Below, in pieces: positions 1 to 64,000 of a stretch of 64,000 nucleotides of DNA. Source of the DNA: Chthoniobacteraceae bacterium (GTDB taxonomy: Bacteria; Verrucomicrobiota; Verrucomicrobiia; Chthoniobacterales; Chthoniobacteraceae); assembly GCA_947471505.1 (NCBI GenBank), contig CANIWM010000018.1, positions 1 through 64,000 on the forward strand, written 5' to 3'. A program made the position numbers and the translations under genes. The notes below the pieces were generated by a model. That model made no database searches. It worked only from the letters and a program-made list of their open reading frames with translations, and was not told the DNA's origin. Position 1 is the stretch's first letter, and the number at the start of each line of letters is the position of its first letter.

Positions 1-2
1 CC

Positions 3-44
3 CTCCGCGACCTCCTCAAACCTTCACTTCAACTAGCCGCCTAG
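3..44 (+). CDS. possible C-terminal end of an upstream gene (partial)
   Basis: The first bases read in one frame as LRDLLKPSLQLAA followed by TAG at 42-44, which could be the tail of a gene beginning before the window. No domain can be recognised from 13 residues, and another frame also stays open here, so this is only a possibility. The following bases up to about 168 show no coding sign on either strand. Confidence 0.25.
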   Translation, partial: LRDLLKPSLQLAA

Positions 45-168
45 TTCCCCCCCAGAATCCACAACAATACCTTTCCTTTCCTCATCTTTGACCCGCGCCT
101 TTTGCTGAATCTTGACGGACACTACCCGCCGCCACCGGCGTGATGACGAGTGGAATAGCGCAAAGCGC

Positions 169-280
169 AAAGTAGCTCGCGAGTCCCTTTGCGGCTAAAC
201 ACTACTCGCGAAGCGACCAATCAATTGAAGTAGCGCTTCGCGGGAGGTGCAAAGTCGCGAAGGGACTCGCGAGCTACTTT
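169..280. repeat. imperfect palindrome with GTAGC/GCTAC ends (copy A)
   Basis: The 25-base arm at 169-193 is repeated as its reverse complement at 256-280 with one mismatch; the arms carry GTAGCTCGCGAGTCCC. A smaller inverted pair, CGCGAAGCG at 207-215 and CGCTTCGCG at 234-242, is nested inside. The element lies just downstream of the GT39 gene, which ends at 297 on the minus strand. It resembles the other GTAGC-bounded hairpin arrays of this window in design but not in inner sequence. Confidence 0.8.
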
Positions 281-296
281 CTCCACTACCCCGCCA

Positions 297-1871
297 TCAC
301 TTCCGCATCGCGCGCACTACGACGGCTCGCTCCTCGCCCTTCTCCAGCCCGACGACGGCCTCCTCGGCGATAGCGAACTTCTTACCGAACTTCGCGTAGT
401 CCTTCCCTCGTACGAGGTAATAGGCGGCTTCCGCCGGGGCGGCGGCGGGGTCGGGGATGTAGCGGTAGCTGCCTTCCATATAAAAAAGAACGGCCAGCAG
501 CGGGGCGTAGTCGTCGAGGCTGTAGGCGAGGAGTGGCTTGCCCTCGAGGTGGTCGTCGATGCGCTCGGCGAAGGTGCGGATGTTGTCTTCCTTTTTCATC
601 GCGGGCATAGCGACGGTGGCCATGAGGACGATGCCCATGACGGCGATGAGGCCCGTCCAGATGGTAAGATGGAATGTCTCGTGCAGCTTGCGCCGGAGCT
701 GCATGAGGCAGAGGGAGGCGCCGAGGACGAAGACGATGGCCGGCCCGGAGATCCACATCGGCCTTTCCGCCGATGCGACGATGAATGGCCCGGCGACGGC
801 GCATAGGAAGAGGACAAAGGTGAGCCCGAAGAGCACGTAGCGCCACCAGTGCCGGTAGCGGCGCGGGCAGTTCCAGAGGACAGGCGCGAGGATGAGGCTG
901 AACGGCGCGATGAGCGGCTGAACGTAGCGCGGCAGCACGCCAGGGATGAGGAGCAGGAGGACGAAGCAGACGACGACGGCGTTGCGCGCGCCGGTAAGGA
1001 CGGAGCAACCTCGGGGATACATCGTGTCGTTTATGCCGCGCATCCAGAGCAGCGGGGCGAAGAGCACCCACGGGAGGTGGTTGGCGAGGCCGTTGGGTAT
1101 GTTGAGCAGGTAGCGCTTCACATCCATCTCCGCACCGGTGATGCGCTCGACGAACTGGCGGTTCCACACCCGCCCGGCGTCGCTCGCTGCCACTTGCTGA
1201 AAGTACGGGACAGCCCACGCCGCGATGATGGCGATGAAGATGAGCAGGGCGACACCGTGGGCAGGATCGAGGAGGCGACGGAGCCGCTTTTCCTGCCAAA
1301 GGACGGCGACGACGACGGCATAGAAGAAGAGTAAGTGCAGCGGTGCCTTGGCCAGCAGAGCGAGCGCATTAAACACCATCGGCCACAACCACAGCCGCCA
1401 CGATGAAACACCCCGCGCCCATCCGCTAAGCCATAAGACGATGGCGATGCCGCTGAGCCCGACATAGACGGCCTCTAGCTCGGCGAGCCTGCATTTATCA
1501 ATGGTGGCGGTCTGCGTCATCATCACGATGGCGGCGACGAGAGACTCCTCGGTGATGAGCCAGCCTTGCGTGGCGAGGATCATCACGATGGCCAACGCGA
1601 GCACGCTGAGGACGCTGGGCAGGCGAGCAGCCCACGCATTGTGCCCGAAGACCTTCATGGAGCCCGCGATGCACCATTGCACCAGCGGGGGCTTGCGCAG
1701 GAACGGCTTGCCGCCGACATACGGGACGACCCAGCTCCCGCCCTCCAGCATGGTGACGGCGGGCATGATGCGGCGGCCCTCTTCCCCCTTGAGTTCAGTC
1801 GAGCCCAAGCCGGGCAGGAAGATTCCGGCCCAGAGGGCAAAGACGATAAGGAGCGCAGTGACGCGGTTCAT
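297..1871 (-). CDS. ArnT-like glycosyltransferase, GT39/PMT family
   Basis: Integral membrane glycosyltransferase of 524 aa, expected to move a sugar from a polyprenyl-phosphate carrier onto an envelope acceptor on the periplasmic side. The start is the ATG at 1871, which opens with a hydrophobic segment (MNRVTALLIVFALWAGIFLP); the frame stays open further upstream but only with Arg-rich nonsense from the repeat there. After the first membrane helix comes a loop with the acidic pair E30-E31 and the sequence GKPFLRKPPLVQW, matching the conserved first periplasmic loop of ArnT/PMT proteins. Around ten further hydrophobic helices follow, then a soluble C-terminal tail of about 100 residues. It stands alone, separated from the next minus-strand gene by a palindromic repeat. 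The acceptor cannot be told from sequence; lipid A, protein or polysaccharide are all possible. Confidence 0.85.
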   Translation of the reverse strand: MNRVTALLIVFALWAGIFLPGLGSTELKGEEGRRIMPAVTMLEGGSWVVPYVGGKPFLRKPPLVQWCIAGSMKVFGHNAWAARLPSVLSVLALAIVMILATQGWLITEESLVAAIVMMTQTATIDKCRLAELEAVYVGLSGIAIVLWLSGWARGVSSWRLWLWPMVFNALALLAKAPLHLLFFYAVVVAVLWQEKRLRRLLDPAHGVALLIFIAIIAAWAVPYFQQVAASDAGRVWNRQFVERITGAEMDVKRYLLNIPNGLANHLPWVLFAPLLWMRGINDTMYPRGCSVLTGARNAVVVCFVLLLLIPGVLPRYVQPLIAPFSLILAPVLWNCPRRYRHWWRYVLFGLTFVLFLCAVAGPFIVASAERPMWISGPAIVFVLGASLCLMQLRRKLHETFHLTIWTGLIAVMGIVLMATVAMPAMKKEDNIRTFAERIDDHLEGKPLLAYSLDDYAPLLAVLFYMEGSYRYIPDPAAAPAEAAYYLVRGKDYAKFGKKFAIAEEAVVGLEKGEERAVVVRAMRK

Positions 1872-1921
1872 TGGCGGAAGTTGCGTTAGCGCGGGGGCGT
1901 TGGGGAAGTTCTTTCGGCGAA

Positions 1922-2034
1922 CGTAGCTGCGACGCCCTCGTCGCAGTAAGTGCCTGCGACGCCTCGTCGCACAGGGGGGACAACGGGGGCGAGGCGCCGC
2001 CGACACCCTTCTGCGACGAGGCGTCGCAGCTACG
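1922..2034. repeat. hairpin-array repeat with GTAGC/GCTAC ends (copy B)
   Basis: Three hairpins of one type follow each other: CTGCGACG/CGTCGCAG near 1927-1946, TGCGACG/CGTCGCA near 1955-1971, and CTGCGACG/CGTCGCAG at 2011-2029. The outer arms (from 1922 and to 2034) are reverse complements apart from one extra base. It fills most of the gap between the GT39 start and the stop of the cytochrome gene. Confidence 0.8.
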
Positions 2035-2040
2035 ACCTGC

Positions 2041-4299
2041 CTACTGCTTCCTCCGCAGAAACGGGTCGCTGCCGACGATGGCGGCGATGAGCGTCTGGAT
2101 ACGGAAGCCGTCCGCTTTGGCGCGAGCCATGATGGCGTCGATGGCCGGGCGATCATAGCGCTCCAGCTTGCGGCCCAGTGCGTAAGTGGCCACGTTCTGT
2201 GCGAAGGCGCGGGCGAACTTCTCGCTCTTGAGGTATTTCTTCAGCTCAGGGAAGCCGTCGAGCTTTACCCCGCCGGGCAGCACGGATGCCGTGTCTATGG
2301 GCGTCGGGCCTTCGCGGGTGCGCCACGCGCCGATGGCGTCGAAGTTCTCCAGCGCAAAGCCGACGGGGTCCATCTTCGCGTGGCACCCGGCGCAGTCGGG
2401 GTTCGCGCGGTGCTGCTCTAGGCGCACGCGCATGGTGGCGTCTTTGTCCACCTTCGCGTCCTCCAGCGGCGGGACGTTTGCCGCTGGCGGCGGCGGTGGG
2501 GTGCCGAGGATTTGGTCGAGCACCCACTTGCCCCGAATGACGGGCGAGGTGCGCGTGGGCTGCGATGTGGCGAGGAGCACCGACGCCTGCCCGAGCACGC
2601 CGCCGCGCGGGGAATCGGCGGGGAGCGCGACTCGGCGGAACTCGTCCCCTTTTACGTCGGTGAGCCCGTAGTGCTCGGCGAGGCGCTGGTTGGCGAAGGT
2701 GAAGTCCGCCTCGATGAGGTCGAAAACGGGGCGGTTTTCCCGCAGCACGGCGTCGAAGAACATGCGGGACTCCTGCACCATCGCGTCGCGGAGCGCGTCG
2801 CTGAACTTCGGGAATTTGCGGCGATCAATCTCGATCTCCCCGATGGCACGGAGCTGGAGCCACTGCTCGGCGAAGTTCAGCGCGAACGTCTTTGCACGCG
2901 GGTCTTGCAGCATCCGGGTCGTCTGTTTGTCGAGGTTCCCGCCCGTCAGCAGCTCGCCCCGTGCGGCGAGGTCGAGCAGCGGTTGGTCGGGCATGGAGGA
3001 CCACAGGAAATACGAGAGCCGCGAGGCGACTTCGTAGTCCGTGAGCGGGCGGATGTCCCCGGCCTTCGTGTTCGGCGAGTCGAGTTCCCAACGGAAAAGG
3101 AACGCGGGCGAGCAAAGCACCGCCTGCACGCCGACGCCCACTGCTTCAATGAACGGAGCCTTTTGCGCCAGCACGCCATCCACGAGCTTCGAGAGCTTCG
3201 CCACCTCCGCAGGCGCGACCGGACGGCGATATGCACGCGCGGCAAACGCGCTGAGAAGCTCCCTCGCGACGGCGGATTCCTCGCCGGGCTTGGGCAGCTT
3301 CGTGAAGACGCGGCGGTAGCTCTCAGGGCCATCCTGCGTGACGTGGAGCGGCCCGATGACTTCCACGGACGCGACGAAGAGGTTGCGGTCGCCGCGCAGC
3401 TTCGGGTCCGGGTTGCGCGTGTCGTTGTAGTTGTTCAGGTAGGCGAGGCCGATGCGGTGATCGCCGCCTTTGAGCGTGAGCTTCTTCTCGTATGCCTCCG
3501 CCTTGCGCGACGCCTTTACGCCGAACTCCGCGATGCGCTCGCCATCAATGGAGACCGCCAGCTCGGGCGCTTCCGGCCCGGCCTGTTCGCCGTAAGCCAT
3601 CGCCTTGATGATGTATTCTCCATCGCCCTCGAACTTCCCCTCCGCCATCGCCTCCGCCTCGCGGTAAAAGCCGATCACCGACTTATCAATGGGGCGCACG
3701 TTCTCGTCCTTCGAGGTGAACTGCGTGCCCCGCAGCTTGCGCACGGGGCTCCCCGTTTTCTCCCCGAAGAAAGCCAGCGTGACGATGCGCTCGGCGGCGT
3801 CAATGTAGCGCTCCATGAGGATGGGCGGGAGCGTGAGCGCGTCCGCATTCGTATCGAAACCGTGCGCCGTCTCATCCTGCGGGAAGTCAGCCGGATCGAA
3901 GTCCACCGCCAGCAAATCGCGGATCGTGTTGCGATACTCCGTGCGGTTTAGGCGGCGGATGGTGACGCGACCGGGGTTGTGCGCGTTCGCCGGGTCGGCT
4001 GAAAGCGCGTCATCAATCCAGCGAAGGACGTCCTTCCGCTCGGCCTCGGTCGGCTGCGGTTTCTCCTCCGGCGGCATCTCACGGCTCTCCAGCGCATCGG
4101 CCACTTTCTGCCACGTCTTCGGGTCCGCAAGCACATCAGGCTTCGCGACGAAGGGCTCGAAATTGAAATCCCCCTTCTGCTTTTTCGCCCCGTGGCAATC
4201 GAAGCAATACTGCTTCGCAAACCCACCGAGCCCCGGCGGTACAGCAGCCGAGATGGGCAACACGGAGGCAAGAAAGAGAGCAAGAAAGTGACGGTTCAT
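2041..4299 (-). CDS. planctomycete-type cytochrome, DUF1587/1592/1588/1585 protein
   Basis: Secreted protein of 752 aa. The chosen ATG at 4299 gives a signal peptide (MNRHFLALFLASVLPISAA); the longer frame adds 23 unlikely residues. A heme-attachment motif CFDCH is at about 32-36, in the PSCyt1-like N-terminal domain, followed by the DUF1587, DUF1595-like and DUF1592 regions, a DUF1588 region containing CAGCHAKMDPVGFALENFD, and a C-terminal DUF1585 region ending YALGRKLERYDRP. The family is abundant in Planctomycetes and Verrucomicrobia and is usually paired with a DUF1552 protein, which is absent here. Its biochemical role is not established; an extracytoplasmic redox function tied to polymer breakdown is an inference. 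It is divergent from the cytochrome fusion gene starting at 4481, with a 181-base shared upstream region. Confidence 0.9.
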   Translation of the reverse strand: MNRHFLALFLASVLPISAAVPPGLGGFAKQYCFDCHGAKKQKGDFNFEPFVAKPDVLADPKTWQKVADALESREMPPEEKPQPTEAERKDVLRWIDDALSADPANAHNPGRVTIRRLNRTEYRNTIRDLLAVDFDPADFPQDETAHGFDTNADALTLPPILMERYIDAAERIVTLAFFGEKTGSPVRKLRGTQFTSKDENVRPIDKSVIGFYREAEAMAEGKFEGDGEYIIKAMAYGEQAGPEAPELAVSIDGERIAEFGVKASRKAEAYEKKLTLKGGDHRIGLAYLNNYNDTRNPDPKLRGDRNLFVASVEVIGPLHVTQDGPESYRRVFTKLPKPGEESAVARELLSAFAARAYRRPVAPAEVAKLSKLVDGVLAQKAPFIEAVGVGVQAVLCSPAFLFRWELDSPNTKAGDIRPLTDYEVASRLSYFLWSSMPDQPLLDLAARGELLTGGNLDKQTTRMLQDPRAKTFALNFAEQWLQLRAIGEIEIDRRKFPKFSDALRDAMVQESRMFFDAVLRENRPVFDLIEADFTFANQRLAEHYGLTDVKGDEFRRVALPADSPRGGVLGQASVLLATSQPTRTSPVIRGKWVLDQILGTPPPPPAANVPPLEDAKVDKDATMRVRLEQHRANPDCAGCHAKMDPVGFALENFDAIGAWRTREGPTPIDTASVLPGGVKLDGFPELKKYLKSEKFARAFAQNVATYALGRKLERYDRPAIDAIMARAKADGFRIQTLIAAIVGSDPFLRRKQ

Positions 4300-4480
4300 T
4301 CGCAGCGAAGATGACGCGTGAGACCCCGCGCGCTTAGGGGCGAGTTCCAATTTATCGCTACATTGCACATCCCTTCATCGCGCGCTGGTGGCCGGATAAA
4401 AATGGATCGCGGTTTTGCCCACTCGCCGTTTGTCATTCTCCGAGAACCATGCCTTCATCCCCACAATCCACTTCTTCATC

Positions 4481-7400
4481 ATGAAACGTATTCTTTCCAC
4501 CTGCATCCTTGCTGCGTCATTTTTACCGGGGGCTTTTGCTCAGGATAAAAAGGACGCTGTTTCGCCCAATGGTCTCGTCTTTCAGAAATGGTCCGGTGCC
4601 ATCAATGTGCCGGATCCGGTCGCTTGCTCGGTGGACCCGAAAGGGCGCGTGTATGTGAGCGCGACGACGCGGCGGAAGGTGGGTGATTTGGACATTCGGG
4701 AGCATATGGTGTGGGTGCCGGATGATGTGTCGTTCACGAGCGTGGAGGACAAGAAAGCGTTCTATCACTCCGAACTCGCACCGGGGAAAATGCGATCGCC
4801 GCGAGGCGGGCTGACGGACCGGAATCGCGATGGTTCAATCGATTGGAAGGATCTCACGGACACGACGGAGCGCATCTACCAACTGCGCGACACGGATGGC
4901 GACGGGACGGCGGATAAGATGACGGTTTTTGCCGAGGGGTTTAATACGGAGGTGACCGGGATCGCCGCGGGAGTGCTGTATCACGACGGATGGGTGTATG
5001 CCACGATCGCGCCGGATTTGTGGCGGCTCAAGGACACGGATGATGACGGCGTGGCGGATGTTCGCGAGGTGGTGGCGCATGGCTTCGGCCTGCACATCGG
5101 CTACGCGGGGCACGATATGCACGGTCTGTCGGTGGGGCCCGATGGTCGTATCTACTGGAGCATCGGCGACAAGGGCGTGAATGCGGTGTCGCATGAAGGG
5201 CGGCGCTACTATCATCCGAACGAAGGGTGCGTGATGCGCGTGGAGCCGGACGGATCGGGATTCGAGGTTTTCGCGCACGGCCTGCGCAATCCGCAGGAGC
5301 CGGTGTTCGACGAGCTGGGGGATCTTTTCGCGGTGGATAATGATGCGGATTTCAAAGGGGAGATGGAGCGGTTTGTCTTTATCCCGGAGGCGAGCGATTC
5401 GGGCTGGCGGAACAACTATCAATACATGGGCGGCAAGACGCCGTGGATGCGCGAACGCCTTTCGGAGCCGCGCTGGGACGGGCAGGCGGCCTATCTTTTT
5501 CCGCCGCTCGCGCCATCGACGAACGGGCCAGCGGGGTTCAAGCGCGACCCCGGCACTGCGCTCAGCGATGAGCTGCGAGGGATGTTTTTCCTGAACGAAT
5601 TTCCGTCGGGCCACATGCGGGGATTCCGCGTGGAGCAGGACGGTGCGTCTTTTAAGCGCGGCACGGTAGGGCTGCTTCACCAGGGCGTGATGGGCATCGG
5701 GCTGAGTTGGCATCCGGACGGGTCGCTGTTTTTTGCCGACTGGGCGGGCGGCTATCCGCTCGACGAAAAAGGCGCAGTCTGGCGCGCCGATGTGTCCGGC
5801 GGCGCGGAACTGCCAAAGCGCAAGGAGACGCGCGAGCTGTTGTCGGCGGGTTTTTCCGCGCGGCCCGCAGCGGAGAATGTCGCGTTGCTCGGCCACGCCG
5901 ACCAACGCGTGAGGCAGGGCGCGCAACTCGCGTTGGCATCTCGCGGGGAAAACGCCGCGCTGCTCGCCGCCGCTCGCAATTCAGGCGGAACGCTGCTGAG
6001 CCGAATCCACGGAATCTGGGGCTGCGGGCAACTTTTGCGAAAGCAGAAGCTCGCCGCGAGTGAAGTGCTGCCCTTGCTCGGCGATGCCCAGCCGGAAATT
6101 CGCGCGCAGGCCGCACGAGTGCTGAGCGAGGCAAAGATGACGCCGGAGGAAGCGCGCAAATTGATTCCACTGCTCGCAGACGCCGCCCCGAGGGTGCGCT
6201 TTCACGCCGCCATCGCGTTGGGAAGATTGCGCGAAGCAACCGCTGTCGAACTGTTGCTGAAACTCGCGGAACGCGAAGGTGCGGACCCCGTGATGCGTCA
6301 CGCCGCGGTGACGGGACTGACCGAATGCGCGACTGCCGCGCAACTCGCAGCGCAGGCGAAATCGCCGTCGTTGGAAGTGCGGCTCGCGAGTGTAGTTGCT
6401 CTTCGGCGTCAGGCGGCGCCGGAGGCCGAGGCGTTTTTGCACGACGCGGAAGTTAGAGTAATCAGCGAGGCGGCGCGCGCCATTTACGACAACATGGGAA
6501 TCCCCGCCGCACTGCCCGCTCTGGCTGCCATTGCCCCTTCACCCGCACTCGACGAGCCCGCGATGCTCCGCGCCGTGAATGCCGCGTTGCGCGTCGGCAC
6601 CGCAGAAGCCGCCGAGCGCCTCATCGGACTCGCTCTCGACGCTTCGGCTAAAAAAGAAACACGCGCCGAAGCGCTGGCCGTTTTACTCGCATGGAAAAAT
6701 CCACCGCGTCTCGACCGGGCGGATGGTTACGGTCGCAAGTTTGCGCCCGCGTCCATCGAGGCCGTGCTCGCCGCCAAACTCGACCTATTGCTCGCGCTCA
6801 CCGATGCCGGACTCAAAACCACCGCCGTACAAATCGTCATCGCACATTCGCTGAAAGCGAAGCCCGAGCAGATCGCCGGAATCGTCGCCGACAAGACCGC
6901 CGCCGCCGCGTTGCGCGCCGAAGCCCTCCGCCTCATGAGCGGCGGCGACCGCACCAACGCCGCGTGGAAAACCGCACTCGACATCGCCCTGACCGACGCA
7001 AGCCCGGAGCCCCTCCGCGAAGCCGCCCGGGAGCTCCTCCTGCCCGACCAGCCAGAGAGGCTCGTCGCCGTCGCCGAGGCTGTGCTGAAAAGCGGCCGCC
7101 CCGCCGAGCGCCAGCAGATCATCGCACTGCTCGCCCGCGCCGCCCTCGCCGAAGCCGATGCAATTCTCGACCGCCTCGGCAAATCCCTCGTCGCCGGCGA
7201 AACCCACACAACTCTCCAGCTCGATGTGCTCGAAGCCCTGCAAGCCCGCGCCACCGCAAACCCTGCGCTCGCCAAGCTCGCCGAGCAATACACCGCCGCC
7301 CCGCAAGGCGTGACGCACCGCGAGCTTCTCGAAGGTGGTAACGCAATCGCTGGACGCGACATCGTGCAAAACAACCTCGGCGCGAATTGCCTCGCCTGCC

Positions 7401-7777
7401 ACGCAATCACGAAAGAAGGCAGCACCGTCGGCCCAAATCTCGAGAACATCGGCACCCAGCGCGACCGCCCGTATTTGCTCGAATCACTGCTCAGTCCGTC
7501 GGCAGCCATCGCTCCCGGCTACGGCATCGCCACGTATTCGCTCCGCGACAAAACGGACATCGCCGGAACGCCGGTCAAAGAAACACCCGAAGCGATCACA
7601 GTCCGCCTGCCCGACGGGAAAGACCGCATCATTCAGCGCAGCGAAATCGTCAGCCAGACGCCGCCCGTCTCCGTCATGCCGCCGATGCTCGGCATCCTGA
7701 AACCTCGCGAAGTCCGTGACGTCGTAGCATTCCTCGCGAAGCTGACGCCGCAGGCGAAGAAGAAGGACGAGCACTGA
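4481..7777 (+). CDS. secreted propeller-HEAT-cytochrome c protein (PVC-type dehydrogenase-like)
   Basis: Large exported protein of 1098 aa. The ATG at 4481 begins a signal peptide ending near GAFAQ; the open frame before it lacks such features. Residues about 35-440 form a sugar-dehydrogenase-like beta propeller (VDPKGRVYVSATT, VGPDGRIYWSIGDKG), followed by alpha-helical HEAT-like repeats rich in Ala/Leu (about 470-930) and a C-terminal cytochrome c domain with CLACH at about 970-974 and a possible distal ligand in the VMPPMLG stretch. This is the membrane-bound dehydrogenase / PVC heme-binding architecture. Members are thought to oxidise sugars or related substrates and pass electrons to heme, but substrate specificity is unknown. 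It is oriented convergently with the next giant cytochrome gene (gap 61 bases). Confidence 0.9.
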   Translation: MKRILSTCILAASFLPGAFAQDKKDAVSPNGLVFQKWSGAINVPDPVACSVDPKGRVYVSATTRRKVGDLDIREHMVWVPDDVSFTSVEDKKAFYHSELAPGKMRSPRGGLTDRNRDGSIDWKDLTDTTERIYQLRDTDGDGTADKMTVFAEGFNTEVTGIAAGVLYHDGWVYATIAPDLWRLKDTDDDGVADVREVVAHGFGLHIGYAGHDMHGLSVGPDGRIYWSIGDKGVNAVSHEGRRYYHPNEGCVMRVEPDGSGFEVFAHGLRNPQEPVFDELGDLFAVDNDADFKGEMERFVFIPEASDSGWRNNYQYMGGKTPWMRERLSEPRWDGQAAYLFPPLAPSTNGPAGFKRDPGTALSDELRGMFFLNEFPSGHMRGFRVEQDGASFKRGTVGLLHQGVMGIGLSWHPDGSLFFADWAGGYPLDEKGAVWRADVSGGAELPKRKETRELLSAGFSARPAAENVALLGHADQRVRQGAQLALASRGENAALLAAARNSGGTLLSRIHGIWGCGQLLRKQKLAASEVLPLLGDAQPEIRAQAARVLSEAKMTPEEARKLIPLLADAAPRVRFHAAIALGRLREATAVELLLKLAEREGADPVMRHAAVTGLTECATAAQLAAQAKSPSLEVRLASVVALRRQAAPEAEAFLHDAEVRVISEAARAIYDNMGIPAALPALAAIAPSPALDEPAMLRAVNAALRVGTAEAAERLIGLALDASAKKETRAEALAVLLAWKNPPRLDRADGYGRKFAPASIEAVLAAKLDLLLALTDAGLKTTAVQIVIAHSLKAKPEQIAGIVADKTAAAALRAEALRLMSGGDRTNAAWKTALDIALTDASPEPLREAARELLLPDQPERLVAVAEAVLKSGRPAERQQIIALLARAALAEADAILDRLGKSLVAGETHTTLQLDVLEALQARATANPALAKLAEQYTAAPQGVTHRELLEGGNAIAGRDIVQNNLGANCLACHAITKEGSTVGPNLENIGTQRDRPYLLESLLSPSAAIAPGYGIATYSLRDKTDIAGTPVKETPEAITVRLPDGKDRIIQRSEIVSQTPPVSVMPPMLGILKPREVRDVVAFLAKLTPQAKKKDEH

Positions 7778-7838
7778 GAAAACGGGAAAGGAAGGAGAGT
7801 CGCGCTCCGCCCATAGACATCAACTTTGGGTGAAGCTG

Positions 7839-10800
7839 CTACTTCAGCGGGTGCTCCTTCAGCAGTTCGGCGGCGTTGTAGAACATCACGCGGCCTTTGG
7901 TGGCTGCGCGGACTTTTTGGACTTCGTCGGGTGCAATGGGGTCGGCCTTGTTGCCAAAGCTGTTCCGCACATACGTGAGAACGGCAGCCATTTCGTTGTC
8001 GTTCAACATCCCGCCGAATGGGGTCATAGGGACTTGGCCGTCGTATTTCTTGCCGTCCACTTCCATCGGTCCCATGAGGCCATACATCGCCAGTTTGATG
8101 AGGCGCTCCTTGTCGCCTGCGACCCACGGGCTCTTCTCGATCGCGGGGAAGCTCGGAGCGAGGCCCTTGCCGTCGGCTTGATGGCAGGTGACGCAGTGTC
8201 CTTCGCGGACGTAGATTTTTTGGCCAGCGAGGAACTGTTCCTGGCCTTTGGCATCGAGATGCGTCGGGGCTTTTGCGACGGCGAAATCGGGCTGCTCGAC
8301 TTCGGCGACTCCGTTGAGCCGGTCGGACGCTGTCTTCACCACTTTAACGCTCCAAACGTCGGTGGGCTTGCTTGCGGCGATGGCGACGATCTTTTTTGCG
8401 GCAGCGGTATCCGGCAGCCATGAGGCGGCGACGGTGGCTTCGAGGCGGACTCGCCCATCTTCATCGGCGGCGGCCTTTTCTAAAAGAGCGGCGTATCCTG
8501 CGATGCGGTGGGTGTTGTAGCGCAGCACGCGAACGGCGGCGGCGCGGGCGTGCGCATCGGTGCTGGCGAGAAGTTCGCGGAGGAGTCCATCATCGGCGGC
8601 GTTCATGCCCCACGTGGTCCAGAGCGCTTCGAGTTTTGCGTGGACATCGGTTTGCGCGGCAGCCCAGGTTTTCACAGCGGGTAGGACTTCGCTGGCGGGA
8701 CGCGCGCGGAGTTCGCGGCGCGTGCGGTAGCGGGTGCGGGACTCGGGTTCCTTCAAGTTTTCGAGCAAGGCTTTGACGCTGGCTTCGGCGACTTGCACGG
8801 GCTTTACGAGCGGGCGGCTCGGGTAGGTGATTCGGTAGATGCGGCCGTGGACGTGATCGCGGAGCGGGTCGCGGGCGTTGTGCTGCATGTGGCCGATGAG
8901 GACGTTGTGCCAGTCGATGACGTAGAGCGAGCCGTCGGGCGCGAACTCAAGGTCCACGGGGCGGAAGTTCCCGTCTTTGCTCTGGAGCAGATTTTGACGG
9001 AAAGTCGTCTTCCATCCAGTGCCGTCATCTTCGATCTGATGCTGCTTGATGCCGAGGAATCCTATGTTGTTGCAAAGGACAATGTCGCCTTGCACTTCGT
9101 CTGGAAAGTGACGCGAGGAAATGATCTCGAGACCGGAGGTAGGACGCACTTTTTCGGAGGCTGGAATGAGATCAATCGTCGCCGGAGTTTTACTTCCGAA
9201 GGTCGGTTTCACCTGCATCGGAAGCGCCCAGTTCATGCTCGTGCCGGAGGTGTGGAGCAGGAAGTCCTGGCCCCACTTGTCGAACACATAGCCCCACGGA
9301 TTTGGAATGCTCATCTGGATGGTTCGCTCCAACTGCCCGCGCTGCGGGCTGTAGCGGAAGAAGCCGCCATCCACGCAACGCACAGGGCCGTATGGGGTCT
9401 CGATGTTTGAGTGCAAAAAGACACCTTCGCAGAGCATGAACGCGCCGCTCGGATCCGCTGTGTAAGCACTGATTGCGTGATGCGTGTCGTGCGTGTCGAA
9501 GCCGCCGAGAATGATCTCTTTACGGTCGGCTTTATCGTCGCCATTAGTGTCGGTAAGGAGCACGAGATTCGGCTCCTGGGAGAGATAGACACCCTCTGGC
9601 GCAAACTCGAAACCGATGGGTAAATAGAGGTGATCGGCGAAGACGATCTCCTTGTCTGCTTTGCCATCGCCGTTGGTGTCTTCGTAAATAAGAATCTTGT
9701 CGTTTGGCAGAGCATCGCCGGGACGATACGCTGGATAAGTCGGCATCGTGGCGACCCAAAGCCGACCTTTGTTGTCGAAGGACATCTGCATGGGGTTAGC
9801 CAAATTCGGGAACTCTTTCTCGCTGGCAAAAAGCTCCACTTTATAGCCCTCAGGCACCGTCAGGGACTTCACTGCGTCTTCCCCGTACAGATACGTTTCG
9901 CTGCCGTTCTTCACGCTCGGCTGGTAGTTCGTGGGCACCGGCGGCAGCGCGTGGGTCTTGCTGTCATCCACAGCGAGGCTCGTCTTTTTCCCAGTGGCGA
10001 CATCGTGAATTAAAGTGTCGCGCAACGCAGTCATCTCACGGTCTTTCTGCACTTCGTCGGGATAATTCTGCGGGCCATACGGATTGTAGCGTCGGCCATA
10101 AGCATGAACGCCGTTTACAAGATTGTAGTCGTTGTTCCAAAAGTAATCCTTCGCTTGCACCGCCTTGTGGACTAGCTCCGGGGCGGCCTTGGACACGCGG
10201 GCTTGATTTCCATACATGCCGGACAAAAGCATGGTCGCGACTTGCTGATAGCCTTCGTCGTTCGGCACAAATCCGCCAGTCGTGAGAGGTTTTCCCGCCT
10301 TCGCGAAGAGAGCCTTTGTCGGCGAGAACAAGTCTATAAAAGTGAGGCCGTTCTTTTTGGCGACAGCTCCCACAGCGGCGGAATATAGAACCAGATTTGC
10401 GTTCTCCTTTTCGCCATTCGGCAAGTCGCGTTTTGCCGATTGGTTTTCAAACGCAATCGGCGAGACGAGCACGAGGCGCGGCGCCGCTTGGCCGTTGTAG
10501 GCTTTGCTCAGCGTGTGCTGAACCCATGCGTCGAGTTCCGCCTGGAAGTTCGCGACCTTGCTGGGTCCGTCGAACGATTCGTTGTAGCCAAAGAACGCGA
10601 CGATGGTGTCTGCTTTGAGATGGGTGAGCCATTGATCTGGCGTGGGATAAAAGCCCTGCCCGTTGTGAACTTTCAGTTCGGGATGAAACTTCTCTGCGCC
10701 CGGAAAAGCCCACTGCGAGTTCCTCGAGGGATGGGGACGAAAGCCGGGCGTGTCGCCGACATGTCCCATATTGCGGAAAAACAAATCGTTCGCCGGATAG

Positions 10801-11147
10801 CGGAGGCTCAACTCCGTCTCAATGCGGCTGTAATAAACATCGCGCTCGGCCAGTCCATTCCCGATGAGCACGATGCGCTCCCCTTTGCTCGGCGGCGCGA
10901 CCGTTTGCGGGCGCTTAGCGGTCGCGACGGCAGGCTCATCTTTGAAGCCGTGCGTCCCTCCTGCCTTGGCAGCAGGGGCGCGTTCTACTTTCTTTGGGGC
11001 AGGTTGGGGTTTCCCCGCTGGTTTCGCTGGTGCTACTACGGGCGCAGGCTGCTCTTTGGTTCCTTCCGCCGCCTTGGTCTGCGCGTGGAGTGACGATGCA
11101 AGCCATGAGCCGGCAAGAGCGAATGTGGTGATTGTTTTGATAGTCAT
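7839..11147 (-). CDS. secreted SGNH hydrolase-propeller-HEAT-cytochrome c fusion
   Basis: Four-part exported protein of 1102 aa. A signal peptide ends near SSLHAQ, then a Pro/Ala/Lys-rich linker runs to about 85. An SGNH/GDSL-like hydrolase domain (IVLIGNGLAERDVYYSR, FFGYNESFDG, ending with PNDEGYQ) covers about 90-310. A sugar-dehydrogenase-like propeller (FDNKGRLWVATMPTYPAY, FEDTNGDGK-type loops, FAPDGSLYVIDWHN) spans about 425-760, HEAT-like helices follow, and a cytochrome c domain has CVTCH at about 985-989 with a likely Met ligand in QVPMTPFGGML. The combination suggests an enzyme that both deacylates and oxidises an extracellular substrate; that is inference. It lies 21 bases downstream of the first sulfatase on the same strand, so the two may share a transcript. 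Confidence 0.9.
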   Translation of the reverse strand: MTIKTITTFALAGSWLASSLHAQTKAAEGTKEQPAPVVAPAKPAGKPQPAPKKVERAPAAKAGGTHGFKDEPAVATAKRPQTVAPPSKGERIVLIGNGLAERDVYYSRIETELSLRYPANDLFFRNMGHVGDTPGFRPHPSRNSQWAFPGAEKFHPELKVHNGQGFYPTPDQWLTHLKADTIVAFFGYNESFDGPSKVANFQAELDAWVQHTLSKAYNGQAAPRLVLVSPIAFENQSAKRDLPNGEKENANLVLYSAAVGAVAKKNGLTFIDLFSPTKALFAKAGKPLTTGGFVPNDEGYQQVATMLLSGMYGNQARVSKAAPELVHKAVQAKDYFWNNDYNLVNGVHAYGRRYNPYGPQNYPDEVQKDREMTALRDTLIHDVATGKKTSLAVDDSKTHALPPVPTNYQPSVKNGSETYLYGEDAVKSLTVPEGYKVELFASEKEFPNLANPMQMSFDNKGRLWVATMPTYPAYRPGDALPNDKILIYEDTNGDGKADKEIVFADHLYLPIGFEFAPEGVYLSQEPNLVLLTDTNGDDKADRKEIILGGFDTHDTHHAISAYTADPSGAFMLCEGVFLHSNIETPYGPVRCVDGGFFRYSPQRGQLERTIQMSIPNPWGYVFDKWGQDFLLHTSGTSMNWALPMQVKPTFGSKTPATIDLIPASEKVRPTSGLEIISSRHFPDEVQGDIVLCNNIGFLGIKQHQIEDDGTGWKTTFRQNLLQSKDGNFRPVDLEFAPDGSLYVIDWHNVLIGHMQHNARDPLRDHVHGRIYRITYPSRPLVKPVQVAEASVKALLENLKEPESRTRYRTRRELRARPASEVLPAVKTWAAAQTDVHAKLEALWTTWGMNAADDGLLRELLASTDAHARAAAVRVLRYNTHRIAGYAALLEKAAADEDGRVRLEATVAASWLPDTAAAKKIVAIAASKPTDVWSVKVVKTASDRLNGVAEVEQPDFAVAKAPTHLDAKGQEQFLAGQKIYVREGHCVTCHQADGKGLAPSFPAIEKSPWVAGDKERLIKLAMYGLMGPMEVDGKKYDGQVPMTPFGGMLNDNEMAAVLTYVRNSFGNKADPIAPDEVQKVRAATKGRVMFYNAAELLKEHPLK

Positions 11148-11168
11148 AGTGTGAAAATGGAGCGGTGC

Positions 11169-12542
11169 CTATTTTCCGTCAGGCTTATTTTTCCGGGCCG
11201 GTGCCAAGCCGGTGAGCGGCCAGTTTTTGTCAGGTGTGTGCGCTGCTTTCATCAAGTCGGCGGCGCGTTCGACGAGGTCCGGGTGGGTTGATGCGATGTT
11301 CGATTTTTCGCCAAGATCGGCGGCGAGGTCGTACAGCTCGATGACTGCTTGCGGGCCGTTCTTCAACGCTTTCCAGTTGCCGAAGCGCACGGCTTGCAGC
11401 GGCTTTTGGCCCTCATGCAGTTCCCAATAAAAGTGGTCACGCTTCGGTGCTTCGCCACCTTTTAAAAAGCTGACGAGCGAAAGACCGTCCGTCCTGCAGT
11501 CGGCGGGGACCTTTGCGCCAGCCAGTTCGACTGCAGTGGGGAGGAAATCCCAGAACGCCCACGGCTCATCGCTCACGCGGCCTGCGGGCACGACGCCCGG
11601 CCAGCGTGCGATGGCGGCCTGTCGCAGCGCGCCTTCGTAGAGGCTGCGCTTGTAGCCGCGCAGACCGTTGCTTGCTTGGTCGAAGAGTTTTCCCATCTCG
11701 GAATTCGGCGCGAAGGACGAGCCGTTGTCGCCTGCGATCATGACGAGCGTTTTGCCGTCGAGCTTCAGCTCGCGCAGCAAATCGAGCAGTGCGCCGACGT
11801 CGAGGTCGAGGCGCGTGACTTGCGCTGCGTAGGCTTTTTGCTGCGGCGTCCACGGCTTGTCCGCATACACGCCGAGGTCGTCAATTTCATGGTTCCCGTG
11901 CGGCAGCGTGACAGCGTAGAAAAGGAAGAACGGCTTGTCTTTTTGCCCGCGCACCCAGCCAAGCACGTCGTCCTGAATGAGCTGCTGCGCGTAAGTCTTG
12001 CCAACGCCCTTGCCGTCATTCCCCGGCAACTCAAAGCGCACGGCATCGCGGTAAAGATAGGTGGGGAAATACGAGTGCGCGTGGCGCTGGCAGTTGTAGC
12101 CGAAGAAATGATCGAACCCCTGCTTGAGCGGGTCGCCCGTGGTGTCGAACATGCCCATGCCCCACTTGCCCATACAGGCCGTCGCGTAGCCCGCGCTGTG
12201 CAAAATTTCCGCAACAGTGACCGTTTCGGCTGGCAGTGGAAGCTGCCCCTCACCCCGTGCAATTTCCCAGTTTCCCCGCACCGGACAATGCCCGCTGTGC
12301 AGCCCGGTCATCAGCGACGCGCGACTCGGCGCGCAGACGCTCGTGCCGCAAAATGCCTGCGTGAAGCGCGTCCCCTCGCGGGCCATACGGTCGAGGTTCG
12401 GCGTAGCGATGAGCTTCTGCCCATAGCAGCCCAGGTCGCCCTGCGCGAGATCGTCGCTCAGGATGAAAATGAGGTTCGGTTTCTGCGCGATGGCGTGACC
12501 GCTAAAGAGGACAAGCAGCGCGGCGAAGAGAAAATGCTTCAT
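11169..12542 (-). CDS. secreted sulfatase (formylglycine type)
   Basis: 457 aa with a signal peptide ([20 protein letters not shown]). The alkaline-phosphatase-fold sulfatase signature begins at [11 protein letters not shown], giving metal ligands D30-D31. The maturation motif [11 protein letters not shown] puts the catalytic Cys, converted to formylglycine, at residue 70. Further conserved segments are GKWGMG and the TLPHGNHE region. It should remove sulfate esters from an extracellular or periplasmic polysaccharide or small ester. It sits directly before the SGNH-cytochrome fusion and after a second sulfatase on the same strand, consistent with a sulfated-glycan utilisation cluster. The exact sulfatase subfamily cannot be fixed by eye. 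Confidence 0.92.
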
Positions 12543-12632
12543 TCAATGATGGGTCGAAAGACAACAGAATTTGAACAAGGGAAAGGAAGAAAAGACAGAA
12601 CAACTATTCAGTGTTCCGCATCTCGGCCTGAC

Positions 12633-14036
12633 TCATTGCTTGGCTTGCTTCCGCGCTCGCTTGACTGGCGCGGTGCCGGGCGTCCACTCGGCGGGCGCGG
12701 GATTGGCGACGGTAAGTGGATGTGAGTCCGCGTGGCTTGCCATTTCCTTCGCGAGCAGCGCGGTCAATTCGGCGAGCTTCGCGGCGTGCTCGGGCTTATC
12801 GGCGAGATTGGTGAGTTCATGAGGGTCGGTGCTAAGATCGAATAGCTGGGTGCGGTCCACGAGCGGATAGCGAATAAGCTTCCAACGATCGTCGCGGATC
12901 GCTCGCTGGCAGTTGCGGTACGCAGTGTAGAGAACGTCGCGAACTTTCGTTTCCTTGCCTGTGAGAATCGGCACCAGGCTTTTACCTTCCACGCCATCCG
13001 GGAGTCTCGCCCCTGCGAATTCCGCGAAGGTCGGGAACAAATCCATGAGGTAAACAAACGCCTCACTCTTGCCCTTCGGAATCCCCGCCCCGGCCACGAC
13101 AAGCGGGACGTGCATACCTCCGAACTCGTAGAGGTTTTGCTTTCCAAAAAGGCCGTGCTCACCGAGCGAGAGGCCGTTATCGCCGCTGAAAATAATGATG
13201 GTGTTTTCCCACTGCCCGCTCGCTTTCAGCTCCGTAAAGATGCGCCCGACGTGATGGTCCAGCCCGGTGACGCACGCATAATAATCGGCAGTCTGCTTCT
13301 TCGTGTCTTCCTGCGTGCGCGGCCACGGCGCGAGCTTCTCGTCGCGCACCGTCATTTCGCCGTTGTCGAACGGATGCTGGGGCAGGAAGGCGGGCGAGAG
13401 CGTGATTTTTGCGGGGTCGTAGAGCTTGTGGAACTCTGACGCGGCTGAGCGCGGGTCATGCGGGACGGGTGGCGCAATGTAGATGTAGAACGGTTTACTC
13501 TCCTTACTGACCACGCGCGATTTGAGGAATTCAATCGTGCGGTCGGCGAGGCGTTCACTGCAATGAGCGCGATCCGTCTCCGGCGAGTTTCCGTGAGCAT
13601 CGTCGATGATGCTGGTTTCGAACTCATGCAGCCCTGCCGGGAAGCCATTGCCTTGCTTACCCATGTGCCAAGTCTGGTAACCAGCCGCTTGAATCACTCT
13701 CGGCAGAAAGGCTTCGGGGGCGCCTGCATTCGCCGCAGCGCCGGGCGACTTTGGGATGCGCAGCCACGAGCGACCTGTGAGCATCATCGTGCGACTCGGT
13801 GTGCAGACCGCACCCATCATAGACCCCATCGTGTAGCAATGCGTGAACGTCATGCCGCGCTCGACGAGCGTGTCGAGATTCGGAGTGACGAGCAGTGGAT
13901 TCCCCAGCGCATGAAGTCCATCCGCACGATGATCGTCGGCGTGGATGTGGAGAATGTTGGGCTTGGATTTCTCAGCAGCGCAAAGCCCGCCAAGGGGCAT
14001 GATCGATGCGAGAGCCAGAAGGAGCGTGTATTTCAT
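12633..14036 (-). CDS. secreted sulfatase (formylglycine type), second copy
   Basis: 467 aa from the ATG at 14036, which starts a signal peptide (MKYTLLLALASIMPLGG, cleavage near LCAAE). A 57-residue upstream extension is open but shows no export signal and was rejected. The metal-binding HADDHRADGLH occurs at about 32-42 and the maturation motif CTPSRTMMLTGRS places the catalytic Cys at 78. The IIIFSGDNGLSLGEHGLFGKQ stretch supplies the second metal site. It is only distantly like its neighbour sulfatase, so the two probably act on different linkages. The C terminus ends in a basic KRARKQAKQ tail. Likely the first gene of a sulfatase-sulfatase-cytochrome unit. Confidence 0.92.
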   Translation of the reverse strand: MKYTLLLALASIMPLGGLCAAEKSKPNILHIHADDHRADGLHALGNPLLVTPNLDTLVERGMTFTHCYTMGSMMGAVCTPSRTMMLTGRSWLRIPKSPGAAANAGAPEAFLPRVIQAAGYQTWHMGKQGNGFPAGLHEFETSIIDDAHGNSPETDRAHCSERLADRTIEFLKSRVVSKESKPFYIYIAPPVPHDPRSAASEFHKLYDPAKITLSPAFLPQHPFDNGEMTVRDEKLAPWPRTQEDTKKQTADYYACVTGLDHHVGRIFTELKASGQWENTIIIFSGDNGLSLGEHGLFGKQNLYEFGGMHVPLVVAGAGIPKGKSEAFVYLMDLFPTFAEFAGARLPDGVEGKSLVPILTGKETKVRDVLYTAYRNCQRAIRDDRWKLIRYPLVDRTQLFDLSTDPHELTNLADKPEHAAKLAELTALLAKEMASHADSHPLTVANPAPAEWTPGTAPVKRARKQAKQ

Positions 14037-14216
14037 AAAGGTGCGAAAGATTGGGTGTGCGCGAGTTTTCTTATCAAGGAAATGACGCCACGCCCGATGT
14101 AACAGCGCAAAGCCGAGATTTCGGACACGGTAATGCAACTGGCATCTCGTCGCACGCGCTCGGCGGTAATGGTATTCGGGGGAAAGAAGGGGGTGCAAAA
14201 TCCGCACGATGGCAAT

Positions 14217-14948
14217 CTACTTGGGCCCCATAGCCACATCGAGTCTTGCGCTCTCCTCTTCCATCGTGCCGACTATTTCCAGCGCGGGGTGAAAAACCAC
14301 ACTCACTCGTGAGAAAGGCTTGGGTATCCACAGCGCATCCCAGCGTTTCCCGATTCGCCAGTAGCGGCTGATCTGGACCTCCATCGGGACGATTCCCACC
14401 CCGGCGTGTTGGGCGAGATAGATGACGCCAGCCGCGATACTGTAGTTTGGCCCGCGTGGGCCGTCGGGCGTGATGGCGATGTCGCCGCCGCCGCCGAGGT
14501 GGCGCGAGATTTCCAGCACTGCTGCCGCGCCACGCCGCGAGCTGGAGCCACGCACGGCACCCATGCGAAATTTCCGAGCGATGGCTGCAAGCCACCCGCC
14601 ATCTTTGCTCGCACTTGTGAGCACGCTCAGAGGGATGCGTCGGGCTACAGCCGCACGGTAATCGCACAGGATCGCACCCAGGATTCGGTTGTGCCAGATA
14701 CAGATGATGACTGGGCGCGTCCTCGCGCCCGAGTAACATCCTGCGTCGTCTTTCCACTCTACTCGAAGGGTCCGTGCGAGCACTTTGAGCAGCAATCCGC
14801 CAAGAAAAGCGGCGAGCGATTGTAGCAGTGTGATTTTAGCGGCGGTGGTTGACTTGGGCACACGCGGACTGTGCAGGTTGCGGAGCGCTCCGCCAATCCC
14901 ATCTTGAGCAAATCGCCGTGCGTCCGTATAGCTGCGCAATATGTCCAC
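14217..14948 (-). CDS. DUF374 lysophospholipid acyltransferase family protein
   Basis: 243 aa if the ATG at 14948 is used; this start lies inside the first codons of the divergent rhaB. An in-frame GTG at 14861 would give 214 aa, closer to the family norm, so the start is uncertain. A hydrophobic N-terminal stretch (SLAAFLGGLLLKVLAR) is followed by IWHNRILGA, SVLTSASKDGGWLAAIAR, VRGSSSRRGAAAVLEI and ITPDGPRGPNY, all diagnostic of DUF374. Members are inner-membrane-associated acyltransferases that resemble LpxL/PlsC and probably acylate a lipid A precursor or other envelope lipid. It is transcribed toward the sulfatase but is not obviously functionally linked to it. Confidence 0.85.
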   Translation of the reverse strand: MDILRSYTDARRFAQDGIGGALRNLHSPRVPKSTTAAKITLLQSLAAFLGGLLLKVLARTLRVEWKDDAGCYSGARTRPVIICIWHNRILGAILCDYRAAVARRIPLSVLTSASKDGGWLAAIARKFRMGAVRGSSSRRGAAAVLEISRHLGGGGDIAITPDGPRGPNYSIAAGVIYLAQHAGVGIVPMEVQISRYWRIGKRWDALWIPKPFSRVSVVFHPALEIVGTMEEESARLDVAMGPK

Positions 14949-16395
14949 TTACCACTACATCGCCGTCGATCTCGGAGCAGAAAGTGGCCGCGTGATGCTG
15001 GCCACATTGGACTCTGGTCGCGTATCGCTCGAAGAGATCCATCGTTTTCCCAATGGCCCCATCCGCCTCGCGGGGACGCTGCGTTGGGATGTGCTCGGGC
15101 TGTGGGAGCATATTAAAGAGGGGCTCCGCATCGTCGCCCGGCGCGGCTTGCCCATAGCGAGCATCAGCGTCGATTCGTGGGGCGTGGACTACGTGCTCAT
15201 GCGCAAAGATGAGCCGATGTTGCGTGCGCCGTTCTGCTACCGCGATGCACGTACGGAGGCGACTTTCGAGCCCACACGTGCCCGGCTCGGCGACCGCATC
15301 TACGAGATTACGGGCGTGCAGTTTATCCCCATCAATACGCTCTACCATTTGATCGCGGAGCTGGAGAACGACCCGGAACTTCTGCACAACTCGGACGGAT
15401 TTCTGATGATCGGCGACTGGTTCCACTACCTGCTCTCGGGCCGCCGCGCGCAGGAGGAGAGCAACGCGAGCTGCACACAACTCTGGAACCCAAAGCAACG
15501 CGACTGGAGCGACGAACTCATCGCCGCCACGGGCCTTCCGCCTGCAATTTTCCCGGAGGTCGTCCCGCCCTGCACTCGCCTCGGCAAACTGCTCCCAGCC
15601 ATCCAGCACGAGACGGGGCTCGACGGGATCGAGGTCATCGCTGGCTGCGTCCACGACACCGGAGCCGCCATCGCCGCCATCCCGGCGGAAGGCAGCGGCT
15701 GGGCGTATCTCAGCAGCGGCACATGGTCGCTCATCGGCGTAGAGCTACCCGCGCCGCTCATCTCGAAAGAAGGACAGCGCGCAAACTTCACCAACGAAAC
15801 CGGCGTCGGAGGAACCAGCCGCTTTTTGCGCAACGCCAGCGGGCTGTGGATTCTGCAAGAGTGCCGCAAAGCGTGGGCCCGCGAGGGGCATCCCTACGAC
15901 TACTTCGCGCTCACCAGTATGGCCGCCGCGGCGGAGCCCTTCCGCTCCATCATCGACCCAAACGATCCGCTCTTCCTCCGCCCCGATGACATGCCTGCTG
16001 CCGTCCGCGAATACTGCCGCCGCACACACCAGCCCGTGCCCGAGTCCGCCGGGCAATACGCCCGCTGCGCGCTGGAGAGCCTCGCGCTCCTCTACCGGCG
16101 GATGCTCTCGATGCTGGAAGAAGTGACCGGCCACCGTATTCACACACTGCACATCGTCGGCGGCGGGAGTAAAAACGATCTCCTCAACCAAATGGCCGCA
16201 GACGCCACAGGTCGCAACATCCTCGCCGGGCCAGTCGAGGCGACCTCCATCGGCAACGTGCTCTTGCAAGCACTCACGCTCGGCCACCTGTGCTCACACG
16301 AAGAGCTGCGCCAAGTCGTGCGCGACTCATTTCCCGTCCGCCATTTCCTCCCCGGCGACGCCGCCCCGTGGCTGGCTGCGGAGAAGCGCGTGTAG
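14941..16395 (+). CDS. rhaB: rhamnulokinase
   Basis: 484 aa FGGY-family sugar kinase that phosphorylates L-rhamnulose to L-rhamnulose 1-phosphate with ATP, the second step of L-rhamnose catabolism. The N-terminal ATPase motif reads VDLGAESGRVML, the substrate region SVDSWGVDYVLM and ITGVQFIPINTLYHL is typical of RhaB rather than of xylulokinase or glycerol kinase, and the C-terminal domain carries IHTLHIVGGGSKNDLLNQM and GPVEATSIGNVLLQ. No rhamnose isomerase or aldolase lies beside it. Its location near two sulfatases hints at use of a rhamnose-containing sulfated polymer. Its 5' end overlaps the divergent acyltransferase frame by 8 bases. Confidence 0.95.
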   Translation: MSTYHYIAVDLGAESGRVMLATLDSGRVSLEEIHRFPNGPIRLAGTLRWDVLGLWEHIKEGLRIVARRGLPIASISVDSWGVDYVLMRKDEPMLRAPFCYRDARTEATFEPTRARLGDRIYEITGVQFIPINTLYHLIAELENDPELLHNSDGFLMIGDWFHYLLSGRRAQEESNASCTQLWNPKQRDWSDELIAATGLPPAIFPEVVPPCTRLGKLLPAIQHETGLDGIEVIAGCVHDTGAAIAAIPAEGSGWAYLSSGTWSLIGVELPAPLISKEGQRANFTNETGVGGTSRFLRNASGLWILQECRKAWAREGHPYDYFALTSMAAAAEPFRSIIDPNDPLFLRPDDMPAAVREYCRRTHQPVPESAGQYARCALESLALLYRRMLSMLEEVTGHRIHTLHIVGGGSKNDLLNQMAADATGRNILAGPVEATSIGNVLLQALTLGHLCSHEELRQVVRDSFPVRHFLPGDAAPWLAAEKRV

Positions 16396-16400
16396 CCGCA

Positions 16401-17117
16401 TTACTTCTTCCGAAAAATAATAATGTGCTGCTGCGGCAGCTCCTTCTTCGTCTCCACGAACTCCAGCTCGGGATGGATCGCCATCTCCTTCTTCACCTGC
16501 GCTTCACTCATCTTGTGAACCTCTTTAATGGGCACCGTCGGGTCCTCCGCGCGATACTCCACAAACACCAACCGCCCGCCTTTGCGCAGCCCCGCGATCA
16601 TCTTCCGCGTCATCTCATACGGCACGTCGAACTCGTGGTACACATCGATCATAATCATCAAATCGCAGCTCGCATCCGGCAGCTTCGGGTCTGCCTCCGC
16701 ACCGAGGATGGACTTCACGTTTTTGATCTGCTTCAGCCGCATCTTGCGCTGCATGAGGTCCAGCATCTCTTGCTGGATGTCCACGCCGTACACCACGCCA
16801 TCCGGCCCCACTTTCCTCGCCATCCGCTCCGCGAAATAGCCCGTGCCGCAGCCGATGTCCGCGACACTTTCTCCGGCTTTCAAATTGAGCGCCTCTAGCA
16901 AAAGATCCGTCCTTTCCTCCTGCTCGCGCTCAGGCCGCTCCAGCCAACCCGCCGCTTGATGCCCCATGACGTGCGCGATTTCCCGACCGAGGAAAAACTT
17001 CCCGATTCCATTGCGGTCATGCACCACGCGCTTCTCATAGAGCGGGTCTGGCGGGCGCGGAGTCTCATCGGCGAACGTAGCGATGGTGAACAGGAAGAGA
17101 GCGAAAAAGCGGAGCAT
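16401..17117 (-). CDS. exported class I SAM-dependent methyltransferase
   Basis: 238 aa from the ATG at 17117; a further ATG four codons upstream is also possible. The N terminus (MLRFFALFLFTIATFADETPR) looks like a cleavable signal peptide. After a region resembling other exported methyltransferases (FLGREIAHVMGHQAAGWL) comes the Rossmann methyltransferase core with motif I VADIGCGTGYFAERM, motif II VYGVDIQQEML and an acidic DLMIMIDVYHEFD strand. Similar signal-peptide-bearing methyltransferases are known in several environmental phyla; substrates are unknown. Export is odd because S-adenosylmethionine is cytoplasmic, so the hydrophobic start might be a membrane anchor instead. It is convergent with rhaB, the stop codons being a few bases apart. 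Confidence 0.85.
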   Translation of the reverse strand: MLRFFALFLFTIATFADETPRPPDPLYEKRVVHDRNGIGKFFLGREIAHVMGHQAAGWLERPEREQEERTDLLLEALNLKAGESVADIGCGTGYFAERMARKVGPDGVVYGVDIQQEMLDLMQRKMRLKQIKNVKSILGAEADPKLPDASCDLMIMIDVYHEFDVPYEMTRKMIAGLRKGGRLVFVEYRAEDPTVPIKEVHKMSEAQVKKEMAIHPELEFVETKKELPQQHIIIFRKK

Positions 17118-17204
17118 CGCCCACATCAACCCGCAAACCCGCCCGATGGGTAGTAGAAAGTGACAGCGTCCAAAGGGGACTCCCGAAAACGCGAGCGCAG
17201 GGAA

Positions 17205-17292
17205 GTAGCGGGGGCGTCCCGCCCCCGAGCGCCAAAGGCGCTTAGCGTAAGCGACCCTGCGGGTCGCACAGGGGCCGGGACGGCCCCTCTAC
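17205..17292 (+). repeat. four-hairpin structured repeat (copy C)
   Basis: Four hairpins in a row: GGGGGCG/CGCCCCC in the left arm, GCGCC-AAA-GGCGC at 17229-17241, GCGACCC-TGC-GGGTCGC at 17251-17267, and GGGGCCG/CGGCCCC in the right arm. The ends (GTAGC at 17205, CTAC to 17292) also pair with each other, 19 of 22 positions. The copy at 60462-60550 has the same plan in the opposite orientation. The right end runs into the last codon of the TPR gene and provides its TAG stop. Confidence 0.85.
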
Positions 17293-18008
17293 TTCAGCGC
17301 CTCGTAGTGAAGCCGGGCAACCTGCCCCATATAGCCAGGACCGCCGCCCGCACCCGCCTTCTGCGCGAGTTCCACGGCACTGCCGAGATGCTCTTTCGCG
17401 GCAGCGGCGTTGCCGAGCAGTTGCTCGTGCCAGCCGATATAGTAGTGGGCGAAAAACATCACGAGCGCATCGTCCTTGAGGCCCTTTTTGTCGAGTTCAG
17501 TGAGGACTTCGGCGGCGGTCTTCTTGCCCGCCAGCATGTCATAAACAGCGGGGAACGGCTCACGGTCGAAGCGCTTGTATTCGAGCATTTCCTTGCGCGC
17601 CTTTTCGATACCGTCGGCGCTCTTCGCTTGCGCGAAAAACTTCCACACCCCGTTCTCCCGGTCGTGGTCGTCGTAGGCGTGGTATTTCTCAAATTGTTTC
17701 GCTGATTTCGCGAAATCGCCCGCGAAGTAATACGCGATGCCGAGCCGCCAATGTGGCGCATCTTGCGAGGGATCAAGCGCGATCATCTTCTCGAAGTCGG
17801 CCACGGCTTCCTTCGCCTTGCCGAGGAAAAGCTGCGCATCGCCCCGGTTGGAATACGCGCGAAGCTGCGTGGCATCGCGAGCAATTGCGGCGTCGGCAGA
17901 TTTCACCGTCCCCTCAAAGCTCGCGATCATCTTCGCTCGCACATCCGGCGCGAGAGGTTCGGCGGCGAAGGTGCAGAGAGCGGCGAGGAGCAGGATGGAT
18001 CGTTTCAT
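17289..18008 (-). CDS. secreted TPR-repeat protein
   Basis: 239 aa from the ATG at 18008, which begins a signal peptide (MKRSILLLAALCTFAAEP). At least three TPR-like helix pairs follow, for example LRAYSNRGDAQLFLGKAKEA, then PHWRLGIAYYFAGDFAKSAK, and a C-terminal FFAHYYIGWHEQLLGNAAAA. TPR proteins act as binding scaffolds, and the partner here is unknown. Start and stop are coupled to tatD: the TGA of tatD overlaps this ATG (ATGA), so the two are probably co-translated. The stop codon is contributed by the edge of a structured repeat, so the native C terminus may once have been different. Confidence 0.85.
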   Translation of the reverse strand: MKRSILLLAALCTFAAEPLAPDVRAKMIASFEGTVKSADAAIARDATQLRAYSNRGDAQLFLGKAKEAVADFEKMIALDPSQDAPHWRLGIAYYFAGDFAKSAKQFEKYHAYDDHDRENGVWKFFAQAKSADGIEKARKEMLEYKRFDREPFPAVYDMLAGKKTAAEVLTELDKKGLKDDALVMFFAHYYIGWHEQLLGNAAAAKEHLGSAVELAQKAGAGGGPGYMGQVARLHYEALK

Positions 18009-18805
18009 TTCGGAAATCGGAAAAAGTGGTTCGCCGCAGACTCCGTTTCCGCCGCGAGCTGCTCCAGCGAAATCCCCCGCAGCCCTGCGATATACTCCGC
18101 CGTATGCCGCACGAATGCAGGCTCGCACGGCTTGCCGCGATGCGGGACAGGCGAGAGATACGGGCTATCCGTCTCCACGAAGAACGTGCCCGCCGCCATT
18201 TCCCGTGCAGAAGCTTGCGCGTCGGTGCCGTTCTTGAACGTGACGATGCCTGTGAAGCTCGCCGTGTGTCCCAGGGCGATGAGTTCTCGGAGGTGCGCGG
18301 GCGATTTGCCAAAGCAATGGAAGACGGCGCGGATGCGGCCCGTGTATTCGCGCAGAATGGCCAGCGTGTCCTCCCAGGCATCGCGCTCGTGGATGATGAC
18401 GGGCATGGCCAGTTCCACTGCGAGGTCGAGCTGCGCGCGAAAGGCGTGGGCTTGCGCGGCTTTCTCCGCGAGATCATCGGCAGGCGAGCCGCCACGCGTG
18501 GTCGGGAGGTAGTGGTAGTCCAGCCCCATCTCCCCGAGGGCGACGACACGAGGACTGGCCGCAAGTTCGCGCACGGCATCGAGATAGCCCGCAGGCTCTT
18601 GCGCGACATTGTTCGGGTGAACTCCGACTGCACAAAAGACCTGCTGAAATTGCTCCGCGAGGGCGAGTGAACGACGACTGCCCTCGGCGCTGGTGCCGAT
18701 GGTGATGATCCGCTTTACGCCTGCCGCATCGGCCCGCTGGAGCACTCCGCCGAGGTCGGCGTAGAGCTGCGGGAAGTCGAGATGGGCGTGCGTGTCGGTG
18801 AGCAT
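18005..18805 (-). CDS. tatD: TatD-family metal-dependent hydrolase
   Basis: 266 aa TIM-barrel hydrolase. The metal ligands are visible: TDTHAHLDF (H6 and H8), GEMGLDYHY with the conserved Glu, VIIHERDAWEDT, AVFHCFGKS, and ETDSPYLSPVPHRGK with the conserved Asp. The family includes 3'-5' exonucleases and deoxyribonucleases taking part in DNA repair or turnover; some members act on D-aminoacyl-tRNA. The N terminus starts directly at the first strand, supporting the chosen ATG. It is followed with a four-base overlap by the exported TPR protein; the functional meaning of that coupling is unclear. Confidence 0.93.
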   Translation of the reverse strand: MLTDTHAHLDFPQLYADLGGVLQRADAAGVKRIITIGTSAEGSRRSLALAEQFQQVFCAVGVHPNNVAQEPAGYLDAVRELAASPRVVALGEMGLDYHYLPTTRGGSPADDLAEKAAQAHAFRAQLDLAVELAMPVIIHERDAWEDTLAILREYTGRIRAVFHCFGKSPAHLRELIALGHTASFTGIVTFKNGTDAQASAREMAAGTFFVETDSPYLSPVPHRGKPCEPAFVRHTAEYIAGLRGISLEQLAAETESAANHFFRFPK

Positions 18806-18813
18806 CAGAGCCG

Positions 18814-18951
18814 ATATGGGAGCGGCGACATTCTTGTCGCCGACAGCGAACCGAAGCCAAAAAGCTCAGACAATGAAGAGGTCCCCAAAGAGTAGCAACC
18901 GCATCCACGGACCATGCGACCTATCGGCGGCAAGAGTGCCGCCGCTCCTAT
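18814..18951. repeat. REPIN-like pair of inverted hairpins (E)
   Basis: Two hairpins face each other: GGCGAC-ATTCTT-GTCGCC at 18824-18841 and CGGCGGC-AAGAGT-GCCGCCG at 18925-18944. The wider arms (GGAGCGGCGACATTCTTG and its counterpart) are reverse complements at most positions. Stem bases differ between the two arms in a compensated way. This is the usual form of a repetitive extragenic palindrome doublet. It lies between tatD and the unknown gene upstream of it. Confidence 0.75.
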
Positions 18952-18974
18952 GAGAATCTGTCGAGATGTGAGCA

Positions 18975-19745
18975 TCAGGCTTCCTGAATTTGCCCTGGGA
19001 TCGTCTTTTTGACGTACTCCTGGAGCGAATTCAGCAGCGTGCTGGCGTAGAAGCCGAACGAGCCGATCATCAACAACACGTCCTCCTTCGCGAGGCTGAC
19101 TGTCGCGCCGAGTGGGAAGCGGCGGTCGGTGCGCCCGAGCTTGGCGGTCGCTGGCGATTTGCCGTCACCCTTTTCTACGACGAGTGTGGCGAGGCCGAGC
19201 ACCCATTCGCCGGTGCCGCCGAGAAGCTCCTTCGGCACTTTGCCGTCGTGCTGGGCGAGGATGGTGTTGAGCTGGAAGAGGCCGGGCAACAGTCCCTCGA
19301 CATACGAGAAAACGCCGTAGGCCTCGCGTAGATGCTTGAGCCGGTCGCCGAAGGGCGACTTCAGCGACGCTTCGCGGTCGGCTACGAGAATTTGCTGGGG
19401 AGCCGCTTGGTTGCTCTCGTCTTTCGCCTTCCAATCGGCCAGCGCTGCAACGCTGCGCACATCTTCGAGCAAAGGCGTGAGCATGTTGAGCGCTTCGAGG
19501 AGGAGATTGCGGACGAGCCATTGCTCGCCCATGGGACGCGCCTGATCGTGCTTCGCATGGGTGCGCCCATCGGGATAGTAGCCCGCCGTTTTGCCAAACT
19601 CTTGATAGTCCTTCTCCGTCTGCACGCGCAACGCGCCGACGGTGCAAGTGGCGATGTCGAATAGACGTTGCACGCCAGCATTATAGCGGGCGCTGATTTC
19701 GGTGAGGTTGATGTTGATGGCTTGCGGCTGTGCGGGTGTGCTCAT
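18975..19745 (-). CDS. hypothetical protein, no family recognised
   Basis: 256 aa from the ATG at 19745 (MSTPAQPQAININLTEIS); a start 15 codons upstream is less likely because it adds low-quality sequence. The protein looks soluble and mostly helical, with no signal peptide or membrane segment. It has a Glu/Leu-rich central part (VRNLLLEALNMLTPLLEDV, then HLREAYGVFSYVEGLLPGLF) and a C-terminal helix LLMIGSFGFYASTLLNSL. No catalytic motif is evident. It stands alone, 99 bases from the end of the nitrate reductase gene and on the same strand, so it could receive read-through from the nitrate operon. No function is proposed. Confidence 0.75.
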   Translation of the reverse strand: MSTPAQPQAININLTEISARYNAGVQRLFDIATCTVGALRVQTEKDYQEFGKTAGYYPDGRTHAKHDQARPMGEQWLVRNLLLEALNMLTPLLEDVRSVAALADWKAKDESNQAAPQQILVADREASLKSPFGDRLKHLREAYGVFSYVEGLLPGLFQLNTILAQHDGKVPKELLGGTGEWVLGLATLVVEKGDGKSPATAKLGRTDRRFPLGATVSLAKEDVLLMIGSFGFYASTLLNSLQEYVKKTIPGQIQEA

Positions 19746-19844
19746 GGAATAGAAGTATTTTGAAGGCGCGGAATAAGGCGCGGTCAGCACGATTGGTCAA
19801 CCCCTCGCGGCAAAAAAATTTCCGCAGCGATCTCGCGCCCTCTC

Positions 19845-22046
19845 CTACTGGAGAGCAGGACGAAGCTGCACCGCGCAGTACTTGTAAGACGGCTGGCGTG
19901 AGTATGGGTCCACTTCCGGCGCGGTGAGGTGGTTCACCTGCTCGTCGTGCATCGGCATGAACACAGTGCCCGGCGATACCGTGGTGGTAACGAGAGCAAA
20001 TGACTCTGCCACGCCTCGGCGGCTGGAGACATCCACACGCTCGCCATTTGTAATCCCCCGTGCAGCCGCATCATCGGGATGAATCTCCACGAGCGAACCC
20101 TCCGCGTGCATCTTCAAAAGGATCGCCGATTTCCCCGTCCGCGACCCCGTGTGCCACTGCGCAGAGCTGCCGCGCCCCGTGAGCAGCACGAGCGGGAACT
20201 CTGCATCCGTCGGCTCCGCAGGCGGGCGAGGAACATCGAAGAGAATGCGAGCCTTCCCGTCGCCGTGAAAAAACCGGCCATCCGCAAACAGCCGCCGCTC
20301 TTTGCTATCGCCTATTAGCAATTGGCCATCAGCCAGCGGCCATTGCACGCCACCGTCTGCGTCGAGTTGCGAGTATCCCGCGATGCCCGTGATGTCGCAC
20401 GGCTTCCCGCGCGAGAGCCGTTGCATGATGCGGAAGACGGCCTCCGGCGAAGACCATTCACTAAACATGGGCGCGACCCCGCAATACTCCGCCACGAGAC
20501 GCAGGATGCTGAAATCGCTGAGTGCCGCCCCAGGCGCACGCCGCACCTTTTTCGCCAACCCGATGCGGCGCTCGCTATTGATGAATGTGCCATCTTTCTC
20601 CCCCCACCCCGCAGCCGGAAGGTAGATATGCGCAAGCAGCGCCGTCTCGGTGGTCGGATACATGTCTTGCACGACGAGGAGCTCCAACCCGTTCAGCGCT
20701 TCCTGAAGCTCCTCCGAGGAGCCCCAAGAATGCGCGCTGTTCGTCGCGATGACCCACAGGGCCTTGATGCGCCCGGCCTTCACGCCATCCACGATTTGGT
20801 CGTAGGCGAGCGAATTTTTATCCGGGATGCGCTCGACGGGGATTCCGTAGATGCTCGCAACGTCCGCACGGTCTTCTTCCTTCAAATAATCGCGTCCACA
20901 CGGCAGCCCGCTGGCGTGCGCAAAAAGGCGGGAGCCCATCGCGTTGCACTGGCCAGTGATGCTGTTCGCGCCAGTGCCGGGCTTGCCGATTTGGCCCGTT
21001 ATGAGCGCGATGGCGATGATGGCTTGCGCCGTGCGCGTGCTCTCGTGGCTTTGGTTCACGCCCATCGTCCACCACCACGAGACGCGCTTCGATTTGCGCC
21101 CGACAAGCTCCGCAAACTGCCACAGGTCATCCGCCTCCATCCCCGTCGCCGCGCAGACTTTGTCCGTGGTAAACTGGCGTGCAAACTCCGCAAACTCCGC
21201 AAACCCCGACACACTGCGAGCGATGAACTCGCGATCGATCCATCCGCTGCTGATGAGGATATTCGCCAGCCCGTAGAGCAACGTGAGGTCGCTCTTCGGC
21301 GCGATGGCGAAGTGTCGCGTCGCCGCCATCGCCGTCTCCGTCTTACGCGGATCCACGACCAAAATCTCGGGCGCTCGCTGATTGCGCAACACACGCTGCC
21401 ACATAATCGGGTGCGCAATGCACGGATTCGAGCCGACGAAGACGAGCACATCCGACTGCTCGAAATCCGCATAGGTAAAAGGCGGCGCGTCGAAGCCGAA
21501 CGATTGCTTATACGCGACATGCGACGTCGCCATGCACTGCCGCGTATTCGAGTCGATGTTCGGGATGCCAAGGCCGATCCGAGCCAGCGCGCCGAGGAAT
21601 GCCATCTCCTCCGTAACGATCTGCCCGGTGCTCAGAATCGCCACACTTTCCGCCCCATGCCGCTGCTGGATGTCGCGCAGCTTCGTAGCAAAAACAGTCA
21701 TCGCCTCGTCCCATCTTGCCGGAGTTCCGTCAATGAGCGGCGTCGCCCCCCGGTCCGGCGCGTCGAGCGGCGTGAGCGCCTCCCAACCCTTTGGGCAAGC
21801 CATCCCGAGGTTCACCGGGTAGTCCGTATCCGGCGAAAGATTCACCGCCACGCCATCGCGAAGATGGATTTTCAGCCCGCAGCCCGTGGAGCAAAACCCA
21901 CACACCATCGTCGTCGTCGCATCCGGCGCGAGCTTCGCAGGCACTTGCCCCAGCCCGAAGTCACCAGGCCGCCGGACTAACTCAGACGTGAGCGGTCCAT
22001 CGACATTGCGGATCGTGAACGAGAGATCGTCGAGCGAGAGTTTCAT
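19845..22046 (-). CDS. nasA: assimilatory nitrate reductase catalytic subunit (Mo-bisMGD)
   Basis: 733 aa molybdopterin oxidoreductase predicted to reduce nitrate to nitrite in the cytoplasm; no Tat signal is present. The N-terminal [4Fe-4S] ligands are C49, C52 and C56 ([13 protein letters not shown]) and C84 (LGMACPKGW). C171 in NTRQCMATS is the probable Mo ligand, as in NasA/NapA-type enzymes. Typical later segments include [28 protein letters not shown] and the C-terminal molybdopterin dinucleotide-binding segment [17 protein letters not shown]. It lacks the extra C-terminal iron-sulfur domain seen in some NasA/NasC proteins. It is the last gene of the cysJ-nirA-dmsBC-nasA unit, six bases after the DmsBC-like gene. 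Confidence 0.92.
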
Positions 22047-22052
22047 AAGAAA

Positions 22053-23579
22053 TCAATGGCGTGCCCGCGCCGGTATCCCCGGCATCCGGGGCGCACAGGC
22101 AGCGGTGAAAAAGATGGTTCGCTCGGCAAGCACTGCGGTGAAGGCGAGCAAGGCGGCAATGATGGACGGCCAGCGTCCCGCCGTGGTGAATGCAAAAGCC
22201 TCGCACGCTGCGCTCAGGAGCACCGCGCTGATGCGGAGTTCGTTGATACCTCGCATCAGCAGACTCGCGATGCGAGCGGGGCGATGCGCCGGGTGCTCTT
22301 CATCTTCGAGCGCCCGCTGATTCCTCCGAGTCTCCCAGCCGACCAAGAACCAATGCGCTGCAACAGATGCCGCGAGCACAGCAGGAGATGCCGCGGCGAT
22401 CGCCGCCGCGTGCAATCCGAGGATGATGGTGCTGCCGAAAAACTTCCCGAACGTCGCCGCCGCGCTCCACCACGGACGCTGCGTATCCACGTAAATCATC
22501 GCCGAACATGCGACGGCTATCGCTCCGAAAAAGACCGTCGCCAAACCGAGTGGACGCGCGATTTCCCAGCCCAAGTAGGTGGCTCCTGTGAACGCAACGC
22601 CCGCGCCCGCTAAGACGCTGAACGCCAAAATCTCCCGACTCATCCAAGACTTTCGCAGCCCGAGAAAGAACCTCCATGCGCCCAGCGGACGCCCGAGATG
22701 CAGCACGCTGACTGCAAGCCCGATGTGGAGCAGCACGGTCGCCGGAATCGCAAGCTCGGGCAAAGCAACCGCCGCAGCATAAGTCCCAGCCGCAGCTTGA
22801 GTGAAAGCGAGCATCGCGATGAGTGGCCAGTGCGCGTGCTCCAGTCGCAGTTCGCCAGAATCGCCGGACCGCGCGTTGGCGGGGAGTGTCGCCGAACTGC
22901 GATAGCTCGTCGTCGGGCGTGTGTAGCTGCTCTCGAAGGTTCCCGGCAGCATCCGCTCGTCGCTGGATGCGCCCGTTTTCACGACCTCGATGCGGATGGC
23001 TTCGTTTGGGCAAGCCTGCACACATGCGGGCGCTTCACTGGCGGCGAGGCGGCCTTGGCACATGTCGCACTTGCGCACGATGCCGCGTTTCTCGGAATAC
23101 TTCGGCACGTCGTAGGGACACTTCAGCACGCAGTACTGGCAGCCGATGCACTGGTCATCGAGATGGCGCACGATGCCCGTAGTTTCGTCCTTTTCGTAGG
23201 CGAGCACTGGGCAGCCGTTCGCGCACGCGGGGTCTTCGCAATGGTGGCACGCGCTCGTGACCGTCTGCTGCCAAGGCTCGCGCCGAGTGCCGCCGAGCAG
23301 CAGCCCGACGCTGCGCCACGACTCGTCTTCATCAAGGCCGTTCATCGAATGGCACGCACTCACACACGCTTTGCAGCCCGTGCAGGTGTCAAGGTTCACG
23401 GCAAACGCATACTGCTCGCCGGCCTGCGGTTTGTTGAGCGGGATGAGGTCGCGGTAGTATTGGGCCTGCGCGGGAAGCTCGTGCCGCTCGTGCTTTTGGG
23501 CGAAGCGCTCGACTGCGGTCAACGTGCGCTGCTCGGCGAGCAAGTCGTCAATCAGCGTGCGTGGCGCATCCTTACTCAT
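22053..23579 (-). CDS. fused DmsB-DmsC-like iron-sulfur and membrane anchor protein
   Basis: 508 aa from the ATG at 23579, which overlaps the nirA stop by 8 bases. The N-terminal half carries four cysteine groups for four [4Fe-4S] clusters: CTGCKACVSACH, CHHCEDPACANGCP, CIGCQYCVLKCPYD, and CDMCQ with CVQACP. The C-terminal half is a run of about eight hydrophobic helices of the DmsC/YnfH anchor family (WPLIAMLAFTQAAAGTYAAA onward). In respiratory enzymes these are two proteins that take electrons from quinol to the molybdenum subunit; here they are one polypeptide beside a cytoplasmic nitrate reductase. It probably feeds nitrate reduction from the quinone pool, an inference from position. Confidence 0.9.
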   Translation of the reverse strand: MSKDAPRTLIDDLLAEQRTLTAVERFAQKHERHELPAQAQYYRDLIPLNKPQAGEQYAFAVNLDTCTGCKACVSACHSMNGLDEDESWRSVGLLLGGTRREPWQQTVTSACHHCEDPACANGCPVLAYEKDETTGIVRHLDDQCIGCQYCVLKCPYDVPKYSEKRGIVRKCDMCQGRLAASEAPACVQACPNEAIRIEVVKTGASSDERMLPGTFESSYTRPTTSYRSSATLPANARSGDSGELRLEHAHWPLIAMLAFTQAAAGTYAAAVALPELAIPATVLLHIGLAVSVLHLGRPLGAWRFFLGLRKSWMSREILAFSVLAGAGVAFTGATYLGWEIARPLGLATVFFGAIAVACSAMIYVDTQRPWWSAAATFGKFFGSTIILGLHAAAIAAASPAVLAASVAAHWFLVGWETRRNQRALEDEEHPAHRPARIASLLMRGINELRISAVLLSAACEAFAFTTAGRWPSIIAALLAFTAVLAERTIFFTAACAPRMPGIPARARH

Positions 23580-25284
23580 TACTAAAGACCTCCTGCAACT
23601 TGCCAACTTCATGTCGTGCGGAGAACGCCATGAACGTCTCCTTCCCCTCGCGAAGCCGCAGGTATGCGCGGAGCATTTTCTCCACGAGCGAGGGCAACTC
23701 TGCCGCGACGACTCCGGTGAAAATCTGCCGACCTACGGCTTGGTGTTTGCCGAATCCTCCACCGATGAAAACATGGTAGCCATCCTCGCCTTTCACCTTC
23801 ACTCCGAGCAGTCCGATGTCGCCCATGAAGTGCTGCGCGCAAGAGTTTGGGCAGCCGGTGAAGTGGATGTTCACAGCCTGATCCAGCTCGACGTGCTTTT
23901 CCAAATGCTTCGTCAAATCCAGCGCGTGCGTCTTGGTGTCGGCCTGCGCAAACTTGCAGTAGCGACTGCCGGTGCAGGCGATGATGCCGCTGGCGACGTT
24001 CGACTGCGCCGTGCCGAGGCCGCACTTTGCGAGCGCCTTTTTCAGCGTAGGGACAAAGGCATCCGAGACATTCGGGATGATAAAGTTTTGCCACACCGTC
24101 AGCCGAACTTCCCCGCTGCCGTAAAGGTCCGCCAACTCCGCGACACGCAGCATTTGCTTCGGCGTGATATGGCCGACTGGAGTTGTGACGCCGACGTAGT
24201 TCAGCCCTCGTTGCTTTTGAGGGAAATCGCCGATGTGCGAATGCGGCAGCTCTTGCGAAGGCCAACGCAATTTCTCCGAATCGTAAGGCGTGCGCGCGAG
24301 CTGAAAACCGAGCAGCTTCTCCGCCTCGGCAACAAACTCTGCGAGCGGCATCTTTTCGAGCAGGTGCTTGAGGCGAGCTTTCTTCCGGTCGCCGCGATTT
24401 CCCTTCGCGATGAATACGCGGACCATTGCCAGCACGACCTTCACGAGCTGCTCCGGCATCACGAGCACGCCCGCATCGCGAGCAAACGCCTTGTGCCCCG
24501 TCGCTCCCCCGAGCGCGATGCGGAACGCCACTCCGTCGCCGTGCGGCACTGCTTTCGCGCCGATGTCGTTCGTATCTTCGACTGCGCCGATGAGCCCTCC
24601 GCCATCCACTGCGATGTTGAACTTGCGCGGCAGATCGTAGAACGCGCGGTCATTGATGATGCGCGCCGCGAGATCGTGGGTGAACGGTCGCACGTCGATC
24701 AGCTCCACCGGGTCCACGCCCGCCGTCGGGTTCGCCGTGAGGTTGCGGATGTTGTCCGCACCCGCGCCCCGCGTGTGCAGTCCGACCGACTGAATGCGCC
24801 GCAAGACTTCGGGCGCGTCCTTCGGCGCGATGAGCCGGATTTGGAAATTCGCCCGCGTCGTGATCTGCACGTAGCCCGTCGTCAGCTCATCCGCGACGCG
24901 CGCAATCTCGCGGAGCTGATGCGTGCTGAGGAACCCACCCGGAATCCGCAGCCGAGCCATGTAGGCGTCCTTCACCGGCGTGAGGAAAAAGAGCCCGTTC
25001 CATTTGAAGCGGAAGATTTCCTCCTTATCCGGCGTCTTGTTGCCGATGGCGTTCTCCAAGATTTGCCCATACGCCTCCAGCGGATGCAGCTCACGCTTCA
25101 CGCGTTCCTCAAAAATCAAATCATCCAACAAAGGAGGGGCTTCCTTTGCGAGCGGAGCAGCATCGGAAAAACGCATCCCGCGCTGAGAAACCCCGGCGAA
25201 AAATCCGGCGAGGTATTCCTTTTGTTCGCCGGAAAATGGTGTGCCGCTGGGTGGTGAAGTCAGTGTGCTCATATCAATAGACAT
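23572..25284 (-). CDS. nirA: siroheme nitrite reductase, NirA family
   Basis: About 570 aa nitrite/sulfite reductase that reduces nitrite to ammonia with six electrons. The two half-domains of the fold are present (FLSTHQLREIARVADELTTG and ITPKQMLRVAELADLYGSGE). The [4Fe-4S]-siroheme cysteines are in ACTGSRYCKFAQADTK and HFTGCPNSCAQHFMGD. Nitrite rather than sulfite is favoured by the nitrate operon context. ATG at 25284 was chosen; GTG at 25287 or ATG at 25272 are alternatives, all overlapping or abutting the cysJ stop. The N-terminal FSGEQKEYLAGFFAG resembles the N terminus of the neighbouring flavoprotein. Confidence 0.9.
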   Translation of the reverse strand: MSIDMSTLTSPPSGTPFSGEQKEYLAGFFAGVSQRGMRFSDAAPLAKEAPPLLDDLIFEERVKRELHPLEAYGQILENAIGNKTPDKEEIFRFKWNGLFFLTPVKDAYMARLRIPGGFLSTHQLREIARVADELTTGYVQITTRANFQIRLIAPKDAPEVLRRIQSVGLHTRGAGADNIRNLTANPTAGVDPVELIDVRPFTHDLAARIINDRAFYDLPRKFNIAVDGGGLIGAVEDTNDIGAKAVPHGDGVAFRIALGGATGHKAFARDAGVLVMPEQLVKVVLAMVRVFIAKGNRGDRKKARLKHLLEKMPLAEFVAEAEKLLGFQLARTPYDSEKLRWPSQELPHSHIGDFPQKQRGLNYVGVTTPVGHITPKQMLRVAELADLYGSGEVRLTVWQNFIIPNVSDAFVPTLKKALAKCGLGTAQSNVASGIIACTGSRYCKFAQADTKTHALDLTKHLEKHVELDQAVNIHFTGCPNSCAQHFMGDIGLLGVKVKGEDGYHVFIGGGFGKHQAVGRQIFTGVVAAELPSLVEKMLRAYLRLREGKETFMAFSARHEVGKLQEVFSNE

Positions 25285-26980
25285 CACGTTGATACCGTTT
25301 ATCCGCCTTGAGTTTCGCGACGTAAGCCACGGCTTCTTCGGCGGATTTCCCCCCGGCAGTTTCGATGACTTTGTGCAACGCGGCGTCCACGTCTTTCGCC
25401 ATCCGTGAGGCGTCTCCGCAGACGTAGAAGTGCGCGCCGCTTTCGAGCCATGCCCATAGCTCGGCGGCTTGCTCGGTCATTCGATGCTGCACGTAGATCT
25501 TCTCCGTTTGGTCGCGGCTAAAAGCTAAGTCCAGTCGCGCGAGATGGCCGTCGCGGAGCCAATCGGTGAAGGTGTCCTCGTAGAGGAAATCGGCGGCGCG
25601 GCGTTGGTCGCCGAAGAACAGCCAGTTCTTCCCTTTTGCGCCGAGGGCGATGCGTTCCTCGACGAATGCGCGGAACGGCGCGATGCCGGTGCCGGGGCCG
25701 ACCATAATGATCGGCGTGGCGCCGCTCGCGGGCAGTTTGAAGCCGTGCGAGGGCTGCACAAATACCGGCACATCCCCTGCCCTATCCGCGAGGAATGTGG
25801 AGCAGACACCACCGCGCGCGAGGCCGTGGGCTTCGTAGCGGACGATGCCGACGGTGAGATGCACCTCGCCGGGATGCGCCTTCATGGACGACGAGATGGA
25901 GTAAAGGCGCGGGGCCATTTTCCGTAGGAGCGCGAGTAGTTCGGCTGGAGCAAAGGGCTGCGCAAGCTCGGCGAGCAAATCGGGGACTTCGCGACCGTAG
26001 AGCCAGCTTTTCAGTGCGGCTTTATCGGCAAAGGTTTTGGCAAAAGTGGGCGCCCGCTCGGCTACGGCAGAGATCAGTTCGTTCGATGGCTTCGTGATGT
26101 CGAAGTGCTTCGACAGGGCGAGGCGGAGCGGGACTTCGCCCGCAGCCACACTCACAGCTTCCTCCCCATCACAGCGGAGCGTCCGCAGGACCGCGTCCAC
26201 GATGTGAGGCGCGTTCGTCGGGAGCACGCCGAGCGCGTCGCCGACTTCATACGTCAGGCCGCTGTCACCGAGCGCGATTTCAAAATGGCGAACTTCTTTC
26301 TGCGAGGCCGCGCCTGTGAGTAGGCGATTGCCGAGCAGCTTTGCGGGATAAGGGTTCTTGCGCGAGTAGCCTTCGGGCGCGGCTTCCTCCATCAATGCTG
26401 CGGGAGCAGGTGCCGTGTTCGTCCCCATCGCGCCGAGCGCGCTCGTCGTCCACTCCGCGAAAGGTGCCTCGTAGTCTATATCGCAATCGCGGCGGGCGGC
26501 AGCGCACTTGGCGCCGAGTGAGGCAAGTCGCTCGTCGCATTTTTTCCCAAACTCACAAAACGCCGGGTAATTCGTATCGCCGAGCGCGAGCACGCTGTAG
26601 CTCAGATGCTCTAGGCGAGGTGCGGTGTCGGCGGCGAGCCAACCCCAAAAAGCCTGCGCATTATCCGGCGGTTCGCCGTCGCCGTAAGTGCTGGTGAGGA
26701 CGAGCACATTGCTCTCCTTCTCCCACGCCACACTCTCGTATTTCTCCATGCACACGACCTTCGGGGCAAAGCCGCGCTTCTCGGCCTCCTTCGCGGTTTT
26801 CTTGGCCAGCGTCTCAGCCGTCCCTGTCTGGCTTCCGTAGAGCACGAGGAGTGGCGCTTTCGGTGCGGCGGGCTCCGCTGGTGCGCTGCCGGAGAACATT
26901 CCTGCTAGAAAGCCGTTAAGCCATTGCCGCTGTTCAGCGGTGAATGGGGCGGATTCAGGAATGTGTGGAATTGTGCTCAT
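25274..26980 (-). CDS. cysJ: CysJ-like NADPH flavoprotein reductase
   Basis: 568 aa diflavin reductase from the ATG at 26980. An N-terminal helical segment (FTAEQRQWLNGFLAG) precedes an FMN flavodoxin domain (LYGSQTGTAETLAKK, TSTYGDGEPPDNA, LGDTNYPAFCEFGK), then an FAD/connecting domain (RLYSISSSMKAHPGEVHLT, GGVCSTFLA) and an NADPH-binding domain (MVGPGTGIAPFRAF, YVCGDASRMAKDVD), ending KRYQRDVY as in the cytochrome P450 reductase family. It most likely delivers NADPH electrons to the adjacent NirA, replacing ferredoxin, and may also serve sulfite reduction. It is the first gene of a four-gene unit. Confidence 0.92.
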   Translation of the reverse strand: MSTIPHIPESAPFTAEQRQWLNGFLAGMFSGSAPAEPAAPKAPLLVLYGSQTGTAETLAKKTAKEAEKRGFAPKVVCMEKYESVAWEKESNVLVLTSTYGDGEPPDNAQAFWGWLAADTAPRLEHLSYSVLALGDTNYPAFCEFGKKCDERLASLGAKCAAARRDCDIDYEAPFAEWTTSALGAMGTNTAPAPAALMEEAAPEGYSRKNPYPAKLLGNRLLTGAASQKEVRHFEIALGDSGLTYEVGDALGVLPTNAPHIVDAVLRTLRCDGEEAVSVAAGEVPLRLALSKHFDITKPSNELISAVAERAPTFAKTFADKAALKSWLYGREVPDLLAELAQPFAPAELLALLRKMAPRLYSISSSMKAHPGEVHLTVGIVRYEAHGLARGGVCSTFLADRAGDVPVFVQPSHGFKLPASGATPIIMVGPGTGIAPFRAFVEERIALGAKGKNWLFFGDQRRAADFLYEDTFTDWLRDGHLARLDLAFSRDQTEKIYVQHRMTEQAAELWAWLESGAHFYVCGDASRMAKDVDAALHKVIETAGGKSAEEAVAYVAKLKADKRYQRDVY

Positions 26981-27291
26981 CAGTAGTTGGAAAAAATGCG
27001 GCTTGCGGCCCTTGTGTTTGCCGCCCGTTAGCCCGCCCCATGCCAACAATTGCAGGCGAAGCTATCATCATTTTCATCGCCATCGTGAAAGTGACTCATC
27101 TCCGCTCTCTCATCTCAGTCTGCGGGCCTTCCCGATGGGCGATTCACGCCGATGGGCTCCAAAAGCGCAGGCATATTTCGCGTTTCAGGACATTCGCGGT
27201 GGAGCCTCGGGCGGTGATAAACTGTTGCCTTTTGACCACCTTGTTTGATTTCCAATCTCAGCCTTCCGATTGCACTCGATGGGGAGGCGCA
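26981..27291 (-). other. leader/promoter region of the cysJ-nirA-dmsBC-nasA unit
   Basis: 311 bases without a gene. Read on the minus strand it holds the 17-base TGGCA-N7-GGGCTA element at 27029-27045 and, further upstream, two direct copies of GCCCATCGG about 17 bases apart (27135-27160 region). No convincing open frame or attenuator hairpin was seen. Confidence 0.6.
27029..27045 (-). promoter_or_regulatory. sigma-54-like promoter element before cysJ
   Basis: Minus-strand reading TGGCATGGGGCGGGCTA. The GG and GC pairs are separated by ten bases, as in -24/-12 promoters, and the sequence matches the elements before narK and nrtA. A start site about 12 bases on would give a 5' leader of roughly 39 bases to the cysJ ATG. 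Confidence 0.5.
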
Positions 27292-28929
27292 TCACTTCCT
27301 CGAAAGTAACGAGACAAGAAGCGCGAGTGTGATGCCGAGTAGGAGCCAAAATCCGACGCGATAAAACCGAGGCGAAAGGCGTTCGAGGAGTGGTGCGTTG
27401 GCGCTGTGGAACGGCTCGACGCGCTCGGGGTTCGCGAGATCAAAGCTGAGTTCGCTGAAGTGTTGGTAGCGGCTCTGAGGTTCGATGGAGAGGGCGCGCA
27501 GGAGCACGGCATCCAGCCACAGCGGGAGATTCGGGTTTCGCCGCGAGGGTGGCTTGGGAGGCGAGAATACAGGAGTCTGAAAGCGCTCGATTTCACCGAA
27601 GGGGAATGCGCCGATGAGTGCCTCGTAGAGTGTCACGCCGATGGCGAAAACTTCCGTCCGCTCGCTCACAGGAGCGCCGAGAAACCGCTCGGGAGAGAGG
27701 TAGCTGGCTGTGCCAGCGCGCGAGGTGACGCTGAAGATCTCCGCCGCGCTCCCAAGGTCGATAAGCTTGAACTGCACGCCTGCGTAGTCGGGCAGGACGA
27801 GGATGTTCTCGGGCTTGATGTCGCCGTGGACGAGGTCGAAGCGCAGGAGTCTCTGCGCGGCGGCAGCGAGGAACTGGCCGAGCGCGACGGCCTCATCTAC
27901 GCTGAGGTGGCGGTTGCGCAAGACGGTCTTGAGGCTGGGTGCATCGATGAACTCTTGCACGTAGTAGAGCGCCGTGGCGTGCGGTGGCGTGAAAGCACGG
28001 ACGAAGGCATCGTCGCCGCTCACACGCCCGGCGTTCCACGCTTCGCGGATGAATGCGGTGAGGATGGCCTCGTTCTCCGAAGCCTCGGCAGGCGCAAATT
28101 TCAGCGTCCAGCGAACGCCATCTTTTTCCGCGAGCCACGCGCTCGCGCTGTGCGCAAACGGGCGGACGAGTTCGTAGCCATCCACATTTTCGCCGCGATG
28201 AAGGCCGCTGCGGATGGGCAAATCGCGCCGAGCTTTCAGCCGGAGGTGACCGGGCTCGGCGATGCGGAGGACAACAGCGCTGGCGTCGTCCCGCGTCTCG
28301 GGCGTCGCCTGCTCGACGGCATCGGCGACGAGTGTGCGGGCAGAGCCGCCGCGCTCTAGGGTTGCGAGGATGGCGGCATCATTGAGCGTGGAGGTGATGC
28401 CGTCGGAGCACAGCAGCACGAGGTCGTTCGCAGCCAGATCGCACTCGAAGGAATGCGGCTCCACTTCATCGCAGAGCCCCAGCGCCCGAGTGAGCATAGT
28501 GCGGTCGCCATTTGCCGCAGCATGGTCGAGCGAGAGCTGTGTGAGCGTGTGGCCGCTCAGGAGATACACTCGTGAGTCACCGATGTTGATGCCGTAAAGC
28601 CGCCCGCCTTCGATGACGGCAACGACGAGCGTGGAGACAAGCTCGGGCTGTCCATAGCGAGCCAGCGATTCTTGGAAGAGCGAGTTATTGAGTGTGCGGG
28701 CGAACTCACGCAGCGCCTTCTGTGGCTCCCACGCTGCGGGTCGGGCGCAATAGTTGTCCACCAGCACTCGGACTGCGCGCTCAGCTGCTTCGCGAGCACC
28801 GACAGCCTTGCCCGCACCGTCGGCCAGCGCAGCGATGAACGTCTCGCCCACCTGCCTCACCGCGAAGGCGTCGCTCGATACTCCACCCGTGTCGGCAGGC
28901 TGGCCGAAAGTCGTCGCCTGTATCTTCAT
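27292..28929 (-). CDS. fused PP2C-type phosphatase and serine/threonine protein kinase
   Basis: 545 aa from the ATG at 28929, whose first base is the last base of the narK stop (TGATG). Residues 1-225 are a PP2C phosphatase (ALADGAGKAVGAREAAERAV, GINIGDSRVYLLS, LLCSDGITSTLND, RDDASAVVLRI). Residues about 240-510 are a Hanks-type kinase with Lys in WTLKF, the catalytic loop HGDIKPENIL (HGD in place of HRD), DLG in place of DFG, and an APE-like SYLSPERF. One membrane helix ends the protein (WLLLGITLALLVSLL). Such bifunctional kinase/phosphatases are known beside nitrate transport genes, for example in Pseudomonas; their target is not established. Control of NarK or of nitrate enzymes is an inference. 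Confidence 0.9.
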   Translation of the reverse strand: MKIQATTFGQPADTGGVSSDAFAVRQVGETFIAALADGAGKAVGAREAAERAVRVLVDNYCARPAAWEPQKALREFARTLNNSLFQESLARYGQPELVSTLVVAVIEGGRLYGINIGDSRVYLLSGHTLTQLSLDHAAANGDRTMLTRALGLCDEVEPHSFECDLAANDLVLLCSDGITSTLNDAAILATLERGGSARTLVADAVEQATPETRDDASAVVLRIAEPGHLRLKARRDLPIRSGLHRGENVDGYELVRPFAHSASAWLAEKDGVRWTLKFAPAEASENEAILTAFIREAWNAGRVSGDDAFVRAFTPPHATALYYVQEFIDAPSLKTVLRNRHLSVDEAVALGQFLAAAAQRLLRFDLVHGDIKPENILVLPDYAGVQFKLIDLGSAAEIFSVTSRAGTASYLSPERFLGAPVSERTEVFAIGVTLYEALIGAFPFGEIERFQTPVFSPPKPPSRRNPNLPLWLDAVLLRALSIEPQSRYQHFSELSFDLANPERVEPFHSANAPLLERLSPRFYRVGFWLLLGITLALLVSLLSRK

Positions 28930-30134
28930 CAGATCCGTGCCTGCGCAGCGGCACCCCACGTTGTGCGCCAGCGCGTCTTCACGAGCGTCAGCCCGACGAT
29001 GGCGAGCACACACAGCCCAGCGAAGATCAGGAAGCCCGGGGCGTAGCCTCCCGTATATTGCTTCGCAAGGCCCAGCGAACTCGCAAGCCAGAAGCCGCCC
29101 ACGCCGCCACCGCAGCCGACAAGGCCAGTCATCACACCGAGGTCTTTACCGAACCGTTGAGGCAAGAGTTGAAACACAGACCCATTCGCCATACCGAGCG
29201 CCCCGCTGGCGATGGCAAAAAGCACCGTGTTCATCCAAAAGACGTGAGCCAACGCCGCGACGGTGAGGCATACCGCAGCAATCGCGTAGAAGAAATACAG
29301 CGAGCGGATACCGCCCACGCGGTCTGCCACCGCACCGCCGATCGGCCGCGCCACCGCGCCGAGAAATGTGCAGAGCGCAGCGAAATCGCCCGCTTGCACT
29401 TTCGAGAGCCCATACTCGCCGGTAAAGTAGAGCACATAGCTGCTCGCTAGGCCCACGAAGCCGCCGAAGCTGACCGTGTAGTAAAAGCAAAACCAGTGAG
29501 CATCCTTGTCCTTCAGCAGCGTCACGTAATCACCGAGCGTTTTCTTTTTCACCACCACCGGTGCTTCTTTCGACCATACGATATAGATCAAAAAGACGAT
29601 CACAGCCGGGATGAGCGCCAGACCGAAGACCGCCTGCCAGCCATACGCCGCAGCGACGCGCGGAGCGATCAGCGCATCCAGCACGACGCCCACATTTCCA
29701 GCGCCCGCCAGCCCCATCACCACACCCTGCATGTGAGGAGGATACCAGCGCCCCGCTTGCGGCAGTGCCACCGCGAAGCTCGCCCCTGCAAAGCCGAGCA
29801 GCCCGCCGAGAAACAGCGCCGAGCCAAACGTCGGAAGTCCAGCCAGCCAAGCATAGGCCAGCGCACCCATGACGATAATCTGCGAAGCGATGCCGGTATT
29901 CTTCGCCCCGATGCGGTCCACGAGCATCCCCAGCACGATGCGGAGAAATGCCCCGCTGAGGATCGGCGTCGCGACCATCAGCCCCTTTTGCGCCGCGTCG
30001 AGGTGCAGTGCATCGCCGATGGCTGCGCCAAGTGGGCCGAGAACGGTCCACACCATGAAGGCGAAATCGAAGTAAAGAAATGCGGTGAGCAGCGTGGGCC
30101 AATGCCCGGATGATTTTAGGTCGGAAAGTTTCAC
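28929..30134 (-). CDS. narK: nitrate/nitrite transporter, NarK/NasA family MFS
   Basis: About 401 aa. The GTG at 30134 was preferred because it begins the family-typical VKLSDLKSSGHWPTLL and has AAGG nine bases upstream; a TTG ten codons earlier is the other candidate. Roughly twelve hydrophobic helices follow. Family signatures are FLYFDFAFMVWTVLGPLG in helix 1, the Gly-rich nitrate signature GLAGAGNVGVVLDALIAPR, and GLVGCGGGVGGFWLASSLG in the second half. It would import nitrate, or export nitrite, across the inner membrane. It is co-transcribed with the phosphatase/kinase, and the presence of both MFS and ABC nitrate uptake in one island suggests use at different nitrate levels. Confidence 0.92.
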   Translation of the reverse strand: MKLSDLKSSGHWPTLLTAFLYFDFAFMVWTVLGPLGAAIGDALHLDAAQKGLMVATPILSGAFLRIVLGMLVDRIGAKNTGIASQIIVMGALAYAWLAGLPTFGSALFLGGLLGFAGASFAVALPQAGRWYPPHMQGVVMGLAGAGNVGVVLDALIAPRVAAAYGWQAVFGLALIPAVIVFLIYIVWSKEAPVVVKKKTLGDYVTLLKDKDAHWFCFYYTVSFGGFVGLASSYVLYFTGEYGLSKVQAGDFAALCTFLGAVARPIGGAVADRVGGIRSLYFFYAIAAVCLTVAALAHVFWMNTVLFAIASGALGMANGSVFQLLPQRFGKDLGVMTGLVGCGGGVGGFWLASSLGLAKQYTGGYAPGFLIFAGLCVLAIVGLTLVKTRWRTTWGAAAQARI

Positions 30135-30452
30135 GCTGCGCACCCTTAGCCGCGCCCGTGCCAAGCCGTGAAATCAGGCAGTGAGAGTTTTCGCGCATGG
30201 CGATGAATCCGCCTCATCGGCCCAGCCACTCCGCACTGGCACAGCATCCCATAACTCACTCCCAAAGTGAATACGCACGCTTACAGCGGCAAAATAATCG
30301 TGCGCCGACACTCGGATGTACGACGCCGATGTCCGGTATTAGACCACGCTGGACAATTCCCAACAGCGCCAAAGAGGCGGATGCGGTGACGTGGCCCAAG
30401 ACCAATTGAAAACCACGCCGCTCCGCACCCGCCTGCAATCTGCCACTCCGTT
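30135..30452. other. gap between narK and the outer-membrane channel gene
   Basis: 318 bases. The narK-proximal end holds the sigma-54-like element at 30147-30163. The rest shows no plausible gene, no obvious T-tailed terminator, and no clear enhancer palindrome by eye. Confidence 0.55.
30147..30163 (-). promoter_or_regulatory. sigma-54-like element before narK
   Basis: Minus-strand reading TGGCACGGGCGCGGCTA, followed by AGGG and the GTG start 13 bases away. It has the GG-N10-GC spacing of a -24/-12 promoter and matches the element before nrtA at 16 of 17 positions. If it is a true promoter the transcript would be almost leaderless, so an alternative role cannot be excluded. Confidence 0.5.
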
Positions 30453-31880
30453 TTAGAACGTAATGCTCGTCTGGAAATAGACGAAGTCCGCGTCGTCGCT
30501 CGCCCCGGTATCGGAGAGATAATCACCTGCAAAGAAGTGCGAGTAGCCGCCTTCAAAGCTGAGATTTTTCGACACGGCGTAGGTGAGCGTCGCATCGACC
30601 TCGTAGCCTACGAAGTCGCTCGCAGCGCGAGCCAGCGGCGTTAGCGGACGGACCGTGGCCACGCCATTGGCGCGGTACCACGAGTCGTTCGTATCCGCGA
30701 GCCAGAAGGCGTGAAACTCAGCCTTGGCGGTGAGTTTCTTCGTCGGCGAGCACTTGAAGCTCACTTCGAGGTCTTTCATGTTCTGCCACGAGAAGACGTC
30801 CATCTGGCCGTAGAACTTGTGGTTCGTCGGGAAGAGATTCTGGAACGTCTCTACATCGCCATCTGCGGGATCGCCGTCGCCGCTGCCGTAGTTGAATGCG
30901 ACGCCGAGGCGCGGCATACAACTCGTGTCAAACGTGTAGCCGACTCCGCCGTGCAGCGCGAACGCCGTGAGGTCGAGTCCCTTCACTTCGCCGGTCTGGA
31001 ATGCGCCCTCGAAGTCGTAGTCAAAGCCGACGGGTTTCGGCACTGCGACGACGCCTTTGCCATCGCTGGCTGGCACCGGCGCAAAAGCACCGGGCTTCGA
31101 TTTGATGCGCATGCCGAGCGTGATGAAGTTCGTGCTCGTGACCAGTTGCTCCTCGTGGAGATGCAGCGCGTAGAAGTCCGTCGTCTGCGGGCCGAGCGCC
31201 GTCGTGCTTGCGTAGATACCACTGAAAATCTGCTCTCTGCGTGTTTCATTTCCATTGTATAAATCGCTCATGTTCATGCCCGAGCGACGCGGCACGACGA
31301 CCGACGCAGCGAACGCATCCACCGTGAGAGCACCACTCTTATAGGTCAGTTTCGCAGCGTCGAACGTGCGCCCGAGGTTGTTCCAATCGAAGGCACCGAC
31401 GATACGCTCGTCGCCGTAGCTCAATATCTGACGTCCAAGTTTCACCCCCCACGGCGATTTCGTGTAGTCGGCGAGTTCGATGTAAGCTTGGCGGAGGTCA
31501 AAGGAATCGTCCCCCTCTGCTCCCAGCAGGCCTGGGAAGTCGGCGCGATCGCTCAGCACCTCACGGCTGTCCTGCGCCTGCGCGTAGCAAGTGAGCCACG
31601 AGGAAGGCTTCACCTTTACACCGATGCGAGCACGCTGAAGAAGCCAGTTGTCGTCGTTGATCGTCCTGACGGCGTCGTTGAAATCGAAGTTGTTATCTTT
31701 CAGCTCCCAGCGCAGGCGCTCTTGGATGTCGATGGTGATGAACCCGTCAGCGAATGACAGCGGATTGGCTTCTGGAGCTTTAGTCTTAAGCGCTGGCGCT
31801 GGCGGACCAGCGACTGCGGCGAACGAGATTCCAGCGAACGCAGCGATGGCTGCGAGTGAGTAACGAGTGGTATTTATCAT
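30453..31880 (-). CDS. outer-membrane beta-barrel, alginate-export/porin family
   Basis: 475 aa with a signal peptide (MINTTRYSLAAIAAFAGISFAAVA). The body has alternating amphipathic strands such as WLLQRARIGVKVKPSSWLTCYAQ and FDLRQAYIELAD, the family hallmark WGVKLGRQILSYGDERIVGAFDWNN, and it ends in a typical barrel C-terminal strand (DFVYFQTSITF). It matches the alginate_exp type of anion-selective channel. In this operon, directly after the two nitrate ABC ATPases, it is likely to let nitrate or nitrite cross the outer membrane; that is inferred from position, not from binding residues. Confidence 0.87.
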   Translation of the reverse strand: MINTTRYSLAAIAAFAGISFAAVAGPPAPALKTKAPEANPLSFADGFITIDIQERLRWELKDNNFDFNDAVRTINDDNWLLQRARIGVKVKPSSWLTCYAQAQDSREVLSDRADFPGLLGAEGDDSFDLRQAYIELADYTKSPWGVKLGRQILSYGDERIVGAFDWNNLGRTFDAAKLTYKSGALTVDAFAASVVVPRRSGMNMSDLYNGNETRREQIFSGIYASTTALGPQTTDFYALHLHEEQLVTSTNFITLGMRIKSKPGAFAPVPASDGKGVVAVPKPVGFDYDFEGAFQTGEVKGLDLTAFALHGGVGYTFDTSCMPRLGVAFNYGSGDGDPADGDVETFQNLFPTNHKFYGQMDVFSWQNMKDLEVSFKCSPTKKLTAKAEFHAFWLADTNDSWYRANGVATVRPLTPLARAASDFVGYEVDATLTYAVSKNLSFEGGYSHFFAGDYLSDTGASDDADFVYFQTSITF

Positions 31881-31912
31881 TTATTTTTTGGTTGTTGTTG
31901 TTTTGGGTGATC

Positions 31913-32779
31913 TTACGCCGCTGCACTGGTGGTGCTGGCTGGCTTTGGTAAAGCGATGCGTTTTTTGTGATGCGCGTGGATTTCCAGAAATTCGATGAGG
32001 CACTCGCGGAGCGCGTAATACTCAGGGTGCTCCATCACCGATACGCGATCTCGTGGTCGTGCAAACGGCACTTCCACAATGTCGCCGACTTCGGCTTCCG
32101 GCCCATCCGTCATGCACACGATGCGGTCCGAGAGATACAGGGCTTCATCCACATCGTGCGTGACCATGAGCGCGGTGATGCGCTGACGCCGCCAGAGGTC
32201 GAGCAGCACGCCTTGCAGCTCGTAGCGTGTGAGGGAATCGAGCATCCCGAACGGCTCATCGAGCAGCAGCATCTTCGGCGAGAGCGCAAAGGCTCGCGCG
32301 ATTCCGACACGTTGGCGCATCCCTTGCGAGAGTTCGGCGGGCCGCTTGTCCATCGAGTCCGCGAGGCCCACGACGCTGAGGTAATACTCGGCTATTTGCA
32401 GACGCTCGCCTTTCGTCGCTGTGTAAAAGACCTGCTCCACTCCGAGCATCACATTCTCCCGCGCGGTGAGCCACGGCAGCAGGCTCGGCGATTGAAAGAC
32501 GATGCCGCGATCTGGCCCCGGTCCCGTGACTTCTTTGCCCGCGAGCACCATGCCGCCGCTGGTGGCATCGCTCAGCCCGGCGACCATGGAGAGCACTGTG
32601 CTTTTGCCGCATCCACTGTGGCCGATGAGCGTGACGAACTCGCCCTCGGCGATGTCGAGATTGAAGTCGTTCACGATGACTGCCGGGCCTTTCGGAGTGT
32701 GGTAGGTTTTGTTGAGCTGACTGAGTTCTAGGTAGTTGCGGCGCGTTCTTGGCGGCGGCATGGCGATGATTTCGTTCAT
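31913..32779 (-). CDS. nrtD: nitrate ABC transporter ATP-binding protein (NrtD-like)
   Basis: 288 aa ABC ATPase. Walker A is GHSGCGKST, the Q-loop lies in VFQSPSLLPWLTARENV, the signature is LSQGMRQRVGIARAFALSP, and Walker B is MLLLDEPFGMLD. The signature has Q where most ATPases have G (LSGG), as is common in NrtD-type proteins. The C-terminal part continues past the nucleotide domain (VPFARPRDRVSVMEHPEYY), typical of nitrate/taurine importers. It pairs with the next ATPase upstream to drive the NrtB permease. The start could also be the ATG six codons downstream (MPPPRTRRNYLELS). Confidence 0.9.
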   Translation of the reverse strand: MNEIIAMPPPRTRRNYLELSQLNKTYHTPKGPAVIVNDFNLDIAEGEFVTLIGHSGCGKSTVLSMVAGLSDATSGGMVLAGKEVTGPGPDRGIVFQSPSLLPWLTARENVMLGVEQVFYTATKGERLQIAEYYLSVVGLADSMDKRPAELSQGMRQRVGIARAFALSPKMLLLDEPFGMLDSLTRYELQGVLLDLWRRQRITALMVTHDVDEALYLSDRIVCMTDGPEAEVGDIVEVPFARPRDRVSVMEHPEYYALRECLIEFLEIHAHHKKRIALPKPASTTSAAA

Positions 32780-32797
32780 TGGTCTTGGGTATTAAAG

Positions 32798-33700
32798 TTA
32801 AGCGACTTCCACGGCCTCGAGTTTCTCTTCGCTGCGGCGACGTGCCGTGCGTTTCGCGCCGAAGAGCGTGCGTGGTTCATTGAGGTCTTCTGGGAGTAAA
32901 TCGGGCAGCGTGAGCTTGCGTTTCACCACCGTCTTCTGCCGACCACCGGGGCCGAGCAGATATTCGATTACATCCTTCCGAACGCGCTTGAATGCCGGGT
33001 CGCTGTTCAGCGCCTTGCGCTCGCGTGGCCTTGCAATATCGACAGCCACACTTGGCCCAAGCGTAGCGCCGGGGCCCGCACTCAGCGGGATGATGCGGCC
33101 CGCAGTCATGATGCCCTCGTCCACGTCGTTCGTGATGAGCACGACCGTCCGGCGGTCCTGTTCCCATATACGGACGATCTCATCTTGGAGAGTCGCACGA
33201 GTCAGCGCATCGAGCGCGCCGAGTGGTTCATCCAGCAAGAGAATCTTCGGCTCCGCCGCGAGCGCACGAGCTACACTCACGCGCTGCCGCATCCCGCCCG
33301 AAAGCTCGCGAGGGAGCTTTCCACGAGCGGGAGTCAGATTGACCATCGCCAGATACTTATCCACCTGCGCTCGACGTTGCTCCGCGCTCCATGTGGGGAA
33401 GACTTGGTCCACGGCCAACGCGACATTTTCCGCGACATTCAGCCACGGAAGCAGCGAGTAGTTTTGGAAAACAATCCCGCGTTCCGGGCTGGGCTCCGTG
33501 ATAATTTCACCGCGCAACTTCACCGTCCCGCTGTCGGGCTTGAGAAGACTGGCGATCATCGAAATGAGCGTCGTCTTGCCTGCTCCCGAGTAACCGACGA
33601 TGGCGACAAACTCACCCTCTTCAATGGACAGGTTCACGTCTCTCAACACCTCGGTGCTACCGTACCTCTTACTTACATTGTGTAGTTCAAGAAATGGCAT
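32798..33700 (-). CDS. nrtC: nitrate ABC transporter ATP-binding protein (NrtC-like ATPase only)
   Basis: 300 aa ABC ATPase with Walker A GYSGAGKTT, Q-loop VFQNYSLLPWLNVAENV, signature LSGGMRQRVSVARALAAEP and Walker B ILLLDEPLGALD. It is the second ATPase of the operon and probably forms a heterodimer with the downstream one. Unlike cyanobacterial NrtC it has no C-terminal substrate-binding-like domain; instead it ends after a basic tail (RTARRRSEEKLEAVEVA). Its start lies 3 bases after the nrtB stop, so translation is probably coupled. Confidence 0.9.
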   Translation of the reverse strand: MPFLELHNVSKRYGSTEVLRDVNLSIEEGEFVAIVGYSGAGKTTLISMIASLLKPDSGTVKLRGEIITEPSPERGIVFQNYSLLPWLNVAENVALAVDQVFPTWSAEQRRAQVDKYLAMVNLTPARGKLPRELSGGMRQRVSVARALAAEPKILLLDEPLGALDALTRATLQDEIVRIWEQDRRTVVLITNDVDEGIMTAGRIIPLSAGPGATLGPSVAVDIARPRERKALNSDPAFKRVRKDVIEYLLGPGGRQKTVVKRKLTLPDLLPEDLNEPRTLFGAKRTARRRSEEKLEAVEVA

Positions 33701-33703
33701 GGC

Positions 33704-34576
33704 TCAGATTGTCTTAAAGCGCCGCTCCACCACGCTCATCAGCCGGTCGAGCACATAGCCGACTACGCCGATGGTGAGGATGCAGAGGATGATGTGTGAG
33801 TAGCTGAGCGCGTTGTATTGCTGCCACAGGAAGCCTCCGACGCCGGGTCGTCCGGTGAGCATTTCCGCGGCGACGATGACGAGCCATGCGATTCCCAGTG
33901 ATAGACGGAAACCGGTGAACATATAGGGCAAGGTCGCGGGAAGTAGCACCTTGAAGAGGGTCTTTGACCGCGAGAGCTTCAGCACTTTCGCCACGTTAAG
34001 GAAGTCTTGCGGCACTGCGCGCACTCCCACGGCTGTATTCAAAACGGTGGGCCACATCGAACACACGGCGATGGTGAATATGGCAGCGAGATCGCTCGCC
34101 GTATATTCGCCCATGCCGGGCACGGTGAACTTCGCGGAGAGGAAGAGCACCATCCCCAGCGGCAACCACGCAAGCGGCGAGACTGGTCGAAGAATCTGGA
34201 TAATCGGATCGAACATCTTGGCAAACGCCGGCGAAAGCCCCAGCATGAAGCCGATGGGCGTGCCGATGAGCAGCGCGATAGCGTAGCCTTGCACGACGAG
34301 CTTCAACGATAGCCAAGTGAACCGGAGCATCCCTTGGTCGAGCTCGCCGCGTTTTGCCAGCGGTTGCGTGACGTAGAGTTTGCTCGCCGCCCAAGCCTCC
34401 GTGGGCGATGGGAGGTCCTCAGAGAGCCCCACGCGCACGGTCTTTGTCACTTTGTCGCCGAAGTCATCTATGGAGACTTTCGTGATCGGTTTCCCGGCGA
34501 TGATGGCCCAGATGGCGATGCACAGGGCGATGCCCACAAAGGGCAGAATAATGTAGTCGAACTTGAATGATTTCAT
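33704..34576 (-). CDS. nrtB: nitrate ABC transporter permease
   Basis: 290 aa inner-membrane permease of the nitrate/taurine/bicarbonate family. It has about six hydrophobic helices (YIILPFVGIALCIAIWAIIA first), a periplasmic segment with PSPTEAWAASKLYVTQPL, and the cytoplasmic coupling loop near LKVLLPATLPYMFTGFRLSL that docks on the ATPases. The final part (GVGGFLWQQYNALSYSHIIL) is family-typical. It lies between the substrate-binding gene and the two ATPase genes in the order nrtA-nrtB-nrtC-nrtD. Confidence 0.92.
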   Translation of the reverse strand: MKSFKFDYIILPFVGIALCIAIWAIIAGKPITKVSIDDFGDKVTKTVRVGLSEDLPSPTEAWAASKLYVTQPLAKRGELDQGMLRFTWLSLKLVVQGYAIALLIGTPIGFMLGLSPAFAKMFDPIIQILRPVSPLAWLPLGMVLFLSAKFTVPGMGEYTASDLAAIFTIAVCSMWPTVLNTAVGVRAVPQDFLNVAKVLKLSRSKTLFKVLLPATLPYMFTGFRLSLGIAWLVIVAAEMLTGRPGVGGFLWQQYNALSYSHIILCILTIGVVGYVLDRLMSVVERRFKTI

Positions 34577-34614
34577 GGTCTTGAAATTAAAATGCTGCGC
34601 GGCTGCGCAAGGCT

Positions 34615-35895
34615 TCAGCCCTTGATCGAATTGATCGCGAACGACTTCGCGAACGCTTCGAGGTCTGCCTTCGGGTCAAACTTCACCCCGTCGAAGAATG
34701 TCTCCGGCGTGCTGTCTGCGGCGCGGCCTTTCACGCCGAGTTCTTTCATCGCCTCTTCGTAAAGGTCGCCACGCATCACTTGCTTCGTCACCGCAGCGTA
34801 TTCGGGTGCTCCCTCCGTGAAGCCCCAGCGGCGGAGCTGCGTGAGCCACCACGAGCAGAACTTCGCTTGCGGGTAGTTGGCGTTGCGGTCGCTAAAGGTC
34901 ATGTAGTTCGGGTCGCGGAATTTGCGCCCGTCGCCCATGTCATACTTACCTTGCAGACGCCCGAGGATGATTTCCTCCGGGCAGTTGATGTAAGTCGCCG
35001 CGCTGACGATCTTCGCCTGCTCGGGGCGATTCTCCATTTTATCCAGCCAGACACTCGCCTCGTGCAGAGCCTTCAGCACAGCCTTCACGGTCTTCGGATT
35101 CTTGTCTGCAAACTCTGCGGTGAAGGCACACACCTTCTCCGGGTGGTCCTTCCAAATCGCCTGCGTGCTCACGCTCGTGTAGCCGATGTCGTCGGCAATC
35201 GCCCGCGCATTCCACGGCTCGCCCACGCAGTATCCGTCCATTTTCCCCACCTTCATATTCGCCACCATCTGCGGTGGTGGGACGGTGATGAGCGACACAT
35301 CCGCGCCGCCGCCCATCGCGTCGCCGGGATGGATGCCGCCCGCTGCGAGGTAGTAGCGCATCCACATCGCGTGAGTCCCCGGAGGGAACGTCATGGCAAA
35401 TGTGAGCGGCGTCCCGGCTGCTTTGGCTTCATCCACAAAGGGCTTCAGCGCCTTTGGGTCAGCAGCGACTTTGCCTTTGTATTTGTTGGCGAGAGTGATC
35501 GCTTGGCCGTTGCGATTCATCAGCCACGGCACGACCATCGGCTTCTTTGGCGCTCCTGCGAGGCCGAGAGTGGACGCGATGGGCATCCCGAGCAGCATGT
35601 GCGTCGCCTGGTTGTCGCCATTCGTCAGCGAGTCGCGAATCGCAGCCCAGCTAGCACCTTTAGCGACGGTGGAGTTGATGCCGTGTTTTTTGAAGAGCCC
35701 CTTTTCATGTGCGATGACGATGCTGGAGCAGTCGGTGAGTGCGATGATACCGAACTTCATGTCGGCAGTCTCCGGCGCATCGCTGGCGAAGACTCCGCCG
35801 CTCCAGCTCGCCGGTAAACCGGCAAGGAGCGAGGTGGCTGTGGTGCGACGAATGAATGAGCGGCGAGTGACGTGAGTCTGTGTGTTGTTGTTCAT
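34615..35895 (-). CDS. nrtA: nitrate ABC transporter substrate-binding protein, Tat-exported
   Basis: 426 aa from the ATG at 35895. The N terminus carries a twin-arginine signal (TRRSFIRRTTATSLLAGLPA) rather than a lipobox. The mature part begins MKFGIIALTDCSSIVIAHEKGLF, the usual opening of NrtA/CmpA-type binding proteins, and contains NRNGQAITLANKYKG and KMDGYCVGEPWNARAI, which line the anion site in the family. It binds nitrate or nitrite in the periplasm for the NrtBCD importer. Bicarbonate (CmpA) is the main alternative ligand but the operon context favours nitrate. It is the first gene of the transport operon. Confidence 0.93.
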   Translation of the reverse strand: MNNNTQTHVTRRSFIRRTTATSLLAGLPASWSGGVFASDAPETADMKFGIIALTDCSSIVIAHEKGLFKKHGINSTVAKGASWAAIRDSLTNGDNQATHMLLGMPIASTLGLAGAPKKPMVVPWLMNRNGQAITLANKYKGKVAADPKALKPFVDEAKAAGTPLTFAMTFPPGTHAMWMRYYLAAGGIHPGDAMGGGADVSLITVPPPQMVANMKVGKMDGYCVGEPWNARAIADDIGYTSVSTQAIWKDHPEKVCAFTAEFADKNPKTVKAVLKALHEASVWLDKMENRPEQAKIVSAATYINCPEEIILGRLQGKYDMGDGRKFRDPNYMTFSDRNANYPQAKFCSWWLTQLRRWGFTEGAPEYAAVTKQVMRGDLYEEAMKELGVKGRAADSTPETFFDGVKFDPKADLEAFAKSFAINSIKG

Positions 35896-35910
35896 GTTCG
35901 ACGCACCCCT

Positions 35911-35927
35911 TAGCCGCGCTCGTGCCA
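35911..35927 (-). promoter_or_regulatory. sigma-54-like element before nrtA
   Basis: Minus-strand reading TGGCACGAGCGCGGCTA with GG-N10-GC spacing; TGGCACG is an exact -24 match, while the -12 box is GGCTA instead of TTGCA. AGGGG follows, 16 bases before the nrtA ATG at 35895. It is one of three copies in the nitrate island. Confidence 0.5.
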
Positions 35928-35965
35928 CACGATACAAAGCAGCCGTTCGACTTTTATAGAAAAAT

Positions 35966-35982
35966 GATGAATTTCATTCATC
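35966..35982. promoter_or_regulatory. perfect palindrome, possible operator upstream of nrtA
   Basis: GATGAAT-TTC-ATTCATC, a perfect 7-base inverted repeat with a 3-base spacer in an AT-rich patch. It lies about 40 bases upstream of the sigma-54-like element. The regulator cannot be named from the sequence. Confidence 0.45.
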
Positions 35983-36290
35983 CATAGTGCAGTCAAGCAC
36001 CGAGGCGAATTCAGAGCGCATCCCAACCCCGTGCCACGGACAGGAATTTGAGCGAAAGATTGTTCGGACCGCTGAGCCGCCTCGGCGATTTTGAGGGTGC
36101 TGGCATTCGCCGAATATGCACCCATTTTCACCATGTGAACAAATCGCGACAGCGCATCGACCACCAAGTCCGACCTCTACGCAGCAGGAATGTTCAAGCA
36201 GCAAATCACGGTCATTCCGTCATTCGTTTGAGCGCCGCGCTTGACCTCTGCATCCCCTCGCTCTTATCTCCGCGCCTGCCTCGCACTGCC

Positions 36291-37754
36291 TTGATCAATT
36301 CCACGTCTGAAAAGCCAAAACACGAATGCGGCGTCTTTGCCGTTCACGGACACCCGAATGCCGCGCTGATGACCTACTACGGTCTCTTCGCTCTCCAGCA
36401 TCGCGGGCAAGAGAGCGCGGGGATTGTCACCTCGAACGCCGCTGGGTCGCAGTTCAAGCGCCACGTTTCCATGGGTCTCGTCTCGCAGGCGTTCAAAGAT
36501 GTGGACTTCGAGAAAATGGCCGGCACTCGCGCTATCGGCCACGTCCGATACTCCACGACGGGCAGTTCCCACATCACGAATGCACAGCCGCTCATGGTCG
36601 ATTGCGTGCGGGGGCAGATCGCCATCGGGCACAACGGAAATCTCGTCAACGCCGCTCACCTCCGCAAAGAACTGGAGCACAAAGGCTCTATCTTCCAGAC
36701 CACCGTCGATAGTGAAATCATCCTCCATCTTTTAGCCCAGCCCAGCGAGGGCAGTAATGTCCTCGCCGCACTCCGCCGTATCCACGGCGCATTCTCTCTC
36801 GTGATGATGACGGAGGAAGAAATCATCGGCGTCCGCGACCCACACGGCTTCCGCCCGCTCTCCCTCGGTCGCTTAGAAAATGGCGGCTACGTGCTGACGA
36901 GCGAGACATGCGCGATGGACCTCGTCGGCGCGACGTTCGAGCGCGACATCGAGCCCGGTGAAGTGATCATCATTAACGAACATGGCATCCGCTCGGAGTT
37001 TCCCTTCAACGACACGCGCGAAGCCTTCTGCGTATTTGAATACGTCTATTTTGCGCGCCCCGACTCCATCCTCAACGGCGTGAACGTCGCCCGCGTCCGC
37101 ACCGAAATGGGTCGCCAACTCGCCCGCGAAACCCGCGTCGAAGCCGACATCGTCGTTCCTGTCCCCGACAGCGGCATCTACGCCGCCCTCGGCTTTGCCG
37201 AAGAGCTGGGCATCCGCTACGAGCCCGCCTTTGTGCGCAACCACTACATCGGGCGCACCTTTTTGCAGCCCTCTCAGCTCATCCGCGACTTCAACGTGAA
37301 GGTCAAATTGAACCTCATCCGCGAAGTCGTGGAGGGAAAGCGCGTGGTCGTTGTGGACGACAGCATCGTGCGCGGCACCACCGCTCTCGCTCGGGTAAAG
37401 CACCTTCGCGAGGCCGGAGCCGCAGAAGTCCACGTCCGCGTGAGTTGCCCTCCACACAAAAACGCCTGCCACTACGGCATCGACTTCCCCGACGCGAAAA
37501 AACTCCTCGCAAACCAATACACCAACGCCGAAATCGCTGGCTACCTCGGCGCAGATAGCGTCGGATATTTGAGCCTCGAAGGCATGGTCAAAGCCACTGG
37601 TCGCGAAACCAACAAATATTGCCTCGCCTGCTTTAACAACGACTACCCCGTGCCGATCCCCGAGGGCGCAAACAAAGAAGTCATGACCGCGAACCGCCAC
37701 AGCCTAGCCCCCGAGCCGGATCCACAGGCGGAACTCTTCGGAAGGTTGAAGTAG
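36291..37754 (+). CDS. purF: amidophosphoribosyltransferase
   Basis: About 487 aa enzyme that makes phosphoribosylamine from PRPP and glutamine, the first step of purine synthesis. The catalytic Cys follows a short propeptide (KPKHECGVFAVHG), the glutaminase domain contains YGLFALQHRGQESAGIV, and the PRPP loop is VVVVDDSIVRGTT. Cysteines in AFCVFEYVYFARPDS, ACHYGIDFP and YCLACF match the [4Fe-4S] ligands of the Bacillus-type enzyme. No ATG lies near the expected N terminus; the TTG at 36291, 12 codons before the catalytic Cys, was chosen, but other non-ATG starts are possible. It is transcribed away from nrtA. Confidence 0.93.
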   Translation: MINSTSEKPKHECGVFAVHGHPNAALMTYYGLFALQHRGQESAGIVTSNAAGSQFKRHVSMGLVSQAFKDVDFEKMAGTRAIGHVRYSTTGSSHITNAQPLMVDCVRGQIAIGHNGNLVNAAHLRKELEHKGSIFQTTVDSEIILHLLAQPSEGSNVLAALRRIHGAFSLVMMTEEEIIGVRDPHGFRPLSLGRLENGGYVLTSETCAMDLVGATFERDIEPGEVIIINEHGIRSEFPFNDTREAFCVFEYVYFARPDSILNGVNVARVRTEMGRQLARETRVEADIVVPVPDSGIYAALGFAEELGIRYEPAFVRNHYIGRTFLQPSQLIRDFNVKVKLNLIREVVEGKRVVVVDDSIVRGTTALARVKHLREAGAAEVHVRVSCPPHKNACHYGIDFPDAKKLLANQYTNAEIAGYLGADSVGYLSLEGMVKATGRETNKYCLACFNNDYPVPIPEGANKEVMTANRHSLAPEPDPQAELFGRLK

Positions 37755-37829
37755 TCCACGGAGAAAAGGCCGCTCCGATTTTAACAACCGGCTACGCCCG
37801 CACCACCGCCACGCGAGGCGAGTGCGCGG

Positions 37830-39902
37830 TCACCCCACCAGCAATGGTGGCAACCATAGAAGTGCGCTGCTTTCCACCGACTCCCGCACAGCGTCGAGCG
37901 AAATGCCTTCGTTAAAAGTGACACCCTCTTGCAGCGCGAGCAGGCAAATGTCGGACATCACGTCGTCGGCTTGCTGTTCGAGTCTCGCGACCGCAGCCAG
38001 CACACCTTCGTCCACAGCGTAGGGCTTCTTCAACTGGTTGTATTCGTGCACCAACCCGTCGCGCAACTCTCGCAAGCTGCGCTGGATCGCGGTGGTGGCG
38101 GTCGTCGTGAAGTCGTAAGTATGCGTGATCGCAAACCGCTCCAGCGTGCCGGGGAAACGCTCGCTGACGATCGCGTCGAGATGCTTGCCCAGCGCGGCAC
38201 GGGCAGGATCCAACAAACGACGCCCCTTCTCAGCCACCGGGATGTCCTTCGTCCCCATCTCGCCAAACAATCGCGTTCGCACCTTCGCCATCCTGCGGAA
38301 AAGCAGCCAATCCACAAACGTCTTGCGCACCGGCATCGTCTCCACCGCGATGCGGGCAGGGAACGGCGTCGGATCAAAAGAAGGACTGAGCGCGTTCAGC
38401 GCTGCACTGGCCGCAGGCACTGGCGAAAAGCCTGCCACTTTCATATCCGCGACAAATTGCGCGCTTGCTGCCAGGCCCGCAGTCTCCGTGCTCCCCGCCC
38501 GCCCTACGTGCGAGCGCACATCGTCAAACAGACTGCGCCCCGTATTCACCAGCGCCTCATTCCAGTGGTTCGCACACAGCGCAGAAAGACTCTCGTCATT
38601 ACCAAACCAACGCTCCAACGCGATTCGCATCTCCTCCCTCATCGCCCCCGTCCGTGTGCGGATGGACTCCGCCGCGCTGCTCATACTCTCCTCGTGAAAA
38701 CGCTCGAACATCGCGCGCCAGTTCGTGGCCAGCAAACGTTCCGTCGCCTCAAGCCGTGCATCCAAGCTCGCAATCTCCGAAGCACGCCCCTTCTGTCGCG
38801 TAGCCAGCGCCGCCACCTCCTCACCCACCGCGATCAAGCGCGCCTCTTCGCACAGCGAGCACGCCTGCCGCAGACTATCGCGGATGAATTCCCGCGTGTA
38901 ATCGCTGCTGTTCAAATACTCCGTGAGGTCTTGAAGAAAGGCGTCGAACGAAACGCGATTGTGGCTCCCTCCCGCCTCGCCCGAGAGCAGCGAAGCCGCC
39001 GCGCCCTGCAAGTCCACCGCATGAATCCGCACCCGCCCCGCCTCGTAAGCCTCGCGCAACGGCCCCGCCATCGACAGCGTCGTAAAAGCCTCGATCACAC
39101 GCTCCGGGTGCTCGCTCTCCGCGCTCGGGCGCAGGCTCCCATCTGGGGCGAGGTCGCGCTTTCCCGCATCCACATTCACCACGATAAAGATGCGGCTAAA
39201 CAGACCGAGCAGTTGATTAAACTCCGCGAACACCTGCTCCAGAAAAAGGTTGTCCGTCTTCACCACAAACACCGCGCACGCCGCACTATCGCGGAACTCC
39301 CGCGTCAGCACATCGTAGCCAAAATTCATCCGGCTATACAGCCCCGGCGTATCCACCAGCACCGTCGCGGACTCCGCCAGCGCGGGCACCGGCAACTGAA
39401 TATCCACGCGCCGAATCGCCTCGGGAAACGTCGTCCTCGGATCGAACGCCTCGCCCCGCGCCTCCGCCGCGCGAATCTGCTGCGCCAGCGCGTGATGCGC
39501 CTCCGTCACCACATCCGCGAGCAGTGCCTTATCGGGAAAAGCCGACTCCAGCCCATTGTAGCGCGTCACCGAAAAACGCGCCTCCGCGTTGTCCCGCACA
39601 AACACCAAACACGGATACCCCGGCAGCGAAGTCACCTCGCTCACATACGACCCGCTGATCGCATTCATCAGCGTGCTCTTCCCACTTTTGAGCGGCCCGA
39701 AGATCAGCAAATAAGCCTGCTGCCGTTGCAATTTATCCGTCAGCGAACGCAGCAGCGCCCGCGTCTCATTCAAAACAGCAAGCGCACCGCCGAGCGCCTC
39801 CGGCCTACGCTCAAACTGCGCCGCAGCCGCATCCAACACATCGGGCAACGGCGCAATCGTATCCGCACACGCACTACAAAATCGGGAAATCTCAGTTTTC
39901 AT
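37830..39902 (-). CDS. dynamin-like GTPase
   Basis: 690 aa large GTPase. G1 is IFGPLKSGKSTLMN (about 68-80), a conserved Thr-containing segment SEVTSLPGYPCLVF probably serves as G2, G3 is VLVDTPGLYSRMN (DTPG 184-187), and the G4 position reads VVNVDAGKRD. A long helical region (about 340-480) resembles the assembly stalk of dynamin-family proteins, and a basic stretch (FVDWLLFRRMAKVRTRLFG) follows near 530. Bacterial members act in membrane remodelling, vesicle formation or phage defence. No partner dynamin lies beside it; the neighbours are purF and aguB, which suggests a stand-alone role. Function is not assigned beyond the family. Confidence 0.82.
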   Translation of the reverse strand: MKTEISRFCSACADTIAPLPDVLDAAAAQFERRPEALGGALAVLNETRALLRSLTDKLQRQQAYLLIFGPLKSGKSTLMNAISGSYVSEVTSLPGYPCLVFVRDNAEARFSVTRYNGLESAFPDKALLADVVTEAHHALAQQIRAAEARGEAFDPRTTFPEAIRRVDIQLPVPALAESATVLVDTPGLYSRMNFGYDVLTREFRDSAACAVFVVKTDNLFLEQVFAEFNQLLGLFSRIFIVVNVDAGKRDLAPDGSLRPSAESEHPERVIEAFTTLSMAGPLREAYEAGRVRIHAVDLQGAAASLLSGEAGGSHNRVSFDAFLQDLTEYLNSSDYTREFIRDSLRQACSLCEEARLIAVGEEVAALATRQKGRASEIASLDARLEATERLLATNWRAMFERFHEESMSSAAESIRTRTGAMREEMRIALERWFGNDESLSALCANHWNEALVNTGRSLFDDVRSHVGRAGSTETAGLAASAQFVADMKVAGFSPVPAASAALNALSPSFDPTPFPARIAVETMPVRKTFVDWLLFRRMAKVRTRLFGEMGTKDIPVAEKGRRLLDPARAALGKHLDAIVSERFPGTLERFAITHTYDFTTTATTAIQRSLRELRDGLVHEYNQLKKPYAVDEGVLAAVARLEQQADDVMSDICLLALQEGVTFNEGISLDAVRESVESSALLWLPPLLVG

Positions 39903-40022
39903 CGGCGCGGACCGTTCAGAGTTTGCCGGGGCACGTCAATCCTCGGCACTCCGTTGTAAATCTTCTCGCCACACCCGTCTCCGCTGCTACCCGTAGCCCC
40001 GCATTTTCCAAAGCACACACAC

Positions 40023-40901
40023 ATGAGCAAAGTCACACTCGGCCTCGTCCAAACCGCCGTCAGCGCGGACCTCGATGCAAACCTCGCCAAAGCCGTCGAG
40101 CGCAGCATCGCCGCCGCAAAAGCAGGCGCGCAAATCATCTGCCTCCAAGAGCTTTTCCGCGGACACTACTTCTGCCAGATCGAGGACCACAAATACTTCG
40201 CATGGGCCGAAGCCATCCCCGGCCAAAGCACCGAAGCGCTCGCTCGCGTCGCCCGCGACCACAAGGTCGTCATCGTCGCCTCCCTCTTCGAGCGCCGCGC
40301 CCAAGGGCTCTATCACAACACCGCCGCCGTCATCGACGCCGACGGCTCCCTCCTCGGCAAATACCGCAAGATGCACATCCCCGACGACCCCGCGTTTTAC
40401 GAAAAGTTCTACTTCACCCCCGGCGACCTCGGCTTTCGCACATGGGAGACGCGCTACGGCAAAATCGGCGTCCTCATCTGCTGGGACCAGTGGTATCCCG
40501 AAGCCGCCCGCCTCACCGCCCTCAGCGGCGCGCAGATACTTTTCTACCCCACCGCCATCGGCTGGCACCCCGCCGAGAAAGCCGAATACGGCGCGCGCCA
40601 GCACAGCTCTTGGGAGACCATCCAGCGCGGCCACGCCATCGCCAACGGCTGCTACGTCGCCGCCGTGAACCGCATCGGCCACGAAGCCCCCGACGGCGGG
40701 CCTGGCTTAGAGTTTTGGGGACAGAGTTTCGTCGCCGACCCCGCCGGGCAAATCCTCCAAAAAGCCAGCGTGGATAAAGAGGAAAACCTCATCGTCGAGG
40801 TGGACCTCGGCGCACTAGAGTTCCAGCGCACGCACTGGCCCTTCCTCCGCGACCGCCGCATCGATGCCTACGGCGACATCACCAAACGCTACATCGACTA
40901 A
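40023..40901 (+). CDS. aguB: N-carbamoylputrescine amidase
   Basis: 292 aa nitrilase-superfamily enzyme that hydrolyses N-carbamoylputrescine to putrescine, ammonia and CO2. The catalytic triad is visible: Glu in ICLQELFRGHYFCQ (E43), Lys in GKYRKMHIPDDP, and Cys in GVLICWDQWYPEAA. The segments PGDLGFRTWETRYGKIG and ARQHSSWETIQRGHAIANG are specific to the AguB branch. Agmatine deiminase, the usual pathway partner, is not in the window. It is divergent from the dynamin-like gene with 120 bases between the starts. Confidence 0.93.
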   Translation: MSKVTLGLVQTAVSADLDANLAKAVERSIAAAKAGAQIICLQELFRGHYFCQIEDHKYFAWAEAIPGQSTEALARVARDHKVVIVASLFERRAQGLYHNTAAVIDADGSLLGKYRKMHIPDDPAFYEKFYFTPGDLGFRTWETRYGKIGVLICWDQWYPEAARLTALSGAQILFYPTAIGWHPAEKAEYGARQHSSWETIQRGHAIANGCYVAAVNRIGHEAPDGGPGLEFWGQSFVADPAGQILQKASVDKEENLIVEVDLGALEFQRTHWPFLRDRRIDAYGDITKRYID

Positions 40902-41227
40902 CCGTCTCTTCGTCGTGAATAGATCGGCGCATCACGGAAAACGGCGACGCACGACATCATTCGCACGACCGACAAGAACCGCTCGATTCGACCGTTCATC
41001 ACATCCTGTAGAGCATCGGACAAAAGTAGTTTCCGATTGAGAAGGAAGGACGATGAGAGTGGCGACATCCTTGTCGCCGCTCCCCCTGCTCGCGTTGCAC
41101 GCATCAAAAAGGAAACCGGTAATGATGCGTGGGACAACAAGCCGCGGGAGCGTTGATTGCGGTCGCCGACAGCGCCACGGCTTGACGAAAATGCGGAGCC
41201 GATCCACAGTGCCCGCAGTTCTTTGAT
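40902..41227. other. gap before the kup riboswitch
   Basis: 326 bases without a convincing gene. A hairpin repeat (GGCGAC/GTCGCC) lies at 41059-41082. A promoter for the riboswitch and kup must lie here but no clear -35/-10 pair was seen. Confidence 0.5.
41059..41082. repeat. single REP-like hairpin (F)
   Basis: GGCGAC-ATCCTT-GTCGCC, nearly the same as the left hairpin of the element at 18814-18951 including the flanking GCTCC. It suggests a dispersed repeat family. Confidence 0.6.
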
Positions 41228-41380
41228 TCGCTGAGTGCCGGGGCCGAGTGCCACGGCAACGGGGGACCCACTTTTCCGCGCAAGCGGAGACTCGGGGCGT
41301 GCGGCGCTGCGGCGCCGGGGGCACTCGGTAGCCCTAGCCCGACAGCTAACCTCGTAAGCATTAACCGAGAGCAAGGATCG
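41228..41380 (+). promoter_or_regulatory. ydaO/yuaA-type c-di-AMP riboswitch upstream of kup
   Basis: The conserved core of the class is clear: ACGGGGGACCCA near 41259-41270, a central GC-rich hairpin, and GACAGCTAACCTCGTAAGC at 41341-41359 followed by a GAGAG segment. This is nearly identical to the consensus of known ydaO RNAs. It ends about 70 bases before the kup ATG on the same strand. Known members turn expression off when c-di-AMP is high and often precede potassium transporters. Exact limits, especially the P1 stem, are approximate. Confidence 0.9.
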
Positions 41381-41448
41381 CTTCCCGCGTCCCCATTCTC
41401 ACAAAGAGCAAACACCGCTCCCACGCCGCAGGCAACGGAGCATTTCAT

Positions 41449-43320
41449 ATGTCACATCATCATACCGGTGACGGACGCACGGACGTGCGCCGCCTCATCG
41501 CCTTGTCACTCGCCGCACTCGGAATCGTGTACGGCGACATCGGCACCAGCCCGCTTTATGCGATGCGGGAGTGCTTTCACGGTCCGCATGGCATCGCTGC
41601 CACTCCGGCCAATGTTCTCGGGGTGCTCTCGCTCATTTTCTGGGCGCTCATCATTGTCATCTCCCTCAAATATCTCGTCTTCATTCTCCGGGCAGACAAC
41701 CGGGGCGAGGGCGGCATCCTCGCCCTTTCCTCGCTCGTGCAGCAGGTCAAGCCGGGAATGGCGCTCACCGTCATGGGCTTGTTTGGGGCGACTCTGCTTT
41801 ACTCGGACGGGATGATTACCCCGGCCATCACCGTGCTGGGCGCCGTGGAAGGTCTGGAGGTTGCCATGCCGTCGCTGCACCGCTTCGTCGAACCGATCGC
41901 GGTCATCATCCTCATCGGCGTTTTCGTCGTGCAGAGCCGCGGCACCGCGCGCATCGGTGCGCTGTTCGGGCCGGTGATGCTCGTATGGTTCATCGTGATT
42001 TCGGCGATGGGCGTGGCGCAAATCGTCCACGTCCCCAGCGTGGTCGCGGCACTCAGCCCGACCTACGCATTCCATTTCATCGCGGACAATGGCTGGCATG
42101 GATTCATCATCCTCGGCGCGGTGTTTCTCGTCGTCACCGGCGGCGAAGCGCTCTACGCGGACATCGGTCACTTCGGTGTGAAGCCCATCCGGCTGGGCTG
42201 GTTCGCCGTCGCTCTGCCGGGCCTGCTTTTGAACTACCTCGGGCAGGGCGCGCTCCTGCTCCGCGACCCAAGTGCCGCCGCAAATCCGTTTTACGAAATG
42301 GCTCCGCAATGGGCGCTCTACCCGCTCATCGTTCTCTCCACCGCCGCCGCCGTCATCGCTTCCCAGGCTCTCATCACCGGTGCCTTTTCCCTCACCATGC
42401 AGGCCGTCCAGCTTGGGTTCTGCCCGCGACTCACCATCCGTCACACCTCGGCGGACGCAAGGGGGCAGGTCTATCTACCCTTCGTCAACTGGGCGCTCAT
42501 GGTCTCGTGCATCGCCCTCGTCCTTGGATTCTCCTCGTCCAGCAATCTAGCGGCTGCTTACGGCGTCTCCATCACCAGCACGATGCTCATCACGACCATC
42601 CTCTTCTATGTCATCGCCCGCTGGCGCTGGAAGTGGAACCCCTCCGCTGTGATGGCATTCACCGTGGTCTTCCTTGCCATCGACCTCGCGTTTCTCGTCT
42701 CCAACTTCACGAAAATCCTCCACGGAGGCTGGTTCCCGCTCCTCGTCGCGGCGGGCATTTTCCTCCTCATGTGGACGTGGCATAAAGGGCGCATCGCCCT
42801 TGGCAAACGCATCACCGAGCGAGCGCTCCCGCTTGGCCTCTTCCTCCATAACATACAGGAACAGCCGCCCATCCGCGTGCCCGGCACTGCCTTCTTTCTC
42901 TCCGGGAATCCCGGCACCACGCCGCACGCCCTGCTTCACAACATGCGCCACAACAAAGTCCTCCACGACCGCATCGTCATCCTCAATGTTCGCATCGACG
43001 AAGCGCCCCATATTCCCGTCGGCGATCGCCTCTCCATCGACTGCCTCTCGCTCGGATTCTGGCGCATTTCGCTGCGCTTCGGCTTCATGGATGATCCGGA
43101 CGTTCCCGCCGAGCTTGCACGCATCGCGGGCGAAGACTTTCCCTACGAACCTCTCCGCTCCACCTTTTTCCTCGGGCGCGAATCCATCATCGCCCGAAGG
43201 GGTAGTGGCCTGATGCGCGGCATCTTTCCATGGATGTCGCGCCTCTCCCGCGACGCCACTTCCTTCTTTCACCTCCCGCCCGGCTCGGTCGTCGAACTGG
43301 GCGTGCAGGTCGAAATCTAG
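41449..43320 (+). CDS. kup: KUP-family potassium uptake transporter
   Basis: 623 aa. The N terminus has the family signature LAALGIVYGDIGTSPLYAMRE, followed by about twelve hydrophobic helices (for example LIFWALIIVISLKYLVFILR and YSDGMITPAITVLGAVEGL) and a C-terminal cytoplasmic domain of about 150 residues beginning near GRIALGKRITERALPLG with GTAFFLSGNPGTTPHALL. It imports potassium with protons. A GGAG element lies 11 bases before the ATG. Control by the upstream c-di-AMP riboswitch is expected from family knowledge: high c-di-AMP signals enough potassium. Confidence 0.95.
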   Translation: MSHHHTGDGRTDVRRLIALSLAALGIVYGDIGTSPLYAMRECFHGPHGIAATPANVLGVLSLIFWALIIVISLKYLVFILRADNRGEGGILALSSLVQQVKPGMALTVMGLFGATLLYSDGMITPAITVLGAVEGLEVAMPSLHRFVEPIAVIILIGVFVVQSRGTARIGALFGPVMLVWFIVISAMGVAQIVHVPSVVAALSPTYAFHFIADNGWHGFIILGAVFLVVTGGEALYADIGHFGVKPIRLGWFAVALPGLLLNYLGQGALLLRDPSAAANPFYEMAPQWALYPLIVLSTAAAVIASQALITGAFSLTMQAVQLGFCPRLTIRHTSADARGQVYLPFVNWALMVSCIALVLGFSSSSNLAAAYGVSITSTMLITTILFYVIARWRWKWNPSAVMAFTVVFLAIDLAFLVSNFTKILHGGWFPLLVAAGIFLLMWTWHKGRIALGKRITERALPLGLFLHNIQEQPPIRVPGTAFFLSGNPGTTPHALLHNMRHNKVLHDRIVILNVRIDEAPHIPVGDRLSIDCLSLGFWRISLRFGFMDDPDVPAELARIAGEDFPYEPLRSTFFLGRESIIARRGSGLMRGIFPWMSRLSRDATSFFHLPPGSVVELGVQVEI

Positions 43321-43401
43321 CGCTGCCTTCTCACATAGCAAACGGGCGGGGTGACAACCCGATCTGCCTCTTGATCCTTGCTTTAACCCATAGGGAAAAC
43401 A

Positions 43402-43415
43402 GAGGGGAGACCCTC
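43402..43415. terminator. small hairpin between the convergent kup and DUF6797-like genes
   Basis: GAGGG-GAGA-CCCTC in the 114-base space between two convergent genes. There is no T-run, so an intrinsic terminator is not proven. Confidence 0.3.
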
Positions 43416-43434
43416 CGACCTTGAACGTCCGAGT

Positions 43435-45717
43435 TTAGCTCTTCGGCACGGCGTTGATCGTGTTGAGGATGCGTCCGGGGATAGTCGCTCCGCTCGCACT
43501 CTTCACGTTAAACTTGATCTCCATCTGGTCCACGGGACGCACGCCTTCCAGTTCGAGAAAGACGCTCTTTTTATCGGGGCTGAGTTTCGCGGATTTCACT
43601 TCGACGCTCTCCATGCCTTTGCCGCCGTCGAGCTTGTATTCGCCGCTGCCGTAGTCGCTGGACCATTTGTAGTTCCACTCTTTCACGGAGTAGTTGCCGG
43701 CGTCGGCGGCGGTGGTGGCGTCGAGTTCGCAGGTGAATGCAACGTTCACTCCGTTTGGCTTTACGGTGAGTTGCGCGGGGAAGGTGACGGGCTTGCCGGT
43801 GTAGCGCACGCGCTGGAGCATCCCGTCTTTCGCGGCGCTGGATTGCCAGCCTTTGAGTCCGCTGAGGTAGAGCTGGCCGTCGGCAGGCGAGAAGCGCCCG
43901 CGCATCGTGCCGCTGTCGAATTTCAGTGGGAATTTATACACGCCGCCTTGCTCCACGCCGCCGACGTTTTCGTGCATGACGCCGTAGAGCGAGCAGGTGC
44001 CGTAGCTCATGTGGAGGAGTGTGCCTTCGGGGAGGCCCCAGTTTTTGCCGACCCACGCTTGGCCGCCGCCGGAGTTGTCCACGTCCTTCGGCATGTAGCA
44101 GATGTGTTTACTGAAATCGGTGGGCTTGTTCTCCATGTGGGAGAGGTCGGCGACGGTGACGCACTCGCCTTGTTTGACGATGTGGACGTAGCACTTCGGC
44201 ACCCATGATCCCTCGTTGTCGCCCGTCGTCACCACGTCGCCGGGGCCGACGCTGATGCCGTTTGGCGCGCGGACGCCTGTGGCGAACACTTCGAGCTTTT
44301 GACCATCGGGAGAAAGTTTGAGGATGCTGCCCGCGTGATCGCTGAAGGGCTGAAAGCCTCGTCCACCGGGGTTCACCGGCCCGCCTTTGCTAAAGAAGAA
44401 GTTCCCTTTGCTGTCAGTCTGGAGATCGAATGCGAACTCATGGAAGCCCGGCGTGGTCTGGATGTCGTTGTTGAAGTTCTCGTAGAAATCGACTTCGCCG
44501 TCGCCGTTCAGATCGTGGAGTCGCGTGATGCCTTCACGTCCGTGGACGTAGATGACATCGTTCACGACTTTCACGCCAAGCGCTTGGAAAAGCCCCGTGG
44601 CGATGCGCTGCCATTTGGCTTCGCCGGTAAAGTCTTTGTTGATGCCGCTCACGATCCAAACGTCGCCGCTCCATGTGCCGACGACGATGCGCCCGTCCTT
44701 CATGAAGTCGAACGCGCCGATGCGCATCCACGCTTTGTAGGGATTGGTGAAGGGCACCTCGATGGTGTCCACGACGTAGGCGTCCTGCTCGCCGGGTTTG
44801 CCTGCGATTTGTTTTGTGGAGACGGTTTCTTTCCAACGCTGCGCGCCGCCCTTGGTGAAAGCGGCGAGGTCTGCGGGCTGGGCGACGCCTTTCACTGCGG
44901 CGATAAGCTTGGCTTCATCGGCGACGGTGCCTTTTGCGTAGGCGATTTTGGCTTTTGCGCCTGCGGTGAAGTTGGCGAATTTCGCGACGACCCGCTGCTC
45001 GACCACGGACATCTCGACGCCCGCGATGACGGTACACTTGTCGCCATCGCGAATCACGGCGACGCCATTCGGCACGGTTGCCGTGCCTGCGCCTTCGCTG
45101 AGGATGTTATCGCTCCCAGCCCCGCCAGTCACCACATTCACAGTGCGGGTGAGGACTGTGATGTCGTTCACTTTCTCCAGAGCAGCCATCTCCAGCAGCG
45201 ACGCCGCGCCGACGGTGTAGGCGACGACGACGTTCTCGCCGCTGACGTAAGTACCTTTGAACTTCACCCAATCCTTTGGCAGCGGGCCAAACGGCACCTT
45301 CGCAGCGCCTTCGCCTTTCGGCAGCGGGCGAGGATCCGTGAAGCTGCCAGCCTTACTCCACGTCGGGCCGGGGTTCGTCTCAAAGAGCACGTTCACCGCT
45401 TTGGCTGGCGACATATTGGGGCCGTGTGCGCCGTCGAAAATCACACCCTTATATGTGACGTATCCGCCCGTCCACCCGCCTGACCACCGGCACAGGTCCG
45501 TATCGAACAGCGCGCCACCTTCTTTGTCGCCAAGCTGGATAGCGATGCCTTTGTTCGTCGTGCAGCCTTTGCCCTTCAACGTGTTCTCGCCCTTCGTATT
45601 GTCGAAAGAAGCGGTGAGGAAACGTCCGTAGTCCATCTCCTCAAACTTCGGAGCGGCGACGGCGGACAGTGAAAGCCCCGCGAGTGCAGCGGCGGCGAGA
45701 CGAGTGTGTAGAATCAT
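43435..45717 (-). CDS. secreted DUF6797-like protein with propeller domain
   Basis: 760 aa with a signal peptide (MILHTRLAAAALAGLSLSAVAA). The first 280 residues (GRFLTASFDNTKGENTLKGK, FDTDLCRWSGGWTGGYV) resemble the DUF6797 domain found in Planctomycetes and Verrucomicrobia. The middle is a sugar-dehydrogenase-like propeller (RIGAFDFMKDGRIVVGTWSG, GVRAPNGISVGPGDVVTTGD), and the end is a beta-rich domain. In contrast to the two large cytochrome fusions of this window, no CxxCH heme motif is present. A role in oxidation or recognition of sugars outside the cytoplasm is suggested but unproven. Confidence 0.82.
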   Translation of the reverse strand: MILHTRLAAAALAGLSLSAVAAPKFEEMDYGRFLTASFDNTKGENTLKGKGCTTNKGIAIQLGDKEGGALFDTDLCRWSGGWTGGYVTYKGVIFDGAHGPNMSPAKAVNVLFETNPGPTWSKAGSFTDPRPLPKGEGAAKVPFGPLPKDWVKFKGTYVSGENVVVAYTVGAASLLEMAALEKVNDITVLTRTVNVVTGGAGSDNILSEGAGTATVPNGVAVIRDGDKCTVIAGVEMSVVEQRVVAKFANFTAGAKAKIAYAKGTVADEAKLIAAVKGVAQPADLAAFTKGGAQRWKETVSTKQIAGKPGEQDAYVVDTIEVPFTNPYKAWMRIGAFDFMKDGRIVVGTWSGDVWIVSGINKDFTGEAKWQRIATGLFQALGVKVVNDVIYVHGREGITRLHDLNGDGEVDFYENFNNDIQTTPGFHEFAFDLQTDSKGNFFFSKGGPVNPGGRGFQPFSDHAGSILKLSPDGQKLEVFATGVRAPNGISVGPGDVVTTGDNEGSWVPKCYVHIVKQGECVTVADLSHMENKPTDFSKHICYMPKDVDNSGGGQAWVGKNWGLPEGTLLHMSYGTCSLYGVMHENVGGVEQGGVYKFPLKFDSGTMRGRFSPADGQLYLSGLKGWQSSAAKDGMLQRVRYTGKPVTFPAQLTVKPNGVNVAFTCELDATTAADAGNYSVKEWNYKWSSDYGSGEYKLDGGKGMESVEVKSAKLSPDKKSVFLELEGVRPVDQMEIKFNVKSASGATIPGRILNTINAVPKS

Positions 45718-45788
45718 GGGCCAATGAAACCTCAGTCCGCGCCGCCTCTTTGAGACAAAAACAAGACGCCGCGATTTCTCTCAGCGCC

Positions 45789-47462
45789 CTACTTTGTCAG
45801 CGACTTCGCCATCTCCATCTCGGAGGCGGGGACGTGGTATTTGTGGCAGTCGAGACAGTCGGCAAACACTCCGCCCTCCACACGCTGCTTCACTGCGATC
45901 TTCATGTTCGCCTTGCCAAATGTGGGCGCGATCTTGAGCGAGTGATCCATATCCACAGCCGCGTAATCACGCGGACGATGGCACTCCGCGCAGCTCTTCT
46001 GTGCAGGGAGCAAAATGTCCGCCGTATCCTTGCTGCCGCTCGCCTTGCTGTGGCACTCGACGCAGGTGATGTGCGTGTGCGAGCCGTGCTTGAACGGGCC
46101 GCGCGTGAGCCATTGATCGGGGATATTCGGGTCCACAATCGTGGGTGAGGGCTTGCCATCTTTGACCTCATGGCACTTTGCACAGGCGGGCAGCGTCTGG
46201 CCCCGGTCATTGCCGGTGGCCTTGGGCTCTCCTTCAAAAAACACCTTCTGCACCGCACCATCCATCCCGCCGGGCCACCGCGCGAGAATCTCCGCTCCAC
46301 GCTGATTGACAAACGCGCTCAACGCGGCGGCATCCATACCCTTCACGTTTTCCTTCGCCCACTGCGACCATCGGTCGTTCAGCGCATTCAGGAAGTCACG
46401 GATATGCGTCGGGCTCCGATGTGGGAGATAAAAGCCGGGCAATTTCGGGTCGATACCGAGGCTGTGGCACTGCTGGCAGTGCTGCTCGTATTTGATGCGC
46501 TGGACGCCAATTCCATCGCCGTCGGGCTTATGGCAGTCGGTGCAGTCGAGCTTCTTGTTATTCACCATCGGGATGTCGTCCGCAAGGTGACGAGCGTGGT
46601 TAAACTTGATCGCCGCGTTGTCTTTCGCACCTGTCCGCTCGTAGAGGAAAAGTGGATGCCCGTCCTGGAAGCCACGGATGACCTCCGGCTTCACGTTCTT
46701 CGTTGCAGCAGGAATCCATTGAACGAGGTCGCCACCATTCATTCGGACGTTTTGGCTGTGGGCCGCAGCCATTTTGCCGTCGTAATCTGAGCGCTTGAGA
46801 GAGTCGGCCATCTTACCTTCGCTGGAGTGGCATTCGATGCAGACGTTGCTTTTCGGCAGAGCCATCTTTTGCGCGCCGATGTGCTCTTTATGGCAGGCCG
46901 AACACTCGCTGGATGGCACCAAGTTCAGCTCCTTCGTCGTCTCCCGGAACATGATGGCCTTCCCGCCGGGCTGATGGAGGGCCATGCCGTCGTGGCATTT
47001 CAGGCAGGCGTTATCAATATTGCTGAGCTTCACAGAAGCGAGCGCCGTGTTCACTGCCACTGAGAGCTTTTCTCCGTCCGTAAGCGTATCCTTTACGTCG
47101 CCGAGTCGTTTCATCGCATCACCGCCCGCGGCTTTCAGTCGGTCCGTGAGAGGCGTCTTTTTATCGAGGAGCATCGCCTTTGTTTTCTCCAGCGGAAGCA
47201 TGGAAAATACATCCGTCGTCGCTCCCTCATGGCAAATCTCACATTGCTCAGTAAAGCGCGCGTGATTTGCTGAAATCGGCCCCGTATTAAAAAACTCGTT
47301 CGATCCTCCCAAGTGCTTATAGCCGAGCGCCCAAACCAAACCGCCGACGACGGCAAGGATACTCAACCACTTGCGCCAGCGGCGGAGGTAGTGACCCTCT
47401 TTGTAGTAGGTCAGGTTGTCCTTATACTTTTGCGCGATTTGCTTTTGCGTGTTTTCGGGCAT
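45789..47462 (-). CDS. membrane-anchored decaheme c-type cytochrome
   Basis: 557 aa from the ATG at 47462 (a TTG two codons upstream is possible). A single hydrophobic helix (WLSILAVVGGLVWALGY) anchors it, with the body in the periplasm. Ten CxxCH motifs are present in order: CEICH, CLKCH, CSACH, CIECH, CTDCH, CQQCH, CAKCH, CVECH, CAECH, CLDCH. Additional His residues (for example KFNHARHLADD and FKHGSHTH) may serve as distal ligands. It should carry electrons across the periplasm. It is the third gene of a tight unit with the cyclic-nucleotide/ferredoxin protein and a cytochrome b-like protein, seven bases after the latter. It is not NrfA or an octaheme reductase by motif pattern (no CxxCK). 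Confidence 0.9.
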   Translation of the reverse strand: MPENTQKQIAQKYKDNLTYYKEGHYLRRWRKWLSILAVVGGLVWALGYKHLGGSNEFFNTGPISANHARFTEQCEICHEGATTDVFSMLPLEKTKAMLLDKKTPLTDRLKAAGGDAMKRLGDVKDTLTDGEKLSVAVNTALASVKLSNIDNACLKCHDGMALHQPGGKAIMFRETTKELNLVPSSECSACHKEHIGAQKMALPKSNVCIECHSSEGKMADSLKRSDYDGKMAAAHSQNVRMNGGDLVQWIPAATKNVKPEVIRGFQDGHPLFLYERTGAKDNAAIKFNHARHLADDIPMVNNKKLDCTDCHKPDGDGIGVQRIKYEQHCQQCHSLGIDPKLPGFYLPHRSPTHIRDFLNALNDRWSQWAKENVKGMDAAALSAFVNQRGAEILARWPGGMDGAVQKVFFEGEPKATGNDRGQTLPACAKCHEVKDGKPSPTIVDPNIPDQWLTRGPFKHGSHTHITCVECHSKASGSKDTADILLPAQKSCAECHRPRDYAAVDMDHSLKIAPTFGKANMKIAVKQRVEGGVFADCLDCHKYHVPASEMEMAKSLTK

Positions 47463-47469
47463 GGCCAAA

Positions 47470-48411
47470 TCAAGGGTTCACGATGATGAGCCGCAGTTCC
47501 ACTACTGCGTGCCAGAGCGTGAGGATGATCAAAAGGAGGGAAATCGGGACGTGGATGAGGAGCCAGCCGTGGAGCCAGTGTTGTAGCTTCGCTTGGAGGT
47601 CCGTCCGGCGGCGCTCATCGCAGCACGCTTGGAGTTCTTCGACGCGGGGCGTCCAATTTGGCGCGACATTCAGCTTCAAATGCCGGAACGCCTCATCGCT
47701 GTTCCGGATCGCACTGAGTTGATGGTTGTCGCCTCGCCGTAGCCGCAGATAAGGCAAGGCGTCTTCCTCCAAAAACTCACGAATCGCCTCTGCACTCTGG
47801 ATGTCCGCGGGGGTGAGCGGCACGGCCTTCGGGTCCGGCTTCGCATCAGGCGCGGGCGCGACAGGTGTGCAATCCTTCAATAGAGTCTCAGCCACTGACA
47901 GCGCACGTTTGCGGATGTGGGGAATCTGCTCAAATACCACTTCGCGAGGCAGTCGCTCCTTCAGGAGAACAGGGATAACCTGCTGCATCGCGATACCAAA
48001 AAAGCCCGTTCCCATCACGATGAAATACAGCCACATCATCACGGAGGAATGGGAACTCTTCATCGCGAATCCGGAGTGCATCGCCACGAGCGGGATGGTG
48101 AAAATCGTGAGCCAGACGTGCGCTTTAAGCCAAATCTCCACGCGGCCAATTCTCCAAAGGCGTTTCTTTTTACGCACCCCGAGAGCCGCGGCGAATAGGA
48201 AGATCAGAAAGGCGAGTGTGCCAAAGAGGATGCCTACGCGGGTTCCGCCGTAGGTGTTCTTTTGTCCCTCAGTGTCTTTCAGGATTCCCGGTAGCTCGAA
48301 GGCGAAAGGCAGATGGCTCGGGTGGAACCTTGCCATGTAGAGAAGCACCGTCACCGCTGTCGCGAGAAGCGTTACAATGAACCACGGGAGATGAGAACGG
48401 TTGATGACCAT
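47470..48411 (-). CDS. cytochrome b-like membrane protein
   Basis: 313 aa from the ATG at 48411; the open frame upstream has no membrane or signal character. About five helices are seen (11-27, 58-78, 95-115, 125-147 and 279-305). Candidate heme ligands are H98 and H112 in helix 3 (AHVWLTIFTIPLVAMHSGF) and H281, H287 and H301 in the last helix region (WLHGWLLIHVPISLL, LTLWHAVVE). Helices 4 and 5 are separated by a soluble loop of about 130 residues. The gene begins two bases after the ferredoxin gene and is followed by the decaheme gene, so it probably moves electrons through the membrane between them. The direction is unknown. Confidence 0.8.
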   Translation of the reverse strand: MVINRSHLPWFIVTLLATAVTVLLYMARFHPSHLPFAFELPGILKDTEGQKNTYGGTRVGILFGTLAFLIFLFAAALGVRKKKRLWRIGRVEIWLKAHVWLTIFTIPLVAMHSGFAMKSSHSSVMMWLYFIVMGTGFFGIAMQQVIPVLLKERLPREVVFEQIPHIRKRALSVAETLLKDCTPVAPAPDAKPDPKAVPLTPADIQSAEAIREFLEEDALPYLRLRRGDNHQLSAIRNSDEAFRHLKLNVAPNWTPRVEELQACCDERRRTDLQAKLQHWLHGWLLIHVPISLLLIILTLWHAVVELRLIIVNP

Positions 48412-48413
48412 AG

Positions 48414-50375
48414 TTAGTGCGTCGTTCTGGATTTTTTCTGGAAGCTCCAGCCTTTGCCTTGTTTCCCTGATGCAAAGAATTTCGCGGGGTCCACTCGCTT
48501 GGCCGCGTCGTGCGGACACGCATAGACACAGCTCGGAACGCTGAGGTCTGTGCAAAGGTCACAGGTCGTCGCTTTCTGCACGGTGACTTTCTTTTTCACC
48601 ATCTTCTTGGGCGGCTCGGCTTTCTTGGGCTCTTCCTTTTTGGCAGGTGCTGGGGCTGGTTTCGCCACGGTTTCTGCGGGTTTCGCAGGGGCGGGGGCTG
48701 GGTCCGCAGTCTTCGCCTCTACGGGAGCTTTCGCGGGCTCGGCGACAACGGGTTTTACAACAGTCTCGGAAGGCACGGCGGCGGACTTGTTGGCTTCGGG
48801 AGCTGGTTCCGCAGTCTTCGCTTCTGTTGGAGCTTTCGCTGGTTCGGCTGGCGCTGCTGCGACGGGCTTTACTTCGGCGGGAGCTGGCGCTGGTTTTGCA
48901 GGCGGCGGAGTCGCAGGTTTCGCTGCGGCTGCGGGAGCGGCGGCGGCTGGCTTTGCTGCTTCGGCGGCGACTTCTTTGATTACATCAAAGGAGTGCATGT
49001 TGATGTTCCCGTATGGGCAAAGCTCGGCGCATTTTCCGCAGCCGATACACCAGTCTTCGATGATGATTTCGAGCGACTCTTTGCGCAGGATACTGCCGAC
49101 CGGACACTGCGTCATGCAGAGCGGGTCGCGGCAGGAGCGGCAGGCTGTCGGAACCATGAAATGATCGTAGCGCAGTCCGTCGCGGATGAGGCGCGTCACG
49201 CCGTCGTGCGCGTCGGCACAAGCGTTCACGCAAGCGTCGCAGCGCGTGCAGTGGTCGAGGTCAATGAGAAGGAGGTTTTGCGCTTCGTAGAGCCCTTGGT
49301 TGAGGAAATCATCGAGCTGCAACCCTGGTGGCGGTTTCCGCTCTTCGTCCGCTTTGATGCGCGCCTCGGCAACCTTGGTCAGCGATTCGAGGACGACGGG
49401 AAACTTCTCCAGCATCACCTTGAAGTCATCCCCATTGATCTTCACGAGGTCCACCGCGTCGAGAGCGGTGCAAGTCGCATTGCGCGGCTGGTTCTTTAAT
49501 AGACCAATCTCTCCGAAAAACTCCCCGCGCTTTAGATAAGTGCGCACCATCTCGCCGCCGGGCATCGCCTGTGACACTCGGACCAACCCGCTGCGGATGA
49601 GATAAAACGCATCCGCCGCGTCGCCTTGTTTACAAACGACCTGGCCTTTCCCGCAGCTCACCAACTCCGCGCGGTCGCGCAGATAGCCGAGAAACTCATC
49701 CCCCACCGTCGCGAACAGCGGGACGGTGCTAAGATGGTTCGACAGCGAGCGAGCGCGATACTTCTCGTCCATCGCCTTCTTGAAGCTCGTGCCTTTGAAA
49801 GTGGGCAGCTTCACCTTTGTGCTGGCCTTCGTCTCGGCGTCCACATCACGCGTGCCGAGCAGCATGTCGAGGATGACACGCAGCGTCTCGATCATCACGC
49901 AATCTGTCTTAGCCCTCACGGTCGCGGAACGTGGCTGGAAAGTGCGGCACGTCATCTCCCCGAACAGGTCTCCCGCGCCGAGCGTCGCCAGCGGCTTCGT
50001 CTTCGGCAAGTCCACATCCGCGTCGATAGCGATGAAGCCGTTCTGTTCATTCCCCGCACTCGAACCTCCACCGAAAAGCCCCGTAATCTTTTTGAAGAAT
50101 CCGAAAACGCCTTTTCCATGCCGCTGGCTCTGGACCTTGGCGAGCGGGTTTTCGATGTAAATATCTACGTCCCCCTCGACGATATAAAAAGCCGTTGATC
50201 CAAAGTCACCCTCGCGGCAGACGATGTCGCCCTCCGAGAAGCGCCGCAGCACCGCTGCGCCGAGTGCGTAATTCTTGAGCAAGCCCATGGATATTTCGCC
50301 AAGGGCAGGCAGATGCTTGAGCATCTCTTCGATAGTGAGAGGTTCACCAGTTGTGAGTTTTTCCGGCGCTTCCAT
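48414..50375 (-). CDS. tandem cyclic-nucleotide-binding and split polyferredoxin protein
   Basis: 653 aa, no signal peptide, likely cytoplasmic. Two cNMP-binding folds come first: residues about 33-175 with cassette GDLFGEMTCRTFQPRSATV, interrupted by a Gly-rich insert near 80-128, and about 215-335 with GEFFGEIGLLKNQPRNATC. Then a DmsB-like ferredoxin: C376/379/382/386, C412/415/420/424, C443/446/449/453 and C605/608/616/620, enough for four [4Fe-4S] clusters. Between the third and fourth groups lies an Ala/Pro/Lys linker of about 130 residues with near-duplicated segments (AEPAKAP-EAKTA-PAP). The design suggests electron transfer controlled by a cyclic nucleotide or similar ligand. It is the first gene of the redox unit with the cytochrome b-like and decaheme proteins. 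Confidence 0.88.
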   Translation of the reverse strand: MEAPEKLTTGEPLTIEEMLKHLPALGEISMGLLKNYALGAAVLRRFSEGDIVCREGDFGSTAFYIVEGDVDIYIENPLAKVQSQRHGKGVFGFFKKITGLFGGGSSAGNEQNGFIAIDADVDLPKTKPLATLGAGDLFGEMTCRTFQPRSATVRAKTDCVMIETLRVILDMLLGTRDVDAETKASTKVKLPTFKGTSFKKAMDEKYRARSLSNHLSTVPLFATVGDEFLGYLRDRAELVSCGKGQVVCKQGDAADAFYLIRSGLVRVSQAMPGGEMVRTYLKRGEFFGEIGLLKNQPRNATCTALDAVDLVKINGDDFKVMLEKFPVVLESLTKVAEARIKADEERKPPPGLQLDDFLNQGLYEAQNLLLIDLDHCTRCDACVNACADAHDGVTRLIRDGLRYDHFMVPTACRSCRDPLCMTQCPVGSILRKESLEIIIEDWCIGCGKCAELCPYGNINMHSFDVIKEVAAEAAKPAAAAPAAAAKPATPPPAKPAPAPAEVKPVAAAPAEPAKAPTEAKTAEPAPEANKSAAVPSETVVKPVVAEPAKAPVEAKTADPAPAPAKPAETVAKPAPAPAKKEEPKKAEPPKKMVKKKVTVQKATTCDLCTDLSVPSCVYACPHDAAKRVDPAKFFASGKQGKGWSFQKKSRTTH

Positions 50376-50444
50376 GAGCAGGCGATTCTATATCAACATG
50401 GCCGCGAAAATGTGAAGCATCATCTTTCACTTCTTTCTTCCGGC

Positions 50445-50978
50445 TTATTCCGACAGAGATGCGAGCAGCTTGGGTCGCGTGCTCGGGATACGATGAATGG
50501 CGCGGCCCAGCGAAAGAATCGCGCTGATTTCCGGGTGCTCGATCCCCAGCAGCCGCACGAGTTCTTTTTCAAAATGGAGCATCGCACGGCGAGTGGCGGG
50601 CTTCGCGTCGAGGTGCGCCAGTGCTCGCTGGAGCAAGTCGAACAGCTCCGGCGCCGGCTGCTCGGGCTCGGTGGCGTATTCCATCAGCTCGATAAAATAC
50701 GAGCCCAGCGCGACACGCGGGAAGTCGGTGCGCATGTTCTCGCGCGGCTCGCGCAGGATGGCTTCGCGGAGCGTGTGGATTTCGCTTTTCGCGCTGCGCG
50801 TAAAGGCGATCTCGCATTCAAAGAACAAGTCCAACGTGCCAGCGAATTTGCTCTTCGGGCGCAGCGCGCCTTTCACCACAGTCTTCACCCGGCCATGCAG
50901 ACTGGTGAACCACGTCACGATGAGGCTCGTGTCGCTGAAGCGCGTCTTGCGCAGGAGAATGGCGGCGGTCGTCTCCAA
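50445..50978 (-). CDS. recO: DNA repair protein RecO (short form)
   Basis: 177 aa. The N-terminal OB-fold is recognisable (METTAAILLRKTRFSDTSLIVTWF, HGRVKTVVKGALRPKSKFAG) and is followed by the helical part with LGSYFIELMEYATEPEQPAPELF. RecO helps RecR load RecA on gapped DNA. The protein is about 60 residues shorter than most RecO proteins and lacks the C-terminal zinc finger, ending in PKLLASLSE. This could be lineage-specific or a truncation. It is downstream of moxR on the same strand. Confidence 0.85.
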   Translation of the reverse strand: METTAAILLRKTRFSDTSLIVTWFTSLHGRVKTVVKGALRPKSKFAGTLDLFFECEIAFTRSAKSEIHTLREAILREPRENMRTDFPRVALGSYFIELMEYATEPEQPAPELFDLLQRALAHLDAKPATRRAMLHFEKELVRLLGIEHPEISAILSLGRAIHRIPSTRPKLLASLSE

Positions 50979-51009
50979 GTTTACCTCCTCGATGTGATCT
51001 CCCCCACTT

Positions 51010-51996
51010 CTACGTGTTCGCCTTCAGCGCCTCCTCGATAATCGCATCGCTCGTCATCCCCTCCGCTTCTCCCTCGAAATTCAAGATCACCCGATGCCGC
51101 AGCGCCGCCCCCGCAGCCTTCGCGATGTCCGCCTTCGCGACATGAAAACGGCCATCCAGCACCGCATGAATCTTCGCGGCTAAAGTCAGCGCCTGCGCCC
51201 CGCGCGGGCTCGCTCCGTAGCGGACGAACCGCTTCGCCATCGGCGTCGCGCCGGGCTGGTCCGGGTGCGTCGCCATCACCAGCCGCACGGCAAAATCCTG
51301 CACCTCCCGCGCAATCGGCACCTGCCGGATGAGGTCGCGCAGCGCCATCAGTTCCGAGCTATCGCCCAGCACTTTCTCCACGCGCGGCGTGTCGGCGCTC
51401 GTCGTGCGGTCGAGAATCGTGTGCAGCTCCTCCGCGCTCGGATAGCGGACTTTCAGCTTGAAAAGAAACCGGTCCAACTGCGCTTCTGGCAGCGGGTAAG
51501 TGCCCTCCATCTCCAGCGGATTCTGCGTAGCGAGAACGAGGAACGGCTGCGGCAAAGCGTGCGTGATTCCACCGACGGTGACGTGATGTTCCTGCATCGC
51601 CTCCAGCAGCGCGCTTTGTGTTTTCGGCGTCGCGCGATTGATCTCATCGGCAAGCACGAGGTTCGCAAACACCGGCCCCCGGCGAAACTGGAACGTCTTC
51701 CTCCCCTGCTCATCCTCCGTGATGATGTTGGTGCCCACGATGTCCGCCGGCATCAAGTCTGGCGTGAACTGGAGCCGCGAAAACGACAGATTCACCGCGC
51801 TCGCCAGCGTGCGGACGAGCATCGTTTTCCCCAGCCCCGGCACACCCTCCAGCAGCACATGCCCCCCTGCGAAAAAGGCGACGAGCACCCCTTCGATAAT
51901 GTCGTCCTGTCCGGCGATGAGCTTGCTCATCTCCTTGGAGATACTCGTAAAGGTGGAGCGAAATTGGCGGAGTTGTTCTTCTGCGGGCTGATTCAT
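51010..51996 (-). CDS. MoxR-family AAA+ ATPase
   Basis: 328 aa. Walker A is GVPGLGKTMLVRTL, Walker B is LVLADEINRATPKTQSALLEAM, sensor 1 is VLATQNPLEMEGTYPLPEAQ, and the conserved RYGASPRGAQALTLAAK is in the lid. MoxR proteins are chaperone-like ATPases that usually work with a von Willebrand factor A protein (DUF58) encoded next door. No DUF58 gene is found here; the downstream gene is recO, so the partner is either elsewhere or absent. Confidence 0.92.
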   Translation of the reverse strand: MNQPAEEQLRQFRSTFTSISKEMSKLIAGQDDIIEGVLVAFFAGGHVLLEGVPGLGKTMLVRTLASAVNLSFSRLQFTPDLMPADIVGTNIITEDEQGRKTFQFRRGPVFANLVLADEINRATPKTQSALLEAMQEHHVTVGGITHALPQPFLVLATQNPLEMEGTYPLPEAQLDRFLFKLKVRYPSAEELHTILDRTTSADTPRVEKVLGDSSELMALRDLIRQVPIAREVQDFAVRLVMATHPDQPGATPMAKRFVRYGASPRGAQALTLAAKIHAVLDGRFHVAKADIAKAAGAALRHRVILNFEGEAEGMTSDAIIEEALKANT

Positions 51997-52097
51997 GTGA
52001 ACGCGGACGTTGCAGGACTTCGCGCGCTTATTCCAGCATGGACTCGCTTCCCTCTCTCAATTCTCACGCCTATTTCGTTCCCCCTTATCATCAGCCA

Positions 52098-52601
52098 TCA
52101 AATCCCAGCGCGGTCGGAATTTTCCCCGGCAAATCCGGCGGGCAGGCGTTGGAGCAGCGCGTTCATGTAGCGGACAAAATCGGCGTCTTCACCTTGAAGA
52201 TGGCTCGTGAGCGCGGCGCGAAAGTCGTCGCGAGAGCACCACTCCTTGATGTAGTCATCCCACGATTTCCAAAGCCGGGTGGTCTGTTTGTCCATCGCGT
52301 CTTCGTAAACGAGGATGTATGCGCGCTCGAAAATGGATACCAGAATCCCGAAGATGATATGGCGACGCTCGGCTTTTTCACCCTCCAAAGTCTGAGAGGA
52401 TTTCGACATGAGCTGGAGGTCGGAGTTTGCGAGCACGAGGCGGAGGAATTCATCGTATTCGCGCGAGAGATTCAGAAACAGCTCCTCCTGATCGTTGATG
52501 TTCTCTTTTTTTCGCTCAAGCCAAAATGTGATAATCAGCCACGGAAAGCCGATGATCGTGGCGACATACGACCACATTTCGAGTTGTTCCAGCAGCGTCA
52601 T
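52098..52601 (-). CDS. hypothetical protein with N-terminal membrane helix
   Basis: 167 aa from the ATG at 52601 (another ATG three codons upstream). One hydrophobic helix (WSYVATIIGFPWLIITFWL) near the N terminus is followed by a charged helical domain (EELFLNLSREYDEFLRLVL, FGILVSIFERAYILVYEDAM). The family was not recognised. Similar small single-helix proteins are common in accessory regions. Coding evidence is the residue composition and the length of the frame. Confidence 0.65.
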   Translation of the reverse strand: MTLLEQLEMWSYVATIIGFPWLIITFWLERKKENINDQEELFLNLSREYDEFLRLVLANSDLQLMSKSSQTLEGEKAERRHIIFGILVSIFERAYILVYEDAMDKQTTRLWKSWDDYIKEWCSRDDFRAALTSHLQGEDADFVRYMNALLQRLPAGFAGENSDRAGI

Positions 52602-52737
52602 GCGCCACATTTACCCCACTGCGGGTGCGAAGTCGAGCTACGCCAAAATGTCTTTTACCATCTTCGCGGATTCCTGCCCCGCTTTCCACTCCTCCATCCA
52701 CGCTTGCACAAGGCCTTTGACTCCCTATCATCGCATC

Positions 52738-52962
52738 ATGATCAAAGAGGCAATTCCGCACTTCGACGAACTTAGCCAAGCTGAAAAAATGCTGCTCTTG
52801 GAAGAACTATGGGACGATTTCGCAGGGCATCCGGCAGATGTTCCAGTTCGCAATTGGCAGAAAAGCGAATTGGAAAATCGCTACCGCGAATACCTCGCCA
52901 ATCCGAAGGAAGGTTCCGCTTGGTCGGACGTTCGTGAGCGGCTTTTGACTGCGCTGCGATGA
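52738..52962 (+). CDS. antitoxin, addiction-module component family (TIGR02574-like)
   Basis: 74 aa. The start MIKEAIPHFDELSQAEKMLL and the segment LLEELWDDFA match the small PF09720/TIGR02574 antitoxin group, and the C-terminal WSDVRERLL is also typical. The stop overlaps the start of the toxin gene (ATGA). It should bind and neutralise the RelE/ParE-type toxin that follows. Confidence 0.85.
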   Translation: MIKEAIPHFDELSQAEKMLLLEELWDDFAGHPADVPVRNWQKSELENRYREYLANPKEGSAWSDVRERLLTALR

Positions 52963-53279
52963 GCCCGCCGCTGATCGTCCGCCGCCGTGCGGAGCACGAT
53001 ATGGCTGAGGCGGGGCTCTGGTATGAAAGTCGGAGTTCTGGCGCTGGCATTCACTTTGTCCGCTGTGCTGATGCCTCGATTTCGCTGATTTCCCGTCAAC
53101 CTGAAGCGGGGCCTGTTCAGTTTGGGCCGTTTCGTCGGGTGTTGGTCGCTCGGTTTCCGTTCAGCGTGTTCTACAGTATAGAGCCCGAGGCTATCGTGGT
53201 GCATGGCGTTTTCCACTCATCCCGCGATCCCGACAAGATTCGGCGGCTCTTGGAGTCTGGCGGCGAAGAGCCGATGTGA
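52959..53279 (+). CDS. RelE/ParE-family toxin
   Basis: 106 aa. RRRAEHDMAEAGLWYESRSSG at the N terminus, FRRVLVARFPFSVFYSIE in the middle and VHGVFHSSRDPDKIRR at the end are classic for the ParE/RelE toxin fold (beta sheet with an N-terminal helix pair). The family either cleaves mRNA on the ribosome or inhibits gyrase; which applies is not clear. It overlaps its antitoxin by four bases. Confidence 0.88.
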   Translation: MSPPLIVRRRAEHDMAEAGLWYESRSSGAGIHFVRCADASISLISRQPEAGPVQFGPFRRVLVARFPFSVFYSIEPEAIVVHGVFHSSRDPDKIRRLLESGGEEPM

Positions 53280-53345
53280 GTGAAATTTCTCCACCCGCAG
53301 CCGCCGACTTAGGACTGCTCGCTGCCGATGCACACGACCGAAATA

Positions 53346-53390
53346 TCATCCGCGACTTAAACGGGAGATTGCATTCGTATCGAGCAACAT
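53346..53390 (-). pseudogene. remnant of a VapC PIN-domain toxin
   Basis: Three bases after the stop of the small antitoxin-like gene, an ATG opens MLLDTNAISRLSRG and then hits TGA at 53346-53348. The peptide is the first strand and helix of a VapC PIN domain, with the conserved Asp in LLDTN. A frame shift continues as DDISVVCIG and then stops. The rest of the toxin is missing and the region is taken up by the 3' end of the opposite-strand toxin gene. Confidence 0.7.
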
Positions 53391-53393
53391 CGG

Positions 53394-53609
53394 TTACCGG
53401 GAAAGCGTCGGAAACTCTGTCTCGATTTCCGCCTCGATGCGGTCGAGTTCCGTGCGCTCCACCTGCGGCGGCGGCACCGGCCACGAGTGCTGTGGATTTG
53501 CGACCATTTGCGGCGACTTGCTGCGGCGTTCGATCCATTGCCGCAACTCGTTAAACTTCACTGGTGGCAATTGTTCAATGGCCTCTTCGACTTCACTCAG
53601 CGTGCTCAT
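53394..53609 (-). CDS. VapB-like antitoxin of a decayed module
   Basis: 71 aa. MSTLSEVEEAIEQLPPVKFNELRQWI is like the N terminus of small antitoxins paired with PIN-domain toxins. The C-terminal half (ERTELDRIEAEIETEFPTLS) would be the toxin-binding part. The partner toxin is reduced to a remnant directly downstream, so the antitoxin is probably an orphan now. Confidence 0.65.
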   Translation of the reverse strand: MSTLSEVEEAIEQLPPVKFNELRQWIERRSKSPQMVANPQHSWPVPPPQVERTELDRIEAEIETEFPTLSR

Positions 53610-53759
53610 GCGCGGAAAATGCCCGATGTTCTACGGCCCGTCAACTCACTGGTTTGGGCGAAAAGAAAACGTCATTGAGCATTGAGCCGCATTTCATCCA
53701 TCGCCTTTTGAGGGGCGGATTTGAACGCTTTTAGCGCACTGATCCGCTTTTCCTCATGT

Positions 53760-54041
53760 CTAAAGATTTGCAATTTTTTTGAAATCGCTCTCGTTCGTGA
53801 TGATGTCTGGAAACTCCTCGCGGGCGTAGTCGTAAGCCCATCTCTCATGAAAGGGCTCTGTAGCTGTGCCGCAGGCTGTACAATACCTATGTTTCGGAGA
53901 GTATGCTGCGTTGCAATGCGGACAGTATCGTGTGACAAGCAGTTCCAAACACCGTGCGCGCGCTGCTTCACGTCTCTCATTTCTCCGTAGGACTTCTTGT
54001 TTTTGTTTTTCGAGTTCTTCACAGCGTGCCCGCTCTTCCAT
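53760..54041 (-). CDS. zinc-ribbon protein, downstream half of an interrupted gene
   Basis: 93 aa from the ATG at 54041. A Glu/Arg-rich coiled-coil stretch (MEERARCEELEKQKQEVL) leads into a zinc ribbon with CPHC and CTAC pairs (YCPHCNAAYSPKHRYCTACG) and a C-terminal YAREEFPDIITNESDF. The reading frame is the same as that of the preceding gene, and only one TAA codon and six codons lie between them, so the two may be halves of one original protein of about 222 residues. Confidence 0.6.
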   Translation of the reverse strand: MEERARCEELEKQKQEVLRRNERREAARARCLELLVTRYCPHCNAAYSPKHRYCTACGTATEPFHERWAYDYAREEFPDIITNESDFKKIANL

Positions 54042-54059
54042 CAGCTTGCGTTGTCTCTC

Positions 54060-54428
54060 TTACTCAGCGACACGGACAGCTACATCTTTTATATCCTGTT
54101 CGCGCTTTCGTTCTGTTTCGATCTTCTTCTCACGCAGTTGATCAGCAACCTGCTTTTTGTCGCGAATCTCGCCAACCGTCGTGATTCCTGATGCTCCGCA
54201 GCTATGGCAGAAGGCCGCATCGGCACCAACAACAATAGCGCAAGCTCCGCAGCAGCGCTGCGAACGCTGGCGCATATCCTCACGCCGTACTTCATTCGCC
54301 CTTTTTTGTTCAATTCTAGCCTGCTCCGCTGCAAGCGCGATCCGTTCAATCTCCTTCTTCTTGGCACGAGACTTACCAATCCATTTCACGATAGCTGTTA
54401 AAGTCCCTTGAATTAAAATTGGGTCCAT
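54060..54428 (-). CDS. zinc-ribbon protein, upstream half of an interrupted gene
   Basis: 122 aa from the ATG at 54428 (MDPILIQGTLTAIVKWIGK). A charged helical region (KKKEIERIALAAEQARIEQ) is followed by a zinc ribbon (CCGACAIVVGADAAFCHSCG) and another Glu/Lys/Arg-rich helix ending at a TAA (54060-54062). The coiled coil continues in the same frame on the other side of that stop. No function is known; double zinc-ribbon proteins of this type often bind nucleic acid or protein. Confidence 0.6.
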   Translation of the reverse strand: MDPILIQGTLTAIVKWIGKSRAKKKEIERIALAAEQARIEQKRANEVRREDMRQRSQRCCGACAIVVGADAAFCHSCGASGITTVGEIRDKKQVADQLREKKIETERKREQDIKDVAVRVAE

Positions 54429-54642
54429 ATTGCGTAAGTTGGTTGTATTAATTGCTAAGCAACAGAAAACCTTAGATAATTGAAATTTGGTGTGACTCAG
54501 GCAGGGAAAACGCCAGTTTTTCAACTCAATAAGCGTGCTCGTGCATTGAAAGTGCCCGAAGTCCTGCGGGGCGTCACCTCTGGGAATTTGGATGAGATAA
54601 AAGCGTGATTCTGTCACTTTTCATCTCCTGACCCCAGCCTCC

Positions 54643-54987
54643 TTATTGGCCTTCCCATTGTTTTAACATCGCTTGAATTCGCTCTATGTTTGATTCCATT
54701 CTGGCGATGCATTCAAGTTGGATTTCCGCCTCCCGCTTTGGTGATTTCGCTGAGCGAATTGCGTTCTCATAAATCGATGCAGTAGCTACAGCGTCCTTAA
54801 GGAGTACGAGAGCTCTTGCTTGCTGGGCTGGCGTTCGTATGGATGAGGCTAGTATCCGTCCCAACGAGGTTTCTCGCTCGGTGGTTTTGTGCCACTTTCG
54901 GTCGGTAGCTTCGTAATTCGCTTTGTTGTCGCAGCCGAGCAGGCCGAACGTCGCTAAAACGGTGATGATACAAAAACAGTAATTCAT
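54643..54987 (-). CDS. small lipoprotein, unknown function
   Basis: 114 aa. The N terminus MNYCFCIITVLATFGLLGCDN ends in a lipobox (LLGC, Cys 19), so the mature protein is membrane-anchored by lipid. The rest is helical and charged (ERETSLGRILASSIRTPA, EAEIQLECIARMESNIERI). No family was recognised. Confidence 0.65.
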   Translation of the reverse strand: MNYCFCIITVLATFGLLGCDNKANYEATDRKWHKTTERETSLGRILASSIRTPAQQARALVLLKDAVATASIYENAIRSAKSPKREAEIQLECIARMESNIERIQAMLKQWEGQ

Positions 54988-55452
54988 AGAAACGGCGCTT
55001 TTGGTTGTTCTGGGCCTCCGTGGAGGGAGTCCAGTGGAAACGGGGTCATTGGGTCAGGCGTTGCGGTCATTTCGGTTTTTTGCGATGCGTCGAGCGCTTG
55101 CAAAAGCGCCAAACTCCTTTGCAACCTTCCCCGAGCATATCGAATGCGAGGTCGATAAGGTCTCCCTTTAGTTTGTGCTTCTTCGTGAATGAAGTGAGCG
55201 GGTCGTAACCTTCGGGTTCTGGTTTCTGTTTTGGGTCTGTCATTGGGCGGTTTCGATTAAGTGATGTGGTTGACGGGGAAACGTGGAAACGGGTTCAGGC
55301 GAAAAAATGGAAAACTTTCCGGCTTCGTTGCGTGTCATTTTTCTTTTTTATCGCCTGACTCCGTTTCCTCACAGTCATCCACCTTTGCGAGTCCCGGAGT
55401 CATTTGTTCAAACAGTCAGTTCGCAAGTTGGATGCGGTTCGAACCGGGCGGG
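54988..55452. other. gene-poor stretch with repeat copies
   Basis: 465 bases. Short frames exist on both strands but none looks coding. It contains a partial repeat arm at 55034-55060 (GTGGAAACGGG and GGGTCAGGCG) and the long hairpin at 55283-55372. Confidence 0.55.
55283..55372. repeat. long hairpin repeat (TCAGGCGA family, copy 1)
   Basis: The arms GTGGAAACGGGTTCAGGCGA (55283-55302) and its near reverse complement up to 55372 are joined through A-rich and T-rich inner arms, so the stem is about 35-40 bases with few mismatches. TCAGGCGA at 55295-55302 pairs with TCGCCTGA at 55351-55358. A second copy is at 56625-56689. Confidence 0.7.
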
Positions 55453-56082
55453 CTATGGCACGCGCTTGGTGGCGGGGTCGCTCCATGCGCTTTTGCCTCG
55501 GGCGTTGCAGGCGCGGAGTTCTACCCAGACTTTTACGCCGGTGGGTAGGCCGGAGAGGTCGAAGCGGCTTTTTTTGCTCGTGTCGGCAAATTGCCACACG
55601 GTGCCGGGTGCGTTGGGGTCGGTGGTGGCGAAGCGGATTTCGTAATAGTCCACGATGCCGGGCTGGCCGCCGCATTGGCCGGAGACTTCGCCTTCTTCGT
55701 CGCCGACTGCGAGTTCGAGGCCTGTCGGCTTGTTGGGGATGGGGCGCGCGGTGGGCGCACTTTTTACGCGGAGTTGCGCGGTTTCGACTTCGGCCACGGT
55801 GGTCGCGAGTTTGCCGACGTCGCTGCCGAGTTCGTTCAGTGCGGCGACGACGTCGCTCTCAGCGGCATCCTGCGCATCGGTGGTGGTGCCGAGGGTGGCT
55901 TTGGCAGTGGCGACATCGCCTTGCGTGGTGTCGAGCGTGCCGATTTTCGTTCCCAGCGCGGTGAGTTTCGGCGCGAGGCTGGCAAAGACGGCTTGCCCGG
56001 CGATGCCGTCTTGGATGTTGGTGGCCCGTATGAGGAGTTCGGGGATGGAGAGGTTGGTGAGGTCGAGTACTACGTCAAACAT
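55453..56082 (-). CDS. fibronectin type III domain protein
   Basis: 209 aa. The N-terminal half is helical and repetitive (KLTALGTKIGTLDTTQGDVA, LGSDVGKLATTVAEVETAQ), and the C-terminal about 95 residues form a fibronectin III fold (KPTGLELAVGDEEGEVSGQ, IVDYYEIRFATTDPNAPG, VKVWVELRACNARGKSAWS). It has no signal peptide. Proteins with this arrangement occur in several environmental phyla; the function is unknown. A short repeat-peptide frame ends 24 bases upstream of its ATG and may belong to the same transcript. Confidence 0.75.
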   Translation of the reverse strand: MFDVVLDLTNLSIPELLIRATNIQDGIAGQAVFASLAPKLTALGTKIGTLDTTQGDVATAKATLGTTTDAQDAAESDVVAALNELGSDVGKLATTVAEVETAQLRVKSAPTARPIPNKPTGLELAVGDEEGEVSGQCGGQPGIVDYYEIRFATTDPNAPGTVWQFADTSKKSRFDLSGLPTGVKVWVELRACNARGKSAWSDPATKRVP

Positions 56083-56338
56083 TGGATTAGATAGTTCGTT
56101 AAGGATTTATTGGAAGGTGCGTGGATCATCGTAGAAAACCCGAGGGTCGTCGTATCGTAATCCAGGCTCATCATAGTAAGGCAGAGCGTTATTTTACAGC
56201 TTAGGCGGGAAATGAAGCAAATCGCTTCTGCGGAGGCAAGGAAAAGTTTTCGTTTTCTTAATAATCTCTCCCCTCGCTGTTTCATCCGAGGGGCTCTTCT
56301 CTGATAGCCGTGGAAATTTCCCCTATATTTCCGAAATA
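56083..56338. other. gap between the fibronectin gene and the heptad-repeat frame
   Basis: 256 bases that carry the short minus-strand repeat frame (56107-56184). The remainder has no recognised feature. Confidence 0.5.
56107..56184 (-). other. short repeat-peptide frame (YDDPRxF heptads), no ATG
   Basis: Translates as three 7-residue repeats YDEPGLR, YDDPRVF and YDDPRTF, then Q and TAA (56107-56109). The DNA unit is 21 bases with synonymous differences, which argues that the peptide is or was selected. No ATG, GTG or TTG precedes it in frame; the frame is open from 56193, and a CTG is at 56182-56184. It lies just upstream of the fibronectin gene. Confidence 0.45.
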
Positions 56339-56521
56339 TTGGTGAAGATTCGGGAGATATTTGAAGCGATTTCCGGGATCGTACGTAAGATTTACGGTGT
56401 CTCTAAAGCGATCTTTGGGATCGCATGTAAGATAGAGCGAGTCTTGAAAAAGATGCGGGGCGTCTCCCTGCCTATCTCACGCGTCGCATGTAAGACACGG
56501 GAGATCAGGACGATGATTTGA
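56339..56521 (+). CDS. small protein of tandem 7-residue repeats
   Basis: 60 aa made of eight heptads: VKIREIF, EAISGIV, RKIYGVS, KAIFGIA, CKIERVL, KKMRGVS, LPISRVA, CKTREIR, then TMI. At the DNA level this is a 21-base period; TCGYAYGTAAGA occurs at 56379, 56421 and 56484, spaced by 42 and 63 bases. One degenerate unit lies upstream of the start. The start would be TTG at 56339 or GTG at 56342. Alternating basic and hydrophobic residues would give an amphipathic helix. It could be a real small protein or a tandem repeat that happens to stay open. Confidence 0.4.
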   Translation: MVKIREIFEAISGIVRKIYGVSKAIFGIACKIERVLKKMRGVSLPISRVACKTREIRTMI

Positions 56522-56812
56522 GGGGTAGGTATGGAGCGATCCGCTCGAAGGCTGGTCTAAAACCAAAGCCCATCTGTCGTGCCGCTCGACGGGGAGTCGG
56601 CGTCCCGCTTGTGTAGGGAAACTTGGTCAGGCGAAAAAATGGAAGACATTGCCGGCATTTATCGTGTGTTTATTTCATGTCACCTGACCGCTTGTCGCGC
56701 GTGTGACCGGCTTTCCGCGCGATGCAAGAATGTCATGCTGAGCGGTTGATACTTGTCCAAACGCGGTACGGGACCTGCGAACCAGCATCTGATTCATGAA
56801 TATTTCCAACCG
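56522..56812. other. gap before the acyltransferase gene
   Basis: 291 bases with the second hairpin repeat copy at 56625-56689. The acyltransferase frame is open from 56753 with a TTG, but the N-terminal residues before 56813 are not family-like. Confidence 0.5.
56625..56689. repeat. hairpin repeat (TCAGGCGA family, copy 2)
   Basis: TCAGGCGAAAAAATGGAA is shared with the copy at 55295. GGTCAGG (56625-56631) pairs with CCTGACC (56683-56689). The inner part (CCGGC, CGTGT, T-rich) also lines up with copy 1. The two copies bracket the fibronectin gene and the two heptad-repeat frames. Confidence 0.6.
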
Positions 56813-57970
56813 ATGAGCAGTGAAACACCGCGCACCGTCAGCACTTCGCTGCATATCGGCGAGTTGACAGGTCTGCGGGCGCTGCTTGCGCTATGGGTGC
56901 TCATCGGCCACGCCGCGGGGCTTGCGGAACTTGGCTCGACGGGCTTTGGTCACTTTCTCCAGCGCGGCGATCTCGCGGTGGATGTGTTCATTATTCTGAG
57001 CGGTTTTGTCATCACTCTGGCGCTCAATAAACGCCCGACATCGTGGTCTGCTTTTATGCGGGATCGGTTTCGCCGATTGATGCCTGCTTACTTTGTGACG
57101 CTAGCCGTTGCGGTGTGTCTATTGCCCTACCAAGGCGAGCTGTTTCAGAAAATGGGGACGTTTGATCCGCAGACAGTCAGCGAATGGTCGCGGCAGCAGA
57201 GCTTGGAAGTGATGCACCTGCCGTATCACCTGTTCCTACACGTCACGATGCTGCACGGAGTCGTGCCGATTGCGCCGGGGCAGGAGTCCATCGCCCTAGC
57301 GCTCTTGCCCGTCGCGTGGAGCCTGTCGCTGGAGTGGCAATTCTATGTCATCGCTCCGGCCCTCCATCGCCTCCTGTTTCGTGTAAAAGCCCCGCTCGCG
57401 TTGCTGATCACCGCAGCCGCCTGCGTCGGCACGGTCATTTTCAATCGCCTTTTCCATGCGGAGTTTCCATCCGACTCTGCGCTACCGGCGAAGTTCGGCT
57501 TGTTCTTCCTCGGTATCTATAGCGCGTCGCTGATCTCGTGTTTTAGCCAAACCGGAAAGAGCGAAGTCGGACGTTGCTTGATGCACGCCTCTCCAGTGGT
57601 GTGGCTGTTTACCGCGTCAGTGCCGATCGGGCTGTGGGTGTTTGTCATGGGGACCATCTTAAACCTCGCTGGCGACTCCGCACGGCTCGAAGCCCGCATC
57701 GCGTCGTCCATTTTAAAGCACCGGATCCTGATGTGGATCGGGGAGCGTTCCTACTCGCTGTATCTTTGCCACATGCTGGTGCAATGGCTCGTGCTTGGCG
57801 CGATCATCGCAGTGCTTCCGCAGGCAAAACCGATACTACGGTTCGCACTACTGCTCCCGATCTCCGCTGCGTGCTCGCTCATTACCGCTCACTTCATGGA
57901 GCGATTTTTGGAACGGCGAGCGGGTTTTGGAACGGCGAGCGAGGTGAAAATGTTGCCTTCGGTCCACTGA
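56813..57970 (+). CDS. OafA-like membrane acyltransferase (acyltransferase 3 family)
   Basis: 385 aa from the ATG at 56813. The family opening is clear: GELTGLRALLALWVLIGHAAG with the conserved His, then DLAVDVFIILSGFVITLAL and MRDRFRRLMPAYFVTLAV. About ten hydrophobic helices follow, with SLSLEWQFYVIAPALHRLL and IGERSYSLYLCHMLVQWLV near the end. Members O-acetylate or otherwise acylate cell-surface polysaccharides or lipids. It is convergent with the sensor kinase gene that follows, 16 bases apart. Confidence 0.9.
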   Translation: MSSETPRTVSTSLHIGELTGLRALLALWVLIGHAAGLAELGSTGFGHFLQRGDLAVDVFIILSGFVITLALNKRPTSWSAFMRDRFRRLMPAYFVTLAVAVCLLPYQGELFQKMGTFDPQTVSEWSRQQSLEVMHLPYHLFLHVTMLHGVVPIAPGQESIALALLPVAWSLSLEWQFYVIAPALHRLLFRVKAPLALLITAAACVGTVIFNRLFHAEFPSDSALPAKFGLFFLGIYSASLISCFSQTGKSEVGRCLMHASPVVWLFTASVPIGLWVFVMGTILNLAGDSARLEARIASSILKHRILMWIGERSYSLYLCHMLVQWLVLGAIIAVLPQAKPILRFALLLPISAACSLITAHFMERFLERRAGFGTASEVKMLPSVH

Positions 57971-57985
57971 CCACTGCCCACAAAC

Positions 57986-59590
57986 TCAAGCCACTGCCGA
58001 CATCTGGATCACCTCATGGATCGCCTTGCGCAAGTCCGAGCCCGTCACCGGTTTGCCAACGATCATATCGATCCCCTCTGGCAATGTGCCCACCGCTTTC
58101 ATCTCCTCGCCGAAGCCCGTGAGCAAAATGACTGGCGTATTCGGACGACGACTCTTCACCTCTTTTGCAAGCTGCTCGCCGCTCATTCCCGGCATGGATT
58201 GATCGGTGATAACGACATCGAAATCCGCCGCAATAAACTCTGCGAGCGCCACCGCTCCATCGAACGCGAGGACCGTTTCATGCCCGTCCATATGCAAATG
58301 CTCGGACAAAAGTTCACAGATGATCTCCTGATCATCCACGACCAGAATCTTGAGCGGAGGAATATCAGTTCCGCGCTCCTCGTCCTGAACAACTACTACT
58401 TCCACATCCGTACTCGGCATCACGAGCGCGAAGATCGTACCCACACCCGGCTCGCTCTCGATCTGGATATTGCCGCCGTGGCGCTGGATGATTCCGTATG
58501 CCACAGCCAGCCCTAACCCGGTGCCACGCTCGCCCTTCGTCGTGTAAAATGGCTCCAAGCAAAGCGCGACCACTTCCGGCGACATCCCGACGCCCGTATC
58601 TGCGACTTCGATGCGCACACTCCCATCGACATCGCGAGTGCGGACGACGATAGAGCCCCCTTCCGGCATCGCATCGCACGCATTGAAAATGAGATTCGTC
58701 AGCACCTCCCGTAGCTCCGGTCCGCAGCCGAGGACTCGGCAATTAGACGCCAAGTCCGTCGTCACGGAAATCATGACGCCTGCCGCCTGTGCACGCGCCT
58801 TCCACTTCGGCGTAGTGAAAGCGACCGCCTGCTCGCAAAGCTGATTCGGGTCCAGCGCCACACGCACCTCGCCTTCCTCTGCGGGGCGGTAAAACTCCTT
58901 TAGTCGGCTCACCACATGCGTGGCATCCTGCGCCGCAGTCACAACATGCTCCACGTAGCCGCGCTCCTTCGAGTCTGCTGCATTCTTTTGAAACCACGGC
59001 AAGAGCAACTCTCCATATCCCAAAATCATCGTTAGCGCGTTATTGAAATCATGCGCGATTCCGCCGGCCATCATTCCTAGCGCGCGGAGTCGCTCCTGCT
59101 TCACAACGTGCTCCTGCGCCGTGCGGAGCTGCGTGAGCGCGTCCTCCAGCTCCGACGTCCGCTGCCTTACGGTCTCATCCAGCCGAAGATTCAAAAAGCG
59201 ATTCTCCAGCAAATTCCGGATGCGCAGTTGCACCTCCGTCGTATCCAACGGCTTGGTAATGAAGTCGCTCGCACCAGACCGCAGCGCCTTTCTCCGCGTC
59301 TCCGGCGATACATCCGCCGTCAGCACGACGATCGGGAGAAATATATCGCCATCCAGCAATTCCCGAATCTCCGAAATCACCTCATACCCGTCCACATGAG
59401 GCATGTGCAGGTCCGTGAGCACAAGGTCCGGCTGAAACTCTGCAAACATCGGAATCGCCTCCCGAGGGTCTGTCGTGCAACGCCACGTCACCCCGCCAAA
59501 CAGCTCCAGCACCCGCTCTAGGAGACGGACGTTCGACGGCTCATCATCGATGATGAGAATTTTTGCTGGTGGCAATGGATGCTGATTCAT
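57986..59590 (-). CDS. receiver-histidine kinase-receiver hybrid protein
   Basis: 534 aa from the ATG at 59590. The order is REC1 (ILIIDDEPSN, phospho-Asp in LVLTDLHMPHVDGYE), a coiled-coil linker, a histidine kinase (phosphoacceptor His in MAGGIAHDFNNALTM, N-box NLIFNACDAM, G1 ADTGVGMS, G2 GERGTGLGLAVAYG) and REC2 (ILVVDDQEI, Asp in VVITDQSMPGMSGEQ). It has no membrane or PAS sensor domain, so the input is probably another kinase acting on REC1. No response regulator with a DNA-binding domain lies next to it. Its start is 58 bases from the divergent ubiE start. Confidence 0.9.
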   Translation of the reverse strand: MNQHPLPPAKILIIDDEPSNVRLLERVLELFGGVTWRCTTDPREAIPMFAEFQPDLVLTDLHMPHVDGYEVISEIRELLDGDIFLPIVVLTADVSPETRRKALRSGASDFITKPLDTTEVQLRIRNLLENRFLNLRLDETVRQRTSELEDALTQLRTAQEHVVKQERLRALGMMAGGIAHDFNNALTMILGYGELLLPWFQKNAADSKERGYVEHVVTAAQDATHVVSRLKEFYRPAEEGEVRVALDPNQLCEQAVAFTTPKWKARAQAAGVMISVTTDLASNCRVLGCGPELREVLTNLIFNACDAMPEGGSIVVRTRDVDGSVRIEVADTGVGMSPEVVALCLEPFYTTKGERGTGLGLAVAYGIIQRHGGNIQIESEPGVGTIFALVMPSTDVEVVVVQDEERGTDIPPLKILVVDDQEIICELLSEHLHMDGHETVLAFDGAVALAEFIAADFDVVITDQSMPGMSGEQLAKEVKSRRPNTPVILLTGFGEEMKAVGTLPEGIDMIVGKPVTGSDLRKAIHEVIQMSAVA

Positions 59591-59648
59591 TTGGGCTGTG
59601 CCGAGTATATGCGAGATACGTTCGACATGCGTGGAAAAAGCAATTGAT

Positions 59649-60374
59649 ATGCCTTTGAAGATGCCAAATTTGACCGAACCGCTAAGCCCGACTCCCGCAC
59701 CTGGCAAAGGAGCCGGAGTGCAGCGCCTCTTTAGCGCCATCGCACGCCGATACGACCTCGCGAACCACCTCCTCAGCGGAGGTATGGACTTCCTATGGCG
59801 TCGGCGCGCCGCCGCCATCGTCCGCGCCGAGAGCCCGCAAACGATTCTCGATGTAGCCACCGGTAGCGGCGACCTCGCGCTAGTCCTCCAAAAAACCTGT
59901 CCCACCGCTCACATCACCGCCACCGATTTCTGCCAGCCCATGCTCGACGAAGCCCGACGCAAAGGCGTGCAAAACATCGTCCTCGCCGACGCGCTCGCCC
60001 TCCCCTTCCCCGATGCCGCCTTCGACGTCCTCACCGTCGCATTCGGCCTCCGCAATATGGAAGACTGGTCCCGCGCCCTCCGGGAACTCGCCCGCGTCAT
60101 CCGGCCCGGCGGCCTCCTCCTCGTGCTCGACTTTTCGGTCCCTCCGCAGCCCCTGCGAACGCTCTACCGTTTCTATCTCCACCACATCCTCCCTCGCCTC
60201 GCCTCCCTCCTCACCGGGGAAAAAGCCGCTTACGACTACCTCGCCGACTCCATCGAAACCTTCCCCAGTGGACCCTCCATGAACGCACTCATCCAGAGTT
60301 GTGGCTTTACCGAGGCAAAATGCCAGCCGCTCACGGGCGGCATCGTCTCCCTCTATACCGCCCGCCGCACGTGA
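59649..60374 (+). CDS. ubiE: ubiquinone/menaquinone methyltransferase
   Basis: 241 aa from the ATG at 59649 (another at 59661). It methylates the quinone ring precursor (demethylmenaquinone in this phylum is likely, hence MenG). Signatures are FSAIARRYDLANHLLSGGMD, DVATGSGDLALVLQ, and VAFGLRNMEDWSRALRELAR with VIRPGGLLLVLDFS. The C terminus ends with GGIVSLYTARR, typical of UbiE/COQ5. The enzyme would supply the quinone used by the membrane redox proteins of this window. Confidence 0.92.
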   Translation: MPLKMPNLTEPLSPTPAPGKGAGVQRLFSAIARRYDLANHLLSGGMDFLWRRRAAAIVRAESPQTILDVATGSGDLALVLQKTCPTAHITATDFCQPMLDEARRKGVQNIVLADALALPFPDAAFDVLTVAFGLRNMEDWSRALRELARVIRPGGLLLVLDFSVPPQPLRTLYRFYLHHILPRLASLLTGEKAAYDYLADSIETFPSGPSMNALIQSCGFTEAKCQPLTGGIVSLYTARRT

Positions 60375-60403
60375 TCGAACACAGAAATCCGAACGCCTCG
60401 CAC

Positions 60404-60594
60404 CGAGGGTGTGATTAAAAGTGGAATACCTGAAGGGGTGCCGCCGGACCTATACGCGAAAGTAGCGGGGCCGTCCCGGCCCCGTCGCGACACGCAGTGT
60501 CGCAGTACCGCAAGCGCCTTTGGCGCTCGGGGCCGAGACGGCCCCGCTACCATTGGGCTTTACTCGCTATGTCCCACTTTTAATCACACCCTCG
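60404..60594. repeat. 21-base perfect inverted repeat enclosing a hairpin array
   Basis: CGAGGGTGTGATTAAAAGTGG at 60404-60424 has its exact reverse complement at 60574-60594. The structured repeat D lies in the middle. The whole would fold into one long nested hairpin. It sits between the convergent ubiE and metG genes and may also stop transcription from both sides. No transposase gene and no clear target-site duplication were seen. Confidence 0.75.
60462..60550 (-). repeat. four-hairpin structured repeat (copy D, reverse orientation to C)
   Basis: Outer arms GTAGCGGGGCCGTCCC and its partner match at 21 of 22 positions. The arms form GGGGCCG/CGGCCCC hairpins; the inner ones are GCGACAC-GCA-GTGTCGC (60487-60503) and GCGCC-TTT-GGCGC (60514-60526). 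Read on the minus strand, the order and sequences match copy C at 17205-17292 with compensated stem changes. Confidence 0.85.
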
Positions 60595-60602
60595 CCCCGA
60601 CT

Positions 60603-62273
60603 CTATCCCGCCTTTTCCTGCTCGATCCGTGGAAAGAGCGGAGTCGGTTGGCCAAGTTGATGCCCACTTTTAAGCCCTCCCCATACGGCGTCGGCGAGCG
60701 TCTGCGGGTGCGCCACTCCGAGTTGCTCCAAGATGCCCGCAGCCGCGCGAGGAAGCACGGGAGTGATGAGGATGGCGATGATGCGGAGGTTCTCCACGAG
60801 CGTGTAGAGGACGGCATCGAGCTTGTCTGCCTGTGCCGGATCGGCGGCGAGGCTGAAGGGTCTCTCCACGTCGATGTATTGGTTGCACGCGGTCGCATAT
60901 TGCACGGCGATTTCCAGCGCGGAATGAACACGGTTTTCATCCATCGCCTCGCAGTACGTCGCAACAAAAGTATCCGGCGCAGGGCCGGGCGAAGTAGCTT
61001 GTCGGACGAGACGCCCTTCGCGGTATTTGTGCGCCATGTTGATGGAGCGGTTCAGCAAATTGCCGATGCTATTGCCGAGGTCCGTGGCGTAGCGGGTGAG
61101 CAAGCGGTCGTCGGCAAAATCCATATCGCCGCCCACCGAGCAATCGCGCATGAGGTAGTAGCGGAGCGCCTCCGGCCCACATCGCTCGGCGAATTGCGCG
61201 ATGTCTTCCTCCGGCGTCACGGCCTTGCCCTTCTTCGCGTTGCCTTCATTTTGCTTCACAAATCCGAGGCGGATTCCTGCGCCGATAGCGTTGGCGACCG
61301 AGTTAGGGTCTTTGATGTTGCCGAGCGATTTGCTCATCTTTTCCCCACCGATATTCACGTAGCCGTGGACGAGCATCCGAGGCATGTCCGCATCGCAAAA
61401 GCCCATCGCTTTGAGCATACAAAGCCAGTAGATGCCGTGCGCGGGAATGATGATGTCTTTGCCGATGACGTGCAGCGCGGGCCACGCGCAACCGGGCGTC
61501 GGGGCGTTGGGAAATGCAGGCATCAAGTGCCCATTGGCCACCGCCTGTTTGTAACCGGCAAAGCTGATGTAGTTTACCAGCGCGTCGAACCACACGAACG
61601 TGACGCACTCCGGATCAAACGGAATCTCGATGCCCCAAGAGAGTCGCGCTTTCGGTCGCGAAATGGAGAGGTCGCCCTCAATTTTCGCCGCCGCATTACG
61701 CAGCTCCGTCTGGCGATATGCGGGAGTGATGAGCCCCGGCGTGCTGTCGATGAAGGCGAGCAGCCAGTCCTTGTATTTGGTCAGACGGAAGTACCAGTTC
61801 GTCTCCTCTAGCTCCTCCACTTTTCCCCACTCTGGGCCGAACGTCCCATCGGGCCCGCGATCTTTGTCCGTGAGGAATTGCTCCTGCCGTTCGCTGTAAA
61901 ATCCCTTGTAAGGCGCGGAGTAAATCTCGCCCGCATCGAAGAGCGCCTGGAGAATCTCCCGCACACATTCTTTGTGCAGCGGGTCCGTGGTCGCGGCCCA
62001 GCCATCATACTGCACATCAAGCCGCTTCCACAGCGCGATAAACTTCTCGCTCAGCCCATCCACAAACGCCTGCGGCGCCACGCCCTCGCGCGCAGCAGAC
62101 TGCTGGACCTTCTGCCCGTGCTGGTCCACGCCCGTGAGAAAGTAAACATCGTCCCCTTTCAGCCGGTGGTAACGAGCAATCACATCCGCTAAAATCTTCT
62201 CGTAAGCGTGCCCCAGATGCGGCGGCGCGTTGGTGTAATCGATCGCAGTAGTGATGAAGAATGGCTTGGACAT
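60603..62273 (-). CDS. metG: methionyl-tRNA synthetase
   Basis: 556 aa from the ATG at 62273. It charges tRNA-Met. The class I HIGH motif is PPHLGHAYE and the KMSKS loop is GGEKMSKSLGN. No four-Cys zinc knuckle of the E. coli type is seen, in line with the short MetG form, and there is no C-terminal EMAP-like tRNA-binding domain. A small basic insert (QNEGNAKKGKAVTPEED) occurs after the KMSKS region. It is convergent with ubiE across the inverted repeat. Confidence 0.95.
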   Translation of the reverse strand: MSKPFFITTAIDYTNAPPHLGHAYEKILADVIARYHRLKGDDVYFLTGVDQHGQKVQQSAAREGVAPQAFVDGLSEKFIALWKRLDVQYDGWAATTDPLHKECVREILQALFDAGEIYSAPYKGFYSERQEQFLTDKDRGPDGTFGPEWGKVEELEETNWYFRLTKYKDWLLAFIDSTPGLITPAYRQTELRNAAAKIEGDLSISRPKARLSWGIEIPFDPECVTFVWFDALVNYISFAGYKQAVANGHLMPAFPNAPTPGCAWPALHVIGKDIIIPAHGIYWLCMLKAMGFCDADMPRMLVHGYVNIGGEKMSKSLGNIKDPNSVANAIGAGIRLGFVKQNEGNAKKGKAVTPEEDIAQFAERCGPEALRYYLMRDCSVGGDMDFADDRLLTRYATDLGNSIGNLLNRSINMAHKYREGRLVRQATSPGPAPDTFVATYCEAMDENRVHSALEIAVQYATACNQYIDVERPFSLAADPAQADKLDAVLYTLVENLRIIAILITPVLPRAAAGILEQLGVAHPQTLADAVWGGLKSGHQLGQPTPLFPRIEQEKAG

Positions 62274-62459
62274 TGGGGCGAACGATGGCGGAGAGACGGC
62301 ATGGAGTTCAATGATGAATGACAAAGACGCTGCGCTGCGCCGGAGCAGGTCTTCCTCTTTCCCCTCGCCCGCCGCGCGAGCGTCGTGCAGGATGCTACTC
62401 GTTCGGCGTAGAAATTCACCGCCGTTCCTCCCAACTCAAACAATCATACTCACCAAATC

Positions 62460-63383
62460 ATGTCCGCTTACACACGTCGTGAATTCACGAAACTCGCGCT
62501 CTCCGGGGTCGCTGCACTTTCCACCACCAAGGCGCTCCACGCTGCGGAAGTTCCGGGTCGTCCGAACTCCAAAGTGGCGGGCGTGCAGATCGGGCTGAAT
62601 GTGCCTTACAGCTTTGCGAATCCGTTGATGAGCGGCGACGACATTATCAAGAACTGCGTCGCGCTAGGCGTGAGCGGACTGGAACTGCGCACGCAGCCGG
62701 TGGAGGCGTTTTTGGGGCGTCCGGAATTTGATGCGACGAAGACGAAACCGCAGAACGCGGAAGCCCTCGCCGCTTGGCGCAAGACGGTGTCGCTGGATCG
62801 GGTGAAGGACTTCCGCGCCAAGTTCGAGTCGGCGGGTTTGCTCATCGAGGTCGTGAAGGTAGATGGGATCTGCACGATGTCGGAGGGAGAAATTGACTAC
62901 GCTTTTGCGCTCGCGAAGGCGCTGGGTGGCCGCGCCATTTCCACGGAGATCTCGCACAAGGAAGAAGAGCTGAAGCGCGTGGGCTCGTTTGCAGACAAGC
63001 ACCAGTTTTTCGTCGGCTACCACGGGCACTCCTCGACGAAGCCCGAGCATTGGGAGGCCGCGTTTGCGCTGGCGAAATTCAACGGCGCAAATGTGGACCT
63101 CGGGCATTTCGTCGCGGGCAACAACACGTCGCCGGTGCCGTTCATCACGCAGTATCACGAGCGCGTGACGCATGTGCATGTGAAGGATCGCAAATTCAAA
63201 AACGGCCCCGCTGTTCCTTACGGAGAAGGCGACACGCCCAATGCGGAGGTGCTGAAGCTGATCCGCGACAAGAAGTGGAACATCCAGGCGACGATCGAGT
63301 TTGAATACAAAGTCCCCGCAGGCTCGGACCGCATGACGGAGCTCGCCCGCGCAATCAAGTATTGCCGCGACGCTCTGGCGTGA
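62460..63383 (+). CDS. Tat-exported sugar phosphate isomerase/epimerase-like TIM barrel
   Basis: 307 aa. A twin-arginine signal (YTRREFTKLALSGVAALS) opens the protein. The xylose-isomerase-like barrel carries probable metal ligands in ISTEISHKEEE, YHGHSSTKPEH, VDLGHFVAG, HVHVKDRKF and ATIEFEY. Secreted members of this group are very common in Verrucomicrobia and Planctomycetes and are thought to isomerise or epimerise sugars taken up into the periplasm, but substrates are mostly unknown. Confidence 0.9.
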   Translation: MSAYTRREFTKLALSGVAALSTTKALHAAEVPGRPNSKVAGVQIGLNVPYSFANPLMSGDDIIKNCVALGVSGLELRTQPVEAFLGRPEFDATKTKPQNAEALAAWRKTVSLDRVKDFRAKFESAGLLIEVVKVDGICTMSEGEIDYAFALAKALGGRAISTEISHKEEELKRVGSFADKHQFFVGYHGHSSTKPEHWEAAFALAKFNGANVDLGHFVAGNNTSPVPFITQYHERVTHVHVKDRKFKNGPAVPYGEGDTPNAEVLKLIRDKKWNIQATIEFEYKVPAGSDRMTELARAIKYCRDALA

Positions 63384-63404
63384 TGCGCGGACGGTGATCG
63401 TCTT

Positions 63405-64000
63405 CTAAAGCGAGACGCCGCGTTTCCACGGGAGGAAGTCGTCTTGTGCGAGGCGCGTGGATGCAGTGGTGATGCGTCCGCTGGCGACTTCGATGAGGGT
63501 GTCTAGGAGGCGCTCGCCTGCGCTGGCGATGGTCTCTTTTCCGTGGATGATGGGGCCGGCGTCGAAGTCGATGAGGTCGGGCATCCGCGTGGTAAGATCG
63601 GTGTTGGTGCTCATTTTCACCACGGGGCAAATGGGGTTACCTGTGGGCGTGCCGAGTCCGGTGGTGAAGACGATGAGGTTGCACCCGGAGCCGGTGAGCG
63701 CGGTGGTGGCTTCGACGTCGTTGCCGGGCGTGCAGAGGAGCGTGACGCCGCCGCGACGGGCGACGGGCTCGGGGTAATCGAGCACGTCGGCGATGGGGGC
63801 GGTGCCGCTTTTGCGGGCTGCGCCGAGGCTTTTCATGGCGTCGGTGATGAGTCCATCGCGGATGTTGCCGGGCGATGGATTCATCTCGAAGCCGCTGCCG
63901 ACTTCGCGAGCGCGGGCGTCGTAGCGGGTCATTAAATCGAGGAACTTTTCGGCGAGGGTGGGGTCTTCGCAGCGGTCGCAGAGCCATTGTTCTGCGCCGC
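63405..64000 (-). CDS. uxaA: UxaA-family dehydratase (altronate dehydratase-like), 5' end beyond window
   Basis: The visible 197 codons are the C-terminal part; the frame stays open to the window edge (the first complete codon ends at 63998), so the ATG at 63932 is internal. GSGFEMNPSPGNIRDGLIT, the TLLCTPGNDVEATTAL stretch and VFTTGLGTPTGNPICPVVK are diagnostic of UxaA/GarD-type dehydratases, which remove water from D-altronate or D-galactarate. Which substrate applies cannot be told. It would feed sugar-acid breakdown and fits the carbohydrate theme of the neighbourhood. Confidence 0.85.
   Translation of the reverse strand, partial: GAEQWLCDRCEDPTLAEKFLDLMTRYDARAREVGSGFEMNPSPGNIRDGLITDAMKSLGAARKSGTAPIADVLDYPEPVARRGGVTLLCTPGNDVEATTALTGSGCNLIVFTTGLGTPTGNPICPVVKMSTNTDLTTRMPDLIDFDAGPIIHGKETIASAGERLLDTLIEVASGRITTASTRLAQDDFLPWKRGVSL

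Follow-up and report, generated by a model that had tools for sequence, protein, structure and literature searches.

What task might bring together, in three adjacent genes, an iron-sulfur protein with cyclic-nucleotide-binding domains, a membrane protein resembling a cytochrome b and a decaheme cytochrome? Such a trio lies on the minus strand of the window, by which we mean the whole stretch of 64,000 nucleotides analyzed here from a member of the Chthoniobacteraceae (contig CANIWM010000018.1, positions 1 to 64,000). Gene 1 (50375-48414; P0001, 653 amino acids), gene 2 (48411-47470, starting at the ATG at 48411; P0002, 313 amino acids) and gene 3 (47462-45789; P0003, 557 amino acids) are separated by only 2 and 7 nucleotides, and the open reading frames and coordinates on which the original prediction was built proved accurate. 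We used the ATG at 47462 as the start of gene 3; a TTG at 47468 is also possible. Our answer to the question, to which we assign a probability of about 0.6, is that the trio is the inner-membrane core of a conduit that carries electrons outward across the envelope under the control of a cyclic nucleotide. Since the trio recurs in several phyla beside NADH-oxidizing enzymes and cell-surface cytochromes, it is probably a signal-controlled export wire of a kind not yet described.

Gene 1 is predicted to encode a cytoplasmic protein. A profile search identified two cNMP_binding domains (PF00027, E = 3e-37; 126.8 bits against a curated cut-off of 27.5) as well as Fer4 domains, and the best Foldseek matches were the tandem cyclic-nucleotide-binding domains (CNBDs) of PKA-R/PKG (E 1e-17). 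Both CNBDs were well modeled in the predicted structure and resembled the PKA regulatory subunit. CNBD-A, recognized by PF00027 and in the model, extends from about residue 40 to 172 (49860-50258, minus strand), is interrupted by an insert at about residues 76-124, and carries the phosphate-binding cassette FGEMTCRTFQPRSAT (residues 138-152). CNBD-B, also a PF00027 domain, occupies residues 213-345 or thereabouts (49341-49739, minus strand), with the cassette FGEIGLLKNQPRNAT at residues 287-301. Both domains of the window protein have the cassette Glu and Arg that cyclic-nucleotide binding requires. Among relatives that contain the region, the ribose Glu of CNBD-A (E140) is kept in 66 of 66 and its phosphate Arg (R149) in 65 of 66; the corresponding residues of CNBD-B, E289 and R298, are kept in 53 and 51 of 68 relatives, respectively, and are lost in an Opitutales-like clade, in which this domain is degenerate. 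Following the CNBDs are 16 Cys residues in four groups (376/379/382/386, 412/415/420/424, 443/446/449/453 and 605/608/616/620), all near-invariant among 69 sequences, the 12 Cys of groups I-III being invariant in 69/69. Groups I-III (C376-C453; 49014-49250, minus strand) have a DmsB/HydN-like order and are joined to group IV (48513-48563, minus strand) by an Ala/Pro/Lys-rich linker of about residues 470-600 (48576-48968, minus strand) that is predicted to be disordered (pLDDT about 40-50). Family matches to HydN, FDH3_beta and DmsB were weak. Thus, the two cyclic-nucleotide-type domains and four [4Fe-4S] Cys groups originally proposed for this protein are both in place, and the outcome that would have refuted the proposal, the lack of a usable nucleotide pocket, did not arise, given the retained Glu and Arg of CNBD-A and the quality with which both domains were modeled.

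Gene 2 is predicted to encode a membrane protein of five helices resembling a diheme cytochrome b. Its structural model (pLDDT 94.3) places membrane helices at residues 5-29, 58-82, 91-113 and 120-153 and at the C-terminal end of a helix spanning 251-311, and the distribution of charge, by the positive-inside rule, puts the N-terminus and the long loop on the cytoplasmic side. The motif HX13H occurs twice, as H98 and H112 in the third membrane helix (48076-48120, minus strand) and as H287 and H301 in the fifth (47509-47553, minus strand), and all four His residues are invariant in 64 relatives, in agreement with the five helices and intramembrane His pairs that had been read from the gene. The protein has no family match in Pfam, NCBIfam or PDB. 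A Foldseek search of PDB with the model returned nothing under E 0.001; sequence searches of PDB gave only spurious matches, whether with P0002 alone or with a 64-sequence profile, which had none under 0.05; and likeness to NrfD, DmsC or Ni_hydr_CYTB (PF01292) was absent, the best E being 0.83 in one of 11 relatives. A search of a plasmid collection with gene 2 gave no match. Apparent gene 2 matches in genomes G059 and G156 were discarded, as they were located in RND-efflux-like proteins. Because the fold search yielded no structural relative, the binding of heme b rests on the conserved His residues alone, and it is on this footing that we infer a cytochrome b family of a new kind.

The product of gene 3 contains exactly ten CxxCH motifs (at 74, 153, 187, 208, 307, 329, 427, 467, 491 and 536), whose heme His residues are all invariant in 67 of 67 decahemes. 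Eight putative distal ligands (His 67, 194, 269, 289, 292, 459, 462 and 543) are likewise kept in 67/67, and two more are mostly kept (H348 in 63/67 and H163 in 52/67), a pattern that argues for a wire rather than a catalyst. The original prediction of a membrane-anchored cytochrome with ten such motifs was exact as to the motifs; as to the anchor, the only N-terminal hydrophobic stretch (about residues 29-46) falls below the Kyte-Doolittle cut-off applied, and attachment of this probably periplasmic protein to the membrane is therefore likely but not certain. P0003 scored 36.5 bits against the DmsE/MtrA decaheme family (TIGR03508), below the curated cut-off of 192.2, and had no Pfam match to Cytochrom_NNT (PF03264, NapC/CymA).

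Do the three genes belong together? We picked 67 contigs by gene 2 alone and then scored its neighbors. The sensor gene lies directly upstream in 55 of these contigs, a cytochrome with 9-10 hemes lies directly downstream in 61, and both neighbors are present in 49; the co-occurrence of gene 1 is drawn from these loci and not from the survey of 289 genomes described below. The trio is found in Verrucomicrobiota, Planctomycetota, Acidobacteriota, Rokubacteria and others, so that the check suggested at the outset, whether other genomes keep the genes together, is met in several phyla.

A second feature of the loci bears on the direction of electron flow. NAD(P)H modules lie inside the locus in 39 of the 79 rows of our tree, 26 of NuoEF type and 13 of NqrF/FNR type. 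Relatives with a NuoEF or NqrF module include Granulicella aggregans and strain IMCC26134. In the NuoEF-type loci, the sensor protein carries at its N-terminus a fused NuoG-type 2Fe-2S/4Fe-4S region, which would give NADH electrons a route into that protein within one polypeptide, and in genomes G212 and G195 a distantly related cytochrome b has a NirB-like FAD+BFD domain as a fusion, with a decaheme adjoining. That roughly half of the loci encode an NAD(P)H oxidoreductase suggests flow from the cytoplasm to the periplasm; this supports the electron path originally proposed between these compartments and adds a likely direction to it. No NAD(P)H module stands beside the trio of the window or at the locus elsewhere in its clade. 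The sole NuoEF match in the window genome belongs to an ordinary complex I and was rejected as a dedicated module. The electron donor in this clade is unidentified; perhaps it is ferredoxin or a separately encoded dehydrogenase.

Other explanations can be set against this evidence. That three unrelated redox genes are neighbors by chance deserves practically no credence: nothing speaks for it except that the earlier reading was made from a single genome, and the near-abutting genes, their order conserved over phyla and the 49 of 67 contigs already refute it. It is unlikely, but not to be dismissed, that gene 2 exchanges electrons with menaquinone in a quinol-oxidizing or quinone-reducing complex like CbcL/MtrH or of the Psr/Nrf type, with the iron-sulfur protein feeding or draining quinone rather than serving as the sole input. 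Subunits with four [4Fe-4S] clusters usually have a quinone-reactive partner in the membrane, NrfD or DmsC for example. The lack of an NADH module in the window's clade fits a quinone-linked role, as does the combination of a cytochrome b with a multiheme c, the theme of CbcL, MtoC and MtrH (PMC6295460; PMC4245776). Two stacked b hemes, however, would offer a path through the membrane without quinone, many relatives have NADH modules in the locus or fused, and the searches gave no similarity to NrfD, DmsC or Ni_hydr_CYTB. Very improbable in our judgment is an inward conduit, in which a donor in the periplasm or outside the cell, Fe(II) for instance, would pass electrons through the decaheme to NAD+ or ferredoxin. 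Iron oxidizers are known from the literature to use similar parts (Mto/Pio), and an NADH module could in principle run in reverse, but transfer from c hemes to NAD+ would, we infer, run uphill against the inside-negative potential with no energy-coupling subunit at hand. Many of the groups that carry the module are, moreover, generally regarded as heterotrophs.

The control of the conduit is a separate matter. Because the Glu and Arg of the first pocket are so nearly universal, ligand control of the module is plausible, although binding data are lacking. It is nonetheless possible, if somewhat doubtful, that the CNBDs are a structural or dimerization platform rather than sensors, in a conduit free of cyclic-nucleotide control; the rest of our preferred explanation is compatible with this. 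CNBD folds without ligand can exist, the Opitutales-like clade has a degenerate CNBD-B, and cyclase genes are not enriched around the loci. Such genes were found near only three or four of them, about what chance would give for a few cyclases per genome, and we therefore do not count cyclase proximity as evidence for control. In favor of control, the window genome encodes at least five class III cyclases. Against a mere scaffold, which would have no need of it, stands the near-perfect retention of the CNBD-A cassette residues over several phyla.

The outward reading calls attention to possible partners at the cell surface. In Opitutales-like genomes, the module shares its operon with the genes for an LVIVD decaheme and a protein resembling a beta-barrel; homologues of both are encoded apart from the trio in the window genome. 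Among 289 Verrucomicrobiota genomes, the two outer genes were found in the same 9, all of which have the module (Fisher p = 6e-14, or 4e-10 by genus, with no correction for phylogeny). On the other side, five genomes have the module without the pair. The barrel-like protein has a C-terminal aromatic beta-signal in 20/20 sequences and a start like a signal peptide, features from which, in the absence of a fold model, we infer a place at the outer membrane. The LVIVD decaheme matches ExtM only in part (72.8 bits; cut-off 800 bits).

In the outward, controlled conduit that we favor, the gene set, its order, the conserved ligands and the co-occurrence are established, and complex formation, direction, acceptor and gating are inferred. 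Electrons from cytoplasmic NAD(P)H, to judge from the gene content of many relatives, would come in through the four [4Fe-4S] clusters of the gene 1 product and pass to two stacked b hemes in gene 2, one toward the cytoplasm, putatively held by H98-H287, and one toward the periplasm, putatively held by H112-H301. From there they would reach the gene 3 decaheme, a wire with bis-His ligation, and, probably by way of soluble c-type cytochromes, a putative outer-membrane beta-barrel and LVIVD decaheme, which would deliver them to an extracellular acceptor, at which Fe(III), Mn(IV) or humics are no more than guesses. Electron entry may be opened or closed when cAMP or cGMP occupies the tandem CNBDs, CNBD-A in particular.

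Parts of this scheme recall known systems. As in CbcL, MtoC and MtrH of extracellular electron transfer in Geobacter and iron oxidizers, an inner-membrane cytochrome b is joined to a periplasmic multiheme cytochrome, but there the two are fused in one polypeptide and the cytochrome b is of PF01292 type, whereas the trio has separate genes and gene 2 is of another family; CbcL also lacks the cytoplasmic four-cluster subunit with CNBDs. Gene 1 has the Cys order I-IV of the DmsB/NrfC/PsrB-type subunits (NrfABCD, DsrMKJOP, Qrc), yet the trio is without a molybdenum or other catalytic subunit and without an NrfD/DmsC partner; in their place are two CNBDs and a membrane protein that resembles a diheme cytochrome b. 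In ferric reductases and NADPH oxidases, NAD(P)H electrons cross the membrane by two helices with two His pairs 14 residues apart. Gene 2 has the same spacing but neither a sequence nor a fold match to that bis-heme domain (Pfam, Foldseek, PDB profile), and where those enzymes take electrons from a fused FAD domain, the trio would take them from iron-sulfur clusters and release them to a decaheme. The input enzymes of the relatives are of the same families as the NuoEF/HoxFU and NqrF diaphorases, which usually accompany complex I, hydrogenase or Nqr and are joined here to the CNBD-[4Fe-4S]-cytochrome b-decaheme core. The module contains no subunit like CymA/ImcH, its proposed input being NAD(P)H and not quinol, and its probable outer half, a beta-barrel with a multiheme, resembles the Ext/Pcc porin-cytochrome conduits of Geobacter. 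In the literature, with subscription journals thinly covered, we found no description of the present complex. We advance only tentatively the wider proposal that several phyla share a class of inner-membrane machine not described before: a conduit from NAD(P)H to the surface, gated by a cyclic nucleotide and bypassing quinone, in which the NADH heads are exchangeable, the diheme cytochrome b is of a new family and the terminal is of LVIVD/beta-barrel type.

Finally, if our interpretation is correct, a widespread form of electron export would be added for Verrucomicrobiota, Acidobacteriota, Planctomycetota and Rokubacteria. These groups are abundant, and few conduits have been described for them. 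Gene 2 would represent a membrane cytochrome family without a Pfam entry, and the LVIVD decaheme and barrel would be a marker gene pair with which to spot surface electron transfer in genomes. A second messenger would act directly on an electron-transfer subunit and not via transcription, and such controlled disposal of NADH electrons could aid these organisms when redox conditions fluctuate.

The module consists of three consecutive minus-strand genes, whose open reading frames coincide with the positions in the original prediction. Gene 1 (50375-48414; 653 amino acids) carries, as had been predicted, two cyclic-nucleotide-binding domains (CNBDs), as judged by a Pfam match, and 16 cysteines in four groups. 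Gene 2 (48411-47470; 313 amino acids), which encodes a five-helix membrane protein, matched no family in Pfam or NCBIfam, and gene 3 (47462-45789; 557 amino acids) has exactly ten CxxCH motifs, the number anticipated, and weak matches to multiheme families in a profile search. A search of the genome found a single copy each of gene 1 and gene 2. A secreted DUF6797 protein is encoded 71 nucleotides downstream of gene 3 (43435-45717). An equally long gene comes after the trio in its nearest relative (L126; 88-95% identity over the three proteins) but is absent from the other loci seen, so the DUF6797 gene probably lies outside the module. Elsewhere in the window is a large nitrate assimilation/sulfite-reductase-like cluster (19845-35937) encoding a molybdopterin oxidoreductase, a DmsB-DmsC-like fusion, a sulfite/nitrite reductase, a flavoprotein, a NarK-like transporter, a nitrate ABC transporter and, at 27292-29013, a PP2C-phosphatase/protein-kinase fusion.

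That the three genes belong together, as had been proposed, is borne out by their co-occurrence in several phyla. Gene 2 found 18 matches in a search of 289 Verrucomicrobiota genomes, and inspection of the neighborhoods revealed that most adjoin homologues of gene 1 and the decaheme cytochrome, in genomes as close as the window's own order and as distant as other classes. Scanning one genome per bacterial or archaeal species with an alignment of gene 2 yielded 80 loci, 67 of them with enough flanking DNA for neighbors to be counted; since loci were selected on gene 2 alone, the neighbors provide an independent test. Gene 1 lies directly upstream in 55 of the 67 and a nine- to ten-heme cytochrome directly downstream in 61 (exactly ten CxxCH motifs in 58), with both in place in 49; an adjacent decaheme together with a gene 1 homologue somewhere in the locus was found in 55. 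The carriers are Verrucomicrobiota, Planctomycetota, Acidobacteriota and Candidatus Rokuibacteriota, with single records from Nitrospinota, Alphaproteobacteria, Wallbacteria and Riflebacteria (taxonomy as deposited; some binned records are probably misnamed).

All 16 cysteines of gene 1 are essentially invariant among 69 aligned sequences. In CNBD-A, Glu140 is kept in 66 of 66 sequences covering the region and Arg149 in 65 of 66; in CNBD-B the Glu is kept in 53 of 68 and the Arg in 51 of 68, both being lost in the Opitutales-like clade. The structural model has good confidence in both CNBDs, modest confidence in the iron-sulfur part and a disordered linker; its best matches are the tandem CNBDs of protein kinase A/G regulators. 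In gene 2, His98, His112, His287 and His301 are invariant (64 sequences). Its model is confident (pLDDT 94.3), and a structure search found no resemblance to solved structures. The charge distribution places the long TM4-TM5 loop, like the N-terminus, on the cytoplasmic side, an orientation from which we infer that in each helix pair one histidine sits close to the cytoplasmic face of the membrane and the other close to the periplasmic face, forming a two-heme transmembrane ladder. All 67 gene 3 homologues compared retain the ten heme histidines and eight further histidines, and two others are retained by most; from this we likewise infer ten bis-His hemes and hence a wire, not an enzyme.

What donates electrons to the module is suggested by its relatives. 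An NqrF-like reductase (FAD_binding_6, NAD_binding_1, Fer2) is encoded within Opitutales-like, Kiritimatiellae, Pirellulaceae and alphaproteobacterial loci, and a NuoE-NuoF fusion within Acidobacteriota, Rokubacteria and some Chthoniobacter-like loci, where gene 1 itself has a NuoG-type 2Fe-2S/4Fe-4S N-terminus; one or other module is present in 39 of 79 tree rows. Given these modules, NAD(P)H is the probable general donor and electron flow, whose direction had been only inferred, is likely outward. The window's clade has the three-gene core alone, with no NAD(P)H module beside it; the sole NuoEF match in a search of the window's genome belongs to complex I, and the donor there is unidentified. 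The set can be split between loci, as in G258, a genome of the same order, where a second locus carries NuoEF and the fused sensor gene. Two distant genomes, G212 (L041:7821-9764) and G195 (L045:7833-9776), encode a fusion of a NirB-like FAD and BFD [2Fe-2S] domain with a cytochrome b that is a remote relative of gene 2. A decaheme gene comes next, and genes for nitrate-type ABC transporters flank the arrangement, which is possibly a one-protein version of the conduit input. At a rokubacterial locus (L068:10558-12162) an NDH-2 type dehydrogenase with its own C-terminal CNBD is encoded just downstream of the decaheme.

In Opitutales-like operons further genes come after the trio. One encodes a barrel-like protein (about 700-800 amino acids) that has a signal-like start and, in 20 of 20 sequences, Phe or Tyr at its C-terminus; another encodes a decaheme that carries LVIVD beta-propeller repeats and shows a weak match to Geobacter ExtM. 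A divergent gene for a c554-like cytochrome is often present too. The window's genome has homologues of the LVIVD decaheme (contig C9, 60-65% identity), the barrel-like protein (C41, 59%) and the c554-like cytochrome (C59, 37%), all away from the trio. The LVIVD decaheme and barrel-like protein, our proposed outer pair, occur in the same nine of 289 genomes, all among the 14 module carriers (Fisher p=6e-14; by genus 4e-10; uncorrected for phylogeny). Since the pair is inside the operon in one family and distant from the trio in the window's order, physical linkage alone does not explain this co-occurrence.

CbcL-type and Dsr/Nrf-type transmembrane conduits work similarly, but the module fails the tests that define them, and we found no paper on it in a search that covered few subscription journals or preprints. 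The module is thus a variant of known conduit types with a new membrane cytochrome family, that of gene 2, inside it. Electrons would enter from NAD(P)H or an unknown donor at the four [4Fe-4S] clusters of gene 1, cross the membrane through the two b hemes of gene 2 to the ten c hemes of gene 3, and leave through soluble cytochromes to the surface decaheme.

Further signaling inputs seem to have been grafted onto the conduit, as FHA domains occur both in the Bryobacterales sensor protein (L101:5632-7962 and L088:5731-8004), C-terminal to the [4Fe-4S] groups, and in three products of the L048 operon (2713-13603), namely the NqrF-like reductase, the CNBD-FeS protein and a 704-residue neighbor, which suggests phosphorylation control there as well. 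The Bryobacterales proteins also have an insert of ~100 residues within the CNBD-B cassette region. The window's genome has at least five class III cyclases. In G013 a class III cyclase-TPR gene (L142:1738-4173) lies ~15 nucleotides downstream of the LVIVD decaheme gene; cyclase open reading frames are also present in L067 and L107, a frequency near chance. As outward electron flow would dissipate the membrane potential, a valve on the conduit makes sense, and the CNBDs, whose gating role is inferred, would be its natural candidate.
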